Of a DNA stretch of 64,000 nt, positions 1-64,000 are shown piece after piece (positions within the stretch are counted from its first letter, which is position 1; every line of letters starts with the position of its first letter). The notes below the pieces were generated by a model. It was not told the origin of the DNA. It searched no databases and saw only the letters and a program-made list of their open reading frames with translations. The DNA comes from Arctopsyche grandis (lineage: Eukaryota > Arthropoda > Insecta > Trichoptera > Hydropsychidae): contig NC_135361.1 in the NCBI RefSeq assembly GCF_051622035.1, positions 26,405,205 to 26,469,204 of the forward strand, written 5' to 3'. The position numbers were made by a program, and so were the translations under genes.

Positions 1-829
1 CATATTATAATGAATGAAAAAAAAAGATAAAACAGATTATAATCAAGACCAGAATTCATTGGAAAACTAAATTTTTGTTGTTTCAAATTATCAATATTAT
101 AGCTGATAAAGGTAAAATTGAAGCTTTTAAAAAAATAGTTATGTATATACCCAAAATATTTGAGCAAAAAATTTTGAATGAAGTTTAGAGAATCCTTTGA
201 GTGAATGATAGTTGTAATGATAATAGCTTAATAAGACTTTCATTCCAATAAACATATAATATTAATTAAAGAAAAAAAACAACTAGTAAAAAATATGAAA
301 ATTCTTTAAAATATAGTACATATGTACATGGTTTCTAAAATATTTATTTTATTTTTAGGGATATTTCAACACAATAATAATTTTATTTCAGACAGTAGGA
401 AGAATAGTGCAATCCGTATCGTTCATATAAACAAATATTACGAAAATTAAATAAATATAATAATACTTATAATAATTTATGGCGGTCGCTGAAGCAGTTT
501 CATCCGTCGAATATGTATTGATGAACAAAAGTAAGTAGCCGCGGCGGCAAAAAGACAATATTTGACGATAAAGAAACGTAGGGAGGTCACTCTCATCCTG
601 AGAATGCCTTCAAAGTGCGGCACGTGACCGTTTGTGATGTATTTTTTGCACGTGATTTATTTTTTCCGTCATATCCCGTCTACATCTCAGCCTTTCTTTT
701 CCGATCACTTTTCTCGTATCTGAAAGTGGTGACTTTCTTGTCTTCTAATTTCCATTATGCGGCTCGTCATTGTTCTCCAGCCCTCTCGACACCCTGCAAC
801 TCTCAGTGAATGTGATTCGACAATTGTTT
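1..829. other. AT-rich intergenic sequence, no gene recognised
   Basis: No spliced or continuous coding region could be supported. A short ATG-containing stretch at 481-531 is followed by gtaagt but has no recognisable protein or partner exon. The 3' part may belong to the tail of the RTE-type relic that follows. Confidence 0.4.
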
Positions 830-1330
830 TCCCAGTGGGTGTTTTGATCTGTTCACTCAATCTCGTTGGGGGTCGACCTCTCCCTCTGTTTTCCCAAAGC
901 TTCCCAGAACGACCAATTTTTCCAGGATATCCTGATCTCGCCTTGCGATGTGTCCAAAGAACTGGAGGATACGCCTAAGGCATATGGAAAATAGCTTATC
1001 ACCAATCCTCAGCTCTTGGAGGATGGATGCATTGATTCTTCTCACTGTCCAGGAGATTCTAAACATGTGTTTCCAACACCACATCTAAGAAGCATCTATT
1101 CTCCGCTTTTCTCGAGCTCGTACCATCCATGTCTTCACTCCATATAGAATTACGAGGAAGACCAAAACCCGGACGCATTTCTGTAGACACGGTGATGCTT
1201 CAATGCTTCCAAATTTTACTCAGTTTCAATATTGAACTTTTTGCCATGCCGATCCACTTTTTAAATAGCGTATACACCCTTTGTTGTTCGATGGCATTGA
1301 CCCGAGATAAATGAACTCTTGCACAAACTC
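830..1330 (-). mobile_element. RTE-type non-LTR retrotransposon relic (3' end of the reverse-transcriptase ORF)
   Basis: The minus frame at 857-1084 encodes a Trp-Lys-His-Met ... Ile-Ser-Trp-Thr ... FGHIARRD-like segment. This is the usual C-terminal part of RTE-class endonuclease/reverse transcriptase proteins, often annotated in insects as craniofacial-development-protein-2-like. Upstream residues continue in other frames to about 1330, so the copy is frameshifted and dead. The RT catalytic motif is absent. Family placement is from remembered motifs. Confidence 0.6.
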
Positions 1331-1384
1331 AAGATCAGATAGAGCATCCGTCCTCATGGCTGACCATGTCGATCCACTGTCATA

Positions 1385-1610
1385 ATCCGGTCTCCGTGAC
1401 GGGCCGGAATATTAATGTGCGCGTGCAGAATACGGGAGGAAAAGCCTGTTCCTCTTGTTTCTGTTGCATCCTGCTCGCGCATATTAAGTGAGTATGTATC
1501 GTTTACCATGCACCCTTTTTTTTCGATCTTTCGACTTAAGATCTTTCGATTTTCGATCTTTGCCTTCCGATATTTGCGTTTTTGGTAATTTCACATTCCA
1601 GCCCGTGAGT
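1385..1610. repeat. Dispersed repeat shared with 10775-11090
   Basis: The segment with the motif GGAGGAAAAGCCTGTTCCTC and a following run of TTTCGATCTTTCGA-like words recurs at 10775-11090. There the second half also appears inverted on the other side, which suggests a MITE with long terminal inverted repeats of which this copy is one end. Confidence 0.5.
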
Positions 1611-2036
1611 TAGACCCGTCATAAACATATCTCAGAGTTGTGCAAGAATGTATAACAGAATGTTGTTAATCGATTGAATATTTGAATTGTATGATATATT
1701 TTTTAATTATTTTAATAACTGTAATGTGTTTTGTTTTATTGTTTTAAATTATTTTGCTGAAATATGGAATTATAATAATGGACTACTTCATTATTAAATT
1801 CTTTGATTTTTTTTCGATCTTAGTGCGTATCTTCGTAAGTCAAAACATCTTCGACAAACAAAAGTCGAGGATTACCTGTATGTAATTGTTGATGATCTAA
1901 TTTTAGGTCAATCTCGAAAATTTATTTAAATTGTGCATGTTCTGTTTTAACTTTCAATATTTAATTTTAATTTAAATATAATGATTATAATTTTATTTTG
2001 ATACTTGAATTTAATCTTAATATAATAATAATAGTT
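1611..2036. other. AT-rich intergenic stretch, nothing recognised
   Basis: Low-complexity A/T sequence without a supportable ORF or repeat boundary. Confidence 0.4.
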
Positions 2037-2586
2037 TTAACCCATTTGAACCCAGAGCTCGCGTGAAAACACATATCCTATGTGCCCAGGACTATTTTTT
2101 CGTTTATTTTCCAAAATCTTTGAGTTATTTCATGGGAAATATTTTTTATAGGATAGGGATGGATAATTATTTGATTTTTCAACATTTTTAATTTTTTTCA
2201 AGGTGGTGTCGTGAACGACCTTTGGGGCTAATGAAACATGTTTTTTAAAATAAAACAAAAACCACAATGGAGTCACATAATCAGTTATAATACTTTCTCA
2301 CTGGTTATTTGTAATTTTATTGTTAAGAAATTTATAAAATTAATTTTAAAAATAACAAACACGCATCTCTTCGATAAAATGATATTTTCAAATCGCATAA
2401 CATAACACACGTAGGTACATATATTGTGACATATACACATCGTCAACAAAAAAAAGTGTGCACCCTTTTAAAAGAAGAAATGTCATTAACGAGATTTTGG
2501 GTTCAAAAGTCGTAAAAACAAAATACATGAAGACAAAATAATTAATTATTATGATACGGTACAAAACATTTGTCATGCAATGGAAT

Positions 2587-2985
2587 TTAACAGTTATCAC
2601 AAGCGGAAAACGTTTTATTTTTACAGTGTCCACAATTTCTCCTTTTCTGTTTGACCAATATCAAATGTCTTCCAACTTCCTTTTGATTTTGATTAACTTT
2701 GCCGGGTCTGAATGGGACCAATTGTTTTCGTTTATGACCATAACACTTGCACAATGTCTCTGTTACCTGTCTGATAAATCCTAATTTATCAAGTTTACAA
2801 CCAAAACTTTTGCTAAGAATCCAAGCGTTATTCACAGCTACATCGATGTTCCAAAACAGAATAGGCATGTACCATTTTTTCCATCTAATACTTATTTTAT
2901 AGTTAGAAATATGGTTATACATTTGATCAACCCCACCCATATATTTATTATACATATTTATACTAAATGGTTGATTGATTTCCAC
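2587..2985 (-). pseudogene. piggyBac transposase, C-terminal fragment
   Basis: The 132-residue minus-strand frame contains YNKYMGGVDQM and a following Trp-rich stretch ending in DVAVNNAWIL. This is the conserved end of the DDE_Tnp_1_7 (piggyBac) domain. A C-terminal Cys cluster (CGHCKNKTFSACDNC) matches the zinc-binding tail of the family. The N-terminal and catalytic parts are lost, and the frame is broken upstream at about 2986, so it cannot be functional. Confidence 0.85.
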
Positions 2986-3164
2986 TCTACTTTTTTCTTT
3001 AACCGAATATCAGTTTCCAGGGGTGGTAATATGTATGTATATGGAATCCGGAAGTTGAGACTCGTCCCAATAATCAATTTCTTCCCGTATATCTGCAGTA
3101 GTAAAATTGCATTTTCTGGAAAAAAATATGTGTCATTATCCCAAGGAGTCATATACGACTCCGT

Positions 3165-4610
3165 CGACTTTTTTTTCAGGAATGTGAGATATATAAACGC
3201 AATTTCTCTTATGCATATTATTGGTTTTAGATCATCACTTAGACATATTCCTTCCGGTGTCCCACAAGGGTCGCATTTAGGTCCCTTATTCTTTTTACTC
3301 TATATTAATGATATCTCATACATCTTCAAACATTCCTTTATACTTCTTTACGCTGATGATTTAAAAATTTACAAACCTATATACACCATAGACGATTGTC
3401 ATAAGATACAAGAAGATCTAGATAGATTCTCTATATATTGTTTAAATAATGATCTTTTTATTAATCTAGAAAAATGCTCTATTTTAAATTTCACTAGAAA
3501 TAAGTCAATTATTACTAATCAATATCAATTAAATCATTCAATCCTTAACACGTCATCTTCTATTAAGGATCTTGGTGTAATACTCAATAATAAACTAGAT
3601 TTCTCTGAACATATTTCTTTTATTACCAACAAAGCATTTAAATCTCTTGGATTCCTACTCCGCTCAACAAAACCCTTTAATGATCCTTATGTACTAAAAT
3701 TACTTTATTTTTCCTTTGTAAGGTCTCACCTTGAATTTGCCTCAATTATCTGGTCACCTTTTTATTTATCCCATATTAATTGTATTGAGAAAGTTCAACT
3801 TAAATTTATTAAATCCTTACGCTACCTTTTTCCTACCTATACCCATTCTACTGTTTCCGACATTTTAAAAATCCTTTCTTTTAACAATCTTTCTGTCAGG
3901 CGACGACATTCTGATGCTATATTCTTCTTTAAGCTCATAAATGGTTTCCTTGATTGTTCTGATTTACTGAATAAGGTTAATTTCAGAATCCCAGTTCGAT
4001 ACTCTAGACGCGTTGCACTCTTTTCACTTGATCCTTTCAATACTAATTCCCAAAAATATTTTTATATGCAGCGCGTTTATCGTATGTTTAACGGAGAGCT
4101 GAATGAGGTTGATCTGTTTGGTATTTCCCTACATCAATTCAGGTCTAACATCAAGAGAATCTTGACCGATTGATTCATTTTTTCTCCTATTCTATTTTTC
4201 CAATATTTCCATTATTTTTATACTTTAGTTTAGTTATGTAATGTGCTATTTAATCATATTATAGCTTTCATTCTTTTCCTTTTCATTTGTTTATTTTGTA
4301 TTTACCTTTTTCATTTGTTTTTTATATTTGTAAATTTCAATTTCTTCTTATATTCTATCTTATAACCTTTTCCAAATATTTTAATACTATAGTTTAATTA
4401 TGCAATGTACTACATATTTTGTCATGCCTTTATTCTTTACTTTTTAATTTGTTTTCCTTATATTTATCTTTTTCATTTTTGTAAAAATCTATTATTGGAC
4501 TCGGATGTTACATATATTATTTATTTACTTTTTGTTTTTTTTATACCTATCTCTGTACATCCTGTCTGTTGATTTTTCAATTAATAAAATAAAATAAAAT
4601 AAAATATTAT
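3165..4610 (+). mobile_element. 5'-truncated non-LTR retrotransposon (reverse transcriptase C-terminal half)
   Basis: An open frame runs to the stop at 4171-4173. It starts within the RT domain at SGVPQGSHLGPLFFLLYIND and contains the catalytic LLYADDLKIY motif, followed by the thumb region. The 3' end carries an (ATAAA)n tail near 4580-4605. The frame is intact over about 330 codons, which suggests a younger insertion than the surrounding piggyBac relic. The upstream ORF residues from 2911 to about 3165 are not RT and come from host-element sequence. The clade (CR1/jockey-like) is uncertain. Confidence 0.8.
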
Positions 4611-4935
4611 ACAATAAGTCCTACTGTATTAGAAACATAAAGATAAATAAAAAATATGTAAAAATAAAAAACTTACGTATGTTTTCTCTTCGACATATCT
4701 GCAAGTCGAAAAGCGCTCGATGTTATTCCCTCAAAACTCCAAAAGGAACTGATTTAATTTCGTGTGACTTTCTTAAAATTCATCACCAACATCTAACCAA
4801 GCGTAACGAAAGGTTTTACGGCCGGCCTGAGTGATCCCTTTATTTTACGACGCAAAATTGTAAAATGCCGTGAACGACCGCGCTGGCATACATCGTGTAA
4901 GTTCATAACTGACCGCTTGGGTTCAAATGGGTTAA

Positions 4936-5305
4936 TTATGATATTTAATTTCAATTTTTAAATTTAATTTTTATTTCGATATTTTGTACGCTACTGGTTT
5001 TTAAAGTTGGCCTGTGGGCCGTTCGTTGGCTTGGTGCGTACGCACCATAAAGGGGAGCTTAGTGGGCGACTTCTTTACCTTGGGCGTATCGATAAAAAAT
5101 GTTCAGGCACGCGAAGAAAAAAGTAGTGTTGGCAGCAGTGCGTGGTGCAGAGTGAGGGTGAGAGCGGCAGGTGTCACCGGCAGTGCCAGTGCCAGTGCCA
5201 GTGCCGGCTGTCAGTTGCGCGTTCCTGCGAGCCGCATTGCGCTACACTCTAGATTGCTCGACCGGGAGTCAGCTCGCAGTCGCCCTCTCACTCGCACTCG
5301 CGGAG
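4936..5305 (+). promoter_or_regulatory. Probable promoter and 5' leader of the PAXBP1-like gene
   Basis: Composition changes from AT-rich to GC-rich from about 5100 and leads into the start codon at 5306. A short GTGCCA tandem repeat lies at about 5180-5207. An upstream in-frame ATG at 5171 would add 45 low-complexity residues and is not preferred. No TATA or initiator element can be assigned with confidence. Confidence 0.45.
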
Positions 5306-8300
5306 ATGTCTCTCTTCCGCAAGCCGCGTCGGCGCATGCAAGTGCGATCGCTGGCGCAGCACGACGACGACGAGGAGTCCCCGGCGGCGCCTCCGCCCCC
5401 CACCATTTCGCCCCACCACCAGGCGCCACCTGCGCCCCCGCCCGCCGCCAGCCGCGCTGCCCAGCCCAGACACACCCAGGCTCTGCTCAGCTTCGGAGAC
5501 GAAGGTCGCTCTCCCTCACCCACCCATCTCTCTCTTTCTAGGTTATGTATGTATATGGCTCATCACACAATTCCGCCGCTTCTACTTCTGCTACTGCTGT
5601 CAAAACAGGATATTGCCGTATGACTATGAAAAATAAAGAATCGTTTTGCATCTAAAAATAAATGCTTCACAAGTCTATTACATTTATTGGGGGCCATTGT
5701 GTCAATATTGCCAGTGCAGAAGAAAACGGCAGGGTCGACAGTGCGCAATTAGCATACGCACCTATACAATATTTAGAATTTTAAACAATCATATGCAATA
5801 CCCATTATTAAGACATTTACCGATAGAATTATTACGTTTACCGACCGATTGCAACCTTAGGCCTATTGCGCACTGGTCGACAGTGCGCAGTAAACCCAAG
5901 TGCCTGGCGAGTCTATTGTTTGCGCACGCAATCACTCGCCCAAGGCTGTGAGAACTCCAGCGTATCCTTTGTTCGAGCACTTACTGATCCCCTTAGCCCA
6001 GCGGTTTCCAAACTGGGAGGCGCAGACTATTGCCAGGGGAGACGCCAAAACAATTTAATAAAAAAATAATTTTCATACCATGAATGAGTTGGATATGCTT
6101 TCACTTTCCATAGATTTCTGGGCCACAGCCAATATTAAAGCAAGTAAAATTCTTTTTATCGACCACTTGGATGGTTTAGTGCTGCATTTTTTCAATTATT
6201 TCAAAGACCTTGATTTCTCAAAGTTTTTGTGGATACAGAATCCATTTTCCTACAATGAAGAAGACGAATTCGAGCTGACAACAATTGAAAAAGAAAAATT
6301 GATAGAATTATCATGCGATAGCTCACTAAAACAAAAGATTCAAAATGAAACCATAATTAAATTTTGGATGAATCTTAGTGGAGAGTATGAATCTTTGTAT
6401 TGCAAAACAATGCAAGTACTTCTACCATTTGTAACGTATTGTTGCGTACGGGGTGGGTGGAGGATCCAAGTAAAAAGGCCAACAGTCGTTTCACAGCATT
6501 TATTGATGATTCAGGAGATATACGTATTGCCAGTGCTCCGTCCAGAATGACCTGATATCGCCTACGTACCGCCTTATAAAGGGTAGATCTCTCAGGACGC
6601 CTAATCTGTTTACCTGTTGTATAGTCACGTATTCGGATATGTATTTCCACGACATTGGGTCTCCCCGTACCGATTCTGAGAAATAACTAATAACGGTCAT
6701 TGTTTAGCCTAAATGCACTTCGAGTCCAGATATAATCCTGGAAGTAAGTGCAAGCACTTAGATAGTTAATCCGATAACAGATATCCCTTGAACGATCACA
6801 TAGTCTCTGGGATTCTATTCGCTTAATCCGCGGCATACGTAACAGTATTATTTATGCGAAACGGGCTTTTCGGCCATAGCTGCAATGAAAACCAAATATC
6901 GAGCCAGGTTAATAGTCGAAAAAGAGTTACGAGTGGCACTCTCCATATTGCCCCCAAGATTTGAAAAACTTTGTGCCAATAAACAACAACATCCTTTGCA
7001 TTAAATTTTGATGTGTTAGATGTAGTTTAATTAGTAATGTAATATAAAAATAAATATACGCGTTCGTATAAATTTATGTTATAATAAAACCTTTTTATAA
7101 AAAAATAAAGGTTTTTTTTATTTAAAACGTGTCTATATTATTATATCTATTAAAAAATAAAAGGTAGGGAAGCGCGGAAAAAAAAAATTTTTAGGGAGGC
7201 GTAGTAGCATAAAGTTTGGAAACCGCTGCCTTAGCCTAATCCAGGGTCTCTATTATTCACCCACGAATGCACTTAGACAGTGGATACTCTTTCTCATGTT
7301 GCTACGTTACAATAGCAACAAAAAAATTCGGCTGTGACCAACCCATGACTATATCTATGTATTTGAGGAATATAAGACGGTCGCAAAACAAAATTTGATA
7401 TTGAACCGTACAGACACATTCACACATACCAGCAGCATTATAAAATACTATGATAGCATTTTCGATAAAAATTGACTGCATATGTATGGAAACTTTCTAC
7501 TTCCGGTTGTTAAATTGTGTTCAAATTTTTTTGATTACTTAAAATCCCTATCAGCGTTATACACATAAAATATCAATACGATTAAAATAATTTAAAAGGT
7601 CAAAATAATATAATGAAATATTGTTTTAAAAAAAAATACTACTTCCAGTTTACGAATTCTGACCAAAACCTTATCAACTCTAAGCTAGTACATAAAGAAT
7701 ACATATATACATTTTCAGCTTGATACGTTCATGGGTGTGGACAGAATAGTGGGCACAACATTTTTGACCTTCTTTCTAAGAGGGAAATAAGGGGACACCT
7801 ATAAGGTGAGGTACCATTTCCGGTCAACTTTACGTGTTTAAAAAATTTACGTCGTGTCAATAATAATTTCAGCAAGCGATACTAAGTTTCAGTTCGATAG
7901 GACTAACGGTGTTCAAAACTCCCCAAAATACACACACACACACAGACACATTTTTTCTAGATCATGAAAACGTGATTCTGAGTTCGAATCAGTCAAAATC
8001 TAATAATTAAATATTCCAGCCATAAAATTACCATTCAAATAATTAATTATTTAACAACACTTAAAATAAAATGTTTGCATACAAAATTAAAAATTTTAAG
8101 CAATCTTACACTCATTATCGAAATTTAAATTACATTAATTTTGACTTGATTTTTCAGAAGCCTCAAATGTTTATTATCCTACAGTTGTCTTTTTCATTTA
8201 TCAACTAATTATAGTATGTAAATGTTTTGTGAGGAACCAATAAAATAATATTTAGAAGCAAGAGCTTCATAACCAGCAGAATAGCTCAGTGGTTGCGTTT

Positions 8301-11300
8301 ATGTTTAGCACCAAGAGATTATTGGATTCGATCCCGGGCTAATCTTTAATATACTGCTGGTTAGACTTGGATGTTTGTAAATCCAAGTCGAGTTTGCCAA
8401 TTTTATCTGATCATTGTTGAAACGGTTCCTTAAAATTGGCAAAAAAATCTTCTGTATTAATGTATGTAAAATTTGTAAAAAAATATGTACAAATCTTAAG
8501 ATGTCTCATTGGATTAATTAATTTTTTGTTAATTTCATGCTTTTCAGTTTCTGGAAATACAGTGATTAATGTCATAAAAATGTTGCATTGTATGTAATTA
8601 ATTGTCCAGGAAGGCGCATTGAGGTCTTCCTGTCAAGCCTTCCTGGTATATATGTATCTATGTAAAAAAATAAAATAAAATATACTGCGCAATTCTGTAT
8701 TGTGAAAGAATTTTTATAAAGACATAGCTAGTTAGGAAAGTAGTGGATATAGAGAATTTTTTGAAAATTTTAATTTCATAATTTGTAGTCGAAATTTTTA
8801 TTTTGAATGATTTTATTAACACGAAAAAGTATATTTTGGTCTTGATGGTTTCACTTTTCACTTATTATTTATAATAACTCTTTCAGTTGAAGACGATTCG
8901 GAAGTATTCCGTGTGAAAAAATCGTCGTACAGCAAAAAGCTGCAAAAACAAATAGACCGAGAGCGTCGCGGCAAGGTGTCCAAGGACGATACCAATTTGC
9001 TTAATGACGAGAAGCCACAACAACCGAGAGGAGGTACGGCATCATTGCCCGGACATGAAGATGATGCCTTTTCCAAAAACAGTAGGAAAAATGATACTTA
9101 CAATAAGGTATACAATTACAAAACTGATATTTGTACTTACAGTGTAATCTTTTTCATTCGTTTGACCACTCCACCACGCACCGTGAAAATTTTACGCTTA
9201 TTATTTTATCGAATTTGAAAATCACAACTTTAAAAATACAAACCACCCGGATTGGACAGTGTTTTGGTCTTTTGAATGAAAAAATTGCCTGTATCAGGGG
9301 CTATGTTAATTTTACGACATTTTATTCTGTTATCAAAGCTGAACACGATAATGCGACAATGTGTAACATCCTTCGAAGTGCACAGAGTCCTTAATCTAAC
9401 ATTATTCACATCCACACTTCCTAAACAATCCATCATCACTAACTATTCTCCAATAATAACTCTTCAACAAAAATATATTATATTATATATATAAAAACTT
9501 ACATTATATTTTATACATTATGAATTTCTTTACAGCCACATGATTACATATTTTTTACTATACCAACGTACATCATATTCATTCATCTACGGTAAACGGA
9601 CTACTAGTCATATGTGAACCAGTCACAGGACAACCGGTCGCTCTAGATCGGCCACACGTGATCACCTGTCACACTAAAACTGGTCACACCCTAAAATCGG
9701 TCACGAGAAAACTTGTTAACCGATTTTAGAGTGTGACCAGTGTTAGTGTGACGGGTGATCATGTGTGACCGATCTAGAGCGACCGGTTGTCCTGTGACCG
9801 ATTCACATCTGACTAGTAATCACCGAACCTTAATCTACATATAGACTGATTACAACAATCAATACATGGACAAATAAGATCATTTTTCTTACAGCAACTA
9901 TCTTTCATTATAATATCTATAATAATTACTATGCTTATAAATTCACTCACATTATCAAAAATTTATTCAGTATTTTAAATATAAATAGATAATTGTTTTG
10001 TTTTTAATGAAATTTCAATTATTCTTATATCTTAATAATGAAGTCCGATTTCTATTATAGTAAAAAAAAATGTTCATATTGTTTAAATGCGCCGCTACAA
10101 TATCCTTACCTCTTATTCACATATTTCTATTAAATTCCCGTTACAGAAACCTCGTTCAGTGGAAGGTATCATCCTTTCAGGGAGGGCGGCTTTGGTGGCC
10201 GGAGCGACGGGAGATATCAGCGGCTCTGAAGGTGATGAAAGTGATACCATTGACGAAATCAATGCTCGTTTTAAACCAATGTTCAGACCTCCAGGTGATT
10301 CGGTAAGAGCGTTGTTGGACAGAGGTGTAATACCTGATGCTGCTCTCATACATGCAGCCAGAAAGAAGCGACAACAGGTAGAAAAATCCCCTTTAACATA
10401 TTCCACGTGTTTACAAATTCGGTGTACCATAGCTATAATAATGTTATTTTAATTGTAATATTATAATTTGATTGTATGAATGTTGTAGGCGCGCGAAATA
10501 GGTGATTTCATTCCGCTGCAGAGCTCCAATTCCGAACAGGCGTCTGCTAATCACATTTCCCTGTCTAGTATTAACAATAGTGGAAAGAGAGAAGGTAGAC
10601 TTGTGCGTGAAGACGGCGCCGGTGATGCTTCAGATGAAGATCCTGATAGAATTGACGTTAGAGGAGTCGCACCGGAGACGTCGAGAAAGGAACGTATGAA
10701 AATAGCTAGAGAAGAAGGACCAGGTTTATAATTAAAATAATTTAATTCCATCTATTATTTATGGGTCTACCTCACGGCCCCTAAAGTGAAAAGGTTGAAA
10801 AAGCAAATATCAGAAGGCAAAGATCGAAAATCGAAAGATCATAAGTCGAAAAATCAAAAAAAAAAAAAGGGTGCATGGTAAACGGTACTATGTATATATA
10901 ATATATATGAATGGCATGCGGTGAAATTATCTCTCTTTTTGTCATACAGCCTTGTTTAATGTGCGCACGCAGGATATGGGAGGAAAAGCCTGTTCCTCTT
11001 GTTCCTGTTGTATCTTGCTCGCGCAAATTGAGTGAGGATGTACGACGGGTGGAGAGAGACTTTTACCGCATGACACTGATATATATACTAACCGTTTTTC
11101 ATATGTATGCATGGCAAACGAACATTTTCGACTTTTTCACGGTCACCCATTATTTATATGTAATTCGTGTTTGTATTAATCATGTTTCAATTCAATTTAG
11201 GTTCAGATGTCGATAGCGATGTTGAAGAATGGGAAGCTCAACAAATACGGAAAGCAGTTACGCAAAATCAAGTCTGCATTTTTAAAATAACCATATATAT

Positions 11301-14300
11301 ATTATACTAATACTTATTTCAATTTTGAGATTTGTTATAAGAATTTTTTTGTTGTATTTAGATAATGGCAGTCCAACAAGAAACTTACTACAGTGGTAAT
11401 TATGTTATGCCTTCCGTGCCGTTCCCTAGATTAGAAATGGAAATGAATCCATTTACAATTGCCACTAATACTATTGGAGTATCGTCTTTTAATTCGGAGC
11501 ATTTGAAGCCTTTAGTTGAGCCAGGAGAGTCTTCGGTTACACCCAGTCAGCTTACGAATATTTTACATGAAAGGTTAAAATTAAACTAATCTCTTAAGCA
11601 CTCGAGTATATGTATGTAAGTTATAATATAAGTTTTTTTCTTTCTATAGGATTTCCCTGTTACAAGTAGCGAGGACTAAAAAAGCAGATGAATTTTTCGC
11701 TATGGATAAAGAGATGAAGAAATTACAGGAAACTCGTCAGACCTGTTCAAAAAAAGCTCCACTTTTAGCAACACGTTACGAATTCTATCAAAAATTAAGA
11801 GGATATTTAACCGATTTAATAGAATGCCTGGATGAAAAGGTCTGAATGAATGATATCAATAATTTTATTATTGTTGCGTACGGGTGGGTGGAGGATCCAA
11901 GTAAAAGGCCAACAGTCGTTTCACAGCATTTATTGATGATTCAGGAGATACACGTATTGCCAGTGTTCAGTCCAGAATGAATTATATCGCCTACGTACCG
12001 CCTTATAAAGGGTAGATCTCTCAGGATGCCTAATCTGTTTACCTGTTGTATAGTCACGTATTCGGATATGTATTTCCAAGACATTGGGTCTTCCCGTACC
12101 GATTCTGAGAACTAACTAATAACGGTCATTGTTTAGCCTAAATGCACTTAGAGTCCAGATATAATCTTTGGAAGTAAGTGCATGCATTTAGTTAACCGAT
12201 AACAGATATCCGTTGGTCTAAGTACAATTCGCTCAATCCACGGCGTACGTAACATTGCCTCTCTCTTAGGTCAAATCGTCCCGATTGACCAACAAATCAT
12301 AACTGATAAATCTACAGTAGTTACATTTATCTCCGATATCAGTCACAGTTACATTTACAATTACAGCCGTTATCTTTGCAGTTACAATGGAAACAATGAC
12401 ATTTATGTAAATTCTACTACCGTTACATTAACGTTACCTTTACAATTTAAATTCTGTAACAGTTAGATTAACGTCATCTTTACAATGGAAACAATTGCAT
12501 TAAACTTTCGTTACATTTCAATTTACGACACCTTTACAATGTAAACAATTACATTAAACTTTCGTTACCCTTCAATTTACGACACCTTTACAATGGAAAC
12601 AATTACATTGAACTTTCGTTACATTTCAATTTACGTCACCTTTACAATGGAAACAAAAACATTTAAAATTTCGTTACACTACAATTTACGTCATCTTTAC
12701 AATGGAAACAATTACATTAAACTTTCGTTAAACTTCAATTTACGACACCTTTACAATGTAAACAATTACGTTAAACTTCAATTTACGTCAACTTTACAAT
12801 GGAAACAAAAACATTGAAAATTTCGTTACACTACGATTTACGTCACCTTTACAATGGAAACAATTGCATTACATTTCTAATCGCCTAAAATTAGTCATCC
12901 GATGTTCTACATTTGGAAATCATTATTTGTTAGCTCTTCGGTCCAAAATTTCTTACGTGTTTGGTCCATGTTGCTCGTATCACCAAAGTCCAAATTTGCT
13001 ATGGCAGCCCCGTATTCCTGTCATGTGGTCCAGCATCATGCTGCAGACCAACGTTCAACCCAGAACGTGCTCCAAAGCCATGTCCCACAAGAATCGCTCC
13101 CATCCTCACAAAAGTGACTTGGCCCTCGTGTCACCATCGTCCAAATTTGCTACGGTGGCCCAGTGTTCCTATGTCATGTGGCCCAGCATCCTGCTGCAGA
13201 CCAACGTTCAACCCAGAACGTGCTCCAAAGCCATGTCCCACAAGAATCGCCACCATCCTCACAAAAATGACGGTTGACCCTGGAAAATGTGCACCCCTCA
13301 GTCTGCCACTCTGTTGGTGGTGCTTCTTTTCCGTTCCCTTGACCCTGGAAAATGTGCACACCTCAGTCTGCCACTCTGCTGGTTGTGTTTCTTTTACGTT
13401 CCATTGACCTTGGTAAATGTGCACCCAACAGTCTGCCACTCTGTTGAATGTGCTTCTTTTCCGTTCCATTGACCCAACTGAAATCCATTTCTTTCTGATG
13501 TATTTTCCCGTTACATCTGCGAGATGATCTAAACACTGCTGCAACTGTCCATGTATTTTTTCAGGTACTCGTGTTTCCACTAGTTTCCAACTAGATTTTT
13601 TTCGATGTTGACGTATATCAATTGTTCCGCTCTCTCTCGTTGAAGTCGCAATATGGCGTTTCTTCGGTGTCAAATGCCCTCACGTGGTTGATCCAAGTCA
13701 CTTGTTTCCCCAACGTCCAAATTTGTTGCGGTGGCTCCGTCTTCCTATCATGTGGCCCAGCATCCTGCTGCAGACCAACGTTCCACCCAGAACGTGCTTC
13801 CGTTGCCATTCCCTCTGAAGCGGTGCCTCTATCCTCCCAAAAGTGACTTGATTGACTCCGCCGACTGACCAACCAACATTTATCCAATCTGATAAATGTG
13901 CCTCTCTGCCATTGCATGGTTCCGATTGAATTCCATTTCAATCCGTTTACTTTCCGACTCTTCCAATTAGACTCGACTAGTTTCCAATTAGATTTTTTTT
14001 CCAGTTTGTTGACATCTGCCGTCAACAAACAGTTGAAGGGAATAGTGGCTTGTGATCGACATCTTTCAGTTGTAGTCGATCTCCACTCCTCTTCTGACGA
14101 CGATGTTTTCCCGTGGATCGTCGTCACCTACAGCCGCTAATTCTTGCTACTTGCGGCGTATTGGCGAACTGCCCTCATCCCGGTCGCCCTTTGGATGACT
14201 CTGCAATTGCCGGATGCTGCTCTCCGATGTTGCCCTTGACAACGCCTCAAGTTGTCCTCTCCCGGCAGCACTTGTACGAAACCTCCCGTTTTGTAACCTC

Positions 14301-17300
14301 CTTCCGTCATCCCGATGAATTCTTGCTCCTCCGCATTCCTGCTCTCCGCTCCTCTTCTGACGACGATGCTTTCCCGTGGATCGTCGTCCCCAACAGCCGC
14401 TAATTCTTGGTACTTGCGGCGTAAGTGGACCGGTGAACTGCACTCGTCCCGGTCGCCCTTTGGATGACTCTGCAATTGCCGGATGCTGCTCCTCGATGTT
14501 GCCCTTGACAGCGCCCCAAGTTGTCCTCTCCCGGCAGCACTTGTACGAAACCTCCCGTTTCGTAACCTCCTTCCGTCATCCCGATGAATTCTCGGCGGCC
14601 ACCGCCGATAATGTCAAAGTCGAGTTGCAGTGATAACTGCAATTCGACAACCGAATATGTGATGACCGATTCTGTGTGTTGCAGTGAAAACTGCATTTTT
14701 TTATTTCGTGTCTCCATGGCTCGAACTCTCTCCTACAGCTCCCGAGGATGGCTTCGCTGTAGCTTCTCTTCCTTCGCTGGTGACTTTGTTCCACGGCCCA
14801 TCTTGGATCCCACTTCTGACGACCAGTGTTGCGTAGGGGTGGGTGGAGGATCCAAGTAAAAGGCCAACAGTCGTTTCACAGCATTTATTGATGATTCAGG
14901 AGATACACGCAGTGTCACTGCTAAGTCCAGAATGAATTATATCGCCTACGTACCGCCTTATAAAGGGTAGATCTCTCAGGACGCCTAATCTGTTTACCTG
15001 TTGTATAGTCACGTATTCGGATATGTATTTCCAAGACATTGGGTCTTCCCGTACCGATTCTGAGAACTAACTAATAACGGTCATTGTTTAGCCTAAATGC
15101 ACTTAGAGTCCAGATATAATCTTTGGAAGTAAGTGCATGCATTTAGTTAACCGATAACAGATATCCGTTGGTCTAAGTACAATTCGCTCAATCCACGGCG
15201 TACGTAACATTATTATATATTATTTTTAATTGTTTAAATTTATGCTGTAGATGCCGTTAATTAATGCTTTGGAAGCAAGAGCGATGACGCTCCAAAAGCG
15301 TAAAGCAGCCTTCATCTGCGAAAGACGGAGGGCCGACGTTAGAGATCAGGCTTATGAAGTATTACAAACTGCAGGTAACTATAGTGCTAAAGTCTTTAAT
15401 ATCATAAAATACATTTTTTTATTCAAAGATCTGCTTGAACATGGCTAATCTAATAGTATACGTTAATTTCTTTTTTTTACATACTTCCTTTACGTTTCAC
15501 TTACGAATACGATTCAGGAAAAAGTTTGCCTCTTATCCGATTGTTTTCATACTTTGCTATATTGCTCATTTTCGTCATCAATATAAGTAAATGGATCCAT
15601 CGCCATTACGATGGTGCAAAAATATCGTGTAAGACACGTTTGATATCTGCCCGGCGAGATAGTCGTTGACGTTTATCCAACGTTTGTTTATTAGTTTTAA
15701 ACATAGATGGCGGTAGTAAAATAAAATTATTGTTTTTATTCAAAATAATATATATACAAATTATTATTAAATTTAAAAAAATAATATTTAGCTACAGCCA
15801 ATTAGAAACGAATCACACACAACGAACGTTCTTAATTTTTATATTTAAGATATATTTTATTCATAGGCGGTGTTACGAAAAAAGACGCCTCGAATGAAGA
15901 ACGAAGACGTCGTTGTGCTGAAAGAGAAGGACGCAGACTTAGACGAAGACGTGCTCGGGAACAATTAACCATAACTGGGACTCTTATTGCTCATCGAGAT
16001 GGAGATTCGAGTGACGATGAAGTGCCGCAAACTGAGCTAGCGGCGTATGAAAGTACCCACGGTTAGTTGCATTACGCTTTGTTGGTGTATAATAAATATG
16101 TTGTTAGTTTGAAATTGTATTTTTAATTGTATGTATAATTTCAGATCAAATAATATCAGATGTAGGAACTCTTTTCTCTGACACTCTTGATGAATTTTCT
16201 TCATTGGCTAGTGTGCTATCACATTTGGAAGATTGGAAACAGCAAGAGTATTCAGCATACGTGGACGCTTACGTTAGTTTATGTTTGCCTAGGTTAGCTG
16301 GACCGTTTCTACGATTGAAGGTAAATCGATGAGCATTTTCAAGTACGGTTTTTGTTTGTACTCGGATGAACGTATTTTACCGTTTTCAGTTACTTTTATG
16401 GAATCCTATAACCGATGAATCTGCGCCGGATTGGGACAAAATGCCATGGTATCGGTGAGTGTAAAGTTGATTTTTTTTTTTTTGTACATATTGTAGATTT
16501 ATTGTTATACGAATGAAATTGTTTTGATTAATTTTAGAGGGCTGATGCTTTATGGTCTCAAAGAAGATCCCAACAGTCCCGAGACGGAAGACTTATTAGC
16601 CAGTGATCCAGATATATGTTTAATTCCGAATATAGTACAAAAGGTTATACTGCCTAAACTTACAGGTATTTTGTTATTTTATTGATCGATGAAAAACATT
16701 GGCTGTGTTATTTGAACTTCATGTAAAAGGAATGTGCATATAGTGAAAAAAAAAATCTGAATTTGTACAAATAAAAATTTTTAAATTCACTTACATATAA
16801 TGCCCTTCTGTAATATTTAATCAAATTCAATGTAAATTAGTATTATTTTATTTATTGACTAATTTATTTATTCTATTACAGAATTAATTGAAGGAACTTG
16901 GGATCCAATGTCTGGAGCACAAAGTAGACGCTTGGCTTCAATTCTAAGACGGGCAGCAGCTCTACCAGGCGCGTACCCGAGCAACCGGGTGTTTACCGAT
17001 TTGGCCAAAGCTGTTTTAAATAGGATTCGAATAGCTCTTCAACACGATGTCTTCATACCAATATTACCGAAAAGGTTCGAGTGCAACCCTGTAATTATAT
17101 TGATCGTACAAAATACGATGTTAACATGCTTTATTTGTATTTTTAGTGTCGTCGATTCGGGCCCTAGAGGTGGTTCTGCATTTTTAAAAAGACAAGCAGC
17201 TTCCGGAGTTAGATTACTAAATAATTTAGGCACTCTGCACGGTGCCGTAGCCGATAATACTTTAGCTCCCCTCGTGCTAGAAGCTTTACTGCAGAGATAT

Positions 17301-17729
17301 CTTCTCGCAGCAATCAGATGCTCACCTCCGAGTACAAATTTTTTAATTGTTCTACTTGTATGTTTATATGTATGTATGTATGTGTTCAATTAATATATGT
17401 ATCAATTATTATTATGTTTCTAGCGTACAGTGCGGAACTATGTTGGACCATAGCGGCTTGTTTGCCTAGGTTGTGGTTAGAACAAGAGCGTTCTAAGCCA
17501 CCATTACAACAATTTGCGGTTTGTTGTCAAGAAGTGCTCGCAAATCTAACCGATAATGTTATGAATTTGTATGTATATTTTCAATTGTGAAATTGCTTTT
17601 AAAATTTACAATGCTTTATAAATAATATTCTTTTTTTTTTTTCTTTTCAGAAAAGCAATAGAACAAATACGATCGACTATCAGTATTCTTCAAACTGGAC
17701 AACCCCCGAAAACAGACCATGTGAATTAG
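5306..17729 (+). CDS. PAXBP1: PAX3/7-binding protein 1 / GC-rich sequence DNA-binding factor (GCFC) orthologue
   Basis: Sixteen exons: 5306-5504, 8887-9107, 10147-10377, 10489-10723, 11201-11271, 11362-11573, 11650-11839, 15251-15374, 15867-16061, 16145-16320, 16390-16454, 16538-16665, 16882-17074, 17147-17331, 17424-17568, 17651-17729. All are GT-AG and sum to 2649 nt, giving 882 aa (the human protein is about 917). The start MSLFRKPRRR resembles the vertebrate start MFRK. Later landmarks are LLSFGDE, VKKSSYSKKL, IPDAALIHAARKKRQ, GRLVRED, an RRRRAREQ basic stretch, then the C-terminal GCFC domain (about residues 560-880) with AYVSLCLPRL and KVILPKL. The family is nuclear: vertebrate PAXBP1 links PAX3/7 to histone methyltransferase, and GCFC relatives associate with the spliceosome. 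Several introns carry transposons: hAT and solo LTR in intron 1, a MITE in intron 4, an LTR element in intron 7. The reading frame is intact throughout. Confidence 0.95.
5999..7228 (+). mobile_element. hAT element (ZBED-like transposase relic) split by a solo LTR
   Basis: Terminal inverted repeats CAGCGGTTTCCAAACT are flanked by a perfect 8-bp duplication CCTTAGCC (5991-5998 and 7229-7236), which is diagnostic for hAT. The transposase C-terminal half starts near 6080, breaks at the LTR insertion, and resumes at about 6849 with YLCETGFSAI and a LCANKQ end, typical of ZBED/hAT transposases. It lies in PAXBP1 intron 1. No intact transposase remains because the N-terminal half is absent. Confidence 0.88.
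6440..6844 (-). repeat. Solo LTR, same family as the LTRs at 11872-12254 and 14827-15209
   Basis: The 405-bp segment begins TGTTGCGTACG and ends CGTAACA, with a 4-bp duplication GTAT on both sides (6436-6439, 6845-6848). It interrupts the hAT transposase frame exactly. On the minus strand it has a TTTATAAGG TATA-like box and an AATAAA signal, giving its transcriptional orientation. Confidence 0.88.
7330..8000. repeat. Dispersed repeat, second copy at about 37155-38255
   Basis: Both copies share GTGACCAACCCA, ATCTATGTATTTGAGGAATA, CCAAAACCTTATCAACTC and a terminal part TTTTTTCTAGATCATGAAAA. No ORF is visible. The copy in the tankyrase intron is interrupted by a solo LTR. The superfamily is not assigned. 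The short CA-rich run at about 7930-7950 is internal to the repeat. Confidence 0.65.
8274..8692 (+). mobile_element. tRNA-derived SINE
   Basis: A TAGCTCAGTGG A-box and a GATTCGATCCC B-box lie about 45 bp apart, giving a pol III internal promoter at the 5' end. The body ends with CCAGGAAGGCGCA ... AGCCTTCCTGGTATA and an AAAATAAAATAAAATA tail. Relatives of the tail or body occur at 19483-19575 and, inverted, at 45480-45920. It lies in PAXBP1 intron 1, just upstream of exon 2. Confidence 0.82.
9603..9817. repeat. Foldback MITE in PAXBP1 intron 2
   Basis: The 215-bp near-perfect palindrome is centred at about 9710. The left arm (ACTAGTC ... GACAACCGGTCGCTCTAGAT ...) is mirrored by the right arm, with a short loop of about 18 bp. 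Related sequence is found at 48650-49010. There is no coding capacity. Confidence 0.8.
10775..11090. repeat. MITE-like dispersed repeat in PAXBP1 intron 4
   Basis: It shares two blocks with 1385-1610, one in the same and one in the opposite orientation, including GGAGGAAAAGCCTGTTCCTC and the GGGTGCATGGTAAACG block. It fills most of the 477-bp intron between exons 4 and 5. Confidence 0.55.
11872..12254 (-). repeat. 3' LTR (minus-strand sense) of the intron-7 element
   Basis: 383 bp, TGTTGCGTACG ... CGTACGTAACA. By eye it matches the other LTR closely, differing near the start and at about 11955-11980. Confidence 0.88.
12390..12870. repeat. 54-bp minisatellite inside the LTR element
   Basis: Units containing TTTACAATGGAAACAATTAC and CTTTCGTTAC repeat at a spacing of about 54 bp (12481, 12535, 12589, 12643, 12698, 12752 ...). 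The frame through it is only repeat translation. Confidence 0.8.
12990..13850. repeat. Imperfect tandem repeats inside the LTR element
   Basis: A block with CATGTGGYCCAGCATC and CTGCAGACCAACGTTC occurs at about 13020, 13175 and 13755. A second repeat of about 64 bp with GACCCTGGAAAATGTGCAC occurs at 13277, 13341 and 13405. The minus-strand frames of 13131-13673 and 13618-14127 encode a repeated WNVGLQQDAGPHD peptide; they may be remnants of a gag-like reading frame, but this cannot be shown. Confidence 0.65.
14113..14640. repeat. Duplicated segment of about 260 bp inside the LTR element
   Basis: The stretch beginning GTGGATCGTCGTC near 14113 and running through CCGTCATCCCGATGAATTC is repeated from about 14376 to 14590. 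On the minus strand the duplicate units read FIGMTEGGY ... FVQVLPGEDNL in part, the best candidate for residual coding sequence of the element. Confidence 0.65.
14827..15209 (-). repeat. 5' LTR (minus-strand sense) of the intron-7 element
   Basis: 383 bp, the same length as its partner. It ends CGTACGTAACA, followed by the TTAT duplication. The putative primer-binding site lies immediately to its left at about 14806-14825. Confidence 0.88.
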
Positions 17730-17951
17730 TTTATATACATATGTTAATTCCAATATACATGTATATTTAATATGTTGTTCCAAGTTTATGAATGTATCTA
17801 TAATAGAAATTTTCATCCTACTTTTCCTCGTCGGGATTTATTATGATAAGCTATTTCAGAACAGTTTTTATACGGCAATTCAAACTCGAATCCAATTATA
17901 GTATTTTACTTAAATGTATAGATGTTTTTTTCTTTGTGAAAAAATGAAAAA

Positions 17952-17957
17952 AATAAA
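17952..17957 (+). terminator. Candidate poly(A) signal of the PAXBP1-like gene
   Basis: AATAAA lies 223 bp after the stop codon, followed by AT-rich sequence. No closer hexamer stands out. Confidence 0.5.
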
Positions 17958-18026
17958 TAAATCGATGCACATAATTTTTCTTTTATTATAATCATATATG
18001 TACAAATAAAAACTTTCACCAAATAC

Positions 18027-18651
18027 CAGGGCTGTGGAGTCGCAGACCAGAGTCATATCATTTCAAGCAGAGTCAGAGTCAGAGCTGCAAAATATCAACC
18101 GACTACTTTTTTATTATTTTCTTTTACTTTATACTTTCTTTTACCTTATCTAATACTTTAACAGTATTACTGTATGTGTCAACTAGAGTCTTTTGTCATT
18201 GAAGTAAATCCACTAATTAATTGTAATTTAAAAATCATGATTCCAAATTATATTAGATATAATTGAAATCGTGGAGCTAGACGTATTTTGATTAGCCAAA
18301 AATTTTTTTGATTTTTTTTGTAGCCAAAACCGATTGTTTCCTCCGTCTCATACTTTTTATTTTTATTAAATTGATTTTTTTGTGTATGAAATTCATACAT
18401 ATACACTGAATGTACTTACTTTTTGTTTATACCTATTTAATTTCCAATAATTCAATAAATTGGTATACATGCCAATTTTTAGTGATTTTTTTTAGTTCCT
18501 TTAATTTTTTATATTTTGAAAATCGCTATTATTTTTATTACTAACAATTTTATACGTGGACAAGAAAAGTCGATCTTTCTCAAATCGTTCAAGCTGTAGT
18601 CAAAGTCGAATCATAAGAGTCGGAGTTGGTACATTTTGAATCGACTCCAAC
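18027..18651. mobile_element. Degenerate hAT-type MITE
   Basis: It begins CAGGGCTGTGGAGTCG, a common hAT terminus, and ends with a diverged counterpart rich in GAGTCGGAGT and CGACTCCAAC. The target duplication is not recoverable. The interior is AT-rich and non-coding. Confidence 0.5.
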
Positions 18652-19004
18652 CAGAAAAATGTAATAATAATAGAAGGGCCCTTACGAATAAATAATTCCT
18701 GTCAATATTACGCGGTACGTCTCTATAAATACGCTACAACGCACGGAATACAATCGGATCAATTTACTTATAAAAATGTATCCCGTGTTGTTCATTGTGT
18801 GTTTTTGAATGCATTGTGCAATTTTTGCCGATGCTTGCCCATCTTGCGGGTAATATAAACAAACAGAGAAGTTTTTGTCGGACATACGTCGAGCACCAAG
18901 CATCAAATACGACTGATGCTAAAATTATTTAGGATTGTCTGGACAATCGTCACTTGACAATAATATGACGCCTAAAGTCACTTTTATTAATATAACATTT
19001 CTCG
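18652..19004. mobile_element. 353-bp MITE, related copy at 31392-31743
   Basis: The ends resemble CAGARARRTGTAATA with an inverted counterpart. The interior matches the 31392-31743 copy throughout in inverted orientation (GGACATACGTCGAGCACCAA, GATGCTTGCCCATCTTGCGG). It directly abuts the preceding hAT-type element. A short minus-strand frame (18682-18906) is conserved between copies only as repeat sequence. Confidence 0.7.
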
Positions 19005-19308
19005 CCAAAAACCATAAGCATTTAAAAAAACATTTTCATTTTAAATATGCAGTGGAGGAGTGACAAACTCTGGGAGCAGAATAAAATATAAAATGTTATA
19101 TTTAAATAAGATTCAAAGTAAAGCTAAAATGTTTTATTTGTCGTCAAAACAGAGTATATGTACATTTGCATCGATTTGATGATATGTATTAAAAATATAA
19201 ATATTCCAGTTCATTTAGTGTAAATTCAATCATTAATACTTATATTGAACTGCAAATTAATACTGTAGATTAAATTCATTATATTTATTGATATAATCCT
19301 TCCGCTGT

Positions 19309-19466
19309 AGGAAGACACTTAGGTAAAACGCACATGCTGTCCCTTACACCCCATCTCGACCAATACCATTTCGAACGAAAAATGTTCTATTGCCTTCACA
19401 AAATGCTATTGGTCGAGAAGCAGTGTAAGAAACAGCATGTACGTTTTACCTAAGTTTATTACTACA
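19309..19466. repeat. Foldback MITE, family also at 20139-20335
   Basis: Left CTTAGGTAAAACG ... CTCGACCAAT is mirrored by ATTGGTCGAG ... CGTTTTACCTAAG. The palindrome arms are about 70 bp. No ORF. Confidence 0.7.
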
Positions 19467-19482
19467 GTAGATCAATTATGTG

Positions 19483-19575
19483 GACCAGGAAGGCGCATTT
19501 GGGGTTTACCTGTTAAGCCTTCCTGGTATATTTGTATATATGTATGTAAAAATAAAAAATAAATAAAATAAACTA
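19483..19575 (+). repeat. SINE 3' fragment
   Basis: CCAGGAAGGCGCATT ... AGCCTTCCTGGTATA followed by an A/T-rich AAATAAA tail matches the 3' end of the SINE at 8274-8692. The tRNA-like head is missing. Confidence 0.65.
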
Positions 19576-20138
19576 TAGGTATATAAATAATAAATAATGT
19601 TCGTTTTATTCCACGTTCAATTTCCTATCATAAATATTCAAACTATATGTATTACAAACGATGTCAAATTTAAAGTGTGTATCAAAAAACTATAAGATTA
19701 TAAGCGTAGTTGTGTTCATTATTTTAAAAGACCTCGATAATTGACATGTATGTAGACCTTATCGCACAAATGCAAAACACTATCATTATTATTGTAATTT
19801 ATGCCAAAAACATACATTTAAGAAATGTGCGGGTAGCTGGGTACCGAGTGCAACAACTCTTACATTGGATTTTTATTTTTAATTTTAATTCATGCATTTT
19901 TCTTTTATGTCATCGTCATAAAGCTCACTAATCAAATTGTTAACTTATTTAAAATTAGTGATTCACGTAAGCGCCGGGCCATACAGTGCAACTTTGTCGA
20001 CCGACTAGTTGCGCGACACGAAAAAGTGTATGGAAATGTGAGCGACAAAAAAAGTTGACGGGTGTGGCATGCCCCATGTACTTACTGCATACATTGGTTT
20101 GGTCGCCCTCAATCAAGTATCTAAGATCTTGATCACTT

Positions 20139-20335
20139 GAACTAAAGACACTTAGGAAAAACGTTAAGACATTTAGGAAAAAAATACTGCCATCTCTTTC
20201 ACCGCCTCTCGACCAATAGCATTTCTTATAGACAATACAACATTTTACGTACGAAATGCTATTGGTCGAAATGGGGTGAAAGGGATAGTATGCACTTTTT
20301 ACCGAAGTGCTTCCTACAGTGGATGGACTGTAAAT
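20139..20335. repeat. Foldback MITE, same family as 19309-19466
   Basis: CACTTAGGAAAAACG and CTCTCGACCAATAGCATTTC are mirrored by GAAATGCTATTGGTCGA and a terminal ACCGAAGTGCTTCC. Confidence 0.65.
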
Positions 20336-20590
20336 TTAATATTTGTTATTACGTAATCGTGAATGGAAGAACCAACAAAAAGTTCCTCATTAATATCATC
20401 AAGTTTTTATTGTATAAGTTTAAAATCCAAACGGCCAATCATTATTAATTGGCCAAGAGTGTTAGCATTTTCTTTAAATATTATTTACACTTTTACTTAA
20501 TAATATTATATCATTACAACTGCTGTTACGATCTGTACTGTATAAATATACTCGTATTATATTTCCTATAAGAGGGAAATATTTATTTAA

Positions 20591-21549
20591 CCCTTTGGCT
20601 GCTACGAGGTTTTTCAATGTCCAAGCGAAAAATGCTAACATTTGTAATTATTTTGAAAAAAAATAAATATAATATTTTTTTTTACATACTTACTTCGCCG
20701 AACACTCGTAATTTTTATAATACTTTATATACATTTTTAAGAAGCAGTCGTGAACTCGTGCTCTCTCTTTCTGTCTTGCTTTTACATGCGTGCGTGCGAA
20801 AGAGATACCTACATATATACACTAAATAAGTTTTGACGATTGTTTTCCGAGGCTTTATTCTTTTCAATAATCTATTTTTAGATATGGATGTATCCTTACA
20901 ACATGCGATATATTCGAAACAGGTAGCGGTCTCTCTCTCTTTCTTTCTTGGTTTTAATTGTGTACGTATGAGCGAGACACACAAGGATGCGAAGTTTCTA
21001 ATAATCAAATAATTTTTCAACATGTATCATAAACATTTTGTATGCATTTCAGTTGCATTTGATTGATTGCATGAATTCGTGACGTCTCGTGACCTATATA
21101 ATTGAAAGCGGATTTCTATTGTTTTTTGCCATTTATTTTAACTCTGCAAAATGATATCGGACAGTGAAAGTGATGAAAGCGAAATAATAGCTCCTCGCCG
21201 AGGAACTCGACAAATCAGCAGCTCTACTGATTCTGAAAATGAATTTATCGATAATAATCAATTCCCAAGTAATAACTCCTTATATGACATTGACAACGAA
21301 CCCGAAATTTACTTTGATGATGAACCCGAAATTGAAGAGCTTTTATTTAAAAAATTGATAAATATTTATAAAGCTTGATTGAAAAATAAATATAAATACG
21401 TATATAAAAAAAATGTTTCGTGCCACTGATGCGCTGGTGGCTCAAAGAAAGTATTGAAATACGACAATTAATGACGTCAACAACGATCGTCGTAGCAATC
21501 TTCGCCGATTTCAAAACAACGATTTATCGTTGTTGTAGCAGTCAAAGGG
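20591..21549 (+). mobile_element. 959-bp non-autonomous piggyBac element, copy 1
   Basis: TTAA duplications (20587-20590, 21550-21553) abut inverted termini CCCTTTGRCTGCTAC, the classic piggyBac arrangement. The inverted copy at 25388-26346 has exactly the same length and only a handful of base differences by eye. It retains a 75-codon reading frame (21151-21378) that looks like the N-terminus of the transposase, followed directly by a stop. It is thus probably an internally deleted derivative of a full piggyBac. Confidence 0.92.
21151..21378 (+). CDS. Truncated piggyBac transposase N-terminal peptide, copy 1
   Basis: 75 aa, strongly acidic, starting MISDSESDESEI and rich in Asp/Glu/Ser, with DNEPEIYFDDEPEIEELLF near the end. 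piggyBac transposases commonly start with such an acidic region; the DDE catalytic domain is absent. The peptide is identical in copy 2. Whether it is translated is unknown. Confidence 0.6.
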   Translation: MISDSESDESEIIAPRRGTRQISSSTDSENEFIDNNQFPSNNSLYDIDNEPEIYFDDEPEIEELLFKKLINIYKA

Positions 21550-22068
21550 TTAAAAATTAAGAAGCCAACAACAATCTTTTCATTCAGTATATTGTCTTAA
21601 GTTCAAGGTGCAAGACGTCTAATAATAGTTTGTATAAAGTATTGTATTTAAACAATATTTAGTGGTAAAGTTTACGATGATGACAATCAGTTATGACAAA
21701 AATTTACGATTTCGATATAAATGCTTATAATAAAAGGCTTATAAAAGTTTCATTGAACTCAAGGTTGATACAGTTCAAAATACATTAAAATACTGTCTTT
21801 GTATCGATTCTCTAATCACATTCAAGTGAATCAATTAAAAATACTTAATCTAAAAATTTGCATGTGCACTTACTCATACGTTTAATTAATGATAAGTGTT
21901 TTTTGTAAAGCGTAGTCACCTTCATATCATTGAACTAGTAAGTTGTGTGTATACATATACTAATACATCGTAAGTAATTTCCACAAACTGCAATAAATTG
22001 AAAATCTTTAAGTAAAGCTTACCAAATTTTCAAATAACTTTTGCTGTAATTTTACAGAAATCTGTAAA

Positions 22069-22821
22069 ATGCCACCTTCTATGACGATTTTCATCGTGAT
22101 GCTTATGTTAAGTGCGGCAGTTTGTTACCCAGCAGATGAAGATAAACAAAAAGAAGAACTCGAATTAGAAGTAGAAAATTCGGAAAAATTCTTCTTTACA
22201 GGTATTGAACAATTCTGAAAAACATGTATTGTACAGGTCTTTCATTTGACGAAGTCTCATCGTCTAAAAACACTGTTACCAATGCATATGTATTGCTAAC
22301 AGAGCGATTGTGTATATCGGCAGAAACATCGTTTAATCAGTGGTAAACGGACTATTTCACACATAGAGATCTCGCACACTTCACTAAAATTTTGATCTCG
22401 ATATTTCGAAAATATCACACCAGAATTCGAGTGCCAGATATTCAATGACTGTTTTGTGCGAAAAAATCCGTTTACCGCTGGCCAAACGATACTTCTGCCG
22501 GTATACAATTTACACGCATACATACACAAGTTATTAATAGATTTCGTGAACTAAAAGATCTGTACAATATTATACTAACATCAATTCATCACATAATTTT
22601 ATTTTTTACCTGTTACTTTAGATAAGTGCAAAGCTGCGCGTGAAAAAATGCACGCTGACAAGAAAACATTTTCTTGGTTTCATAAGGAGTGTGGAGATAA
22701 AAATGTTTTCAATAACAAACAAGGAAATTTACCAATCCCATCAAATCCACCCATTTTGAGAGATATCGAAATGGACCTGCAGCCACTAAAACCAGTTATA
22801 TCGAAAAGGCGAAAGCATTAG
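22069..22821 (+). CDS. Small secreted protein, not recognised
   Basis: Two exons, 22069-22201 and 22622-22821, joined GT-AG in phase 1, 333 nt in all, 110 aa. The start MPPSMTIFIVMLMLSAAVCY is a good signal peptide with probable cleavage after about residue 19-21. The mature chain is charged, with an acidic segment (about residues 22-42) and then a basic, Cys-containing segment (DKCKAAREKMHADKK ... HKECGDKN). It has only two mature cysteines, spaced about 24 residues apart, and a basic C-terminus KRRKH. A splice acceptor (TTTTACAG) just upstream of the ATG suggests a non-coding first exon. The intron holds a MITE (22302-22510). Candidate poly(A) signals AATAAA lie at about 22871 and 22903. 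The function is unknown; a short one-disulphide secreted factor or peptide precursor is possible. It sits between two inverted piggyBac copies. Confidence 0.75.
22302..22510. repeat. MITE with inverted ends inside the intron of the secreted-protein gene
   Basis: Left GGCAGAAACATCGTTT ... GGTAAACGG is mirrored by CCGTTTACC ... AAACGATACTTCTGCC. About 45-bp arms; no ORF. Confidence 0.65.
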
Positions 22822-23035
22822 CAACTTTTAATATGGAATGAAATGTGACAATTTTATCAACAATATGCATATATTTCAAATAAATATCGTGATATTTTTC
22901 ACAAATAAAAGTTTTTGTTCTACATTTAATTATTTAAATTTAAAAGAAATTTTCAAATACACAAACTGTTATGCAAACACATTGATCATTTACGAATATC
23001 TGGATTTTAAAATAATATTTAAAAGTTGAATTTTG

Positions 23036-23290
23036 GATGGTTCGGTGATTACATTTCAAATTTAAATCGCTACCATGATAACCGCCGCTACGAAAATCGC
23101 TCGCGTGAGTCTCTTATCACACGAAAAATCGTCGCACAGGAAAATTGCCGTAAAGAAAACTGCCCAAATTTCGTCAAAAAAAGCATTTGCTCAGCAATAT
23201 TTGGGCAGTTTTCTGTACAGCAATTTTCTTGTGTGACAGGAGATCCACGCGAGCGATTCACATTTGAGATGTAACCCGTTTACCATTTTG
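23036..23290. repeat. Foldback MITE
   Basis: Arms including AAAATTGCCG ... AAAACTGCCCAAAT and the mirror ATTTGGGCAGTTTT ... CAATTTTC, with an outer GCTCGCGTGAG/CACGCGAGCG pair. The ends read GGTTCGGTGATTAC and GTAACCCGTTTACC. Confidence 0.65.
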
Positions 23291-23699
23291 GATATATGAG
23301 CTGTTATATTTTAAAGTGGCGGAAATCCAATTTTCAGTTCCAAAAACACACAAATTGTTATCATTTGTCTTAGTTCGACATGTCTAGAATCTAGGAAACG
23401 CAGAATAAGTGTATTACAGGCCACCACTATTTAAAAATATTGTCAATCACAAAACATTTTATTCAATGTTTTACGAGATATTTCTCGAAATGAAGAAAGG
23501 TGGCTTTCAATTATAACGACTCATAGAATTATTTTCGACGTTCACCAAACAGGGAGCATTGCATATAAATAAACGAGACGCACTGAATGTAAGCACGTGA
23601 CGTGTAGCATTACACAATTAGCGACGACTAAACTACTGTGGCGCATAAATATTCATTTTAATTATTAGATTTTTAAAAGTTAATTTAGGTTCAAATAAG

Positions 23700-23908
23700 A
23701 AATATACGATGCAATAAGTTGCACAATAATCTAAAAATTAAAATCCAGCTTTGCGGCTTTGGGGCTGGATATGATATTTTTTGATATGACAACACAGGCA
23801 GTTGCCAGAATGTCGAGTGAATAGGCGCGATCGGATGCGGTTGGCGTTTGGCAGTTGAGGTCGCACGGCAGGGCAGGGGCAGGGGCAGGGGCAGGTGCTT
23901 GGAGTGCG

Positions 23909-23943
<35 letters not shown>

Positions 23944-23977
23944 TCGAGGAGTCTGAAGAGAGAACAGAGGAGGGGTC
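23700..23977 (+). promoter_or_regulatory. GC-rich upstream region of MED28
   Basis: GC-rich sequence with GGCAGG (about 23870-23896) and GAGCAC (about 23905-23940) tandem hexamers immediately precedes the MED28 start codon. It is probably 5' leader and promoter. The ORFs crossing it on both strands are repeat translations. Confidence 0.4.
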
Positions 23978-26900
23978 ATGACGGCTCCCTGCGGCAACCT
24001 CGTCGAGGAGTTCGAGGAGTCTTTCCAGGTGACACCCGATCTTCCACCCCACCAATTTACCCCTGCTTCGTTCAATTATCGACTTTATAGCGTTACGCCA
24101 GAAGGCTCAATATCGCGTAGCACCGAGTCGTTTGACAACTCAATCATAAACCTAACCTCATTTCTCCTTTGTCTTTACTGTGATTTTGTCAGTTGATTGA
24201 ATTAAATCTTTACAGTCATGTTTGAACGTATTAACCAATCAAGAAGCTGGACCGTGCGTCGAAAAAGAAGAAGTCAAAGTGCAAGTCGAAAGGTCAGTAT
24301 ACTATAGATTTTTTTTTAAATCCTGATATGGATGTGTTCGTTTCGACCAATTACTAGATAATATTTATTAAACTCCAAAAAACTGGTAATTGAAAAAAAT
24401 AAAGTACAATAAAAAGTCCCGATAGATCATTAAATTTTTCTAAATGATGATAATTTTTTATACTTGTTAAGTTTCACATGGACTTACATTTACCAGTATT
24501 ATTATAGCATCCGAAGACTTATTGTTATTACAAAAGATTTGTATAATACAGATTTATAGATTTGGCGCGTCAAATGGAAGCGTTCTTTCTTCAGAAAAGA
24601 TTTTTACTCTCGGCACTGAAGCCAGAGCTTCTCGTCAAGGAAGACAACGACGGACTGCGAAGTGAACTCGCAAGGAAGGAAGAACTCCTGAAGAAACATT
24701 ATGACAAAATCGCCGTATGGCAGAATCTACTAGCAGATTTACACGTACGACTAACTTCAAATCAAAACATGGATTCAAACCTACTAACGGGTCGTAGTGA
24801 TGTATAATTTTTTAAATCGGTAGGGCTATGCCAAATGCAGCGTGCCGGCAGCGGGTACTCCGACCGGCACCGGCAGTGGCCCAGTAGCGTCTCCGGCCCC
24901 ACCTTCGACCACACCCCAATCGCCGATGCAAGTGATGCAACCGCACCAACAACACAATCCCATGCAGGTTTGTACGAGTCGAGGTATTCATTCGACACCT
25001 TGCCAATAGTCCAAGGAACCTCTTAATTTTTAATATTATACAGACCCAACTTCAGATGCAGCATGCAGCGGTGGCGGCTCAAGCTCAACAGCTTCAACAA
25101 CTGCAGCAGCTGCATCAACAGCAGCATCAGCAACAACAGCAGCAGCAGCACGTGGCAGCCGCCATGCAGCAACAGGTACCCAATTTACACCGACACCAAT
25201 CTCCTTCACGACCGATGCACAGACGATAGTCCTTCTTTATTCATCCGGTCATAAACATTTCACATTTGTGCCTTATTAGTATTAATTATTTTGAAATTGC
25301 TTTATATTTTTATATAGTGAGATTTCTTTACTATTCAATTTAAAAAAATATGAGGCTTGTATATATTATATGATAGATTTTATTTAACCCTTTGACTGCT
25401 ACAACAACGATAAATCGTTGTTTTGAAATCGGCGAAGATTGCTACGACGATCGTTGTTGACGTCATTAATTGTCGTATTTCAATACTTTCTTTGAGCCAC
25501 CAGCGCATCAGTGGCACGAAACATTTTTTTTATATACGTATTTATATTTATTTTTCAATCAAGCTTTATAAATATTTATCAATTTTTTAAATAAAAGCTC
25601 TTCAATTTCGGGTTCATCATCAAAGTAAATTTCGGGTTCGTTGTCAATGTCATATAAGGAGTTATTACTTGGGAATTGATTATTATCGATAAATTCATTT
25701 TCAGAATCAGTAGAGCTGCTGATTTGTCGAGTTCCTCGGCGAGGAGCTATTATTTCGCTTTCATCACTTTCACTGTCCGATATCATTTTGCAGAGTTAAA
25801 ATAAATGGCAAAAAACAATAGAAATCCGCTTTCAATTATATAGGTCACGAGACGTCATGAATTCATGCATTCAATCAAATGCAACTGAAATGCATACAAA
25901 ATGTTTATGATACATGTTGAAAAATTATTTGATTATTAGAAACTTCGCATCCTTGTGTGTCTCGCTCATACGTACACAATTAAAACCAAGAAAGAAAGAG
26001 AGAGAGACCGCTACCTGTTTCGAATATATCGCATGTTGTAAGGATACATCGATATCTAAAAATAGATTATTGAAAAGAATAAAGCCTCGGAAAACAATCG
26101 TCAAAACTTATTTAGTGTATATATGTAGGTATCTCTTTCGCACGCACACATGTAAAAGCAAGACAGAAAGAGAGAGCACGAGTTCACGACTGCTTCTTAA
26201 AAATGTATATAAAGTATTATAAAAATTACGAGTGTTCGGCGAAGTAAGTATGTAAAAAAAAATATTATATTTATTTTTTTTCAAAATAATTACAAATGTT
26301 AGCATTTTTCGCTTGGACATTGAAAAACCTCGTAGCAGCCAAAGGGTTAATGTAAAAATTTTTACCGTTTGGTAGATTTGTAATATGAGATAGTCAGTAG
26401 AAAAATATTGAGAAGACTCCTTTTACGCTGACTGGTCTTGTATTTTTTGTTTTAGTTGTAAAATTATTCTATATTATTACATAGATGATTTTTGAAATTT
26501 ATTTAAAGCAGTAGATTTATCCCAAAGATTATTTGTGTCCAAAAACTGAAAAAAATATATCGATATTAACGTTGACGTGTTCCTACCTATATGCATATTA
26601 TTTGTTATATTTAGTTATTATTTTCAGAACTGATTAGTGTTTTTATCTTATGTTAATTGTAATTTATTTACATTTTAATATAATATTAGTTGGGTTATAT
26701 CGATCTACATATGTATATGTAATATCATTTAATAGCATTATACTTCATTTCATTTACGAAGACACTTCAAGGATAGATTTTCGCCAAATGAACAATTTAA
26801 ACGTCCATTTTATAAAATAAATGTGCATTTAAAAAAAATTTTGTACATTAAAAAAAGTTTCTGTACATTACAAAAAATTTGTGTTCATTTATACATGACA

Positions 26901-29900
26901 GATACAGATTGCATTAGAAACTTGGCTTTGATCATTGAAAAAAATATCTGCTACTTTAAACGCATATGTTTGCTACTTAAATATATATAACAATGACCCA
27001 AAATACGAACCGACAACGACCAACGCTTCTCTCTACTGGATTCCTTCATTTTTACTCTTCGGCTTGTGACCTTGGCTTCTACTCTACGACCTGACATCAT
27101 CATTCCTATTCATACATAATACGTAAACAAAAGTAGACACTTGACAGTTGATAGTTATCAATAGCGGAAGACTGCAACGTTGCCACTTTTTACCTACCTC
27201 TTATTGTATCTATTCTAATGCTAAAATCTATTTTTTCGAATGATCGTTTTATATTTTTTAATGGTCACTTTATAATGCCAAAATATTTTATCCGGTGCAA
27301 AATACGAGATAGTTTAATGCACCGAAAATAATGCACAAACATTTTTTTTAAGATACAAAGTATTTTTCTCAATGTACAGTTAAATCTTACCCATTAACAC
27401 TATGGTGGCCGCTGACTCATATTTGTATCATGTTGGGTGCACAACGCTTACTGGCCGCTGATACATATATGATTCACGACTGCGCGAATATATTTTTCGT
27501 GCAGAATATATTTTTCGGTCCGCTGATATATATGCGGCCACAAACGATTGACGCAAACGTTATACTAAAATATATCAGCAGAGTGATACAGTTAGTGAAG
27601 TCGTAAATCATATATGTACCAGTGGCCACTAAGCGTTGTACACCCAACATGATACAAATATGAGTCAGCGGCCGCCATCGTGTTAATATAGATAAAGTAA
27701 AATGGAAAAAAGTCAATGCATAAATAAAAATAAATCATTTCAATCACTTCAAACATCTACGCTGTTAAGTTAAATAATGAACTTTTTTAGTTCACATACT
27801 GTGTTCATAGACAAATTGAGCGAATAACCAGTGCCTTCATAAACGAAATTTAGTATAGCTAATGCTTGTATCAACCAATCAAAACTAATACAAAGCACAT
27901 AAAAAATTTGCACATTATTTACATCCTCAAATAATTCATTAAAAACTTTTTTTTTATATAAGATTTGATTGGTATGTGTAAGGCTGTTGCAGTAATTCAC
28001 ACAATTACGATTCCTGATCGTAGATTTATCACATCAACGATCATTAGATTCATTATTAAGTTCAAAGTTGGACTCTCTTGTTATACAAGTTGACACGTTC
28101 ATATGATTTCAAACACCGTATGATCGCACCGAGGAACTTAAATAACCACGTGTTCCATATCTACGATCAGGTTTGTCTAATTGTGACCGCGACAGCCTCG
28201 GTCCACACAATTGCATGTTTTATTGGCATATTCGGGAAAACATTGTTATACCATTGTCATATTTTTGTATAATATTAATGAGCAACAAAAAATCATGTTT
28301 TTTTACGTACCGGAGCGGGGACTAATCAATCTTTTCTAAGTTTGACCAGTTGAATTCGAAAATGACGATGATTTTTGTTTCTTCTCGTTTATGGGATGTG
28401 AGTGTTTTAAAAAATGAGCATTTTTACAAAATTTAGGCTTTTGCGGTGTTTAACTCAAAATCTAGTATTGCTGTGCCAAAAGTGAGTTTTGGAATCAATA
28501 GTCTGATGTTTTTTCTATTGATCGTATTTATTTAAAACTAGTATTTTTACCCAGCTTCGCTCGGTATTTGTATTATAAACCGCTTAAACATTGCCAATCT
28601 AATAGTAAACATTTTATTAAATTTATTTAAATATTCATTTATTTTTCTACGAACCAACAATAGTTACAACGTCTCTTTTGAAAATATATATTAGATGCGT
28701 ATAATTATTTATCTAGCAAATTTTTAGTCAAAAATATTTTTTTTTACACATTTTTCTCTGGAGCATTTATTAGGCCAGTTTTATATTTTATTAAGATTAC
28801 AAGGATTTTTTTTTAATTTCAATATCTGTATATTTTTTTATCTGAAAATATTTTGAACAACATTTTTTAACTCAATTTAAAATCATTTATCGCTAGAATT
28901 AGTACGTTTAGACAAAATAAAATTATATAAAAAAGCAGTATGTATAAACGTGGTTATTAGCGAAATAAAACTAATAATATTACGTGAAAAAAGTGTATTA
29001 TTGATTTTTAAAATTGGTTAAATATAATTATCCACTTCATTGAGCACCCCAACACTAAAATTCCTATAAAATTCTAGAGATTTAGGGACAACTCATTATA
29101 TAAAGTGATTTAATGCCGTCATGCATAATTGGGTGCCGATACGCGTGACAGTGCCGCCACATGGGCAAATGTACGAAATCATGCGCCGGGCTGAATGTGT
29201 TAAAACAATTAAAAATCACAATAAATAGAAAAAACATCTGACCGTTGATTCCAATACTCACTTTGGTACAGCAATACTAGATTTTGAGTTAAAGACTGCA
29301 AAAACCAAAAAAATTGCATATCTCATTAACGAGAACAAACTAAAAAAAACATAAAATGTATCAAACTTACTAAAGATTTCTTAGTCTCTGCTCCAGTATT
29401 TTTTTTTGTCGCTCAGTGTAATCGTTTGTTGTTTTTTTTGTTGTTATTACTTTTTAGTAACTAATTAGTTGTTTAAAAAAATATGTTTTCATCAAAATAT
29501 TGTTTGAATCGAGTTCAAATATATTTTATTCAATGGTTGTATCTATCATTATTAAATGTTAAAACAGTATTAATTCAGCTAATTGAAATCGTATCGTGGC
29601 CAAAATTTATATTATATTTATATAGCGATAAAACGGTTTTGGGAGGCCATAGAACCGCCCACTTCATATTCGTTCCGCTTTCACATTAAAAATAACACTG
29701 CGGTACCTGTAGTCTTCCAAAACCAAATGAAGGCCAACGTCTGTCATTGTGACAACCTTGTGCAAGACCAAATAAATCGTAAATTAACTTAATTCCATAC
29801 TATTTATATATTCTAGTCGATTTTTATATGAAATACATGCTGTATTATTTAATTTCATTAATAACAGGGCTTTTCACATTTTATGCTTAGTAAATTTCAC

Positions 29901-30750
29901 AAACACATATATTCTAACAAATATAATTGATTTCATCCATTTCACAAAATCACCTACGTATGTTTTTTTAATACATTATATCGCTCCAAAATTCAACTAG
30001 TACGCTTATTTATTACTGTATTGTGTTTAATGTCCAATTAAACGCACATTAATAAGTACAATTATTATACGCTTTATTAACACACATTTACATTTTAATT
30101 TGTATGTGTTAATTTTATTAATACATTTATTTCACAAATTTGATTTTTGTTTTATTTTACTTTAAAAACCATATAACCACCTGCTTTACTAATAATGTAT
30201 TTTATTTTAATTTTTGTTGTTGCTGTTGTTGGTTTGGGGTATATCATGTAGTTTGCTGTTGAATTTTAGTATTTTGTGTGGTGTTTTTACCTGTTTTTTT
30301 TTTTTTTTTTACGATGCAAATATACAAAAGTTTTTTCAATGAAAATTTAAGCTGGAGAAATTGAAAAGAAATCTGTATTCGGGCAAATAAACAATTTGCT
30401 GTTGTTTTTTTTTTACTTGCTAGATGTCAGGCGCAGTTCCGGGAATGTATATGCAACAGGGACCACGCGGAAGTTTCCCGCAGCCAGGATCACTCCAAGG
30501 ACCGTTAGCCTACCTTGAAAAAACCACCACCAATATAGGTTACTATTTTTGCATTATGATATGAGGCTGTTGGCTAAGAAATGCTGTAACTCTCAACGTA
30601 AACATCAGATGTGTGCTTATTGTTTGTAATTGTGGGTTACACCATTTCTCCGCTTGCTGATTGATTGTTTGTTTTTATTTCTTGTGTGACGTTTTAAATA
30701 ACAAATGGAAATTTATAGATTTAGTCGGAATGGGCGATGGACGCAGGTGA
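23978..30750 (+). CDS. MED28: Mediator complex subunit 28
   Basis: Seven exons: 23978-24028, 24216-24292, 24552-24744, 24824-24967, 25044-25175, 30424-30538, 30725-30750. Total 738 nt, 245 aa. The N-terminus MTAPCGNLVEEFEESFQ and the core RFIDLARQMEAFFLQKRFLL ... LVKEDN ... KHYDKIAVWQNLLADLH are the MED28 fold (about residues 1-106). A Pro/Gln-rich linker with a polyGln run follows (exons 4-5). The end, LQGPLAYLEKTTTNI, matches the conserved vertebrate ending (SLAYLEQASANI). MED28 is a Mediator head-module subunit acting in RNA polymerase II transcription in the nucleus; human MED28 is 178 aa, and the extra length here is the Gln-rich linker. Intron 5 (5.2 kb) holds a piggyBac copy and several MITEs. 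The UGA stop at 30748-30750 is followed in frame by an Arg-Gly repeat (separate entry). Confidence 0.92.
25388..26346 (-). mobile_element. 959-bp non-autonomous piggyBac element, copy 2, in MED28 intron 5
   Basis: TTAA duplications (25384-25387, 26347-26350) and termini identical in type to copy 1, in opposite orientation. Length is the same to the base. Visible differences from copy 1 include one Ala/Val codon change in a non-essential frame and a few single bases. The high identity indicates recent amplification. Confidence 0.92.
25559..25786 (-). CDS. Truncated piggyBac transposase N-terminal peptide, copy 2
   Basis: 75 aa, the same acidic peptide (MISDSESDESEI start) as copy 1 at 21151-21378, without the catalytic domain. 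It lies antisense inside the MED28 intron. Confidence 0.6.
   Translation of the reverse strand: MISDSESDESEIIAPRRGTRQISSSTDSENEFIDNNQFPSNNSLYDIDNEPEIYFDDEPEIEELLFKKLINIYKA
26351..27393. other. MED28 intron sequence, nothing recognised
   Basis: AT-rich sequence. No conserved frame, terminal repeat or RNA gene is evident. Confidence 0.4.
27398..27682. mobile_element. TTAA-flanked MITE with about 80-bp terminal inverted repeats
   Basis: TTAA on both sides (27394-27397, 27683-27686). Left CACTATGGTGGCCGCTGACT and right (reverse) CACGATGGCGGCCGCTGACT stay nearly identical for about 80 bp. piggyBac-superfamily by the target site. No ORF. Confidence 0.85.
28279..29416. mobile_element. About 1.1-kb element with long inverted ends
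   Basis: Left TGAGCAACAAAAAA ... GGAGCGGGGACTAA and right (reverse) TGAGCGACAAAAAA ... GGAGCAGAGACTAA. A further mirrored block with CTCAAAATCTAGTATTGCTG lies at 28450-28500 and 29255-29300. The interior is AT-rich and carries part of another repeat (29036-29206). No transposase visible. Confidence 0.65.
29036..29206. repeat. Truncated TTAA-type MITE, related to 31099-31262
   Basis: It shares CACTTCATTGAGCACCCCAA, TTTAGGGACAACTCATTAT and the end CGCCGGGCTGAATGTGTTAA with the copy at 31099-31262, but lacks the left terminus. Confidence 0.65.
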
Positions 30751-31098
30751 CGGGGGAGAGGGAGGGGCAGGGGGCGAGGCCGTGGCAGAGGTAGAGGCCG
30801 CGGTAAGTACTTCATGATTTTTAACTACTTCACTTCACTTCAGTTATTAGTCACTTGAACTTAAACAATACAATAGCGAACAGGAGCACCATAAAGAGCG
30901 CAAAAAGTTCTCAATATCGGGTAGTTCTTATTTTTTAACTTTAAAATATTCAAAAGTTAACAATTGTAACACATTATTTGCCTTATGAAACATATAATTC
31001 CTGCACCAATATGGTCGTAAAAAGGGAAAATGTAGATCATGTTGTTTTAATGCATACTGTAAATGCACAAAAGCTTCTGTAAATGTTTCAATGCTTAA

Positions 31099-31262
31099 CA
31101 CGTTCAACCCGGCGTGTACCACCAGTGGCCACGTGAATAGTGCTATAGCAGACTATAATTTTACGGTTCCACTTCATTGAGCACCCCAACACTAAAATTC
31201 CAAAGATTTAGGGACAACTCATTATGGGCAAATGTATGAAATCATGCGCCGGGCTGAATGTG
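31099..31262. mobile_element. 164-bp TTAA-flanked MITE
   Basis: TTAA at 31095-31098 and 31263-31266 encloses termini CACGTTCAACCCGGCG and CGCCGGGCTGAATGTG. piggyBac-type by the target site. Confidence 0.8.
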
Positions 31263-31319
31263 TTAATCTGGTTTTTTTGCGGATGATATTCGTGTTGAAT
31301 TTATCTACTCATTAAGGTT

Positions 31320-32560
31320 ATGTAAAAATGGTTATAACCAGAGGACAGATACTAATTAGGGCAATCTCAAAATACAATACACGTTCCAACACAGAGAAGT
31401 GTAATATTAATAGAAGTGGCTTTAGGTGTTATATTGTTGTCAAGTGACGATTGTCCACAGACAATCCTAAATAATTTTAGCATCAGTCGTATTTGACGGT
31501 TGGTGCTCGACGTATGTCCGATAAAAACTTCTCTGTTCGTTTTATATTACTCGCAAGATGGGCAAGCATCGGTAAAAAATGCACAATAAACAACATGGGA
31601 TACATTTTTATAAGTAAATTGATCCGATTGTATTCCGTGCGATGTAGCGTATTAGACGTATATAGCGTATAGAGACGTACCACGTAAAATTGAAAACAAT
31701 TATTTATTCGTAAGGGCCCCTCTATTCTTATTACATCTCTCTGTTCCAACAGTGTTGAAAGCAAGAGGGCAAAAAAAAGGTTTTTCTATGAAGCTAACAA
31801 TAGCCATAATGCCAAAAAACCATATTGCCTTAATGAGTATGCATCCTCTAATTATAACTAGACAATGAAAAATAACAATATACGTTCCAACGGTGTTGAT
31901 TGCAATAAAAAAAGGTTTTCTATGAAGTTGACAGTAGCCATAAAGTGAAAATACCATATCGCCCTAATGAGTATCCGTGCTCTGGCTATAACTAGACTTC
32001 ATATGATCATTAGGGCAATGGCAAATAGCAACACACGTTCCAACAGTGCTGAAAACAAACAAAAAAAGTTTCTATGAAGCTAACAATAGCCATGGCTCCA
32101 CAAATCCATATTGCCCTAATGAGTATCCGTCTTATAATTATAACTAGACATCAGATGGTCATTAGGGCAATGACAAATAACAATACACGTTCCAACAGTG
32201 TTTATTGCAAGAAAGCAATAAAGAAATATTTTTTTATATGAAGCTAACAATAATCATATTGCTACCGAGTATCCATCCACCTGATGTTCAGTTATAACTA
32301 GATATCAGGTGGTCATTCAGACAATGGCAAAGCAAAAAAATGGAAAGCAAGAGAACAAGAAAAAAGGTTTTTCTACGAATTTATCAATAAGCATAACGCC
32401 GAAAAATCACATTGCACTATTGAGTATCCATCCATTAGTTATAAATAGACATTGAATGGTCATTAACGCAATTGCGAATAACAATACACGTTCAAAAAGT
32501 GTTGATTGTAAGAAAGCAATAAAAATATCGTTCTACAATATCAAAAATAACCAAAACGCC
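31320..32560. repeat. Minisatellite of about 125-bp units, interrupted by a hAT-type MITE
   Basis: Repeated words are ATTAGGGCAATGGCAAATA, ACACGTTCCAACAGTGTTGA, GGTTTTTCTATGAAGCTAAC and AATGAGTATCCRT. About seven diverged units are present, becoming more degenerate to the right. The array lies in the intron between 30802 and 33409. Confidence 0.8.
31392..31743. mobile_element. 352-bp hAT-type MITE inserted in the minisatellite
   Basis: Ends CAGAGAAGTGTAATA and TATTACATCTCTCTG are inverted repeats flanked by a perfect 8-bp duplication TTCCAACA (31384-31391, 31744-31751). The duplicated word is itself part of the minisatellite unit. It is the inverted relative of 18652-19004. Confidence 0.85.
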
Positions 32561-33408
32561 TCATTATTAAGATCATTACTTGCAATAAGTTATCTAATGA
32601 ATTGAAATTTTTAATTAATTTAATTAATGATTTATATTCAAAGCAAATTGCATAATGACCATCCTATGTCTAGTTATAACACAATTTGTTTGGAGAATAA
32701 TAAATTAACAAGAAAGCATTCGATATTCAGATCCCCCATTGAGACCCAAGAATACACTATTGTTTAATTTGGAATTACCTTTAACCCAATTATGGAATAT
32801 TATGAGTAGAGGTAGTACCAGAAGCGTGCCGTTTATTGTTCAATTGTTGTAAATCCTTTGTAAAAAAGGTTCGGCAAACCTTTAACAATGCATTTACAAC
32901 ATTTGAACAATAGACAGCCCCCTCAGGGTCCGGGCTCTAATTATGAGGAAACTAGTTTTGTGCTCGTTGATATTTCAACGGGTGGTTTTTGACACGATGA
33001 AAATTTCAGGCTGTATTATAAGTAAAAACTACCTTCCTACATACATATTATATAAACAATAGAAAAATTAATTTTCGATAGATGGTGCTAAATGCTCGTG
33101 AAACTATTTTCCTAGAGGAAATATTGGTAGCAAACAGTATATATGTATATATACAGGATTTTCTTGATTCGTTATTATAATCGTACATTTTGTTGGCAGT
33201 GTTTTAACTGTGACGTACATATGTCGAATCGAACCGACTATTATACTACGGCGAGCGTTATCGCAGACACACAAAATAGCGCTATTGTATATATGTATGA
33301 TGATTTTGACTCCTAAAATCTCTCAATAACCGAGTTCGATTACATTGACTATTGACTTTGATCGATCCCATGAATGCGGTAGTAATCCACTGTCTATTTT
33401 GATTTCAG
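32561..33408. other. Intron sequence before the RG-extension exon, nothing recognised
   Basis: AT-rich sequence without a supportable frame. It ends in the acceptor TTGATTTCAG at 33399-33408. Confidence 0.4.
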
Positions 33409-33458
33409 GTCGTGGAACATCCCCTGAGTACGGCGGCGGTAGTATGACGCCACCATGA

Positions 33459-36253
33459 TAGATACCCCTCCCTCGATCGTGGGCATCGCCGTTGGCGATT
33501 CACACCCACGCTCTTCATTGCACCCATCAATCTGACCCTCGCACATACTATCCTTACCTATACGGTGAAGAATTCGATGCCATCAATGACGCCGATAGCC
33601 TCTCATTCTTGGACGATTATCTCTACTATATTTAATCTATTTATTATTTGGATTATTGCACACACACACACACACTCATAAATGGACGATTAATTTTGAA
33701 CGTGTTCTTGTAATATCCGATTGATCGATTTGACTTGTGTATTATTATTAAGCTACGTTTTCACGGACAGTATTAGAAATGAGATCGACGAATTGATGAA
33801 TAATATCGTCATTGGTGTTTTTGAGTGATGTTTATATTGCTAGTAAGTCCAACCGGCACTTCAAATAGCAACACTCGTCAAGGACAAATTTACATCATTA
33901 ACACACTGATTATTAATTCGTCAAATGCCAGTTCTATTTTCTAAATATGCTGTGACGACAAACGTGGTGGGAATTTTGGATATTTTTCTGCGATTTATTT
34001 ACTTATGTGAATTTTATTTATCGTGAGGAATTTTTTTCAATATGTTTTGTAGTAAGTATTTTTCAAAACAGTTGTAAATATAGTGTTATGTATTAGTTAT
34101 ATGAAAAGGGATTAATGAATTTGTTGTGTAGACGTGCGATTTATTTCATTATTGACCTGATGATGAATGAGTTGCAATATGGAATTTAAAAAAATCTATT
34201 TTTGATAAAATGTTAGGTTAGTTCTTTGCATTCTTGTGAAGTTTTGTTGCAGATCATACGGAAACCTTACAACGCCATCACAATATTGTACAATACTACA
34301 AAGATACCGCGTTAAAGTCGACATTGGCGTATCAAATTGGTCTTTGGAGGCTATACGACCGCCCAGTTCAAGGTCAAGTGGGCCATTGGTTCCCAATATG
34401 GACGAATTTCCATGATGTTGACAATGAATGTACAATTTTAGGATTAGATTCGCCTTTGATCTAAAGACAAGGCATTTCTATATCCACAGACGTTACTTCA
34501 TTGAAACTTGCCTAACGTTAGTTGTCATTGTGACACCTTCGAATCTGATCTATCATTATTTTGTTTGTATGTCAGAATCTCGTACGTAGTGTTACACCAT
34601 TTTATTTAAATTCTCTCTAACGCAAATCTTTATACTCCCACCTTAGTATGTACTTAAGACAATTTAGGAACAATTTTATTTTTATTCGATTTCTATTGTA
34701 GATAGCTTTTATTTTTTTGCATTAAGTTTAAGTGTGATGTAAATATTTTATTAATATATTTAGATATTATTTTTTACTATTATAATTTTATTATATTTAT
34801 ATTTTGTAAAAAGAAAATAATTTTGATAGGTTTGCTTTGTATATATATTTTTTTCTACTTTTTGCTATTTAAATTTGTGCCCAGGTATGAGCTGGCTGAG
34901 TGTTAAATCTCAATCATTTTACCTAATTTTTGTATAAATAATATACGTAATTTCATTTAAAACGTGGATAACAAAAAAAAAAAGGACAAAAGTGTAAAGA
35001 AGAGGTATCATAAATGGCTTACTCTTGATATTCAAATTCTGTATGAATATTCAATAATAACCGAATTAAATAAAAATAAAAATACCCATATATTGTACTA
35101 TGAAATTGAAATAAATTGTTATAATGGAACGGGCGATTTTCATCAATGAAATAAATAAAACAAGCATTACATTGTTGAAATGTTTATTTGTATTATGTAT
35201 TTATATATATTTTTCCCATATTCCGACGTGGCAGCGTTGCACATATACAAAAGAATATAAGCGCTACTCGCCGCACGTGTGCAGTCATACAAGCATGTAG
35301 TTTATATTAGCAATGCAAATACACAGATTATACGATTACTGAACACCTTTTTTAAGTACTCAACAAGACGAGGAGATCCTTCGGCGTCCGATAACCTTCT
35401 GGACACAAAGGCGGTCCGAGGCCGAACGATCCCGCTCCAAAGTAGACAGAACAGAGCGGCACAAAATAACAAACACAAAAGTCATATAATACATACAATA
35501 AAATAAATTCCATAACAATAGTGATATCCATTATGATCACAGAAACGATATAAAATCAACCGAAAGAAAGAAAAAATGTGCGCTTTGATAGTTTCATTGT
35601 GAATGTGTTTATAATAATGAGCTAATTACCCCCCAACCCCCCACCCGAATATATTGGAACTGATTACACAAAACCACACCATCGTCGTCGATGATTCAGT
35701 CGTTTAATATAATGGTTATGTTTCATTGGAGATCATGTTTGAATCATTTTGTTTCAATCGCTTAAACCTAACGTTTCATTTTTGAGCTGGACTCGATTTT
35801 ACACGTCGAATGTGTATATCTTTAAACAGAAATACAATTCATTAAATTCTCTACCACACACACATCGAATACGTTTAAAATTAAATAAAAATCATATATA
35901 TACATATATGTGTATATATATGTATATAATAGTAGTAAAATTTGTATACTTTAAAAACAATAATTTTGGGATTTCAATAGAAATTCATATACATATAGGT
36001 ACGTACACATATAAGTTAAGAAGTAAAATTTCAAATCGGCTTCGAATCTACATACATACATATATATCGATCGATTTATAAATTTTGAGCGTCACTTTTG
36101 TCTAATGACTAATATTTCGAATTACTTTTTTGCCTTGCACAAAAAGAGACGATACGCCATTGAAACTGCCCTGTGATAACAAGGATCGATCATTTTGCCA
36201 GCGGGAGAAATCTGGTCGCAATGCGATGAGTCAGTTTCGTTGGAAAGCTCATT
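33459..36253. other. Convergent 3' region between MED28 and tankyrase
   Basis: No gene is seen. The left part is probably MED28 3' UTR and the right part tankyrase 3' UTR. A (CA)n run lies at about 33660-33675. Paired AATAAA signals lie at 35150-35159 (+) and 35183-35188 (-, seen as TTTATT). A fragment at about 34345-34440 resembles 29640-29700 (AGGCCATAGAACCGCCCA-like words) and may be old repeat. Confidence 0.4.
35150..35188. terminator. Opposed poly(A) signals between the convergent genes
   Basis: AATAAATAAA on the plus strand and, 30 bp further, TTTATT (AATAAA on the minus strand). This would end MED28 and tankyrase transcripts with overlapping tails. It is inference from motif and orientation only. 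Confidence 0.35.
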
Positions 36254-39200
36254 TCAAGCCGCTTGTTCGACCGGTGCACCCTCTTCCGGCTTAACGATCT
36301 GATAAGTGATAAGATATTCCGGATAAGCCTGCGAAAAAACAATGCGTTATTAACACGTGCCTCTTATCTGAACGTCGATACACGATTTCGTACACACCTG
36401 TTCGCCTCTGTAAACAACGTATTCGGGGAAACAGAGTCCACCTTGACTAGGCCGACCGGCTACCGAGTGATGACCGGGTGGAGCGTGAGCCATCTTCATC
36501 GCACTCAACAGTACGAATGACCGACCGAGACAGACACGACACAGTAACAATTGTCTGAAATGAAAGCGAGTCATTCAAAAGTAAATACATTTATTAAAAG
36601 AATATATATATTAATAAAACTTGATGATAAAATACCTATGACAGGAATAACAACTCCTATCTTTATGAGCTGGACATCCAGTTCCTCCACCCATTCCATA
36701 TACATATTGATTACTCTTTGAAGAATGTTCAGCAAAATATATACCAGCCCCAAACATACCACCTATAAAATAATTATAATATACATGTGGAATGAAAAAA
36801 ATTATACGAGTAGTATCTACATATATATCTTAATTAATAATAATGATTTTTTTCATTTCCAACTACACAGTACCTATATAAGCGTGTCGTTCATCGAATC
36901 CCTTTTGAACTATAGCGTTTATAAACGGTGATCCGTGGAATAACATTCTTTCACCGGCGAAAGTTGAACCACCAGGAGATGCAGTTCCTACATTAGAACC
37001 TAAACCGGCTTCTTCGGCTATTTCTTTTCTACGATGTCTATATCGTTCCCATAGTCGCCTATTTTGAACCTTTTGAATCTGTAAAAAAAAATGTTGAAAT
37101 AATCAATTCGCGGTTATATCCACATAAAAAAAACAATTCATAAAATAAAAAAATGGGATGTGACCAACCCACGACTTTATCTATGTATTTGAGGAATATA
37201 AGAAGGATAAAAAACAATTCGACAATTAAACATACATATACGTTCACACATACCGGCTATGAGAGCATTTTCGATGCAAATTGAGCGCAAATGTAGGGAA
37301 ACTTACACAAGACAAAAGTTATACTTTTGTTAAGTTGTCAGATTTTATTCGAAATTTTTTTATTACTTAAAATTACTATAATTATTATACACATTAAATA
37401 TCAAGAAAATAAAATAATGAAATATTGTTTTAAAAAAAATTACTACTTCAGGTTTACGAATTCTGACCAAAACCTTATCAACTCACTAAGTTAGTACATA
37501 AATAATACAAATATAAATTTTCAGCTTGAGACATTCAAGGGTGTGAAAAAAATCGTGTTGTCACAACATTTTTTACTTTTCCCACTTCCAGTTTATTAAA
37601 TTTAGTGATTTTTTTTTATTTTCATCCCATTACAAGGACTATATTTGAATGTTTTCGTGAAAAGCGCACATACATATTTAAGGGGAGGTACCATTTCCAG
37701 TAAAATTAAACATTTGAAAAAAAATAACGTATTGTTACGTACACTACCGAGTAAGTGCAAACGGATTAAGCCGAGTAGCATCCCAGAGACTGTGTGACCG
37801 TTATAATTGGTTTCAAGGATTATCTCCAGACTAAGTGCAAGTAGGCTAAACAATGGCCACCGAATTGGCCGCTATTGGTCCCTTCTCAGAAGAGACCGAT
37901 AGCGTGGGACTGAGTGTCGTGGGAATACATATCCGGGTACATGCCTAAACAATAGGGAAGTAACTGGACGTCGAAGATGCCCTGAGCGACCTATCCGTTA
38001 TAAGGCGGTACTTAGGCGATATCAAGACATTCTGGGCGGAGCACTGGCAGTGCGTGTATCTCCTTAATCACCAATAAATGCTGTGACACGACTTTGGCCT
38101 TTTACTCGGATCCTCCACCCACCCCTACGCAACAGTATCAATACTAAGTTTCAGTTTGATAGGACGAACGGTGTTCAAAAAATACACAGACATACACACA
38201 TTTTTTCTAGATCATGAAAACGTGATCAGCGATCGATTCCGAGTTCGAATTTTAGTATGATCCTAAAACTTCATCCATTGTTACTACATACATATAGATA
38301 AAATAAAAATACTCACTCTAATAACATTATAATGAGAAAATATTCCTCCAGCATGACCGAAATCTCTGTGGCTTCGGACTGAAGCTTGCATTTCAGCTTC
38401 GACTACGATAAACTCAGGATCTTCCCTAGTCAATTCGGCTACCATTGTACCGGCGTACATTTCTATAAATATAATAAACAACATTTTACTATGATACATA
38501 ATAAGTACTATAACAATCGAATGCAAGTTAAAATACCTGGCGTAGACAGCTTCATTTGAACGCCCTTGATTAACCGGTGACGGTGACCATACGCCGATAC
38601 ACCGGCCTGTTTCAAATCTTCGTGCGACATTTCACCGAGAATATCCAAAGTTATCTGTTCCCGTTGCAACAATTCCGTCAAGTGTTCCAAACCCAGACTA
38701 AAATAATCAAAACAAATTAAAACTCGCAAACTATGTGAATGCATTGCAAAAAAATAATTCTCCATACCTAGATAAAAATGAGTGAAGACTTTCTGTCTCG
38801 CCGAACGGTGAAGCTGAACCCGCAGCTTGACCGCATTCAGATCTAGATCCCAAAGAATAAGTTGAAGGTGCACCAGAATTATAAGTCAAATCACACAACT
38901 GAAAACAACGACTCGTATAAAACATATGTTATATATATATAATTAAACCGATTTATGTATGTATGTAGGTTACCGGCAATGAAAGCGTGATTGTATTTCC
39001 ACTAGGCATATGAACAGTTTCGAGTTGAGGAGTCGGAGGTGGTGGAATCGGCGCTGCAGAATGTAATAAAGCTGGCAGAGGCGGAGGAGCTGGTGCTGCA
39101 CCTAGCATAGCATCCTGTAATAGACTACGAACATCATCGGCAGCGCTCAGCTCCAAAGCCGTCTGACCTTCTTGATTTTTGAGGAATGGATCAGCACCGT

Positions 39201-42200
39201 GAGCCAACTAAACAAAACCATTATTTAATGCTAATTCTTAAATAATACTATTGTAAAGAAACTGATCGAGATATTTCAGAACCATCTTCTTCTCAAGATA
39301 CATACATACATATGTAGTCAATAATGGTTATACTTCTTGATCACAAATCTTCTAATGGAAGAAAATTCTAAAATATATCAACCAATAATGTATAAAACAT
39401 ACCAGAAGAGCACATAATTGAGTGCGTCCTTTCTGAGCAGCTTCATGCAGCGGAGCAAATCCCCACTTATCGGTAGCGTTAACCGAAGTACCACTTCGGA
39501 TCAACAAAGCGGCAACGTCAGCATGTCCATAAGAAGAAGCGTTGTGCAACGGAATTAAACCACCTTTATCACGAGCGTCCACTTCAGCCCCACGTTCCAC
39601 AAGCAATTCGGCAACTTCTAAATTATTATATCCCGCTAAAACAGATCAAACAATAATTAAAATACCACACACACAAAAGCGACACATTCAATTCAAGAAA
39701 ACTATCTTCAAACCTGCGAGATGCAACGGAGTGGAGTTTCTACCATGAGCATCCCTACAGTTGATATTCGAAGGCGTTAATAAACGTCGGACTCGAGGAA
39801 GATCTCCACGCTTGGCAGCATCTAATAAAGCTGCATCACCACGTAAAAGATCAGCCGTTTCGGCGTCTCCGTCTCTAGCTAGCTGAAGCGCTGTCAAACC
39901 GTCACGATTACGACGCGACGGATCGGCCCCGTGCTATCATCAAACAATAAAAACAGATGAAAAATAATCCTCTACACATAGCATACATCACATCAACGAC
40001 CAACAATACCTTCAAAAGAAGCCGAACAATATCAGCCTTTCCTTTAGCAGCCGCCTCGTGTAACGGTGTAAATTTCCAAAGATCGGCAACATTCACACTA
40101 GCTCCAGCTCTAACGAGCAGTTCCGTCACTTCGTAATGCCCGTACGAGCACGCATTGTGTAGCGGTACAAGTCCACTATAAAACGACACTTAAATGACAA
40201 ACACTTCAAATATCTAATTTACAAGAAATATTTATAAAAAAAAAACCTACCCTTTATCCTTAGCATGAACGTCAGCACCGTGTTGCAGAAGCAGTTCTAC
40301 AACACGTACTCGATTATATCCAGCGGCGAAGTGTAACGGCGTGCTGTGACGGCCGTCAAGATCTCGACAATTCACTAGATGAGGACGAGCGCGTAGAAGC
40401 CGGCGAGCAGTGTCCACGTCTCCAGCTCTAGCAGCTTCGAGCAAACGACGCTCAGATTCTACACAGCCTCCGACTCCATCTTCGCTACGAGCCTCTGCAA
40501 AAATCAAACCAAATTATTAATCGAAAGCACATATTAGATTAAGATTCATTGAGAGAATTCTTCGGCCATATTACACAAATTTTATGTATAGTTTTACCTT
40601 GAAGGATTGGAGCAGCACTGTCTCCAGCGAGTTGCAAAGCAGTGTAACCTTGAAGGCTGATCAATTGAGGATCAGCTCGATGAGCTAATAACAATCGGCA
40701 TGCAGCAGCGGCATCTCGTCTTGCACATCTATGCAAAGCCGTTTGGCCGAGGCCGTCGAGCGCATTAACTTTAGCACCTTTAAATATAAATTAGAATTAA
40801 TAAGTATCAAAATTTATATTCGTTTTAGATGTTTTATAGTGATTTTCTCACCATTTCTAAGTAATACATCCATAGCATCTAAATGGGAATGATCGGCAGC
40901 TACATGTAATGGCGTCAAAAAGTCTTTATTTTTCTCATTCAAATGAGCGCCCTTTCTAATCAACATTTCAAGGACCTAAAAACAATAAAACTTATTTTTA
41001 TTTAAATTTTTAATGATAAATATACATCTTTTTGCAATTATAATGACCTGCTTTCTTTTCGGATAAACGCTACCGGCAGCACAATGCAAAGGAGTATCAC
41101 CCGTGTAAGGATGGACGAAATTGACAGCACTAGTAGACGTTAACGGAGTCGAAGGTACAGTCGGTGTCGGAGCCGGCGGTGCCGGACTACCTCCAGCCGG
41201 TGAACCAGGCCTTAACTCAACCGACTGCAAAACCTTAAAAGAGTCAAATCAACATTATACAACGATTACATTGAAAAAATAATACAATAACAGATCATTA
41301 CGGGTACTTGTGTAGGCGTAGAAGGCCCAGGTGTGAGAAGAAGACACGCAGAATGACTGGACAGTAATTTTTTAACCCTAGCGGAGTCGGCCATACGACA
41401 CGCATCCAAAAGACAGTGACCTCTATACTCCACTGAAACAAAAATGCAACAATTTATACAACATTCAAATAAAATCCAATTAAAAAATTGATACACCGGT
41501 TTACTGACCTACGAGCCGTTCTTGCAATTCTCTAGTCGGAGCTACGTCTATTGCAGATTTGCCGTGACAGTTTAATTGGGTAGGGTCGGCGCCTTCACTC
41601 AACAGCAACGAGCATACCTATAACAATCAAACGTTACTTTTGCGTAAATATTTTTAATTATGTAATGTAATCATCAATACAATACCTCGACTCGGGATTT
41701 GCTAGCTGCTTCGTGAAGAGGAGTGAAAGCCCACAAGTCGTTTGCGTTGACGTTGGCTCCGTGTTTAATCAACATTTCGGTCACTTCAAAATGTCCATAA
41801 GAACATGCATTATGTAGTGGTACTAAGCCCCTATAAAAAATAAAAACATTATATAAATATAATTAATTTTATTAAATTCAACATATTTAAAATTCAACGA
41901 TGACTCTCAGTATTGTATTTGATACAATGAAAAAATACTTCAAAGATGAGAGCCCAGCCACATTGTGACTTTGTTGCGCGACCAGATCAAATGTATGCAG
42001 TTGTATGGAGCATGCCACACCAGGCAACTGACCAGTTGACCAAACTACAATATGAAATAGCTTGACCAACCAGATCGGTTGCCGGCGTTGGGTCTGATCA
42101 CGGTAATTTTACTGCTCGAGTGACTGGCGCGATCCCTCAAAATGTATAGCATTGTATTGAGAGGTGCCGCACTCGGTAATTAGTTGTCGGCGACTACATA

Positions 42201-45200
42201 GTAAAAAAAACTATGAACACTGTTTCGTCACGTATTGGAAACTCGTATAGGTATTAGTGAGTGGATTCTTGGTCGCTTCTGGTTGCCCGAGTTGGCTGAC
42301 CAAGAGTGACCACGAGCAGCTACGCTTGGGCAACAAAGTCACTCCTTACAAGTCACCCGGTGTGGTCTGGCTCTAAATGTTGCTGCACACAATGCAAGTA
42401 GATAAACAAGTAGAGTAGATAAACACATAAAAAAAAAGAGCTAGAAGAACTCCAGTACGCCAAATCTGTATCACAGTGTCCCATCACGAGGCTCACCCCC
42501 GCGGTATTTTTGGTGATATTTTATCCCTGTATAGGTTTGACAGTGATCGATAACGGTGATTCCCATATTTGAAGAAATGCAAGAGAAACCCGTCGAAATA
42601 ATAAGATCGTACGAATCAAAACTGACATGAAGATATGCCTCTCACTGCTGGAGTCCACGTACGCGTCCCATGCCGTACTTTTGAGTGTGTTCATCGAGAA
42701 AACCTATCAAGTAGCCGTACCGAAGTTAGATAAATAGTATGGATTCACTTCATAAAATTGACCTGCAATATCAACATCAAGCCATTGCTTGTGCGCGCTC
42801 TCTACTTGTGGCATGACACGACCCCCACAACTGAATTAACGACCCGAATTCCTGTCAATTTGTAAAAACGTTCAATTCGACATGCTAAATTCGATTCTCT
42901 ACTCGACATCTTTACCAACATAGTGCGTAAGCTCCGGCACTAACAGAATACAGATCATTTGAGAATATTTTAGGATATACCAGGCAAAAACAACTGAACT
43001 TGCTTGGCAACTTGTAAAAGTTCATCTTCAACATTACTGAAAATGCACATTCTGACATGCTTCCCTGCTTACATTGTATACAGCCATCTTAGAACATTCT
43101 GATATGACTGAAAAATACAAGATCATCCTGAATAGAACATTACCCTTTATCTTTAGCGTGCACGTCTGCACCGCGTTGCAACAGCAAACGACAAGCACGA
43201 GCACGATTGTAGCCCGCTGCTAGGTGTAAAGGAGTACTCCGACGTCCATCAGCCGCGTGACAATTTACAGCGAGCGGAGTCAAAAGTGCACCGAGTCGTT
43301 CTTCACAACCGGCACGAGCCGCTTCCAACACTTCTTCTTTACGATAGTCACCTAAAAATTAAATTAAATTACATCCACACATACAACAAAAAGGATCCGA
43401 GACTGAGAACTCTATATATGTACCTGTTAACACTGGTCGGGTTATAGTATCTGCAATGTCGAGTGGAGTTTTGCCTTCGGTATTTCGAATGTTTGGATCG
43501 GCGCCGTGTTGTAAGAGTGCTGTAATATAATATCATAAATTTTATTTACGTGTATGCCGTATTGAAATGGAATCTTTGGTACTGTAATAACATTACCGAT
43601 GCAGACGTCGAGTTTTCCTTTGGCCGCAGCTTCGTGCAACGGTGTATAGTTCCAATTGTCGCGAGCTGAAGGCGGTGCCCCGGCCGCTAGTAGCAATCGA
43701 GCTACGTCTGCGTGTCCGAAGGAGCAGGCATTGTGCAACGGATGAAGGCCACCGTCGTCCCGAGCGTGGATCGAAGCACCGGAAGCCAACAGAAATTCCA
43801 CAACGTCTCTTCTTCCATACCCTGTAATATTATACGGAATGGTAATTAGTTCGATGCGGAAGTACATACGTATGTAAGTCGGTTTCATAATGATATTATT
43901 GTTCTAATTGGAATACGAAACGTATGTAGCTATTACGCATATATTAGTGATTTGCTAAATTACTGCATACGTTTCTGTTGTTTTAATGCAAAAGAGCATC
44001 AGTAGAGACACGTATTTTGGGCATTTTGCTATTAATGCTTAATTGATGCTAAAATTCGGAATAAATTTATAAAATTAATAGACAATTTAGAAGGGCTTCC
44101 TATCCCTTTGTCCATTTATTATGTGAAGAAATCGAGGGGATAAAACAGAGCTTGCAGTTTACCATAAACGGTGTTTTTCCTGTACTACATTTTACTACTG
44201 TAAACAAAAGAAAACAGTTGGAGCTGTGTATCCAAAAGGCTGCTCAAAAAAGCGTCTTAAAACTAGACTCGCACTCAAGACTAAATGAGACAAATCTATT
44301 CCTACGAACATTGAGTAAACTATTCAATCCATCTGTGGCAGGTACAAAATCTAATATTAATGTTAAAGAAACAGTTTTGTTTTTTAGAAACCTGCCATTG
44401 TTTAATGTATTAACAGAGGCTTAACGTTTGGATATCAGCACTTTTTTAGACAATTGATAGAGAATATGAAAAGTGAATCCACAATGGATATATTGCTATT
44501 ATTGATGGCAACAAAAATTAAATATGAAGAGTTTGGTTGTGCAGCTCTAAAATCTATTTGGTGTCCCATCAATAGTGTGGACGCTGAAAGGTATTTTAGT
44601 AAATGCAATATAATTGTTACCGATCATTGTCGCACGAATCTCAAAAAAGAATCTGTAGAAATATGCTCCATGTTCGAGTTTTAATAAATTTAATTGGTAT
44701 TGTATTTATATTTTTTTCATTGTAATTTTAATTCCAAAACATATTTGAATTTTTCTATTATTTTTTAATTGTTGTGTTGTCTTTAAATTGTATAAAACGC
44801 TAAAATGCAAAATGAAAATGCTAAAATTGACAAAAATAGATGCCCAAAATACGTGTCTCTAAGCATCAGGTGTATTTTTAATGTATAAAAATTGAAATCG
44901 TCTGTATGTATGTGCCGTCCAAGGTTATATCTTTCATATATTTAATTATAAAAGCGATATATTATGTTAAATTTTCTGATATGAATTACTATGTGCATAT
45001 GATGTGCGATTTCATTACTAGAACATTTGTTTTATCAATTTGTAAATACACACGGTATTGTTATAATAATAATTGTTATTATTAATTACAAAACATTATT
45101 TATTGTTGTTTGGTATATATAAATTGAATGTATTTGCACATGTCTTAGATAAAATCTATTATGCCTTATTTAATAGTAAACATTTTATACATTCAATATA

Positions 45201-46558
45201 TCAATAGTTGTGACCTTATTCGATATTGGTCATCACGCAATTATTTATTAGTATTAATTATATTTATATGTACAAATATTCATGAATTTTTGATTATTTT
45301 ATTTTATACTAAAAATAAATTAAATTTTAATAAATAACGTAATTTTTTTATTAAATTATTTTAAATAATAAACATTGTGTATTTTATTTGAATCGAAATA
45401 ATTAAAAAAAATTAGTTAAATACAGATATAGTTTTTTCAGGTGAAACTGAATTAAATTAAATTTTTCGAATCATTATTTTAATATTTTATTTTTATATAT
45501 ATACCAGAAAGGCCTAACAGCTAAATCCAAATACGCCTTCCTGGCCAATTACATACAAACATCGATTTAAAATTTTTAGAATAATTTTAACAAAGCATCA
45601 TTGAAACATTTATGGATATTTTGATAAAATTAAATTTTTTATATATATATAAATCGTCAAATTTCGAAATGAAAAACTCAGGATTTGCGACACTTTTAAT
45701 GATTTCTATAAGAATTGGCGAAATTCAAGATATAAAAAAACTCGAAAATTGCGAGAAATGGGTGAAGTTGCTGATTTGTTGGAACCGTTTAGATAAATTG
45801 GCAAATTCTGATGGGAAACGATCGACCTGAAGTCACAAACCAAGGTTTGGCCAGCAGCCGCAACCAGTGGGATTCGAACCCGTGACCACTACGTTCGAAA
45901 GCACGTTGTTGGTTTATAATAAAGAAGGAAAATCAAATGCAGGATTAATAAAAATGCCGATAATACATAATCTCGATTACGGTAACGAATCTACAAAATT
46001 AAAAAGGATTATAGAAAAAGTTTATTGACAGCGGATCAATACCCAATTTTCACACAAATCCGACTCACTACATGTCGCAACTGGAAACGCGGAAAAATTA
46101 CACGAATCCAATTTCCACACTTGGATTGCGAAACGAGTGGATTCGCCAGCTTGACACGATTCCATTCGCGACGAAAAAAATACATATATAATCCAACACA
46201 CGTACGAATGTCGGAACAAAGCAAACGAAAGGAGCACTTTGACAGTGGGCGATCGCGATCATATGGGATGTGAAAGTGCGAGTGGGGTCGTGAGGAAGCG
46301 AGGAAGTGAGGAAGCGAAGAGGTGGTCACCTGCTGCGAAGTGGAGGGGAGTGGACTTCCGGCCCGTGGAGTCCCTGGCGTTGACGGACACCGGAGAGACG
46401 AGTCTCCTGACCAGCGCGAGTTCGCCAGAGCGACACGCCTCGAAGAGCGCTCTCAGCGAGTCGGGGCCTTCGGGGGGCGCAGTCGTCGTCGGAGCGCCTC
46501 CGCCCCCCGCCACGGCAGCCTCGGCCGCGCCCCCCACCACCAGCGACCGGCGGGACAT
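36254..46558 (-). CDS. Tnks: Tankyrase (poly-ADP-ribose polymerase with ankyrin repeats and SAM domain)
   Basis: 22 exons in coding order: 46330-46558, 43597-43821, 43424-43519, 43144-43351, 41686-41830, 41509-41617, 41302-41432, 41048-41224, 40852-40975, 40598-40777, 40251-40494, 40010-40175, 39714-39933, 39403-39635, 38974-39207, 38768-38898, 38537-38697, 38317-38462, 36874-37078, 36636-36762, 36398-36554, 36254-36328. Sum 3723 nt, 1240 aa. Ankyrin clusters fill about residues 50-880 ([25 protein letters not shown] motifs), then a Pro-rich linker. The SAM domain is at about 940-1004 ([20 protein letters not shown]) and the PARP domain at about 1020-1240. The catalytic H-Y-E triad is visible in [14 protein letters not shown] and PEYVVY; the zinc site is [12 protein letters not shown]. 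Tankyrases PARylate axin, telomere and spindle proteins in cytoplasm and nucleus. The start at 46558 (MSRRS) was chosen over an in-frame ATG at 46687 because it matches the family and has a purine at -3. Confidence 0.95.
37155..38255. repeat. Dispersed repeat, relative of 7330-8000, split by a solo LTR
   Basis: It shares GTGACCAACCCA at the left and TTTTTTCTAGATCATGAAAA at the right with the PAXBP1-intron copy. It lies in the tankyrase intron between the exons at 36874-37078 and 38317-38462. Confidence 0.65.
37733..38134 (+). repeat. Solo LTR, plus orientation, same family as the PAXBP1 intron-7 element
   Basis: 402 bp, TGTTACGTAC ... CCTACGCAACA, with a GTAT duplication on both sides (37729-37732, 38135-38138). 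It contains TTATAAGGCGGTA and AATAAATGCTGTG in transcriptional order. It is more diverged from the other LTRs than they are from each other. Confidence 0.87.
41831..43143. other. Large tankyrase intron, no gene recognised
   Basis: It holds moderately GC-rich sequence with self-similar words (GACCAGTTGACCAAAC, TTGCCCGAGTTGGCTGACC) suggesting an old palindromic element around 41940-42370. No transposase or conserved frame. Confidence 0.4.
44003..44861 (+). mobile_element. hAT element relic in tankyrase intron 1
   Basis: Inverted ends TAGAGACACGTATTTTGGGCAT are flanked by a perfect 8-bp duplication AGCATCAG (43995-44002, 44862-44869). The frames at 44152-44424 and 44454-44684 together give the C-terminal hAT dimerisation region ([19 protein letters not shown]). 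A stop and a frame change lie between them, and the N-terminal half is missing, so it is dead. Confidence 0.9.
44870..45479. other. AT-rich intron sequence, nothing recognised
   Basis: No frame, inverted repeat or RNA gene is evident in this part of tankyrase intron 1. Confidence 0.4.
45480..45920 (-). mobile_element. SINE copy, inverted, in tankyrase intron 1
   Basis: On the minus strand it has a perfect B-box GGTTCGAATCC near 45870-45885, shared middle words (GCCAATTTATCT, AAACGGTTCC) and the CCAGGAAGGCG ... GGCCTTTCTGGTATA 3' end of the SINE at 8274-8692. The A-box is not visible, so the 5' end is truncated. Confidence 0.68.
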
Positions 46559-46800
46559 CACGCAGACATCTGATCTCGACAGACGACACAAGACACAAGA
46601 CACACGACACACGACACACGACAGACGACTCGCACGGCGCACCACAGACGACCGATACTCGGAGCCTCTCCGCTCGACACTCGACACTCAACACAACACT
46701 GGACGGTCGCAACGCCCGCTTTTCGCCACCTATACCCGACCGTTTCGTTCGACTCTTGTTATCTTTGTGTTTTGCGTTGCGATTTTATTTACGAGCAAAT
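46559..46800 (-). promoter_or_regulatory. Tankyrase 5' leader and probable promoter
   Basis: GC-rich stretch with a CACACGACA-type short tandem repeat (about 46590-46625), lying upstream of the chosen start on the minus strand. No core promoter motif can be assigned. Confidence 0.4.
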
Positions 46801-46985
46801 TTACATCCAAATGCTATTTTTTTCTCTCTTTACAGTGTCTAATTGGCATAAGCGATAACGGTTCGTTGCGTTTGAGTGTGAAAATTCAAGTAAAGTTTTA
46901 TAATTATTAGACCTCGGATTTTGACTAGAGTAGAATTTTTTGGGGTGGGACAATTTGGCATTCGGTCGATGGATCATACTGGTAA

Positions 46986-47878
46986 AGGTCTGTTTATACC
47001 TAGTCGGCACGAACCGACTTCAGCAGGTATCCGGCCGTACGAAAAGTATTCTTTGGTACATTTTGTATGGGTATGTTCATTTCAACCGTCACGTTTACGC
47101 CACGGCAGGCTTACAGCAGTACCCGACATTTCCTGTTCATACCTTACAGCAACATCCGTCAACGTATCGTATCCGTCTTTTTGGCCATCGTGGAGATATA
47201 CACGCGAATTACGTGCCATAGAGTCTGCCGCTATGCTGTTTTGGACCAATTATCGATAGTGACAGTTGACAGCTGTTCAATCTTTCGACATGGTTTTGGC
47301 GCTGACAATGACTTTTTGACAATGCTTCCTTAAATTTTGTAGATTTTTTGGTGATTTGTCTTTTTATTTTATCCAGTATTGTTTCAAATTGGTATCGGTT
47401 CATACGGAAATATTTAAAAAAAATTTGTCCATCATCCACAAGCTTCTTATACAGTGTCCAAAACTCTCCTTCGGTTTTTCTATTTTTTAACATGGGATGC
47501 ACATCAAAACGCCTCTGTGTTTTTTATTGCCTTCTTGAGCTTCTTCTTCCAACAACAACGCGATTATACATAATTTTTTATTCGATAAACGCCCAAACAT
47601 TTTTGCTCACTTGTATTCTGACGCGTAGCTACGAATGCACGTGTATGTATTCATATTGTAAGTACTCGACAATACGACGTAAGCAATATTGCGCCGTATC
47701 GTTATGGCCTGTAATGTATAAGTAAGCCGATTTTTCCTTGCACTCGGCCAAAGTGCTGTAAACGTGACGTGACCGCGACGTGTAGGTAGATATGAATAGA
47801 AATGTAATAAAATGACATATTTGAAACGGAGTCGTGCAGTGCTGAAGCCGTGTAGTGCTGTTAGGTATGAATAGACCT
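46986..47878 (-). mobile_element. PIF/Harbinger element relic
   Basis: A TAA duplication (46983-46985, 47879-47881) abuts inverted ends AGGTCTGTTTATACCTA and (reverse) AGGTCTATTCATACCTA. The minus-strand frame 47209-47502 encodes the start of a HARBI1-like transposase. The catalytic domain is deleted. Confidence 0.87.
47209..47502 (-). pseudogene. HARBI1-like transposase, N-terminal fragment
   Basis: 97 codons with HPMLKNRKTEGEFWTLYKKL and IFFKYFRMNRYQFETILDKI, the N-terminal motif of PIF/Harbinger transposases. It ends before any DDE residue. Confidence 0.8.
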
Positions 47879-47881
47879 TAA

Positions 47882-48640
47882 TACGTTATACAAATTAATT
47901 AATATCTAAAAGTTAACAATATTAAGTTTTTTTCCCTGCGCTGCAAGCGATTGCAAACCAAGCGCACGCACGCTCATTTCGCTGCATGCTCATTTCATAC
48001 TTTTGTCTCGGCATTTGCCATTTTAAACTTGCCAGAAAGATCCAACTCAATTTTAAGAATTTCCAATCATCAATGTACATCGAAATGTCATCTGCGCAAC
48101 CCCATGAATATCTCGTCTTTCGTACATGCTGAAATTCAAACAGTTAAAATGCAATCGAAAGAGCATGCAGGCTGGTGGTTTGCAATCATTTGCAGCAAGC
48201 CCGTTTTTTTTTATAAATAGAGTAATGATGTGTGGTTAATCTTGTGTAATCTAACTGGTTACTTAGTCAGGAGGTGGCAGTTTCATGTTGAGGGTTGTAT
48301 GTATAGGTTTACTTCGTCGCATTTTAAAACAGTTTTAATAATAATAATTTAAAAGCTAACTGAAGTAAAGTGAAAAAATGCAGTTCTCGCAGTTCATAGA
48401 AATATTCAACGCTAATATTAAATGCCCCTTGATTTAGTATCGATAGTAAATTACAATTAACGCATCGTTTCTTTTTGACCAATAATTATTTTTATTTTTT
48501 AAATTCTAATAATTTTATAAAACATCTGCTGAGTTCAGCTGGCGACATTTTATTTGGCAGATAAATTTGGTCCGATACGAGTCCATAAGGTTCCGGTTCG
48601 TTTTTCGTCTTCGCTTATTTTCCCATTTGACAGAACCTCA
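47882..48640. other. Intergenic, nothing recognised
   Basis: No supportable gene. The 89-codon frame at 47951-48220 has no recognisable feature. Confidence 0.35.
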
Positions 48641-48644
48641 CACC

Positions 48645-49012
48645 CTCACACCCTAAAAACGGTCACGAGAAAACTGGTTGACCGATTTTAGGGTGTGACC
48701 AGTTTTAGTGTGACGGGTGATCGGTAATTGGACTATTCGTCACATTGGGGTGGTCACAAAGACAATTTTTGCCATGAAAATCGCGAATACACAATATTTG
48801 GCACTCCAGTTCTCGTTACTATGATAGTTATCGTTAGTATGATGGACTTTTCGGCTGCCAGATGTTCCGTTATAGAGATTTTAGTGACTTTGTGACGAGT
48901 AATTTGTGACCAGTAATCACCGAACCCGGGTGATTACGTGTAACTGATCTAGAGCGACCGGTTGTCCTGTGACCGGTTCACATTTGACAAGTAATCACCG
49001 AACCGGACAGTC
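48645..49012. repeat. Foldback MITE related to 9603-9817, with a second copy nested in it
   Basis: CCTAAAAACGGTCACGAGAAAAC and its mirror match the centre of the 9603-9817 palindrome, and AGAGCGACCGGTTGTCCTGT matches its right arm. In between, 48732-48928 is an extra segment whose own right end (GTAATCACCGAACC) repeats the terminal word, suggesting a self-insertion. Confidence 0.6.
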
Positions 49013-49139
49013 AATGCGCCAAACAGTTATTATTTGTCAGGTATCAAGTCCAACCTGGGTGATTACCAGATTCTAGAAAGTAAGAGCGACAAGGACGGAG
49101 ACGGATTCTCAATTATATTAAAAAAGTGAATCAATACGT

Positions 49140-50217
49140 TGTGGCGGCTCGCTTATACGACATGGTCGAGTTTGGTTGCCTTCCTGCGAGTGGGAACCAA
49201 CTCGGCTGGGTTCGGAGAGCTACTACTCACTCTGTCTTCAGCTGTCATATAATAAACACGTGCATCAACATGCCAGTCGTCTCATTCGTTCATCCTCCAT
49301 ACTGGTGACCCCCGACATCGAGCCACGCAGCCTCGATCAATTTCAACATGCCGCTCATCCCTGCCTCGCCGAGCCAGGCGGGAGAAGCTACCCGCCGCGC
49401 CCCCATCGCCATCAACACGCGTCGCGGCCCGCGGGTGACAATAAACGAGCAGACACGGCTACCTACCTATCTACCTATCGACTGGAGTCCAGCAACAACG
49501 TCGACGAAAGGTGCTTTAAAAAAATGGGGGAGCGAATGAGACGACGATCTTGACAGCTGGATGTGGAGTCATGCGCGATCCACTACACATAGAACGGTCA
49601 TCCAGCACCACCTCAGCACCATCATCATCATCATCATCAAGGCCCCGTCCGTCCCCACGAGCGTCGTCACGCCGAGACGGGCGGTAGCGCTACAACACCT
49701 CCACGAGCCACAACGACTCACAGTCCAGCTCGGAGTATCATCAACCACATCGATGCCCCTGCCGCCCCCGCCGCCCCACCAACCGACATCAGCCTCGGAA
49801 GAGCGGCGCCGCCGCAGCATCGCATCGCATCGGCGCGACCATCGGACCAGCCACTGTCCTGCTCGCGACGTCACCGCCCTCGAATCTACCGACCATTCAG
49901 GGCGGTACACCTATGTACACAGCGGATGACCCACGTCAACAATTTTTTTTCTCCCCACGTAATAATTTTTTCTCTTTGTGTAACAATAATTTTTTTTCTA
50001 TTGTAAAATTTGTTTCTTTGTAATTTTGGTATCGCTGATGCTGGGGGGGGAGTGATGTGGCGGCTCGCTTATACGACATGGTCGAGTTTGGTTGCCTTCC
50101 TGCGAGTGGGAACCAACTCGGCTGGGTTCGGAGAGCTACTACTCACTCTGTCTTCAGCTGTCATATAATAAACACGTGCATCAACATGCCAGTCGTCTCA
50201 TTCGTTCATCCTCCATA
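49140..50217 (+). mobile_element. Miniature LTR retroelement (TRIM-like)
   Basis: Two 162-bp direct repeats (49140-49301, 50056-50217), identical by eye, begin TGTGGCGGCTCGC and end CCTCCATA, with an ATAATAAACACG poly(A) signal inside. The first is followed after 1 nt by a primer-binding-like TGGTGACCCCCGACATCGA; the second is preceded by a purine tract GGGGGGGGAGTGA. The 754-bp interior encodes at most low-complexity gag-like frames (49348-49539, 49561-49929). No RT. A matching target duplication was not found. Confidence 0.82.
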
Positions 50218-50639
50218 ACTTTATACGATATATTTTTAATATAATTTTTTATATTTTCATTGTGTGTTAATTGGATTTTAAATCCTTTTTTTTCGCCTTC
50301 TTAGAAAAAAATCTGGATCTGTCCATGACTCAGATATGTTGGCGGATCCTACTTTACTTCCTTCCTGCCCGTCATAATAGACAACGTGTCTAAAACCATA
50401 CTGTCGTTTTACTCTAACTGTGGAGGCATTGACTCTCAATAGATTTGGTTAGGAATATGTATGTTAATTGATGATATACTATGAATTTTAATCAAGTCGA
50501 CTATTCATTACTAAAAGTTTAGACTAGCAGGAACTGTAACAAGTTTAAAATGTTAGAGGAAGAATGAATAGTTTTAGAGCAGATAAACTTAAATATTAAG
50601 ATCAGAAATACTAGATTTACTAATTTATTTTTTCTACCA

Positions 50640-50890
50640 GTACGTGTTTGTGTTTTGTTCGTGTATATGTTACACCGAATCCGTGAAATTGTCTATTACA
50701 CGCATTCGGCAACAGAATTGCCGAATGCGTGAAAAATGCAAGCACGTTGCCCAGTTCACGGATTCGGCAAATTCTTTGGCGAATGCGTGTATTCGGCAAG
50801 AATTTGTCTGCTCAAAACGTGGAGTCGGCAAATAGACAGTAGCGCTCCGGTGTTGTTTTTTAGAACTGGACAGCGTGGACAAGTGTCAAA
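50640..50890. repeat. Short inverted repeat cluster
   Basis: CGCATTCGGCAA and TTGCCGAATGCG occur several times in both orientations, forming stem-loop potential. This is probably an old MITE. Confidence 0.4.
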
Positions 50891-51949
50891 GTGACAGCTG
50901 AATGAGGATGTTTAATTTACATATTATTATGTATAAATATGACTACATACATATGTTTCGATCATCTCATATGACTTGTACATAAATTTGTAGGCGGGGT
51001 ACAATGTGTTGACCGTATCCCGGCCTAACGAAACACTGTTGTGCTAGTTTTATAAAGTTTTATTGTTTGCCTATGGTTGTACAAAGGTATGGTATTTGTG
51101 GGCAAAAGTATGTCGTTCAGCGGTCTCTGGATATGGTAGAGTGTCGCTGGCTCGGCATTCAGCTATGTTCAGAAGGTCTCTGGATGCGGCAGTGTGTTGC
51201 TGGCTCGTCCGGCTGGTTGATCTTCCAAGTCCGCGTAGTGTAGTGGTGGCTGGTCAGGAGCTGTATGTCGACGCTTGCTGCTGTGGGTCGACTGGCGTTG
51301 TTTGGGTTGTACCTCCTTTTATAGTGTTTCTGGAATCGCCTGACCGATGGTGGTGGTTTGTTGATGCGTAAGAAAGGAATGCACTTTTGTCGAGGCGTAG
51401 AATTTTCTGGAACGATTGATGGAAGTGGTTGTTGATGCGTAAGCGCATGTGGTTGTTGATGCGTGAACGAGGAATGCACTTTTGTCGAGGCGTAGAATTT
51501 TCTGGAATGATTGGCGCCGTTCCGCTCGATGTGGTTTAATGGTGGCGGCGTGTTTCGACCGTTTTGGTTCCACTCGACTGGTAGGGGCGTTCCGCTTGAG
51601 TTTAATATAATGACTGCAGGTGTACGACGTCTGGTTTTCGGGAATGTAGTTTGTTGTTGCGGAATATTCTCGAATGTTTCGATGACGATGACGACGACGA
51701 GATTCCTACATGGCTCTCCGGTGAGTGTTAGCGATGTGTGTGATTTTGTGGGAATCTTGATGTGTTGGAGTCTATTGACTCGATGGCGTCGTTGTTTGTC
51801 CGGTTGTGCTGGAGAAAGTTGTCTCGACAGCGGGTCTTGTGTTGCATGCCGGTCCAAGTCTTGTTCTCTACCAGGTTGCTTATTTTGGGCGAGCTGCGTT
51901 GGTAGTGAAGGTTTGTGATGGCTTGGATGGTGCTGTTGTGCAGGCTGCT

Positions 51950-52450
51950 GTGTTCTGCGTGGAGTCATTCGCGTGACTGTTTTGCTGGTGGTGCTGAAGT
52001 TAGTTGTCTCGGCAGCGGGTCTTGCGTGAAGAACGTTGGTTGACGAAGTGCGTTGAGTGCTGGTCTTCGTTGGTTGTGCTGGAGTTGGTTGTCTCGACAG
52101 CGGATCTTGCGTGAAGAACGTTGGTTGACGAAGTGCGTTGAGTGCTGGTCTTCGTTGGTTGTGCTGGAGTTGGTTGTCTCGACAGCGGATCTTGCGTGAA
52201 GAACGTTGGTTGACGAAGTGCGTTGAGTGCTGGTCTTCGTTGGTTGTGCTGGAGTTGGTTGTCTCGACAGCGGATCTTGCGTGAAGAACGTTGGTTGACG
52301 AAGTGCGTTGAGTGCTGGTCTTCGTTGGTTGTGCTGGAGTTAGTTGTCTCGACAGCGGGATTTGTGTGGAGACTGTTGGTTAGCGAAGTGCGTTGAGTGC
52401 TGGTCTTCGTTGGTTGTGCTGGAGTCGGTTGTCTCGACAGCGGGTCTCGT
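51950..52450 (-). repeat. 85-bp tandem repeat, open in all three minus-strand frames
   Basis: GAACGTTGGTTGACGAAGTG recurs at 52031, 52116, 52201 and 52286, exactly 85 bp apart. Since 85 is not a multiple of three, successive units are read in successive frames, and the minus-strand frame 52000-52665 (221 codons) stays open through all of them. The protein therefore has an 85-residue super-repeat (PLSRQPTPAQPTKTSTQRTS ...). Confidence 0.85.
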
Positions 52451-52999
52451 TTTGCGTACCAGTCCGAGTTGTTCTTTTCTACCATGTTGCTTATTCTGTC
52501 TAGGCTACGTTGATAGTGAAGGTTGGTGGTCTGGACGATGTTGTTGTGCAGGCGTTGTGCTGATTGTGCTGGAGTTAGTTGTCTCGACAGCGGCTGTGTT
52601 GTGTTGGAGCTAGTTGGCTCAGTGGCGATTTGTTTCGCCGGTTGTGCTGGAGTGGGTTGACTCAACAGCGGGTTGTGTTGGTAGCTGGTCCATATGTACT
52701 TTCACACCATGTTACTGTTTCGGTCGTTACAATGGTAGTGAAGGTTTGTGTCGGTCTGGACGGTGCTGTTGTGCAGGCTGCGGCGTCCTGCATGGGCTCA
52801 TCGAGGTGATGACTCATCGGAGGTGTGATGAGCGGTGCTGGCGGATCAACAGTAGTGGATCCATTTGGTTGTTGTCTCCGGGTTGCGTCTTGTTGTGGCG
52901 AAAGCTGCGGAGTTGTTTGACATGGTCACTAGTTGTGGGGACATGTAGCGGACTGCGTTTGAAGTCTGCGTTGAGGGCTGCGTTGTAGACTGCGTTGAA

Positions 53000-53230
53000 G
53001 GCTGCGGTTGCGTGAAGTCTGCGGTTGCTATGTAGGCTGCGATGTGGGCTGCTATGTAGGCTGCGATGTGGGCTGCTATGTAGGCTGCGGTGTGGGCTGC
53101 TATGTAGGCTGCGATCTGGGCTGCAATGTGGACTGCGCTGTTGACTGCTGTCGTGGCGGCTGTTGGTTGTTGTGGAGGCTGCACTGTGGGCTGCCGTGTT
53201 GACTGCGCTGTTGACTGCTATGAAGGCTGC
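53000..53230. repeat. 24-bp tandem repeat in the LTR element interior
   Basis: GGCTGCTATGTAGGCTGCGA-type units repeat about five times, translating on either strand to short periodic peptides (GCYVGCDV or AAYIAAHI). Confidence 0.75.
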
Positions 53231-53819
53231 GTAGTTCTAAGATGGGGTCACCAATGTAGGCGGGGTAGCGAATGTGTTGACAGCGCTTGTTGAATGATCA
53301 GAAGGTTGCGTAGATCACGTCGGGGTCACCAATGTAGGCGGGGTACAATGTGTTGACCGTATCCCGGCCTAACGAAACACTGTTGTGCTAGTTTTATAAA
53401 GTTTTATTGTTTGCCTATGGTTGTACAAAGGTATGGTATTTGTGGGCAAAAGTATGTCGTTCAGCGGTCTCTGGATATGGTAGAGTGTCGCTGGCTCGGC
53501 ATTCAGCTATGTTCAGAAGGTCTCTGGATGCGGCAGTGTGTTGCTGGCTCGTTGTTCGGCTATGTTCGGAAGGTCTCTGGATACGGCAGTGTGTTGCTGG
53601 CTCGTCCGGCTGGTTGATCTTCCAAGTCCGCGTAGTGTAGTGGTGGCTGGTCAGGAGCTGTATGTTGACTGGTCTGCTGCTGTGTGTCGACGCTTGCTGC
53701 TGTGGGTCGACTGGCGTTGTTTGGGTTGTACCTCCTTTTATAGTGTTTCTGGAATCGCCTGACCGATGGTGGTGGTTTGTTGATGCGTAAGAAAGGAATG
53801 CACTTTTGTCGAGGCGTAG

Positions 53820-54130
53820 AATTTTCTGGAACGCTTGATGGAAGTGGTTATTGATGCGTACGAGCATTTAGTTGTTGATGCGTACGAGGGGAATTTGCTT
53901 TCGTCGAGGCGTAGTATTTTCTGGAATGCTTGATGGAAGTGGTCGTACGAGCATTTAGTTGTTGATGCGTACAAGAGGAATTTGCTTTCGTCGAGGCGTA
54001 GTATTTTCTGGAATGCTTGATGGAAGTGGTCGTACGAGCATTTAGTTGTTGATGCGTACAAGAGGAATTTGCTTTCGTCGAGGCGTAGTATTTTCTGGAA
54101 TGCTTGATGGAAGTGGTTGTACGAGCATTT
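53820..54130 (-). repeat. 87-bp tandem repeat within the right LTR
   Basis: GAATTTGCTTTCGTCGAGGC recurs at 53891, 53978 and 54065. The 87-bp unit keeps frame, giving a 29-residue repeat on the minus strand. The left LTR has fewer units, which explains the LTR length difference. Confidence 0.8.
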
Positions 54131-54194
54131 AGTTGTTGCGGAATATTCTCGAAGGATTTTGATGACGATGACGACGACGAGATTCCTACAAATT

Positions 54195-55500
54195 AATACT
54201 ATTTTTATACATTTGATCAATATTTTAACAGTCGGAATTTTATACCTTTTGAAGAATCAGTATTATATTATAAATATTTAATTTCATTACACATGTCCCA
54301 GAACATAGCTCTCGGCTTCACCGACCAGACCAAATGTATAAAAATGTGAACGACTAAGAAATCACCGGGTGTGAAACGCTTAATCTAACTGCATATACAT
54401 ATATCTCCGGAGTTCGGAGATACATTTGTCCGAAGGACCAAAATAGCCCTGCGTGACCTGAGCCATAGAACACTTTGAGCCATAGAAGACCTGAGCCATA
54501 GAACACTTTGTATTTTAACAAGCTCGTAGTCACCTCTCACTCATTGGTTTAACTTAAAAACATTTTTTGGACAGGGGACTATTACAGACAAACACTATTT
54601 GAATTCTTTGAGAATGGACTAAAAATGTACCTTAAATTTAAACAATAAGTCACTATTAATAGTTTTTTGGGCTTTTACTATTTCTTTTACACAAACATAC
54701 AATGGAGCTGACTGTGTGTTCATACTTTGCTTTGTTCACTTCTTAATATCTTGATCTTCCATTGACCAGCATAAAATTAGGCCATATAGATCATAATTCT
54801 CTGCTATGAATTCTCTTCCATTAAATTTCAATTATAATTGATAGTACATCATTTTTAGTGGCCATTACTTTTTATCATTAATTCTTTACACTTTAACAAC
54901 TCCTGTGAAATGCACCAAATTTAAAGTATTTTTTTAATGCAAAACAGTGCAAATGAATTATATTTTATAGTAGTATTTGAATATATTGATAAGTTATAAG
55001 TAAGTACATATGAGGGGCTGAAAACCAGATATATATAAACATGTGGTGCATATTATAATATATTTGGAAGACAAGTCATTATGTTTTTAATTTTATCGTT
55101 ATTATTATTTTTTGTTGGTTGTTCTGCCTGTATGTCAATTAAATAAATATATGTCGATCGAAAACTTAGTTGAAAACTTCGAAAGTTGAATTTTCACATG
55201 ATTTAGCCTATTGTTACTACGTACAAAAATAAAATAAAAAAGGTTTTATAAAAAAACAACCACTATTGGCGAACTTTCATCCCCCAGAAAAAGCTGAAAT
55301 GACGTCCCAGGTATTGATACATATATATAAACGTCAGTTACGCGCGCGAATACTGATTTAAACACTCGAGACATCTGTCAACGTATATTTGAAACGTGAT
55401 GTCACAGCGAAACAGGATAACTCATATTTGAGCGAGCAGCGCGAGCCCCCCTACTAAACATATACCGAAATTCTTCAGTTTCATATCGAATTTCATACGG
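54195..55500. other. Intergenic, nothing recognised
   Basis: AT-rich with a short imperfect repeat GAGCCATAGAA at about 54460-54500. No gene supported. Confidence 0.4.
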
Positions 55501-55545
55501 AATATCGAAGATAAGCTATCGACGTGTCGATATTTACAGTCCAAT

Positions 55546-56869
55546 TTGAAAACGGCGGCTCAAAACCGTGTCAGACTGCCGAAGGAGAAGAGCATTTTGA
55601 ATTGGAATGGTAGGAGTCGGGAGCGTTACGGCCTCGGCGAGAATTCGGGGTGTAGAAGAGAAGTGCGAAGAGGAGTGGAGTCAGTGAAGGGGGCGCCGCC
55701 GCCGCCTACTGTCGTCGTCGCAGCCGCCGTCCGGAGTCGCCGCCGTCGTCGAGGCCGCTCCTTCTCGCCGCCGCCCCGCCGTCTATGGTTTGTACCGGAC
55801 GCGTTCGCCGTTCGCCGATCGCCGTTCACCGTTCACCGCTCACCGCTCACCGCTCACCGCTCGCTCTCGATCTCGATGTCGGATGTTTATGTGCGCCGTT
55901 CGCGAATCGCAGACAGTCGATCAACGATCGCCACTCGCCAATCACCAATCACCAATCACCAATCACCAATCACCAATCACCAATCACCAATCGCGCTCTC
56001 GTTTGCCAAAATACACCGAACACCATTCATCGTTCGCCGCACGCACTTCAAACTCGCATAACCTCCCCCCACCCCACCGCTCCCCTCCCCCTCCCGCTCG
56101 AGCCCCAATCGATAGCCCAATGGACGACGTACGCGTCCGACATTTTGACTTTGACTCTCATCCAACGAAAGATCGACCGCTCAATGTTATTGTTTAGTCC
56201 AGTCCAGTCCACTGCAGTGGATCCCCATTTAGTGGGTCGCTTTGACAGTTCATTCACCCGCCGCTACTACGCCTATCGACCATCACACCGACTAATTCCA
56301 TTTCAAACTATCATTCATTTGTTTTATTATTTTCCCGCACTATTTCATTCACCAAATATGAATGAACGCGATCGATCTTTACAAATTCATTCAATACTAT
56401 ACGATATATACACACACACACACGGGACAATTATCCATTACATAACAAATGTTATTAAATAAAAACAACTTTGTTTCACCATTCGTCGACTTCGATCCTC
56501 ATCTCACCAGTATTCCACCGTTCCGATCGCATCTTCGACATCCGTAGAATCATAATAGTCAGGAAATGGCAAATTCTCGTCCACCTTCGCAGAGTGCATT
56601 ATTCGCTCCGGCGGATCGAAAGTGAACCGTTCGGTCGGATTACCGAAATGAGATCGACAGTGCCGTCGAACGCGATCATGAAACTTTTTATCGCGACCGA
56701 GTCGTCCCTTCGGCCACGTCGATCTTCGTTCGATCGCTGGCCCGACTGACCCGTCGCTCGATGATCACTATGTCTATATGTAATTCAGTGAGTTTGTGAT
56801 TATCGTTCTCACTCTTCTAATAGACTCTGTGCTCTCGCATCGAAGCCATAATCAAGACGGTTGCGGAAG
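55546..56869 (+). promoter_or_regulatory. GC-rich 5' region and probable leader exon of the NKAPD1-like gene
   Basis: GC-rich, low-complexity sequence with 7-bp CACCGCT/CCAATCA tandem repeats (about 55825-55860 and 55935-55990). Frames here are repeat translations. A non-coding exon probably ends at 56869 (GCGGAAG before gtgagt) and joins the coding exon at 57027 (after TTGTAG), just 7 nt before the start codon. Confidence 0.45.
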
Positions 56870-57033
56870 GTGAGTCTCACATGTGATTTTTACATTTATT
56901 TATGTCGAGCGTGTATATTTTGATATTGCAGGTTTAAAGTTACTATCGATTATTGTGCTGTTTCGATCAAAATTGTGCAGTAAATAACAATGTAATATGT
57001 TGAAAACGGCCGTTTTATTGTTGTAGATTGAAA

Positions 57034-60000
57034 ATGTCGCGACGAAATGGCAGCGGAAGCGGTTCCACCAGCCTCTCGAGGGCCGAACAGATAGCGTCGG
57101 GTCGTCTCCGAATGGATCGCAATCCCACGCACACTAGATTGAACGGTTCGTTATTTACCTACGACGAAAACGATGTCGTAAATTTGTAACCTTTCGTTCG
57201 GTTCAAACCCACGAAAGAAACGAACAATATATACCATTTCAGATCCTTCGTTGGCTGTCGGTCGCCGTAAAGAAATCGACAATGTGATGAAGAGGGCTAG
57301 AGCTGCTTCACCGGGTACGTGGGATCGGAAACTCTTAGAAGTCGAAGAAAAAGATCCAAATCGGTACATTATTCATAGCTTTATGAGCTTTAGAATTATA
57401 TACTCGTTACTTTTCATTGTAAGATCGAAGAATTAAAGGAATTATCCCTCTCGATATTAATTGAGATCTAAAGGGAGTGTGATGGCGTAATAGCCTTGTA
57501 AGGTTTTTCAATTTAAATAAACTGTCTTTAGATGGCGTCATACTGGATACAAGCAGATGTATTTGGACGGTGGTGGAAGCAGCGGTGGTTCAGCGAGTCC
57601 ACCACCTCGTCGCAGTCGATCTCGCTCTCCGAGAATGCGTCGTTCGCCGCCTCCATTAGTTACGACCACTACACCGTATCACCGTCTCAGCAGGGAGAGA
57701 GATCGTAAAGACCACGGTATACATAAATGATAACTGGTCACTAAGTACTCTGAATTCCTATTGTTTACCGATGATCTCAAATTGTTCAAATCTATTGGAT
57801 GTGATTCGGTTGATCTTCAATTCGATTTGGATGCTATTTTCAATTGGTCAGCTGTAAACATGTTGCTGTTCAACATTGAAAAATACTGCCCCTTAAACTT
57901 CAACAAAACACAAAACCAAGCTAAATGCACTTACTATTTAAATGGCATTGAACTGAATTCAGTTGAGAGTTCCAATGATCTTGGAATCTTTGCGAAAATT
58001 GCTACAAAAATGTTTGGTTTTATACTGCATGTAAGCAAACATTTCCAGAGTGCATTAGTACTACAAATCCTATATGATTCGCTATTGCGCAGTATTCTTA
58101 AGTTTTCTTCTATTATATGGTGCCCTAGTGATCCACCACAGACCATTGCTTGAGGATTGTGAGAGTGTAGAGAAGGATTCTCAGATATACACACATGCTA
58201 GTTTACGGTCGCTATCCTTAGCTCCAGCCTAGTGCCTACCTGCTGGGAGCACTAGGTTATAATTCACTCAAATCACGATGTAGAGTATATTTGGGGAAGC
58301 ATTTCTTTAGGTTACTGGTTGGTTTGGTGAGCAATTCTGAAATTCTTGCTGAATTGAGCTTTAATCTTCCCACCCAACTCGGGTACATTAGATACCACAC
58401 TTGTCTCTTCTCTTGTGGCACATACCAATTTGATGGATTCGTTGCCTGTTGCAAAGGGCAGCAACCTCCTCGATTTTAACTTGGATTTGTTGAATCTAAA
58501 ATATGCTGGTCTGGTTGAGGAATTGTTTAATTTGAGATCGTAACCTGTTCTATCATTGTATTTGTTTATTTTGTGTTTTATTTTCGACTTATTAACTACT
58601 CTATAATGTAAAAAATATATAACTTATTGAATGAATTGTATAAGGGTTACGCGTAAGTCTTTGCCGATTGGATAACAATGAAAGAATTTTATTTTTTTAT
58701 ACATTTTTATTTAAAATTTTTTACAAAATATAGTCTCCTTCATTACTATTCCACAGGTTTTCGGGTTTTTCAATTCCTTTTTTATAGAATTCGTTTGGTT
58801 TTTTGATCGAAATATGTAAGAAGTTGCGGTTTCGAAAGCGTTTATCTTTTAAAGAATATTCAAAAGATCGAAACAGATGGTAATCGGCCGGAGCTAGGTC
58901 TGGTGAATATGGGGGATATGAAAGTTCTTCCCATTTTAACTGATTTTTTTCAGTCGTCTTCTTCGCCTTATGGGGTCGTGTTGCAGAATCACTCAGTTGT
59001 TTCTGACTAATTCTCTACGTTTGACTTTTAGTTTTTCATTAACTCTTTCTAATTGTTGACAATACACATCTTCTGCGATATTTCTTTGATGCTTCATCGA
59101 GGATCACTTTCCACCACGGCTCTCAGCACGTCTTCATCAAAATTTGAAATCGACAAAGACTTACGGGTACCCCTATACTATGACATGGAAGTGTTGATTT
59201 TAATTTTCTATCTGAGGAGCCGTAGTTTCGTCTACGCAACGTATACGTCCTGAGACGTCTCAGCCGGTGGTGTCGTCTTCGAGGGATAGGGACAGGGAAA
59301 GGGAGCGAGAACGCGAACGCGATCGCGATAGGGAACGTGAAAGAGAAAGAGAGAGGGAAAGGGAAAGGGAGCGTACTAACAGGCCTCCTTTACCTCGTAC
59401 AAGACCGCCGTCTCCACCGCCTAGACGTGTAAGTTATCAATAAAATTACATCTCATTAATATAAATTTCATATATAATTAATCGATTTATATATATAGGG
59501 GGGAAGATCACCATCAGGCTCTTCTGTAAGTAGTTGCTCAGACGACTCGTGTTCAGTTTGTTCAGTCAAAAAACACGGAAGACAACGATCTCGGTATTTT
59601 ATTTTTAAATAATCATATTATTGTGTGTTGTGAATGTGTGATTAATATTGGTTTAATTTTTTAGGTCTAGATCTTTTTCGGTACCACGTTCGTCTTCGAC
59701 TAAACTACCACCACCAAGCAGTGGATCTAACTGGCCACCACCGTCGGCACCTCCGTCATCTCAACCCCATAGGAAACTTACTAAGCCTCTCAATTCTGGA
59801 AACGCTAATGCTGGGCCATCCACTCTTAGCTTAAGAAGAACAGCTTCATCGACGGGTAATTGAATTTTTTTGTATATTAAAAAATCTATGTTTTTTTTCC
59901 GTTTTAAAATATATATATTTTATGTGCAGTGAGTGGATCTCGTATAAACGTCGCTTCTACAAAAAAACCAAAACCGCCTTCCAGTGCTCCTGTGCCTCCG

Positions 60001-63000
60001 TCTTCTCGTCTCGGCCCGACTAGCTCACGAGAAGTAGTCACCGATTCGGCTGCAGCTAAGAAACGGTCAAGGGATGAAAAGGTAATCTCCCGAAAAATAT
60101 CTTATTATTGTATGAATTACATACATGTAGGAATGATTTTTAAACGAGCCGAGCCGTATGTGTGGTTGGTCAAACTGCTAGGGATAAAGTATGTGTGTGG
60201 TATGCATGGGAGAGACCGGATGCGTGTTGTTATGGTCACTTGTTGGAGAACAAGCCCGACGACATCATGTTACAATAAATACTTCTGACTTAATCTGCGC
60301 GTTTCGCTTGGAATCCTTCACATCCGTATCCTATATACATATATTAACGAAATGCTTAGGTTTTAGAATGGCAAAGAACTCAACTAGACGCTCACAAGAC
60401 GAGAAAGCCTGAAAAGCCACATCCATCAACACCACCGTCACCTCCAACACAACCTAAAGAACGTCTTCCACATAAAGTAAACACAAACGACAATACAACT
60501 CGGTTCACACTGGTCAAAAATTTAACACTGCTTAATGTATTTCAGCTCAAAACGCGTATCAAGAAAGAGGACGATCGTCCCAAGAAGAAGTCGACCGGTG
60601 ATAAAAAGAGTCGCACCGAAAGCGCAAACGCCGACATCAGTCCTGAAGTCATCGCAGCTGCTCTCGCAGGTGACTCGAGTGGCGAAGACGACTCCACCAC
60701 AGACGACGACAGCTTACAACATCAACACCACAACGAAAACAGGTCACTATTGTAAATGCAATGTTGTAAATATATTTCGTATGTTGCAGTATAAAATGTC
60801 TCGTCTATAAATAGGTTAACCCTCTCGGAACGGTTCGGAAAAATGGCGCAATGGTCCGCAGATCGAAGCAATGCGATGCAGAATATGAGGATCACCCGAG
60901 GTGCTGCCGTAGATGGCGGTGGTTTGACTGTCCGCATTGAAGAAATCGATAATATGACTGGGGAGCCTACCGGAGAACATGGAACACCACCTCACAGGTT
61001 CACGTAAGTTTTAATGTTTCTGTATAAAAGCAATAAAATTTCATTTAACTTGGCGATGGGAAATCTATCAGTCAATGAACTTCGTTATAAACATAGCATA
61101 TGCGATTCATATTGATCAAAATATCTTAACCCTTTGAGCGCTGACGTCTTTTGCTGAAAATTTCGCCAACATTTCCAATTAGAATTATTTAGAAATCCAA
61201 TAGAAAACAGGTATAAAAATTGTAGCTAATCCAAACAAACCCTAGATAACTACCGGCGAGGATTTCGAGTTTTGTAAAGGTGTATTTAGACTCTATGTAT
61301 AATGTATCTTGCAACAATATAAAGTAAACTAAAGAAGTCTATTAATGAATGTATTTTCCAAAACTATGTAGTTCCATCTTCTTCATTGTTGTTTAACGTC
61401 TTGAACTCTGAAAGCCACTATAGTGGCTTTCGGATATTCGGCTGCCAGCTCTGAAAGCCAGTATAGTGGCTTTGTTAAGCGGCTACTTTGGAGCTTTATT
61501 TTTAATATTCATTGGCAAATTTTTGAAGGTTTTATTTTACAATAGTGTACTTAAAGGATACGAGATGCTAGAAAATGTATAAATAGGATAATTACAGTAA
61601 AGGGTTAGCGTCTATATTGTTTCTAAGAATATTTGAATTCTTTACCTGCTTCTACATTTGAGTGCGCCGTTTTATTTGGGCAGTCGGTATCGATACATTG
61701 TGCTCTAAGGAGGTATTTTCGGTGGGGTGACCATAATTTTACGAAGTGTTCGGTAATATTAGTGCATATGGAGAAATAATAAATACAAGTGTTGGCAACA
61801 TTGAAATTTCAGTTTTTAAACTGTTAGTTAAAATCACATTTTCTATTCGTTACCTACTAGAAAACTTTCAAAACCTAGAAGACTTCCAAAATGATTGTGA
61901 TAATAATGAAAACGATAGTGAAGGTGATATCAGAGATACAAACAGTGATAATTGGTCGATTTTAAGTCATCATATTTTCAACCAAAAAATTTTTATTTTT
62001 CGGTTGAAAATATGTTTTTTAGGAGTGTCTTCAAAAGAGATCGGTTTCTACAAATATTTCGGATATTACAACTCAAAAATAATAATGTAGATCTATTAAT
62101 AATAATGTACAATCTGTTAAATCTAATCTTTTCGTCTTTGCCCGCCTTCTGGGATGATCCAACTTTTTTTTTCGATGTGTCCTACAAGTAGGTAACGACT
62201 AGAAAATATGATTTTAACTAACAGTTTAAAAACTAACCAATAGACACTTTATGAGGGTGGTTACGCATTAAAATACAATGAGTAAACAGACAATAGCTTT
62301 GCATCCTTGGACCCAAACTGCCTAACGAACTATAGGGTAGGTATGAAAACATTTCTATAGGCATATTTTAAAAGTTTCTAGTAATAAAACTCATTTATTA
62401 TACAAAACTGCTGTCATAAATAATACAAGAAATGTAGAACTTATCATTTAGTTCGATTTAGTAATTATGATGGTTTGAAATAATTGAGTTTAGTGACTAT
62501 ATTCGAAAAATGCTATCCCAAATCAACATCATGTTATTATGGTCACAATTGGAGACGAACAGATAGTCCCAAAATAACTGAGCATAATATTTAGTTTTTA
62601 TCTAAAAAAAAAAAATTGCGTATTTTTTGCTAAAATGAATTCACCAATTTGATCTTCGACATAATTTAATAATATGAACAACTAAAATTAAAAAAAAAAA
62701 TCATATAATTTTTTCCATCCTAGAGTAGACTAGTGGTGAAGAAAAATTCCAATAAGAGTGCAAAGTGTTAAATGTAATGCTCACTATCTAAATGCTAAGC
62801 CACAATCTAAAATACTCAACAGTTGGGCATTTCCATCAGAAAATTCTACTATGGTTATAAATTCAGACATTCCGGTGTAAACCAGTCTTTATAAACGTTG
62901 AAAAATGAATGACACGGATTACACGACCCATGTTCAATGCATTTTTTTTTTCAATGCTACCTGGAAAGGCTTTGCAGGTAGTATTCTTGCTTACTTTTTG

Positions 63001-63541
63001 TACATGCTCAAAATACAACGCCTATTTTATTATTTTGAACACCGATCGGCTTTCATCAGCATTCAAAGGATTAACTTATCAATATGAAGAACTTTATATT
63101 TGAAAAGCTTTTTCAATACTTGAATTTTGACATTGTAAGTGCATGTTTGTATTGTGTTTTAAACAATTATGTGGATTTCAGGCATTCCCCGGCTCCAGAA
63201 GGACACTATCCAGACGAATTGCTGGCGTCAGCGCCTGGAGGACTACCGTCATGGGACGATGTCAGGGTGCGCTACGATTACTATAAGAAGAGGGGTTATC
63301 TCAGAGGTATGAATTATTGCATTCATCACATTCACGTGTATTTTATTTTGAACGTTCAACGCTAACGTGGATTGATCGTCTTCCAGGTTTAACCCTTTCG
63401 GATTATATAAAGTGGGAAGAGTGGTGGTATAGGTATCAGCAGTGGCTGAAGCAGGAACGAAGCTACGAACGATGGACACGCAGCAGCGGAAGCAGCCACC
63501 GTCGTCGCCGCGGCAACTCTTCTCAACACTCGGCCAACTGA
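57034..63541 (+). CDS. RS/RE-rich nuclear protein with NKAPD1-like N-terminal motif
   Basis: Twelve coding exons: 57034-57145, 57243-57363, 57532-57716, 59217-59428, 59499-59593, 59665-59855, 59930-60081, 60360-60476, 60546-60742, 60815-61003, 63182-63306, 63387-63541. Sum 1851 nt, 616 aa. The start is MSRRNGSGSG. Residues about 40-90 include SPGTWDRKLLEVEEKDPNRW then RHTGYKQMYLDGG, similar to a motif I recall from vertebrate NKAPD1 (C11orf57; RWGHSGYKELYPEEF). RS dipeptides, a long Arg-Glu/Asp run (exon 4), Pro/Ser-rich linkers, an acidic Asp-rich stretch and LTLSERFGKMAQWS (exon 10) follow. The C-terminus has aromatic-rich WDDVRVRYDYYKKRGYLRG and DYIKWEEWWYRYQQWLKQE, probably helical and conserved. 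RS/RE composition suggests a role in RNA processing or nuclear speckles, but this is inference. Introns 3 and 10 hold transposon relics. Confidence 0.85.
57738..58620 (+). mobile_element. Non-LTR retrotransposon fragment in intron 3 of the NKAPD1-like gene
   Basis: The frame at 57761-58153 begins at the RT catalytic motif (FTDDLKLFK) and runs through the thumb region (DSLLRSILKFSSIIW). Further degraded coding follows to about 58500. It is related in style to the element at 3165-4610 but is not the same copy. Truncated and frameshifted. Confidence 0.75.
58670..59110 (-). mobile_element. mariner-type transposase fragment
   Basis: The minus strand at about 58740-58950 reads LKWEELSYPPYSPDLAPADY followed by HLFRSF, the conserved C-terminal catalytic block of Tc1/mariner (mariner, DD34D) transposases. 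Surrounding sequence is degraded. No terminal repeats were recovered. Confidence 0.7.
61130..61606. repeat. piggyBac-like MITE, degenerate
   Basis: TTAA (61126-61129) followed by CCCTTTGAGCGCTGACGTC, and near 61593 a mirrored AAAGGGTTAG where the right TTAA has decayed. Inside are duplicated GAAAGCCASTATAGTGGCTT palindromes (61410-61475). In intron 10 of the NKAPD1-like gene. Confidence 0.55.
61811..62234. repeat. Element with about 50-bp terminal inverted repeats
   Basis: AGTTTTTAAACTGTTAGTTA and a following ATTTTCTATTCGTTACCTAC are mirrored at 62180-62234. The interior includes an Asn/Asp-rich short frame with no recognisable domain. Confidence 0.7.
62235..63181. other. Intron 10 sequence, nothing recognised
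   Basis: AT-rich; ends in the acceptor GTGGATTTCAG before the exon at 63182. No frame supported. Confidence 0.4.
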
Positions 63542-64000
63542 CAATCTGCCAAGAAGCCACTGCTCGATGATCCATAGTGTTGAATCTCCGCGCGGTGTGC
63601 TTCTTCAAATGTATTTTGAACTCGGGTAGAAAATACATTATTATTATACATATAGTAATTATTTTCTGTTTACGTATGACCCCGACATACACGAGATATT
63701 AAACAATATGTACAATTTATATAAACAAATAAAAAACGACCGTCTTTTGGTGCCAATTAGTCGAGATCAGCGAGGTGAATTCGTTTAGTTTGTTTGTGGC
63801 ACCGCAAGGTTTAATTGTTGTAGTCCTAAGCAGAAATTATATCGATATAAATCAGATGAGATCTATAGGTAGATATCTACAATGTTTAGTTGACGTTCGT
63901 GTTTGTGATATGATTTACTCGTAACTTCAAATCTCTATTTAATATATAATATATATACACATATATATATGTGTAGCTAATCGACTAATTCGTTAGTTAG
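63542..64000 (+). other. 3' UTR and downstream sequence of the NKAPD1-like gene
   Basis: An AATAAA hexamer at about 63727-63732 lies 186 bp after the stop and is the likely poly(A) signal. The rest is AT-rich with a TATA-type dinucleotide run at about 63945-63970. Confidence 0.5.

Follow-up and report, generated by a model that had tools for sequence, protein, structure and literature searches.

On its forward strand, the window (the whole 64,000-nt stretch of DNA analysed here) carries a complete gene model for the Mediator subunit MED28, whose exons and associated signals are collected in Table 1. The encoded protein matched the Pfam family Med28 (PF11594) over residues 7–103 of the model, with an E value of 1.2e-29 and 103.2 bits against a cutoff of 29, and a PDB search returned three distinct MED28 sequences (E 4.8e-22 to 8.2e-22). 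When MED28 with its Gln-rich linker left out was used as the query, the part encoded by exon 6 aligned with the last part of the 178-residue chain 7emf_1, up to residue 172, and the C-terminal LAYLE..NI motif was found near the protein end; this chain and the other PDB MED28 chains are presumably human. Six residues of 7emf_1 remain after the aligned motif, placing the stop in exon 7 near the ancestral protein end. The 26-residue MED28 C-terminus alone gave no PDB match up to E 10. Searches for MED28 relatives in viral and prokaryote contigs, where insect genes are not expected, yielded 431 and 584 pattern-matching stretches, respectively, none of which encodes a relative.

Table 1. Features of the MED28 locus (positions in the window)
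Feature	Position	Strand	Basis
MED28 coding exon 1 (ATG; MTAPCGNLVEEFEESFQ)	23978–24028	+	spliced frame open, GT donor
MED28 exon 2	24216–24292	+	spliced gene model
MED28 exon 3, core of Med28 domain	24552–24744	+	spliced gene model; Pfam PF11594
MED28 exon 4	24824–24967	+	spliced gene model
MED28 exon 5, Gln-rich linker	25044–25175	+	spliced gene model; CAG/CAA tandem repeat
MED28 exon 6, conserved C-terminal motif GPLAYLEKTTTNI	30424–30538	+	alignment to PDB MED28 chain 7emf_1
MED28 exon 7: DLVGMGDGRR, UGA, then Arg-Gly repeats; symmetric, phase 1-1, 84 nt	30719–30802	+	spliced frame
UGA-CGG, stop and 3' triplet of type II readthrough signal	30748–30753	+	sequence; definition PMC3542737, PMC11166343
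Arg-Gly repeat tail, exon 7 part, continuing into exon 8	30751–30802	+	synonymous-only variation, nine hexamers
G-quadruplex motif GGGGGAGAGGGAGGGGCAGGGGG, directly behind the stop	30752–30774	+	motif search
5' arm of 10-bp helix, from the 8th nt past the stop	30758–30767	+	predicted
Donor GTAAGT of intron 7	30803–30808	+	spliced frame
Intron 7 acceptor (TTTTGATTTCAG)	33397–33408	+	75% pyrimidines in 20 nt before AG
Exon 8 coding part: G-R-G-TSPEYGGGSMTPP, stop TGA 33456–33458, then TAG	33409–33458	+	sequence, spliced frame
3' arm of 10-bp helix (CCCCTCCCTC), 6 nt past the second stop	33465–33474	+	perfect complement of 30758–30767

An earlier note on this DNA had proposed that the MED28 stop is followed in frame, in the right phase, by a spliced Arg-Gly stretch ending at a new stop, with an exon junction 52 nt past the first stop, and the spliced frame bore out each of these points. 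When 30802 is joined to 33409, in-frame reading gives ...NIDLVGMGDGRR-TGA(30748–30750)-(RG)x10-TSPEYGGGSMTPP-TGA(33456–33458). The repeat was thus correctly placed after the stop, but its count is ten rather than the nine given there, as the ninth repeat is split by the junction and the tenth falls entirely in exon 8. The start of exon 7 also had to be moved, from 30724 to a position five bases earlier; a second in-frame acceptor would put it at 30725. The exon 7 acceptor is weak, with a weak pyrimidine tract, and is equalled or bettered by 2665 of the 2994 AG sites in the window; the intron 7 acceptor is good (92 of 2994). The 2.6-kb intron 7 is bridged in register: a G-R-G continuation was found at only one of 426 AG sites between 30850 and 40000, the one before 33409. 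Across the whole window, seven of 6052 AG sites continue with G-R-G, namely the one at 33409 plus four within the RG segment on the + strand, and two on the − strand.

The symmetry of exon 7 and its weak acceptor, along with the good acceptor of exon 8, would fit a bypass of the stop by splicing. Skipping of exon 7 would join exon 6 to exon 8 in frame and give ...TTTNI-GRGTSPEYGGGSMTPP, while an internal AG (30761 etc.) would give ...NIG(RG)n...; enumeration returned this skipped product together with four internal acceptors that keep the frame. However, skipping drops the exon 7 repeats that bear the selection signature described below and thus would not be the whole story, and the internal acceptors (exon starts 30761, 30779, 30791, and 30797) are all GAG, purine-rich before the site, and located behind earlier AGs. 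We consider such a bypass improbable.

No two of the nine repeats starting in exon 7 have the same hexamer, and all 14 differences among them are synonymous, for which the analytic probability is 1.6e-8 to 6.2e-8. This coding signature between the first and second stops, which is a within-sequence signature resting on synonymous-only repeat variation, makes the tail look like real protein selected at the protein level in exactly the MED28 frame. Among the nine dipeptide runs of at least five units in the six frames of the window, the RG tail exceeds all others both in length and in the divergence of its hexamers (mean identity 0.66 vs 0.76–1.0 in the other runs). G-ending codons number six of 20 in the ten repeats and all fall within the first eight codons (P 7e-4; 0.011 for any eight consecutive codons). 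With ten RG units, the tail has the dense RG content of an RG/RGG-motif protein. Searched against the PDB, the tail had 11 matches with E up to 10, comprising a GR20 dipeptide repeat, SNF2, ribosomal S10, uS5, SmD1, and eIF3; these are taken as compositional likeness, and no homology is claimed. Exon 7 can also be read in a shifted frame, starting from the AG at 30745–30746; this reading is open (GDGGEGGAGGEAVAEVEAAVVEHPLSTAAVV) but was rejected, as its differences are not all synonymous and it uses four residue types as against two.

An alternative is that the tail belongs to an ordinary, intron-containing 3' UTR and that a purine-rich repeat merely happens to read as Arg-Gly. Tandem Repeats Finder did report a weak 18-nt array at the RG segment (75% matches), and two of the three other G-quadruplex motifs in the window, at 23871 and 59283, lie in simple repeats. 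Against this, the variation is synonymous-only, the repeat goes on in exon 8, and a CGAGCA array upstream of MED28, which serves as a control within the same window, is near-identical at the DNA level (0.87–1.0). A non-coding tail is very hard to credit.

The stop itself lies in a recognisable context. Both PMC3542737 and PMC11166343, in the parts that deal with type II readthrough signals, give CGG or CUA 3'-adjacent to UGA as the rule; the passages of PMC3542737 accompanying its Table 5 describe UGA, a 3'-adjacent CGG, and an extended stem-loop from about 8 nt downstream, and a passage of PMC11166343 places the start of the stem-loop about 6–12 nt past the stop. MED28 has TGACGG at 30748–30753 and, after a spacer of 7 nt, a predicted helix. 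The earlier note had cited UGA-C as a leaky context; the context is in fact the fuller UGA-CGG, and UGA-C alone poorly separates readthrough from a nonsense mutation because five of the ten tail Arg codons start with C. In the spliced mRNA, 30758–30767 is predicted to form ten perfect pairs with 33465–33474, each arm occurring once on the + strand of the window. The predicted stem needs splicing because its 3' arm sits in exon 8, past the second stop. This signal, which the earlier note had not picked up, is the strongest evidence for readthrough.

We compared the predicted fold with several controls. The 126-nt spliced fold had a free energy of −64.7 kcal/mol (z −4.08), which none of 200 dinucleotide shuffles equalled; likewise, none of 500 did so for the 124-nt fold. 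Stricter controls mostly gave about 1%: comparable stability was reached by four of 500 sequences with only exon 8 shuffled, two of 145 GC-matched genomic replacements (two of 142 once replacements that overlap the native site were removed), 11 of 1000 permutations of synonymous codons, and nine of 1000 sequences in which the region of the 3' arm was shuffled. The G-rich RG segment pairs readily, and under a looser control, free synonymous choice, 100 of 1000 sequences (10%) folded as well. With native places excluded, two of 390 GC-matched stretches of 100 nt contained a 10-nt match complementary to the exon 7 segment. In mRNA segments of 244, 474, and 823 nt, the outer helix had a pair probability of 0.99–1.0. 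We noticed the structure only after folding five spliced lengths and three unspliced ones: the unspliced folds of 60, 100, and 150 nt showed no excess stability (z −0.86, 0.13, and 1.17), and against mononucleotide shuffles the spliced folds of 50, 60, 75, and 100 nt were unremarkable (z −0.17, −1.85, −1.83, and −1.03), with −2.96 at 150 nt.

Out of 1000 sequences of each kind, a helix of at least 10 bp at a spacer of 5–12 nt arose in 35 codon permutations, 58 free synonymous versions, and 10 arm-region shuffles. In the window, counting both strands, such a helix follows 46 of 2247 TGA triplets, or six of the 270 with a G+C content above 50%, and two of these 270 fold as stably as MED28. At one of the 27 TGACGG sites, which is in an unrelated place, the unspliced sequence has such a helix.

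The G-quadruplex motif behind the stop has two counterparts elsewhere on the + strand of the window and one on the − strand, and 30% of codon permutations have a motif of this kind at some place in the RG stretch. The motif behind the stop shares bases with the stem, so the two structures would be mutually exclusive. The part of PMC3919603 on G-quadruplexes behind a stop reports 1.5% readthrough in vitro against a background of 0.3%.

Changing the TGA to GGA would restore the repeat, as the earlier note had pointed out; this is true, but it is also compatible with a recent nonsense mutation. One substitution (GGA to TGA in register, or TGA from CGA or AGA) could have cut a constitutive RG tail fairly recently and left a fresh relic, perhaps still polymorphic or an assembly error in this individual. 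The TGA does follow an Arg codon, so that a Gly codon in its place would keep the repeat going, and by the genetic code all one-step nonsense changes in an Arg-Gly stretch yield TGA; with half of the tail Arg codons beginning with C, UGA-C would be expected anyway. The insect mutation rate is near 3e-9 per site per generation. By our own arithmetic, based on this rate and about 42 nonsynonymous sites in the repeats, an unused tail could survive up to roughly 24 million generations, so its intactness does not prove that it is used at present. Truncation nevertheless leaves unexplained the stem with type II spacing, whose 3' arm lies outside the tail (about 1% in several controls), as well as the crowding of G-ending codons past the stop. 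Moreover, a random nonsense change could fall anywhere in the tail, while the stop occupies its first position, near the ancestral end, and CGG accounts for just one of the ten Arg codons. We regard truncation, the main rival of readthrough, as rather unlikely.

Recoding of the UGA in some other way, as selenocysteine or by A-to-I editing to UGG, would give an identical extended protein, and the A of the UGA was paired with a probability of 0.95 in a 200-nt pre-mRNA fold. In a 600-nt fold, however, this value dropped to 0.31, and the edited A would have a 5' G, which ADAR disfavours. No SECIS family was among the nine Rfam matches with E up to 5 between 23000 and 38000, which is weak evidence given the uncertain sensitivity of the models here. 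Recoding of this kind appears highly implausible.

Together, the UGA-CGG with its predicted stem-loop, the synonymous-only variation, and the splice that continues the repeat make a readthrough candidate, as originally proposed, the best reading of the locus. The stop looks deliberately leaky, and RG-tailed protein probably makes up a small share of the MED28 in the cell. Counting against readthrough, no AATAAA occurs past exon 8 until 35069 (with an ATTAAA at 35065), roughly 1.6 kb downstream, and five AATAAA lie within intron 7. On balance, we think it likely that UGA 30748 is a programmed, partly leaky MED28 stop that gives rise to a minor RG-tailed form. Most ribosomes would halt there and release the ordinary MED28 subunit, and a minority would read the UGA by a near-cognate tRNA, aided by the 3' CGG and by the extended stem-loop at the 8th nt, which possibly alternates with the G-quadruplex. 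The product would carry a 34-residue extension consisting of one residue for the UGA, (RG)x10, and TSPEYGGGSMTPP. Such a polycationic, probably disordered tail, similar to that of SmD1, would most likely provide a fraction of Mediator complexes with an RNA-binding or arginine-methylatable handle (PRMT, Tudor-readable).

As the stem would span exon 7 and exon 8, the signal would be carried only by correctly spliced mRNA. We see an even prospect that this amounts to a splicing-licensed readthrough switch, in which the type II stem arms lie in separate MED28 exons and only spliced mRNA passes the UGA; the switch would yield a minor class of Mediator with an SmD1-like, RNA-binding, methylatable RG tail. 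If true, a cellular gene would be using the UGA-CGG and stem element that the cited papers list for RNA viruses, assembled by splicing, and Mediator would gain an optional RNA-binding or methylation handle. Conserved readthrough genes of insects have been predicted from many genomes; the MED28 case can be argued from a single genome because selection has left its record in the synonymous-only repeat and the signal at the stop can be recognised.

The sections of PMC3542737 and PMC11166343 on type II signals list alphaviruses, tobraviruses, furoviruses, and coltivirus segment 9, which have in common with MED28 the UGA, the CGG, and a stem-loop at about 8 nt; the furovirus stem-loop is marked as uncertain. 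In contrast to these viral signals, that of MED28 is cellular, its stem is predicted, and its arms lie in two exons 2.6 kb apart, the 3' arm being past the second stop. In Drosophila, according to the relevant parts of PMC3840789 and PMC13170385, 283 readthrough genes were predicted by comparative genomics and 350 events found by ribosome profiling, and a proximal stem-loop (+12 to +57) promotes readthrough of drifter (dfr). Like MED28, the Drosophila genes have a C-terminal extension with a coding signature past the stop; dfr, however, is an intronless gene with a UAG, whereas MED28 is spliced and has a UGA, and the MED28 reading draws on one genome. Stop codon shifts in yeast and fly are treated in a portion of PMC4494051. 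An excerpt of PMC3542376 lists Med28 as a PRMT6 partner from a two-hybrid screen, with inefficient translation for the pull-down and 'n.s' as its methylation entry. Our literature search found no paper on MED28 stop codon readthrough. Human MED28 shares with the present protein the Med28 domain and, towards the C-terminus, the qg.layle...ni motif, and its chain ends so soon after the aligned part that there is no room for an RG tail. SmD1, four chains of which were among the 11 PDB tail matches (E 1.4–2.6, by composition only), has a C-terminal RG-repeat tail like that proposed for MED28 and has it constitutively; in the Mediator subunit MED28, unlike in SmD1, the tail would be optional and capped by TSPEYGGGSMTPP.

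A complete MED28 gene model of eight exons was assembled from the window, whose DNA is of animal and most likely insect origin.

Exons of the MED28 gene model
Feature	Position	Strand	Basis
MED28 exon 1	23978-24028	+	gene model
MED28 exon 2	24216-24292	+	gene model
MED28 exon 3	24552-24744	+	gene model
MED28 exon 4	24824-24967	+	gene model
MED28 exon 5	25044-25175	+	gene model
MED28 exon 6	30424-30538	+	gene model
MED28 exon 7	30719-30802	+	gene model
MED28 exon 8	33409 onward	+	gene model

The product up to the first stop (TGA, 30748-30750) comprised 247 residues and matched the Pfam Med28 model (1.2e-29) and three distinct MED28 sequences in the PDB (4.8e-22 to 8.2e-22). With the Gln-rich linker removed from the query, the alignment reached residue 172 of the 178-residue chain 7emf_1, presumably human MED28, and included the motif qg.layle...ni. 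Since only ten residues separate this NI from the UGA in the insect protein, the first stop lies near the ancestral protein end; a passage of PMC5464003 describes MED28 termini as otherwise not conserved among animals. Immediately 5' of the start codon, (GGCAGG)n and (CGAGCA)n arrays occupied 23867-23948, the former including a G-quadruplex (G4) motif.

Several other features were found in the window. Two near-identical opposed open frames from the ORF list (20715-21026, -; 25911-26222, +; 103 codons each, one residue different) are the inverted duplicate of a repeated element, with one copy within MED28 intron 5. A tankyrase gene lies convergent to MED28 on the - strand, from 38508 to about 46700 (upper limit from the ORF list); its SAM domain (38508-38885, -) had tankyrase-1 as best PDB match (6.6e-18), and the one frame searched, out of several ankyrin-repeat open frames, matched ankyrin models at 39352-39645 (-). 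A reverse transcriptase frame at 2785-4173 (+; RVT_1, 1.9e-10) probably derives from a mobile element, and at 44406-44684 (+) a weak match to the hAT dimerisation region reached 17.3 bits (E 0.0041), short of the curated cutoff of 21.4. Long open frames at 51159-54256 (-) crossed tandem arrays (unit length 12-174 bases) with strong GC skew and a G+C content of about 50%, versus mostly 30-40% in the window, representing either satellite-like DNA or a repetitive protein.

The in-frame, putatively spliced Arg-Gly (RG) tail that the earlier note had placed behind the MED28 UGA was confirmed by the frame, the repeat and an acceptor at the 30802/33409 junction that continues G-R-G. The reading gave (RG)x10-TSPEYGGGSMTPP followed by TGA TAG, with repeat nine spanning the junction and repeat ten within exon 8. 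Among the 426 AG dinucleotides in 30850-40000, solely the one preceding 33409 continued G-R-G; 7 of 6052 AG sites did so in the whole window on both strands, the five on the + strand being 33409 and four within the RG segment itself. The pyrimidine tract of the exon 8 acceptor was good (equalled or bettered by 92/2994 AG sites) and that of exon 7 was poor (2665/2994). Three AGs in 30717-30746 are possible exon 7 acceptors: starts at 30719 and 30725 place DLVGMGDGRR and VGMGDGRR, respectively, before the UGA, and a start at 30747 gives a different frame, GDGGEGGAGG..., likewise open into exon 8. Exon 7 skipping, which keeps the frame and yields ...NI-GRGTSPEYGGGSMTPP, may occur alongside readthrough. 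The first AATAAA 3' of exon 8 was at 35069, with ATTAAA at 35065, which we counted against the readthrough reading.

The nine hexamers starting in exon 7 were all different words, yet columns 2, 4 and 5 were invariably G, column 1 was A or C, and AGN was always AGA or AGG, so that 14/14 differences from the best ancestral hexamer were synonymous. Had this ancestral hexamer drifted neutrally, the analytic probability of synonymous-only variation would be 1.6e-8 to 6.2e-8 for transition weights of 1 to 4. No other dipeptide run in the window was as long as the RG run, and among runs of at least five units its DNA was the most diverse; mean hexamer identity in the other eight ranged from 0.76 (an Arg-Glu run) to 1.0 (the CGAGCA array 5' of MED28, in its different phases). 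Because the variation is synonymous only and the run both longest and most diverse, we infer that the RG frame was selected as protein, at present or until recently. The Arg-Glu run itself (59330-59371, +; seven units, five different hexamers, some synonymous variation) may be an exon from a gene for an RE-rich protein.

In its original definition, type II readthrough generally involves UGA with CGG or CUA directly 3' of it; a later proposal adds a 3' RNA structure in most instances, often an extended stem-loop from about 8 nt 3' of the stop (sections of PMC3542737, whose text and Table 5 include alphavirus, tobravirus, furovirus and coltivirus examples); an excerpt of PMC11166343 gives approximately 6-12 nt. 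The MED28 context is UGA-CGG. A perfect 10-bp helix enclosing further helices was predicted in the spliced mRNA between 30758-30767 and 33465-33474; it begins at the 8th nucleotide downstream of the UGA. The 126-nt spliced element had a predicted energy of -64.7 kcal/mol (z -4.08; 0/200 dinucleotide shuffles as stable), the predicted outer-helix pair probability was 0.99-1.0 in 244, 474 and 823 nt of mRNA, and each arm's 10-mer was unique on the window's + strand. Because the 3' arm sits in exon 8 beyond the second stop (33456-33458), the signal would be present in spliced mRNA only.

Folding of five spliced and three unspliced lengths preceded the recognition of the stem; z was -0.17 to -1.85 for spliced folds of 50-100 nt and -2.96 for 150 nt (mononucleotide shuffles), and -0.86 to 1.17 for unspliced RNA. 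Stricter controls were less favourable: folds as good arose in 4/500 shuffles of exon 8 alone, 9/1000 of the 3' arm region alone, 2/145 GC-matched genomic replacements (2/142 minus overlaps with the native place), 11/1000 synonymous permutations preserving protein and codon usage, and 100/1000 free synonymous choices. A helix of at least 10 bp at a 5-12 nt spacer appeared in 35/1000 codon permutations, 58/1000 free synonymous choices and 10/1000 arm-region shuffles, and after 46/2247 TGA triplets of the window on both strands (6/270 at G+C >50%). A run of 10 nt complementary to the exon 7 segment was present in 5/6350 100-nt stretches (2/390 GC-matched) with native places excluded, and in 17/6390 (9/404) with them included. 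These controls suggest that the predicted stem supports readthrough at about the 1% level, short of proof. The main rival, a recent nonsense mutation truncating a constitutive tail, seems rather unlikely to us, even though a nonsense change in an Arg-Gly stretch is always UGA and often UGA-C, and an unused stretch could remain readable over millions of generations. RNA editing of the UGA, which the folding would allow, is a further but very improbable alternative.

All six G-ending codons among the 20 RG codons fell within the first eight (hypergeometric 7e-4; P 0.011 for any eight consecutive codons) and build a G4 motif at 30752-30774 (+), a kind of motif that codon permutation produced in 3.4% of cases when limited to the first 24 nt and in 30% over the whole RG stretch. 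In PMC3919603, exchanging a viral readthrough stem for a synthetic G4 led to 1.5% readthrough in vitro versus 0.3% background. Since they share bases, stem and G4 are mutually exclusive at any moment; the codon clustering could alternatively be due to local repeat growth.

In the readthrough reading, most ribosomes would terminate at the UGA, and some would insert an amino acid, usually Trp, Arg or Cys at UGA, and continue for 33 further codons, across the stem, up to the double stop. The exon junction lies 52 nt downstream of the first stop, and termination without readthrough might therefore expose the mRNA to decay, an idea tempered by the little dependence of fly NMD on exon junctions. The tail would probably be a methylatable, RNA-binding handle. 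A two-hybrid screen, as excerpted from PMC3542376, lists Med28 as a PRMT6 partner, with inefficient translation for pull-down and the methylation entry 'n.s'; because vertebrate MED28 has no RG tail, unlike the candidate extended insect protein, this link is no more than a hint. No earlier report of MED28 readthrough was found in the literature searched, whose coverage leaves out most subscription journals.

Together, UGA-CGG, the predicted type II stem and the selection signature of the RG frame support and sharpen the earlier note's proposal of the UGA as a readthrough candidate. If the splicing-dependent stem is real, MED28 would represent programmed type II readthrough in a further form, resembling the viral signals in its UGA-CGG and in a predicted stem that begins at the 8th nucleotide after the stop.
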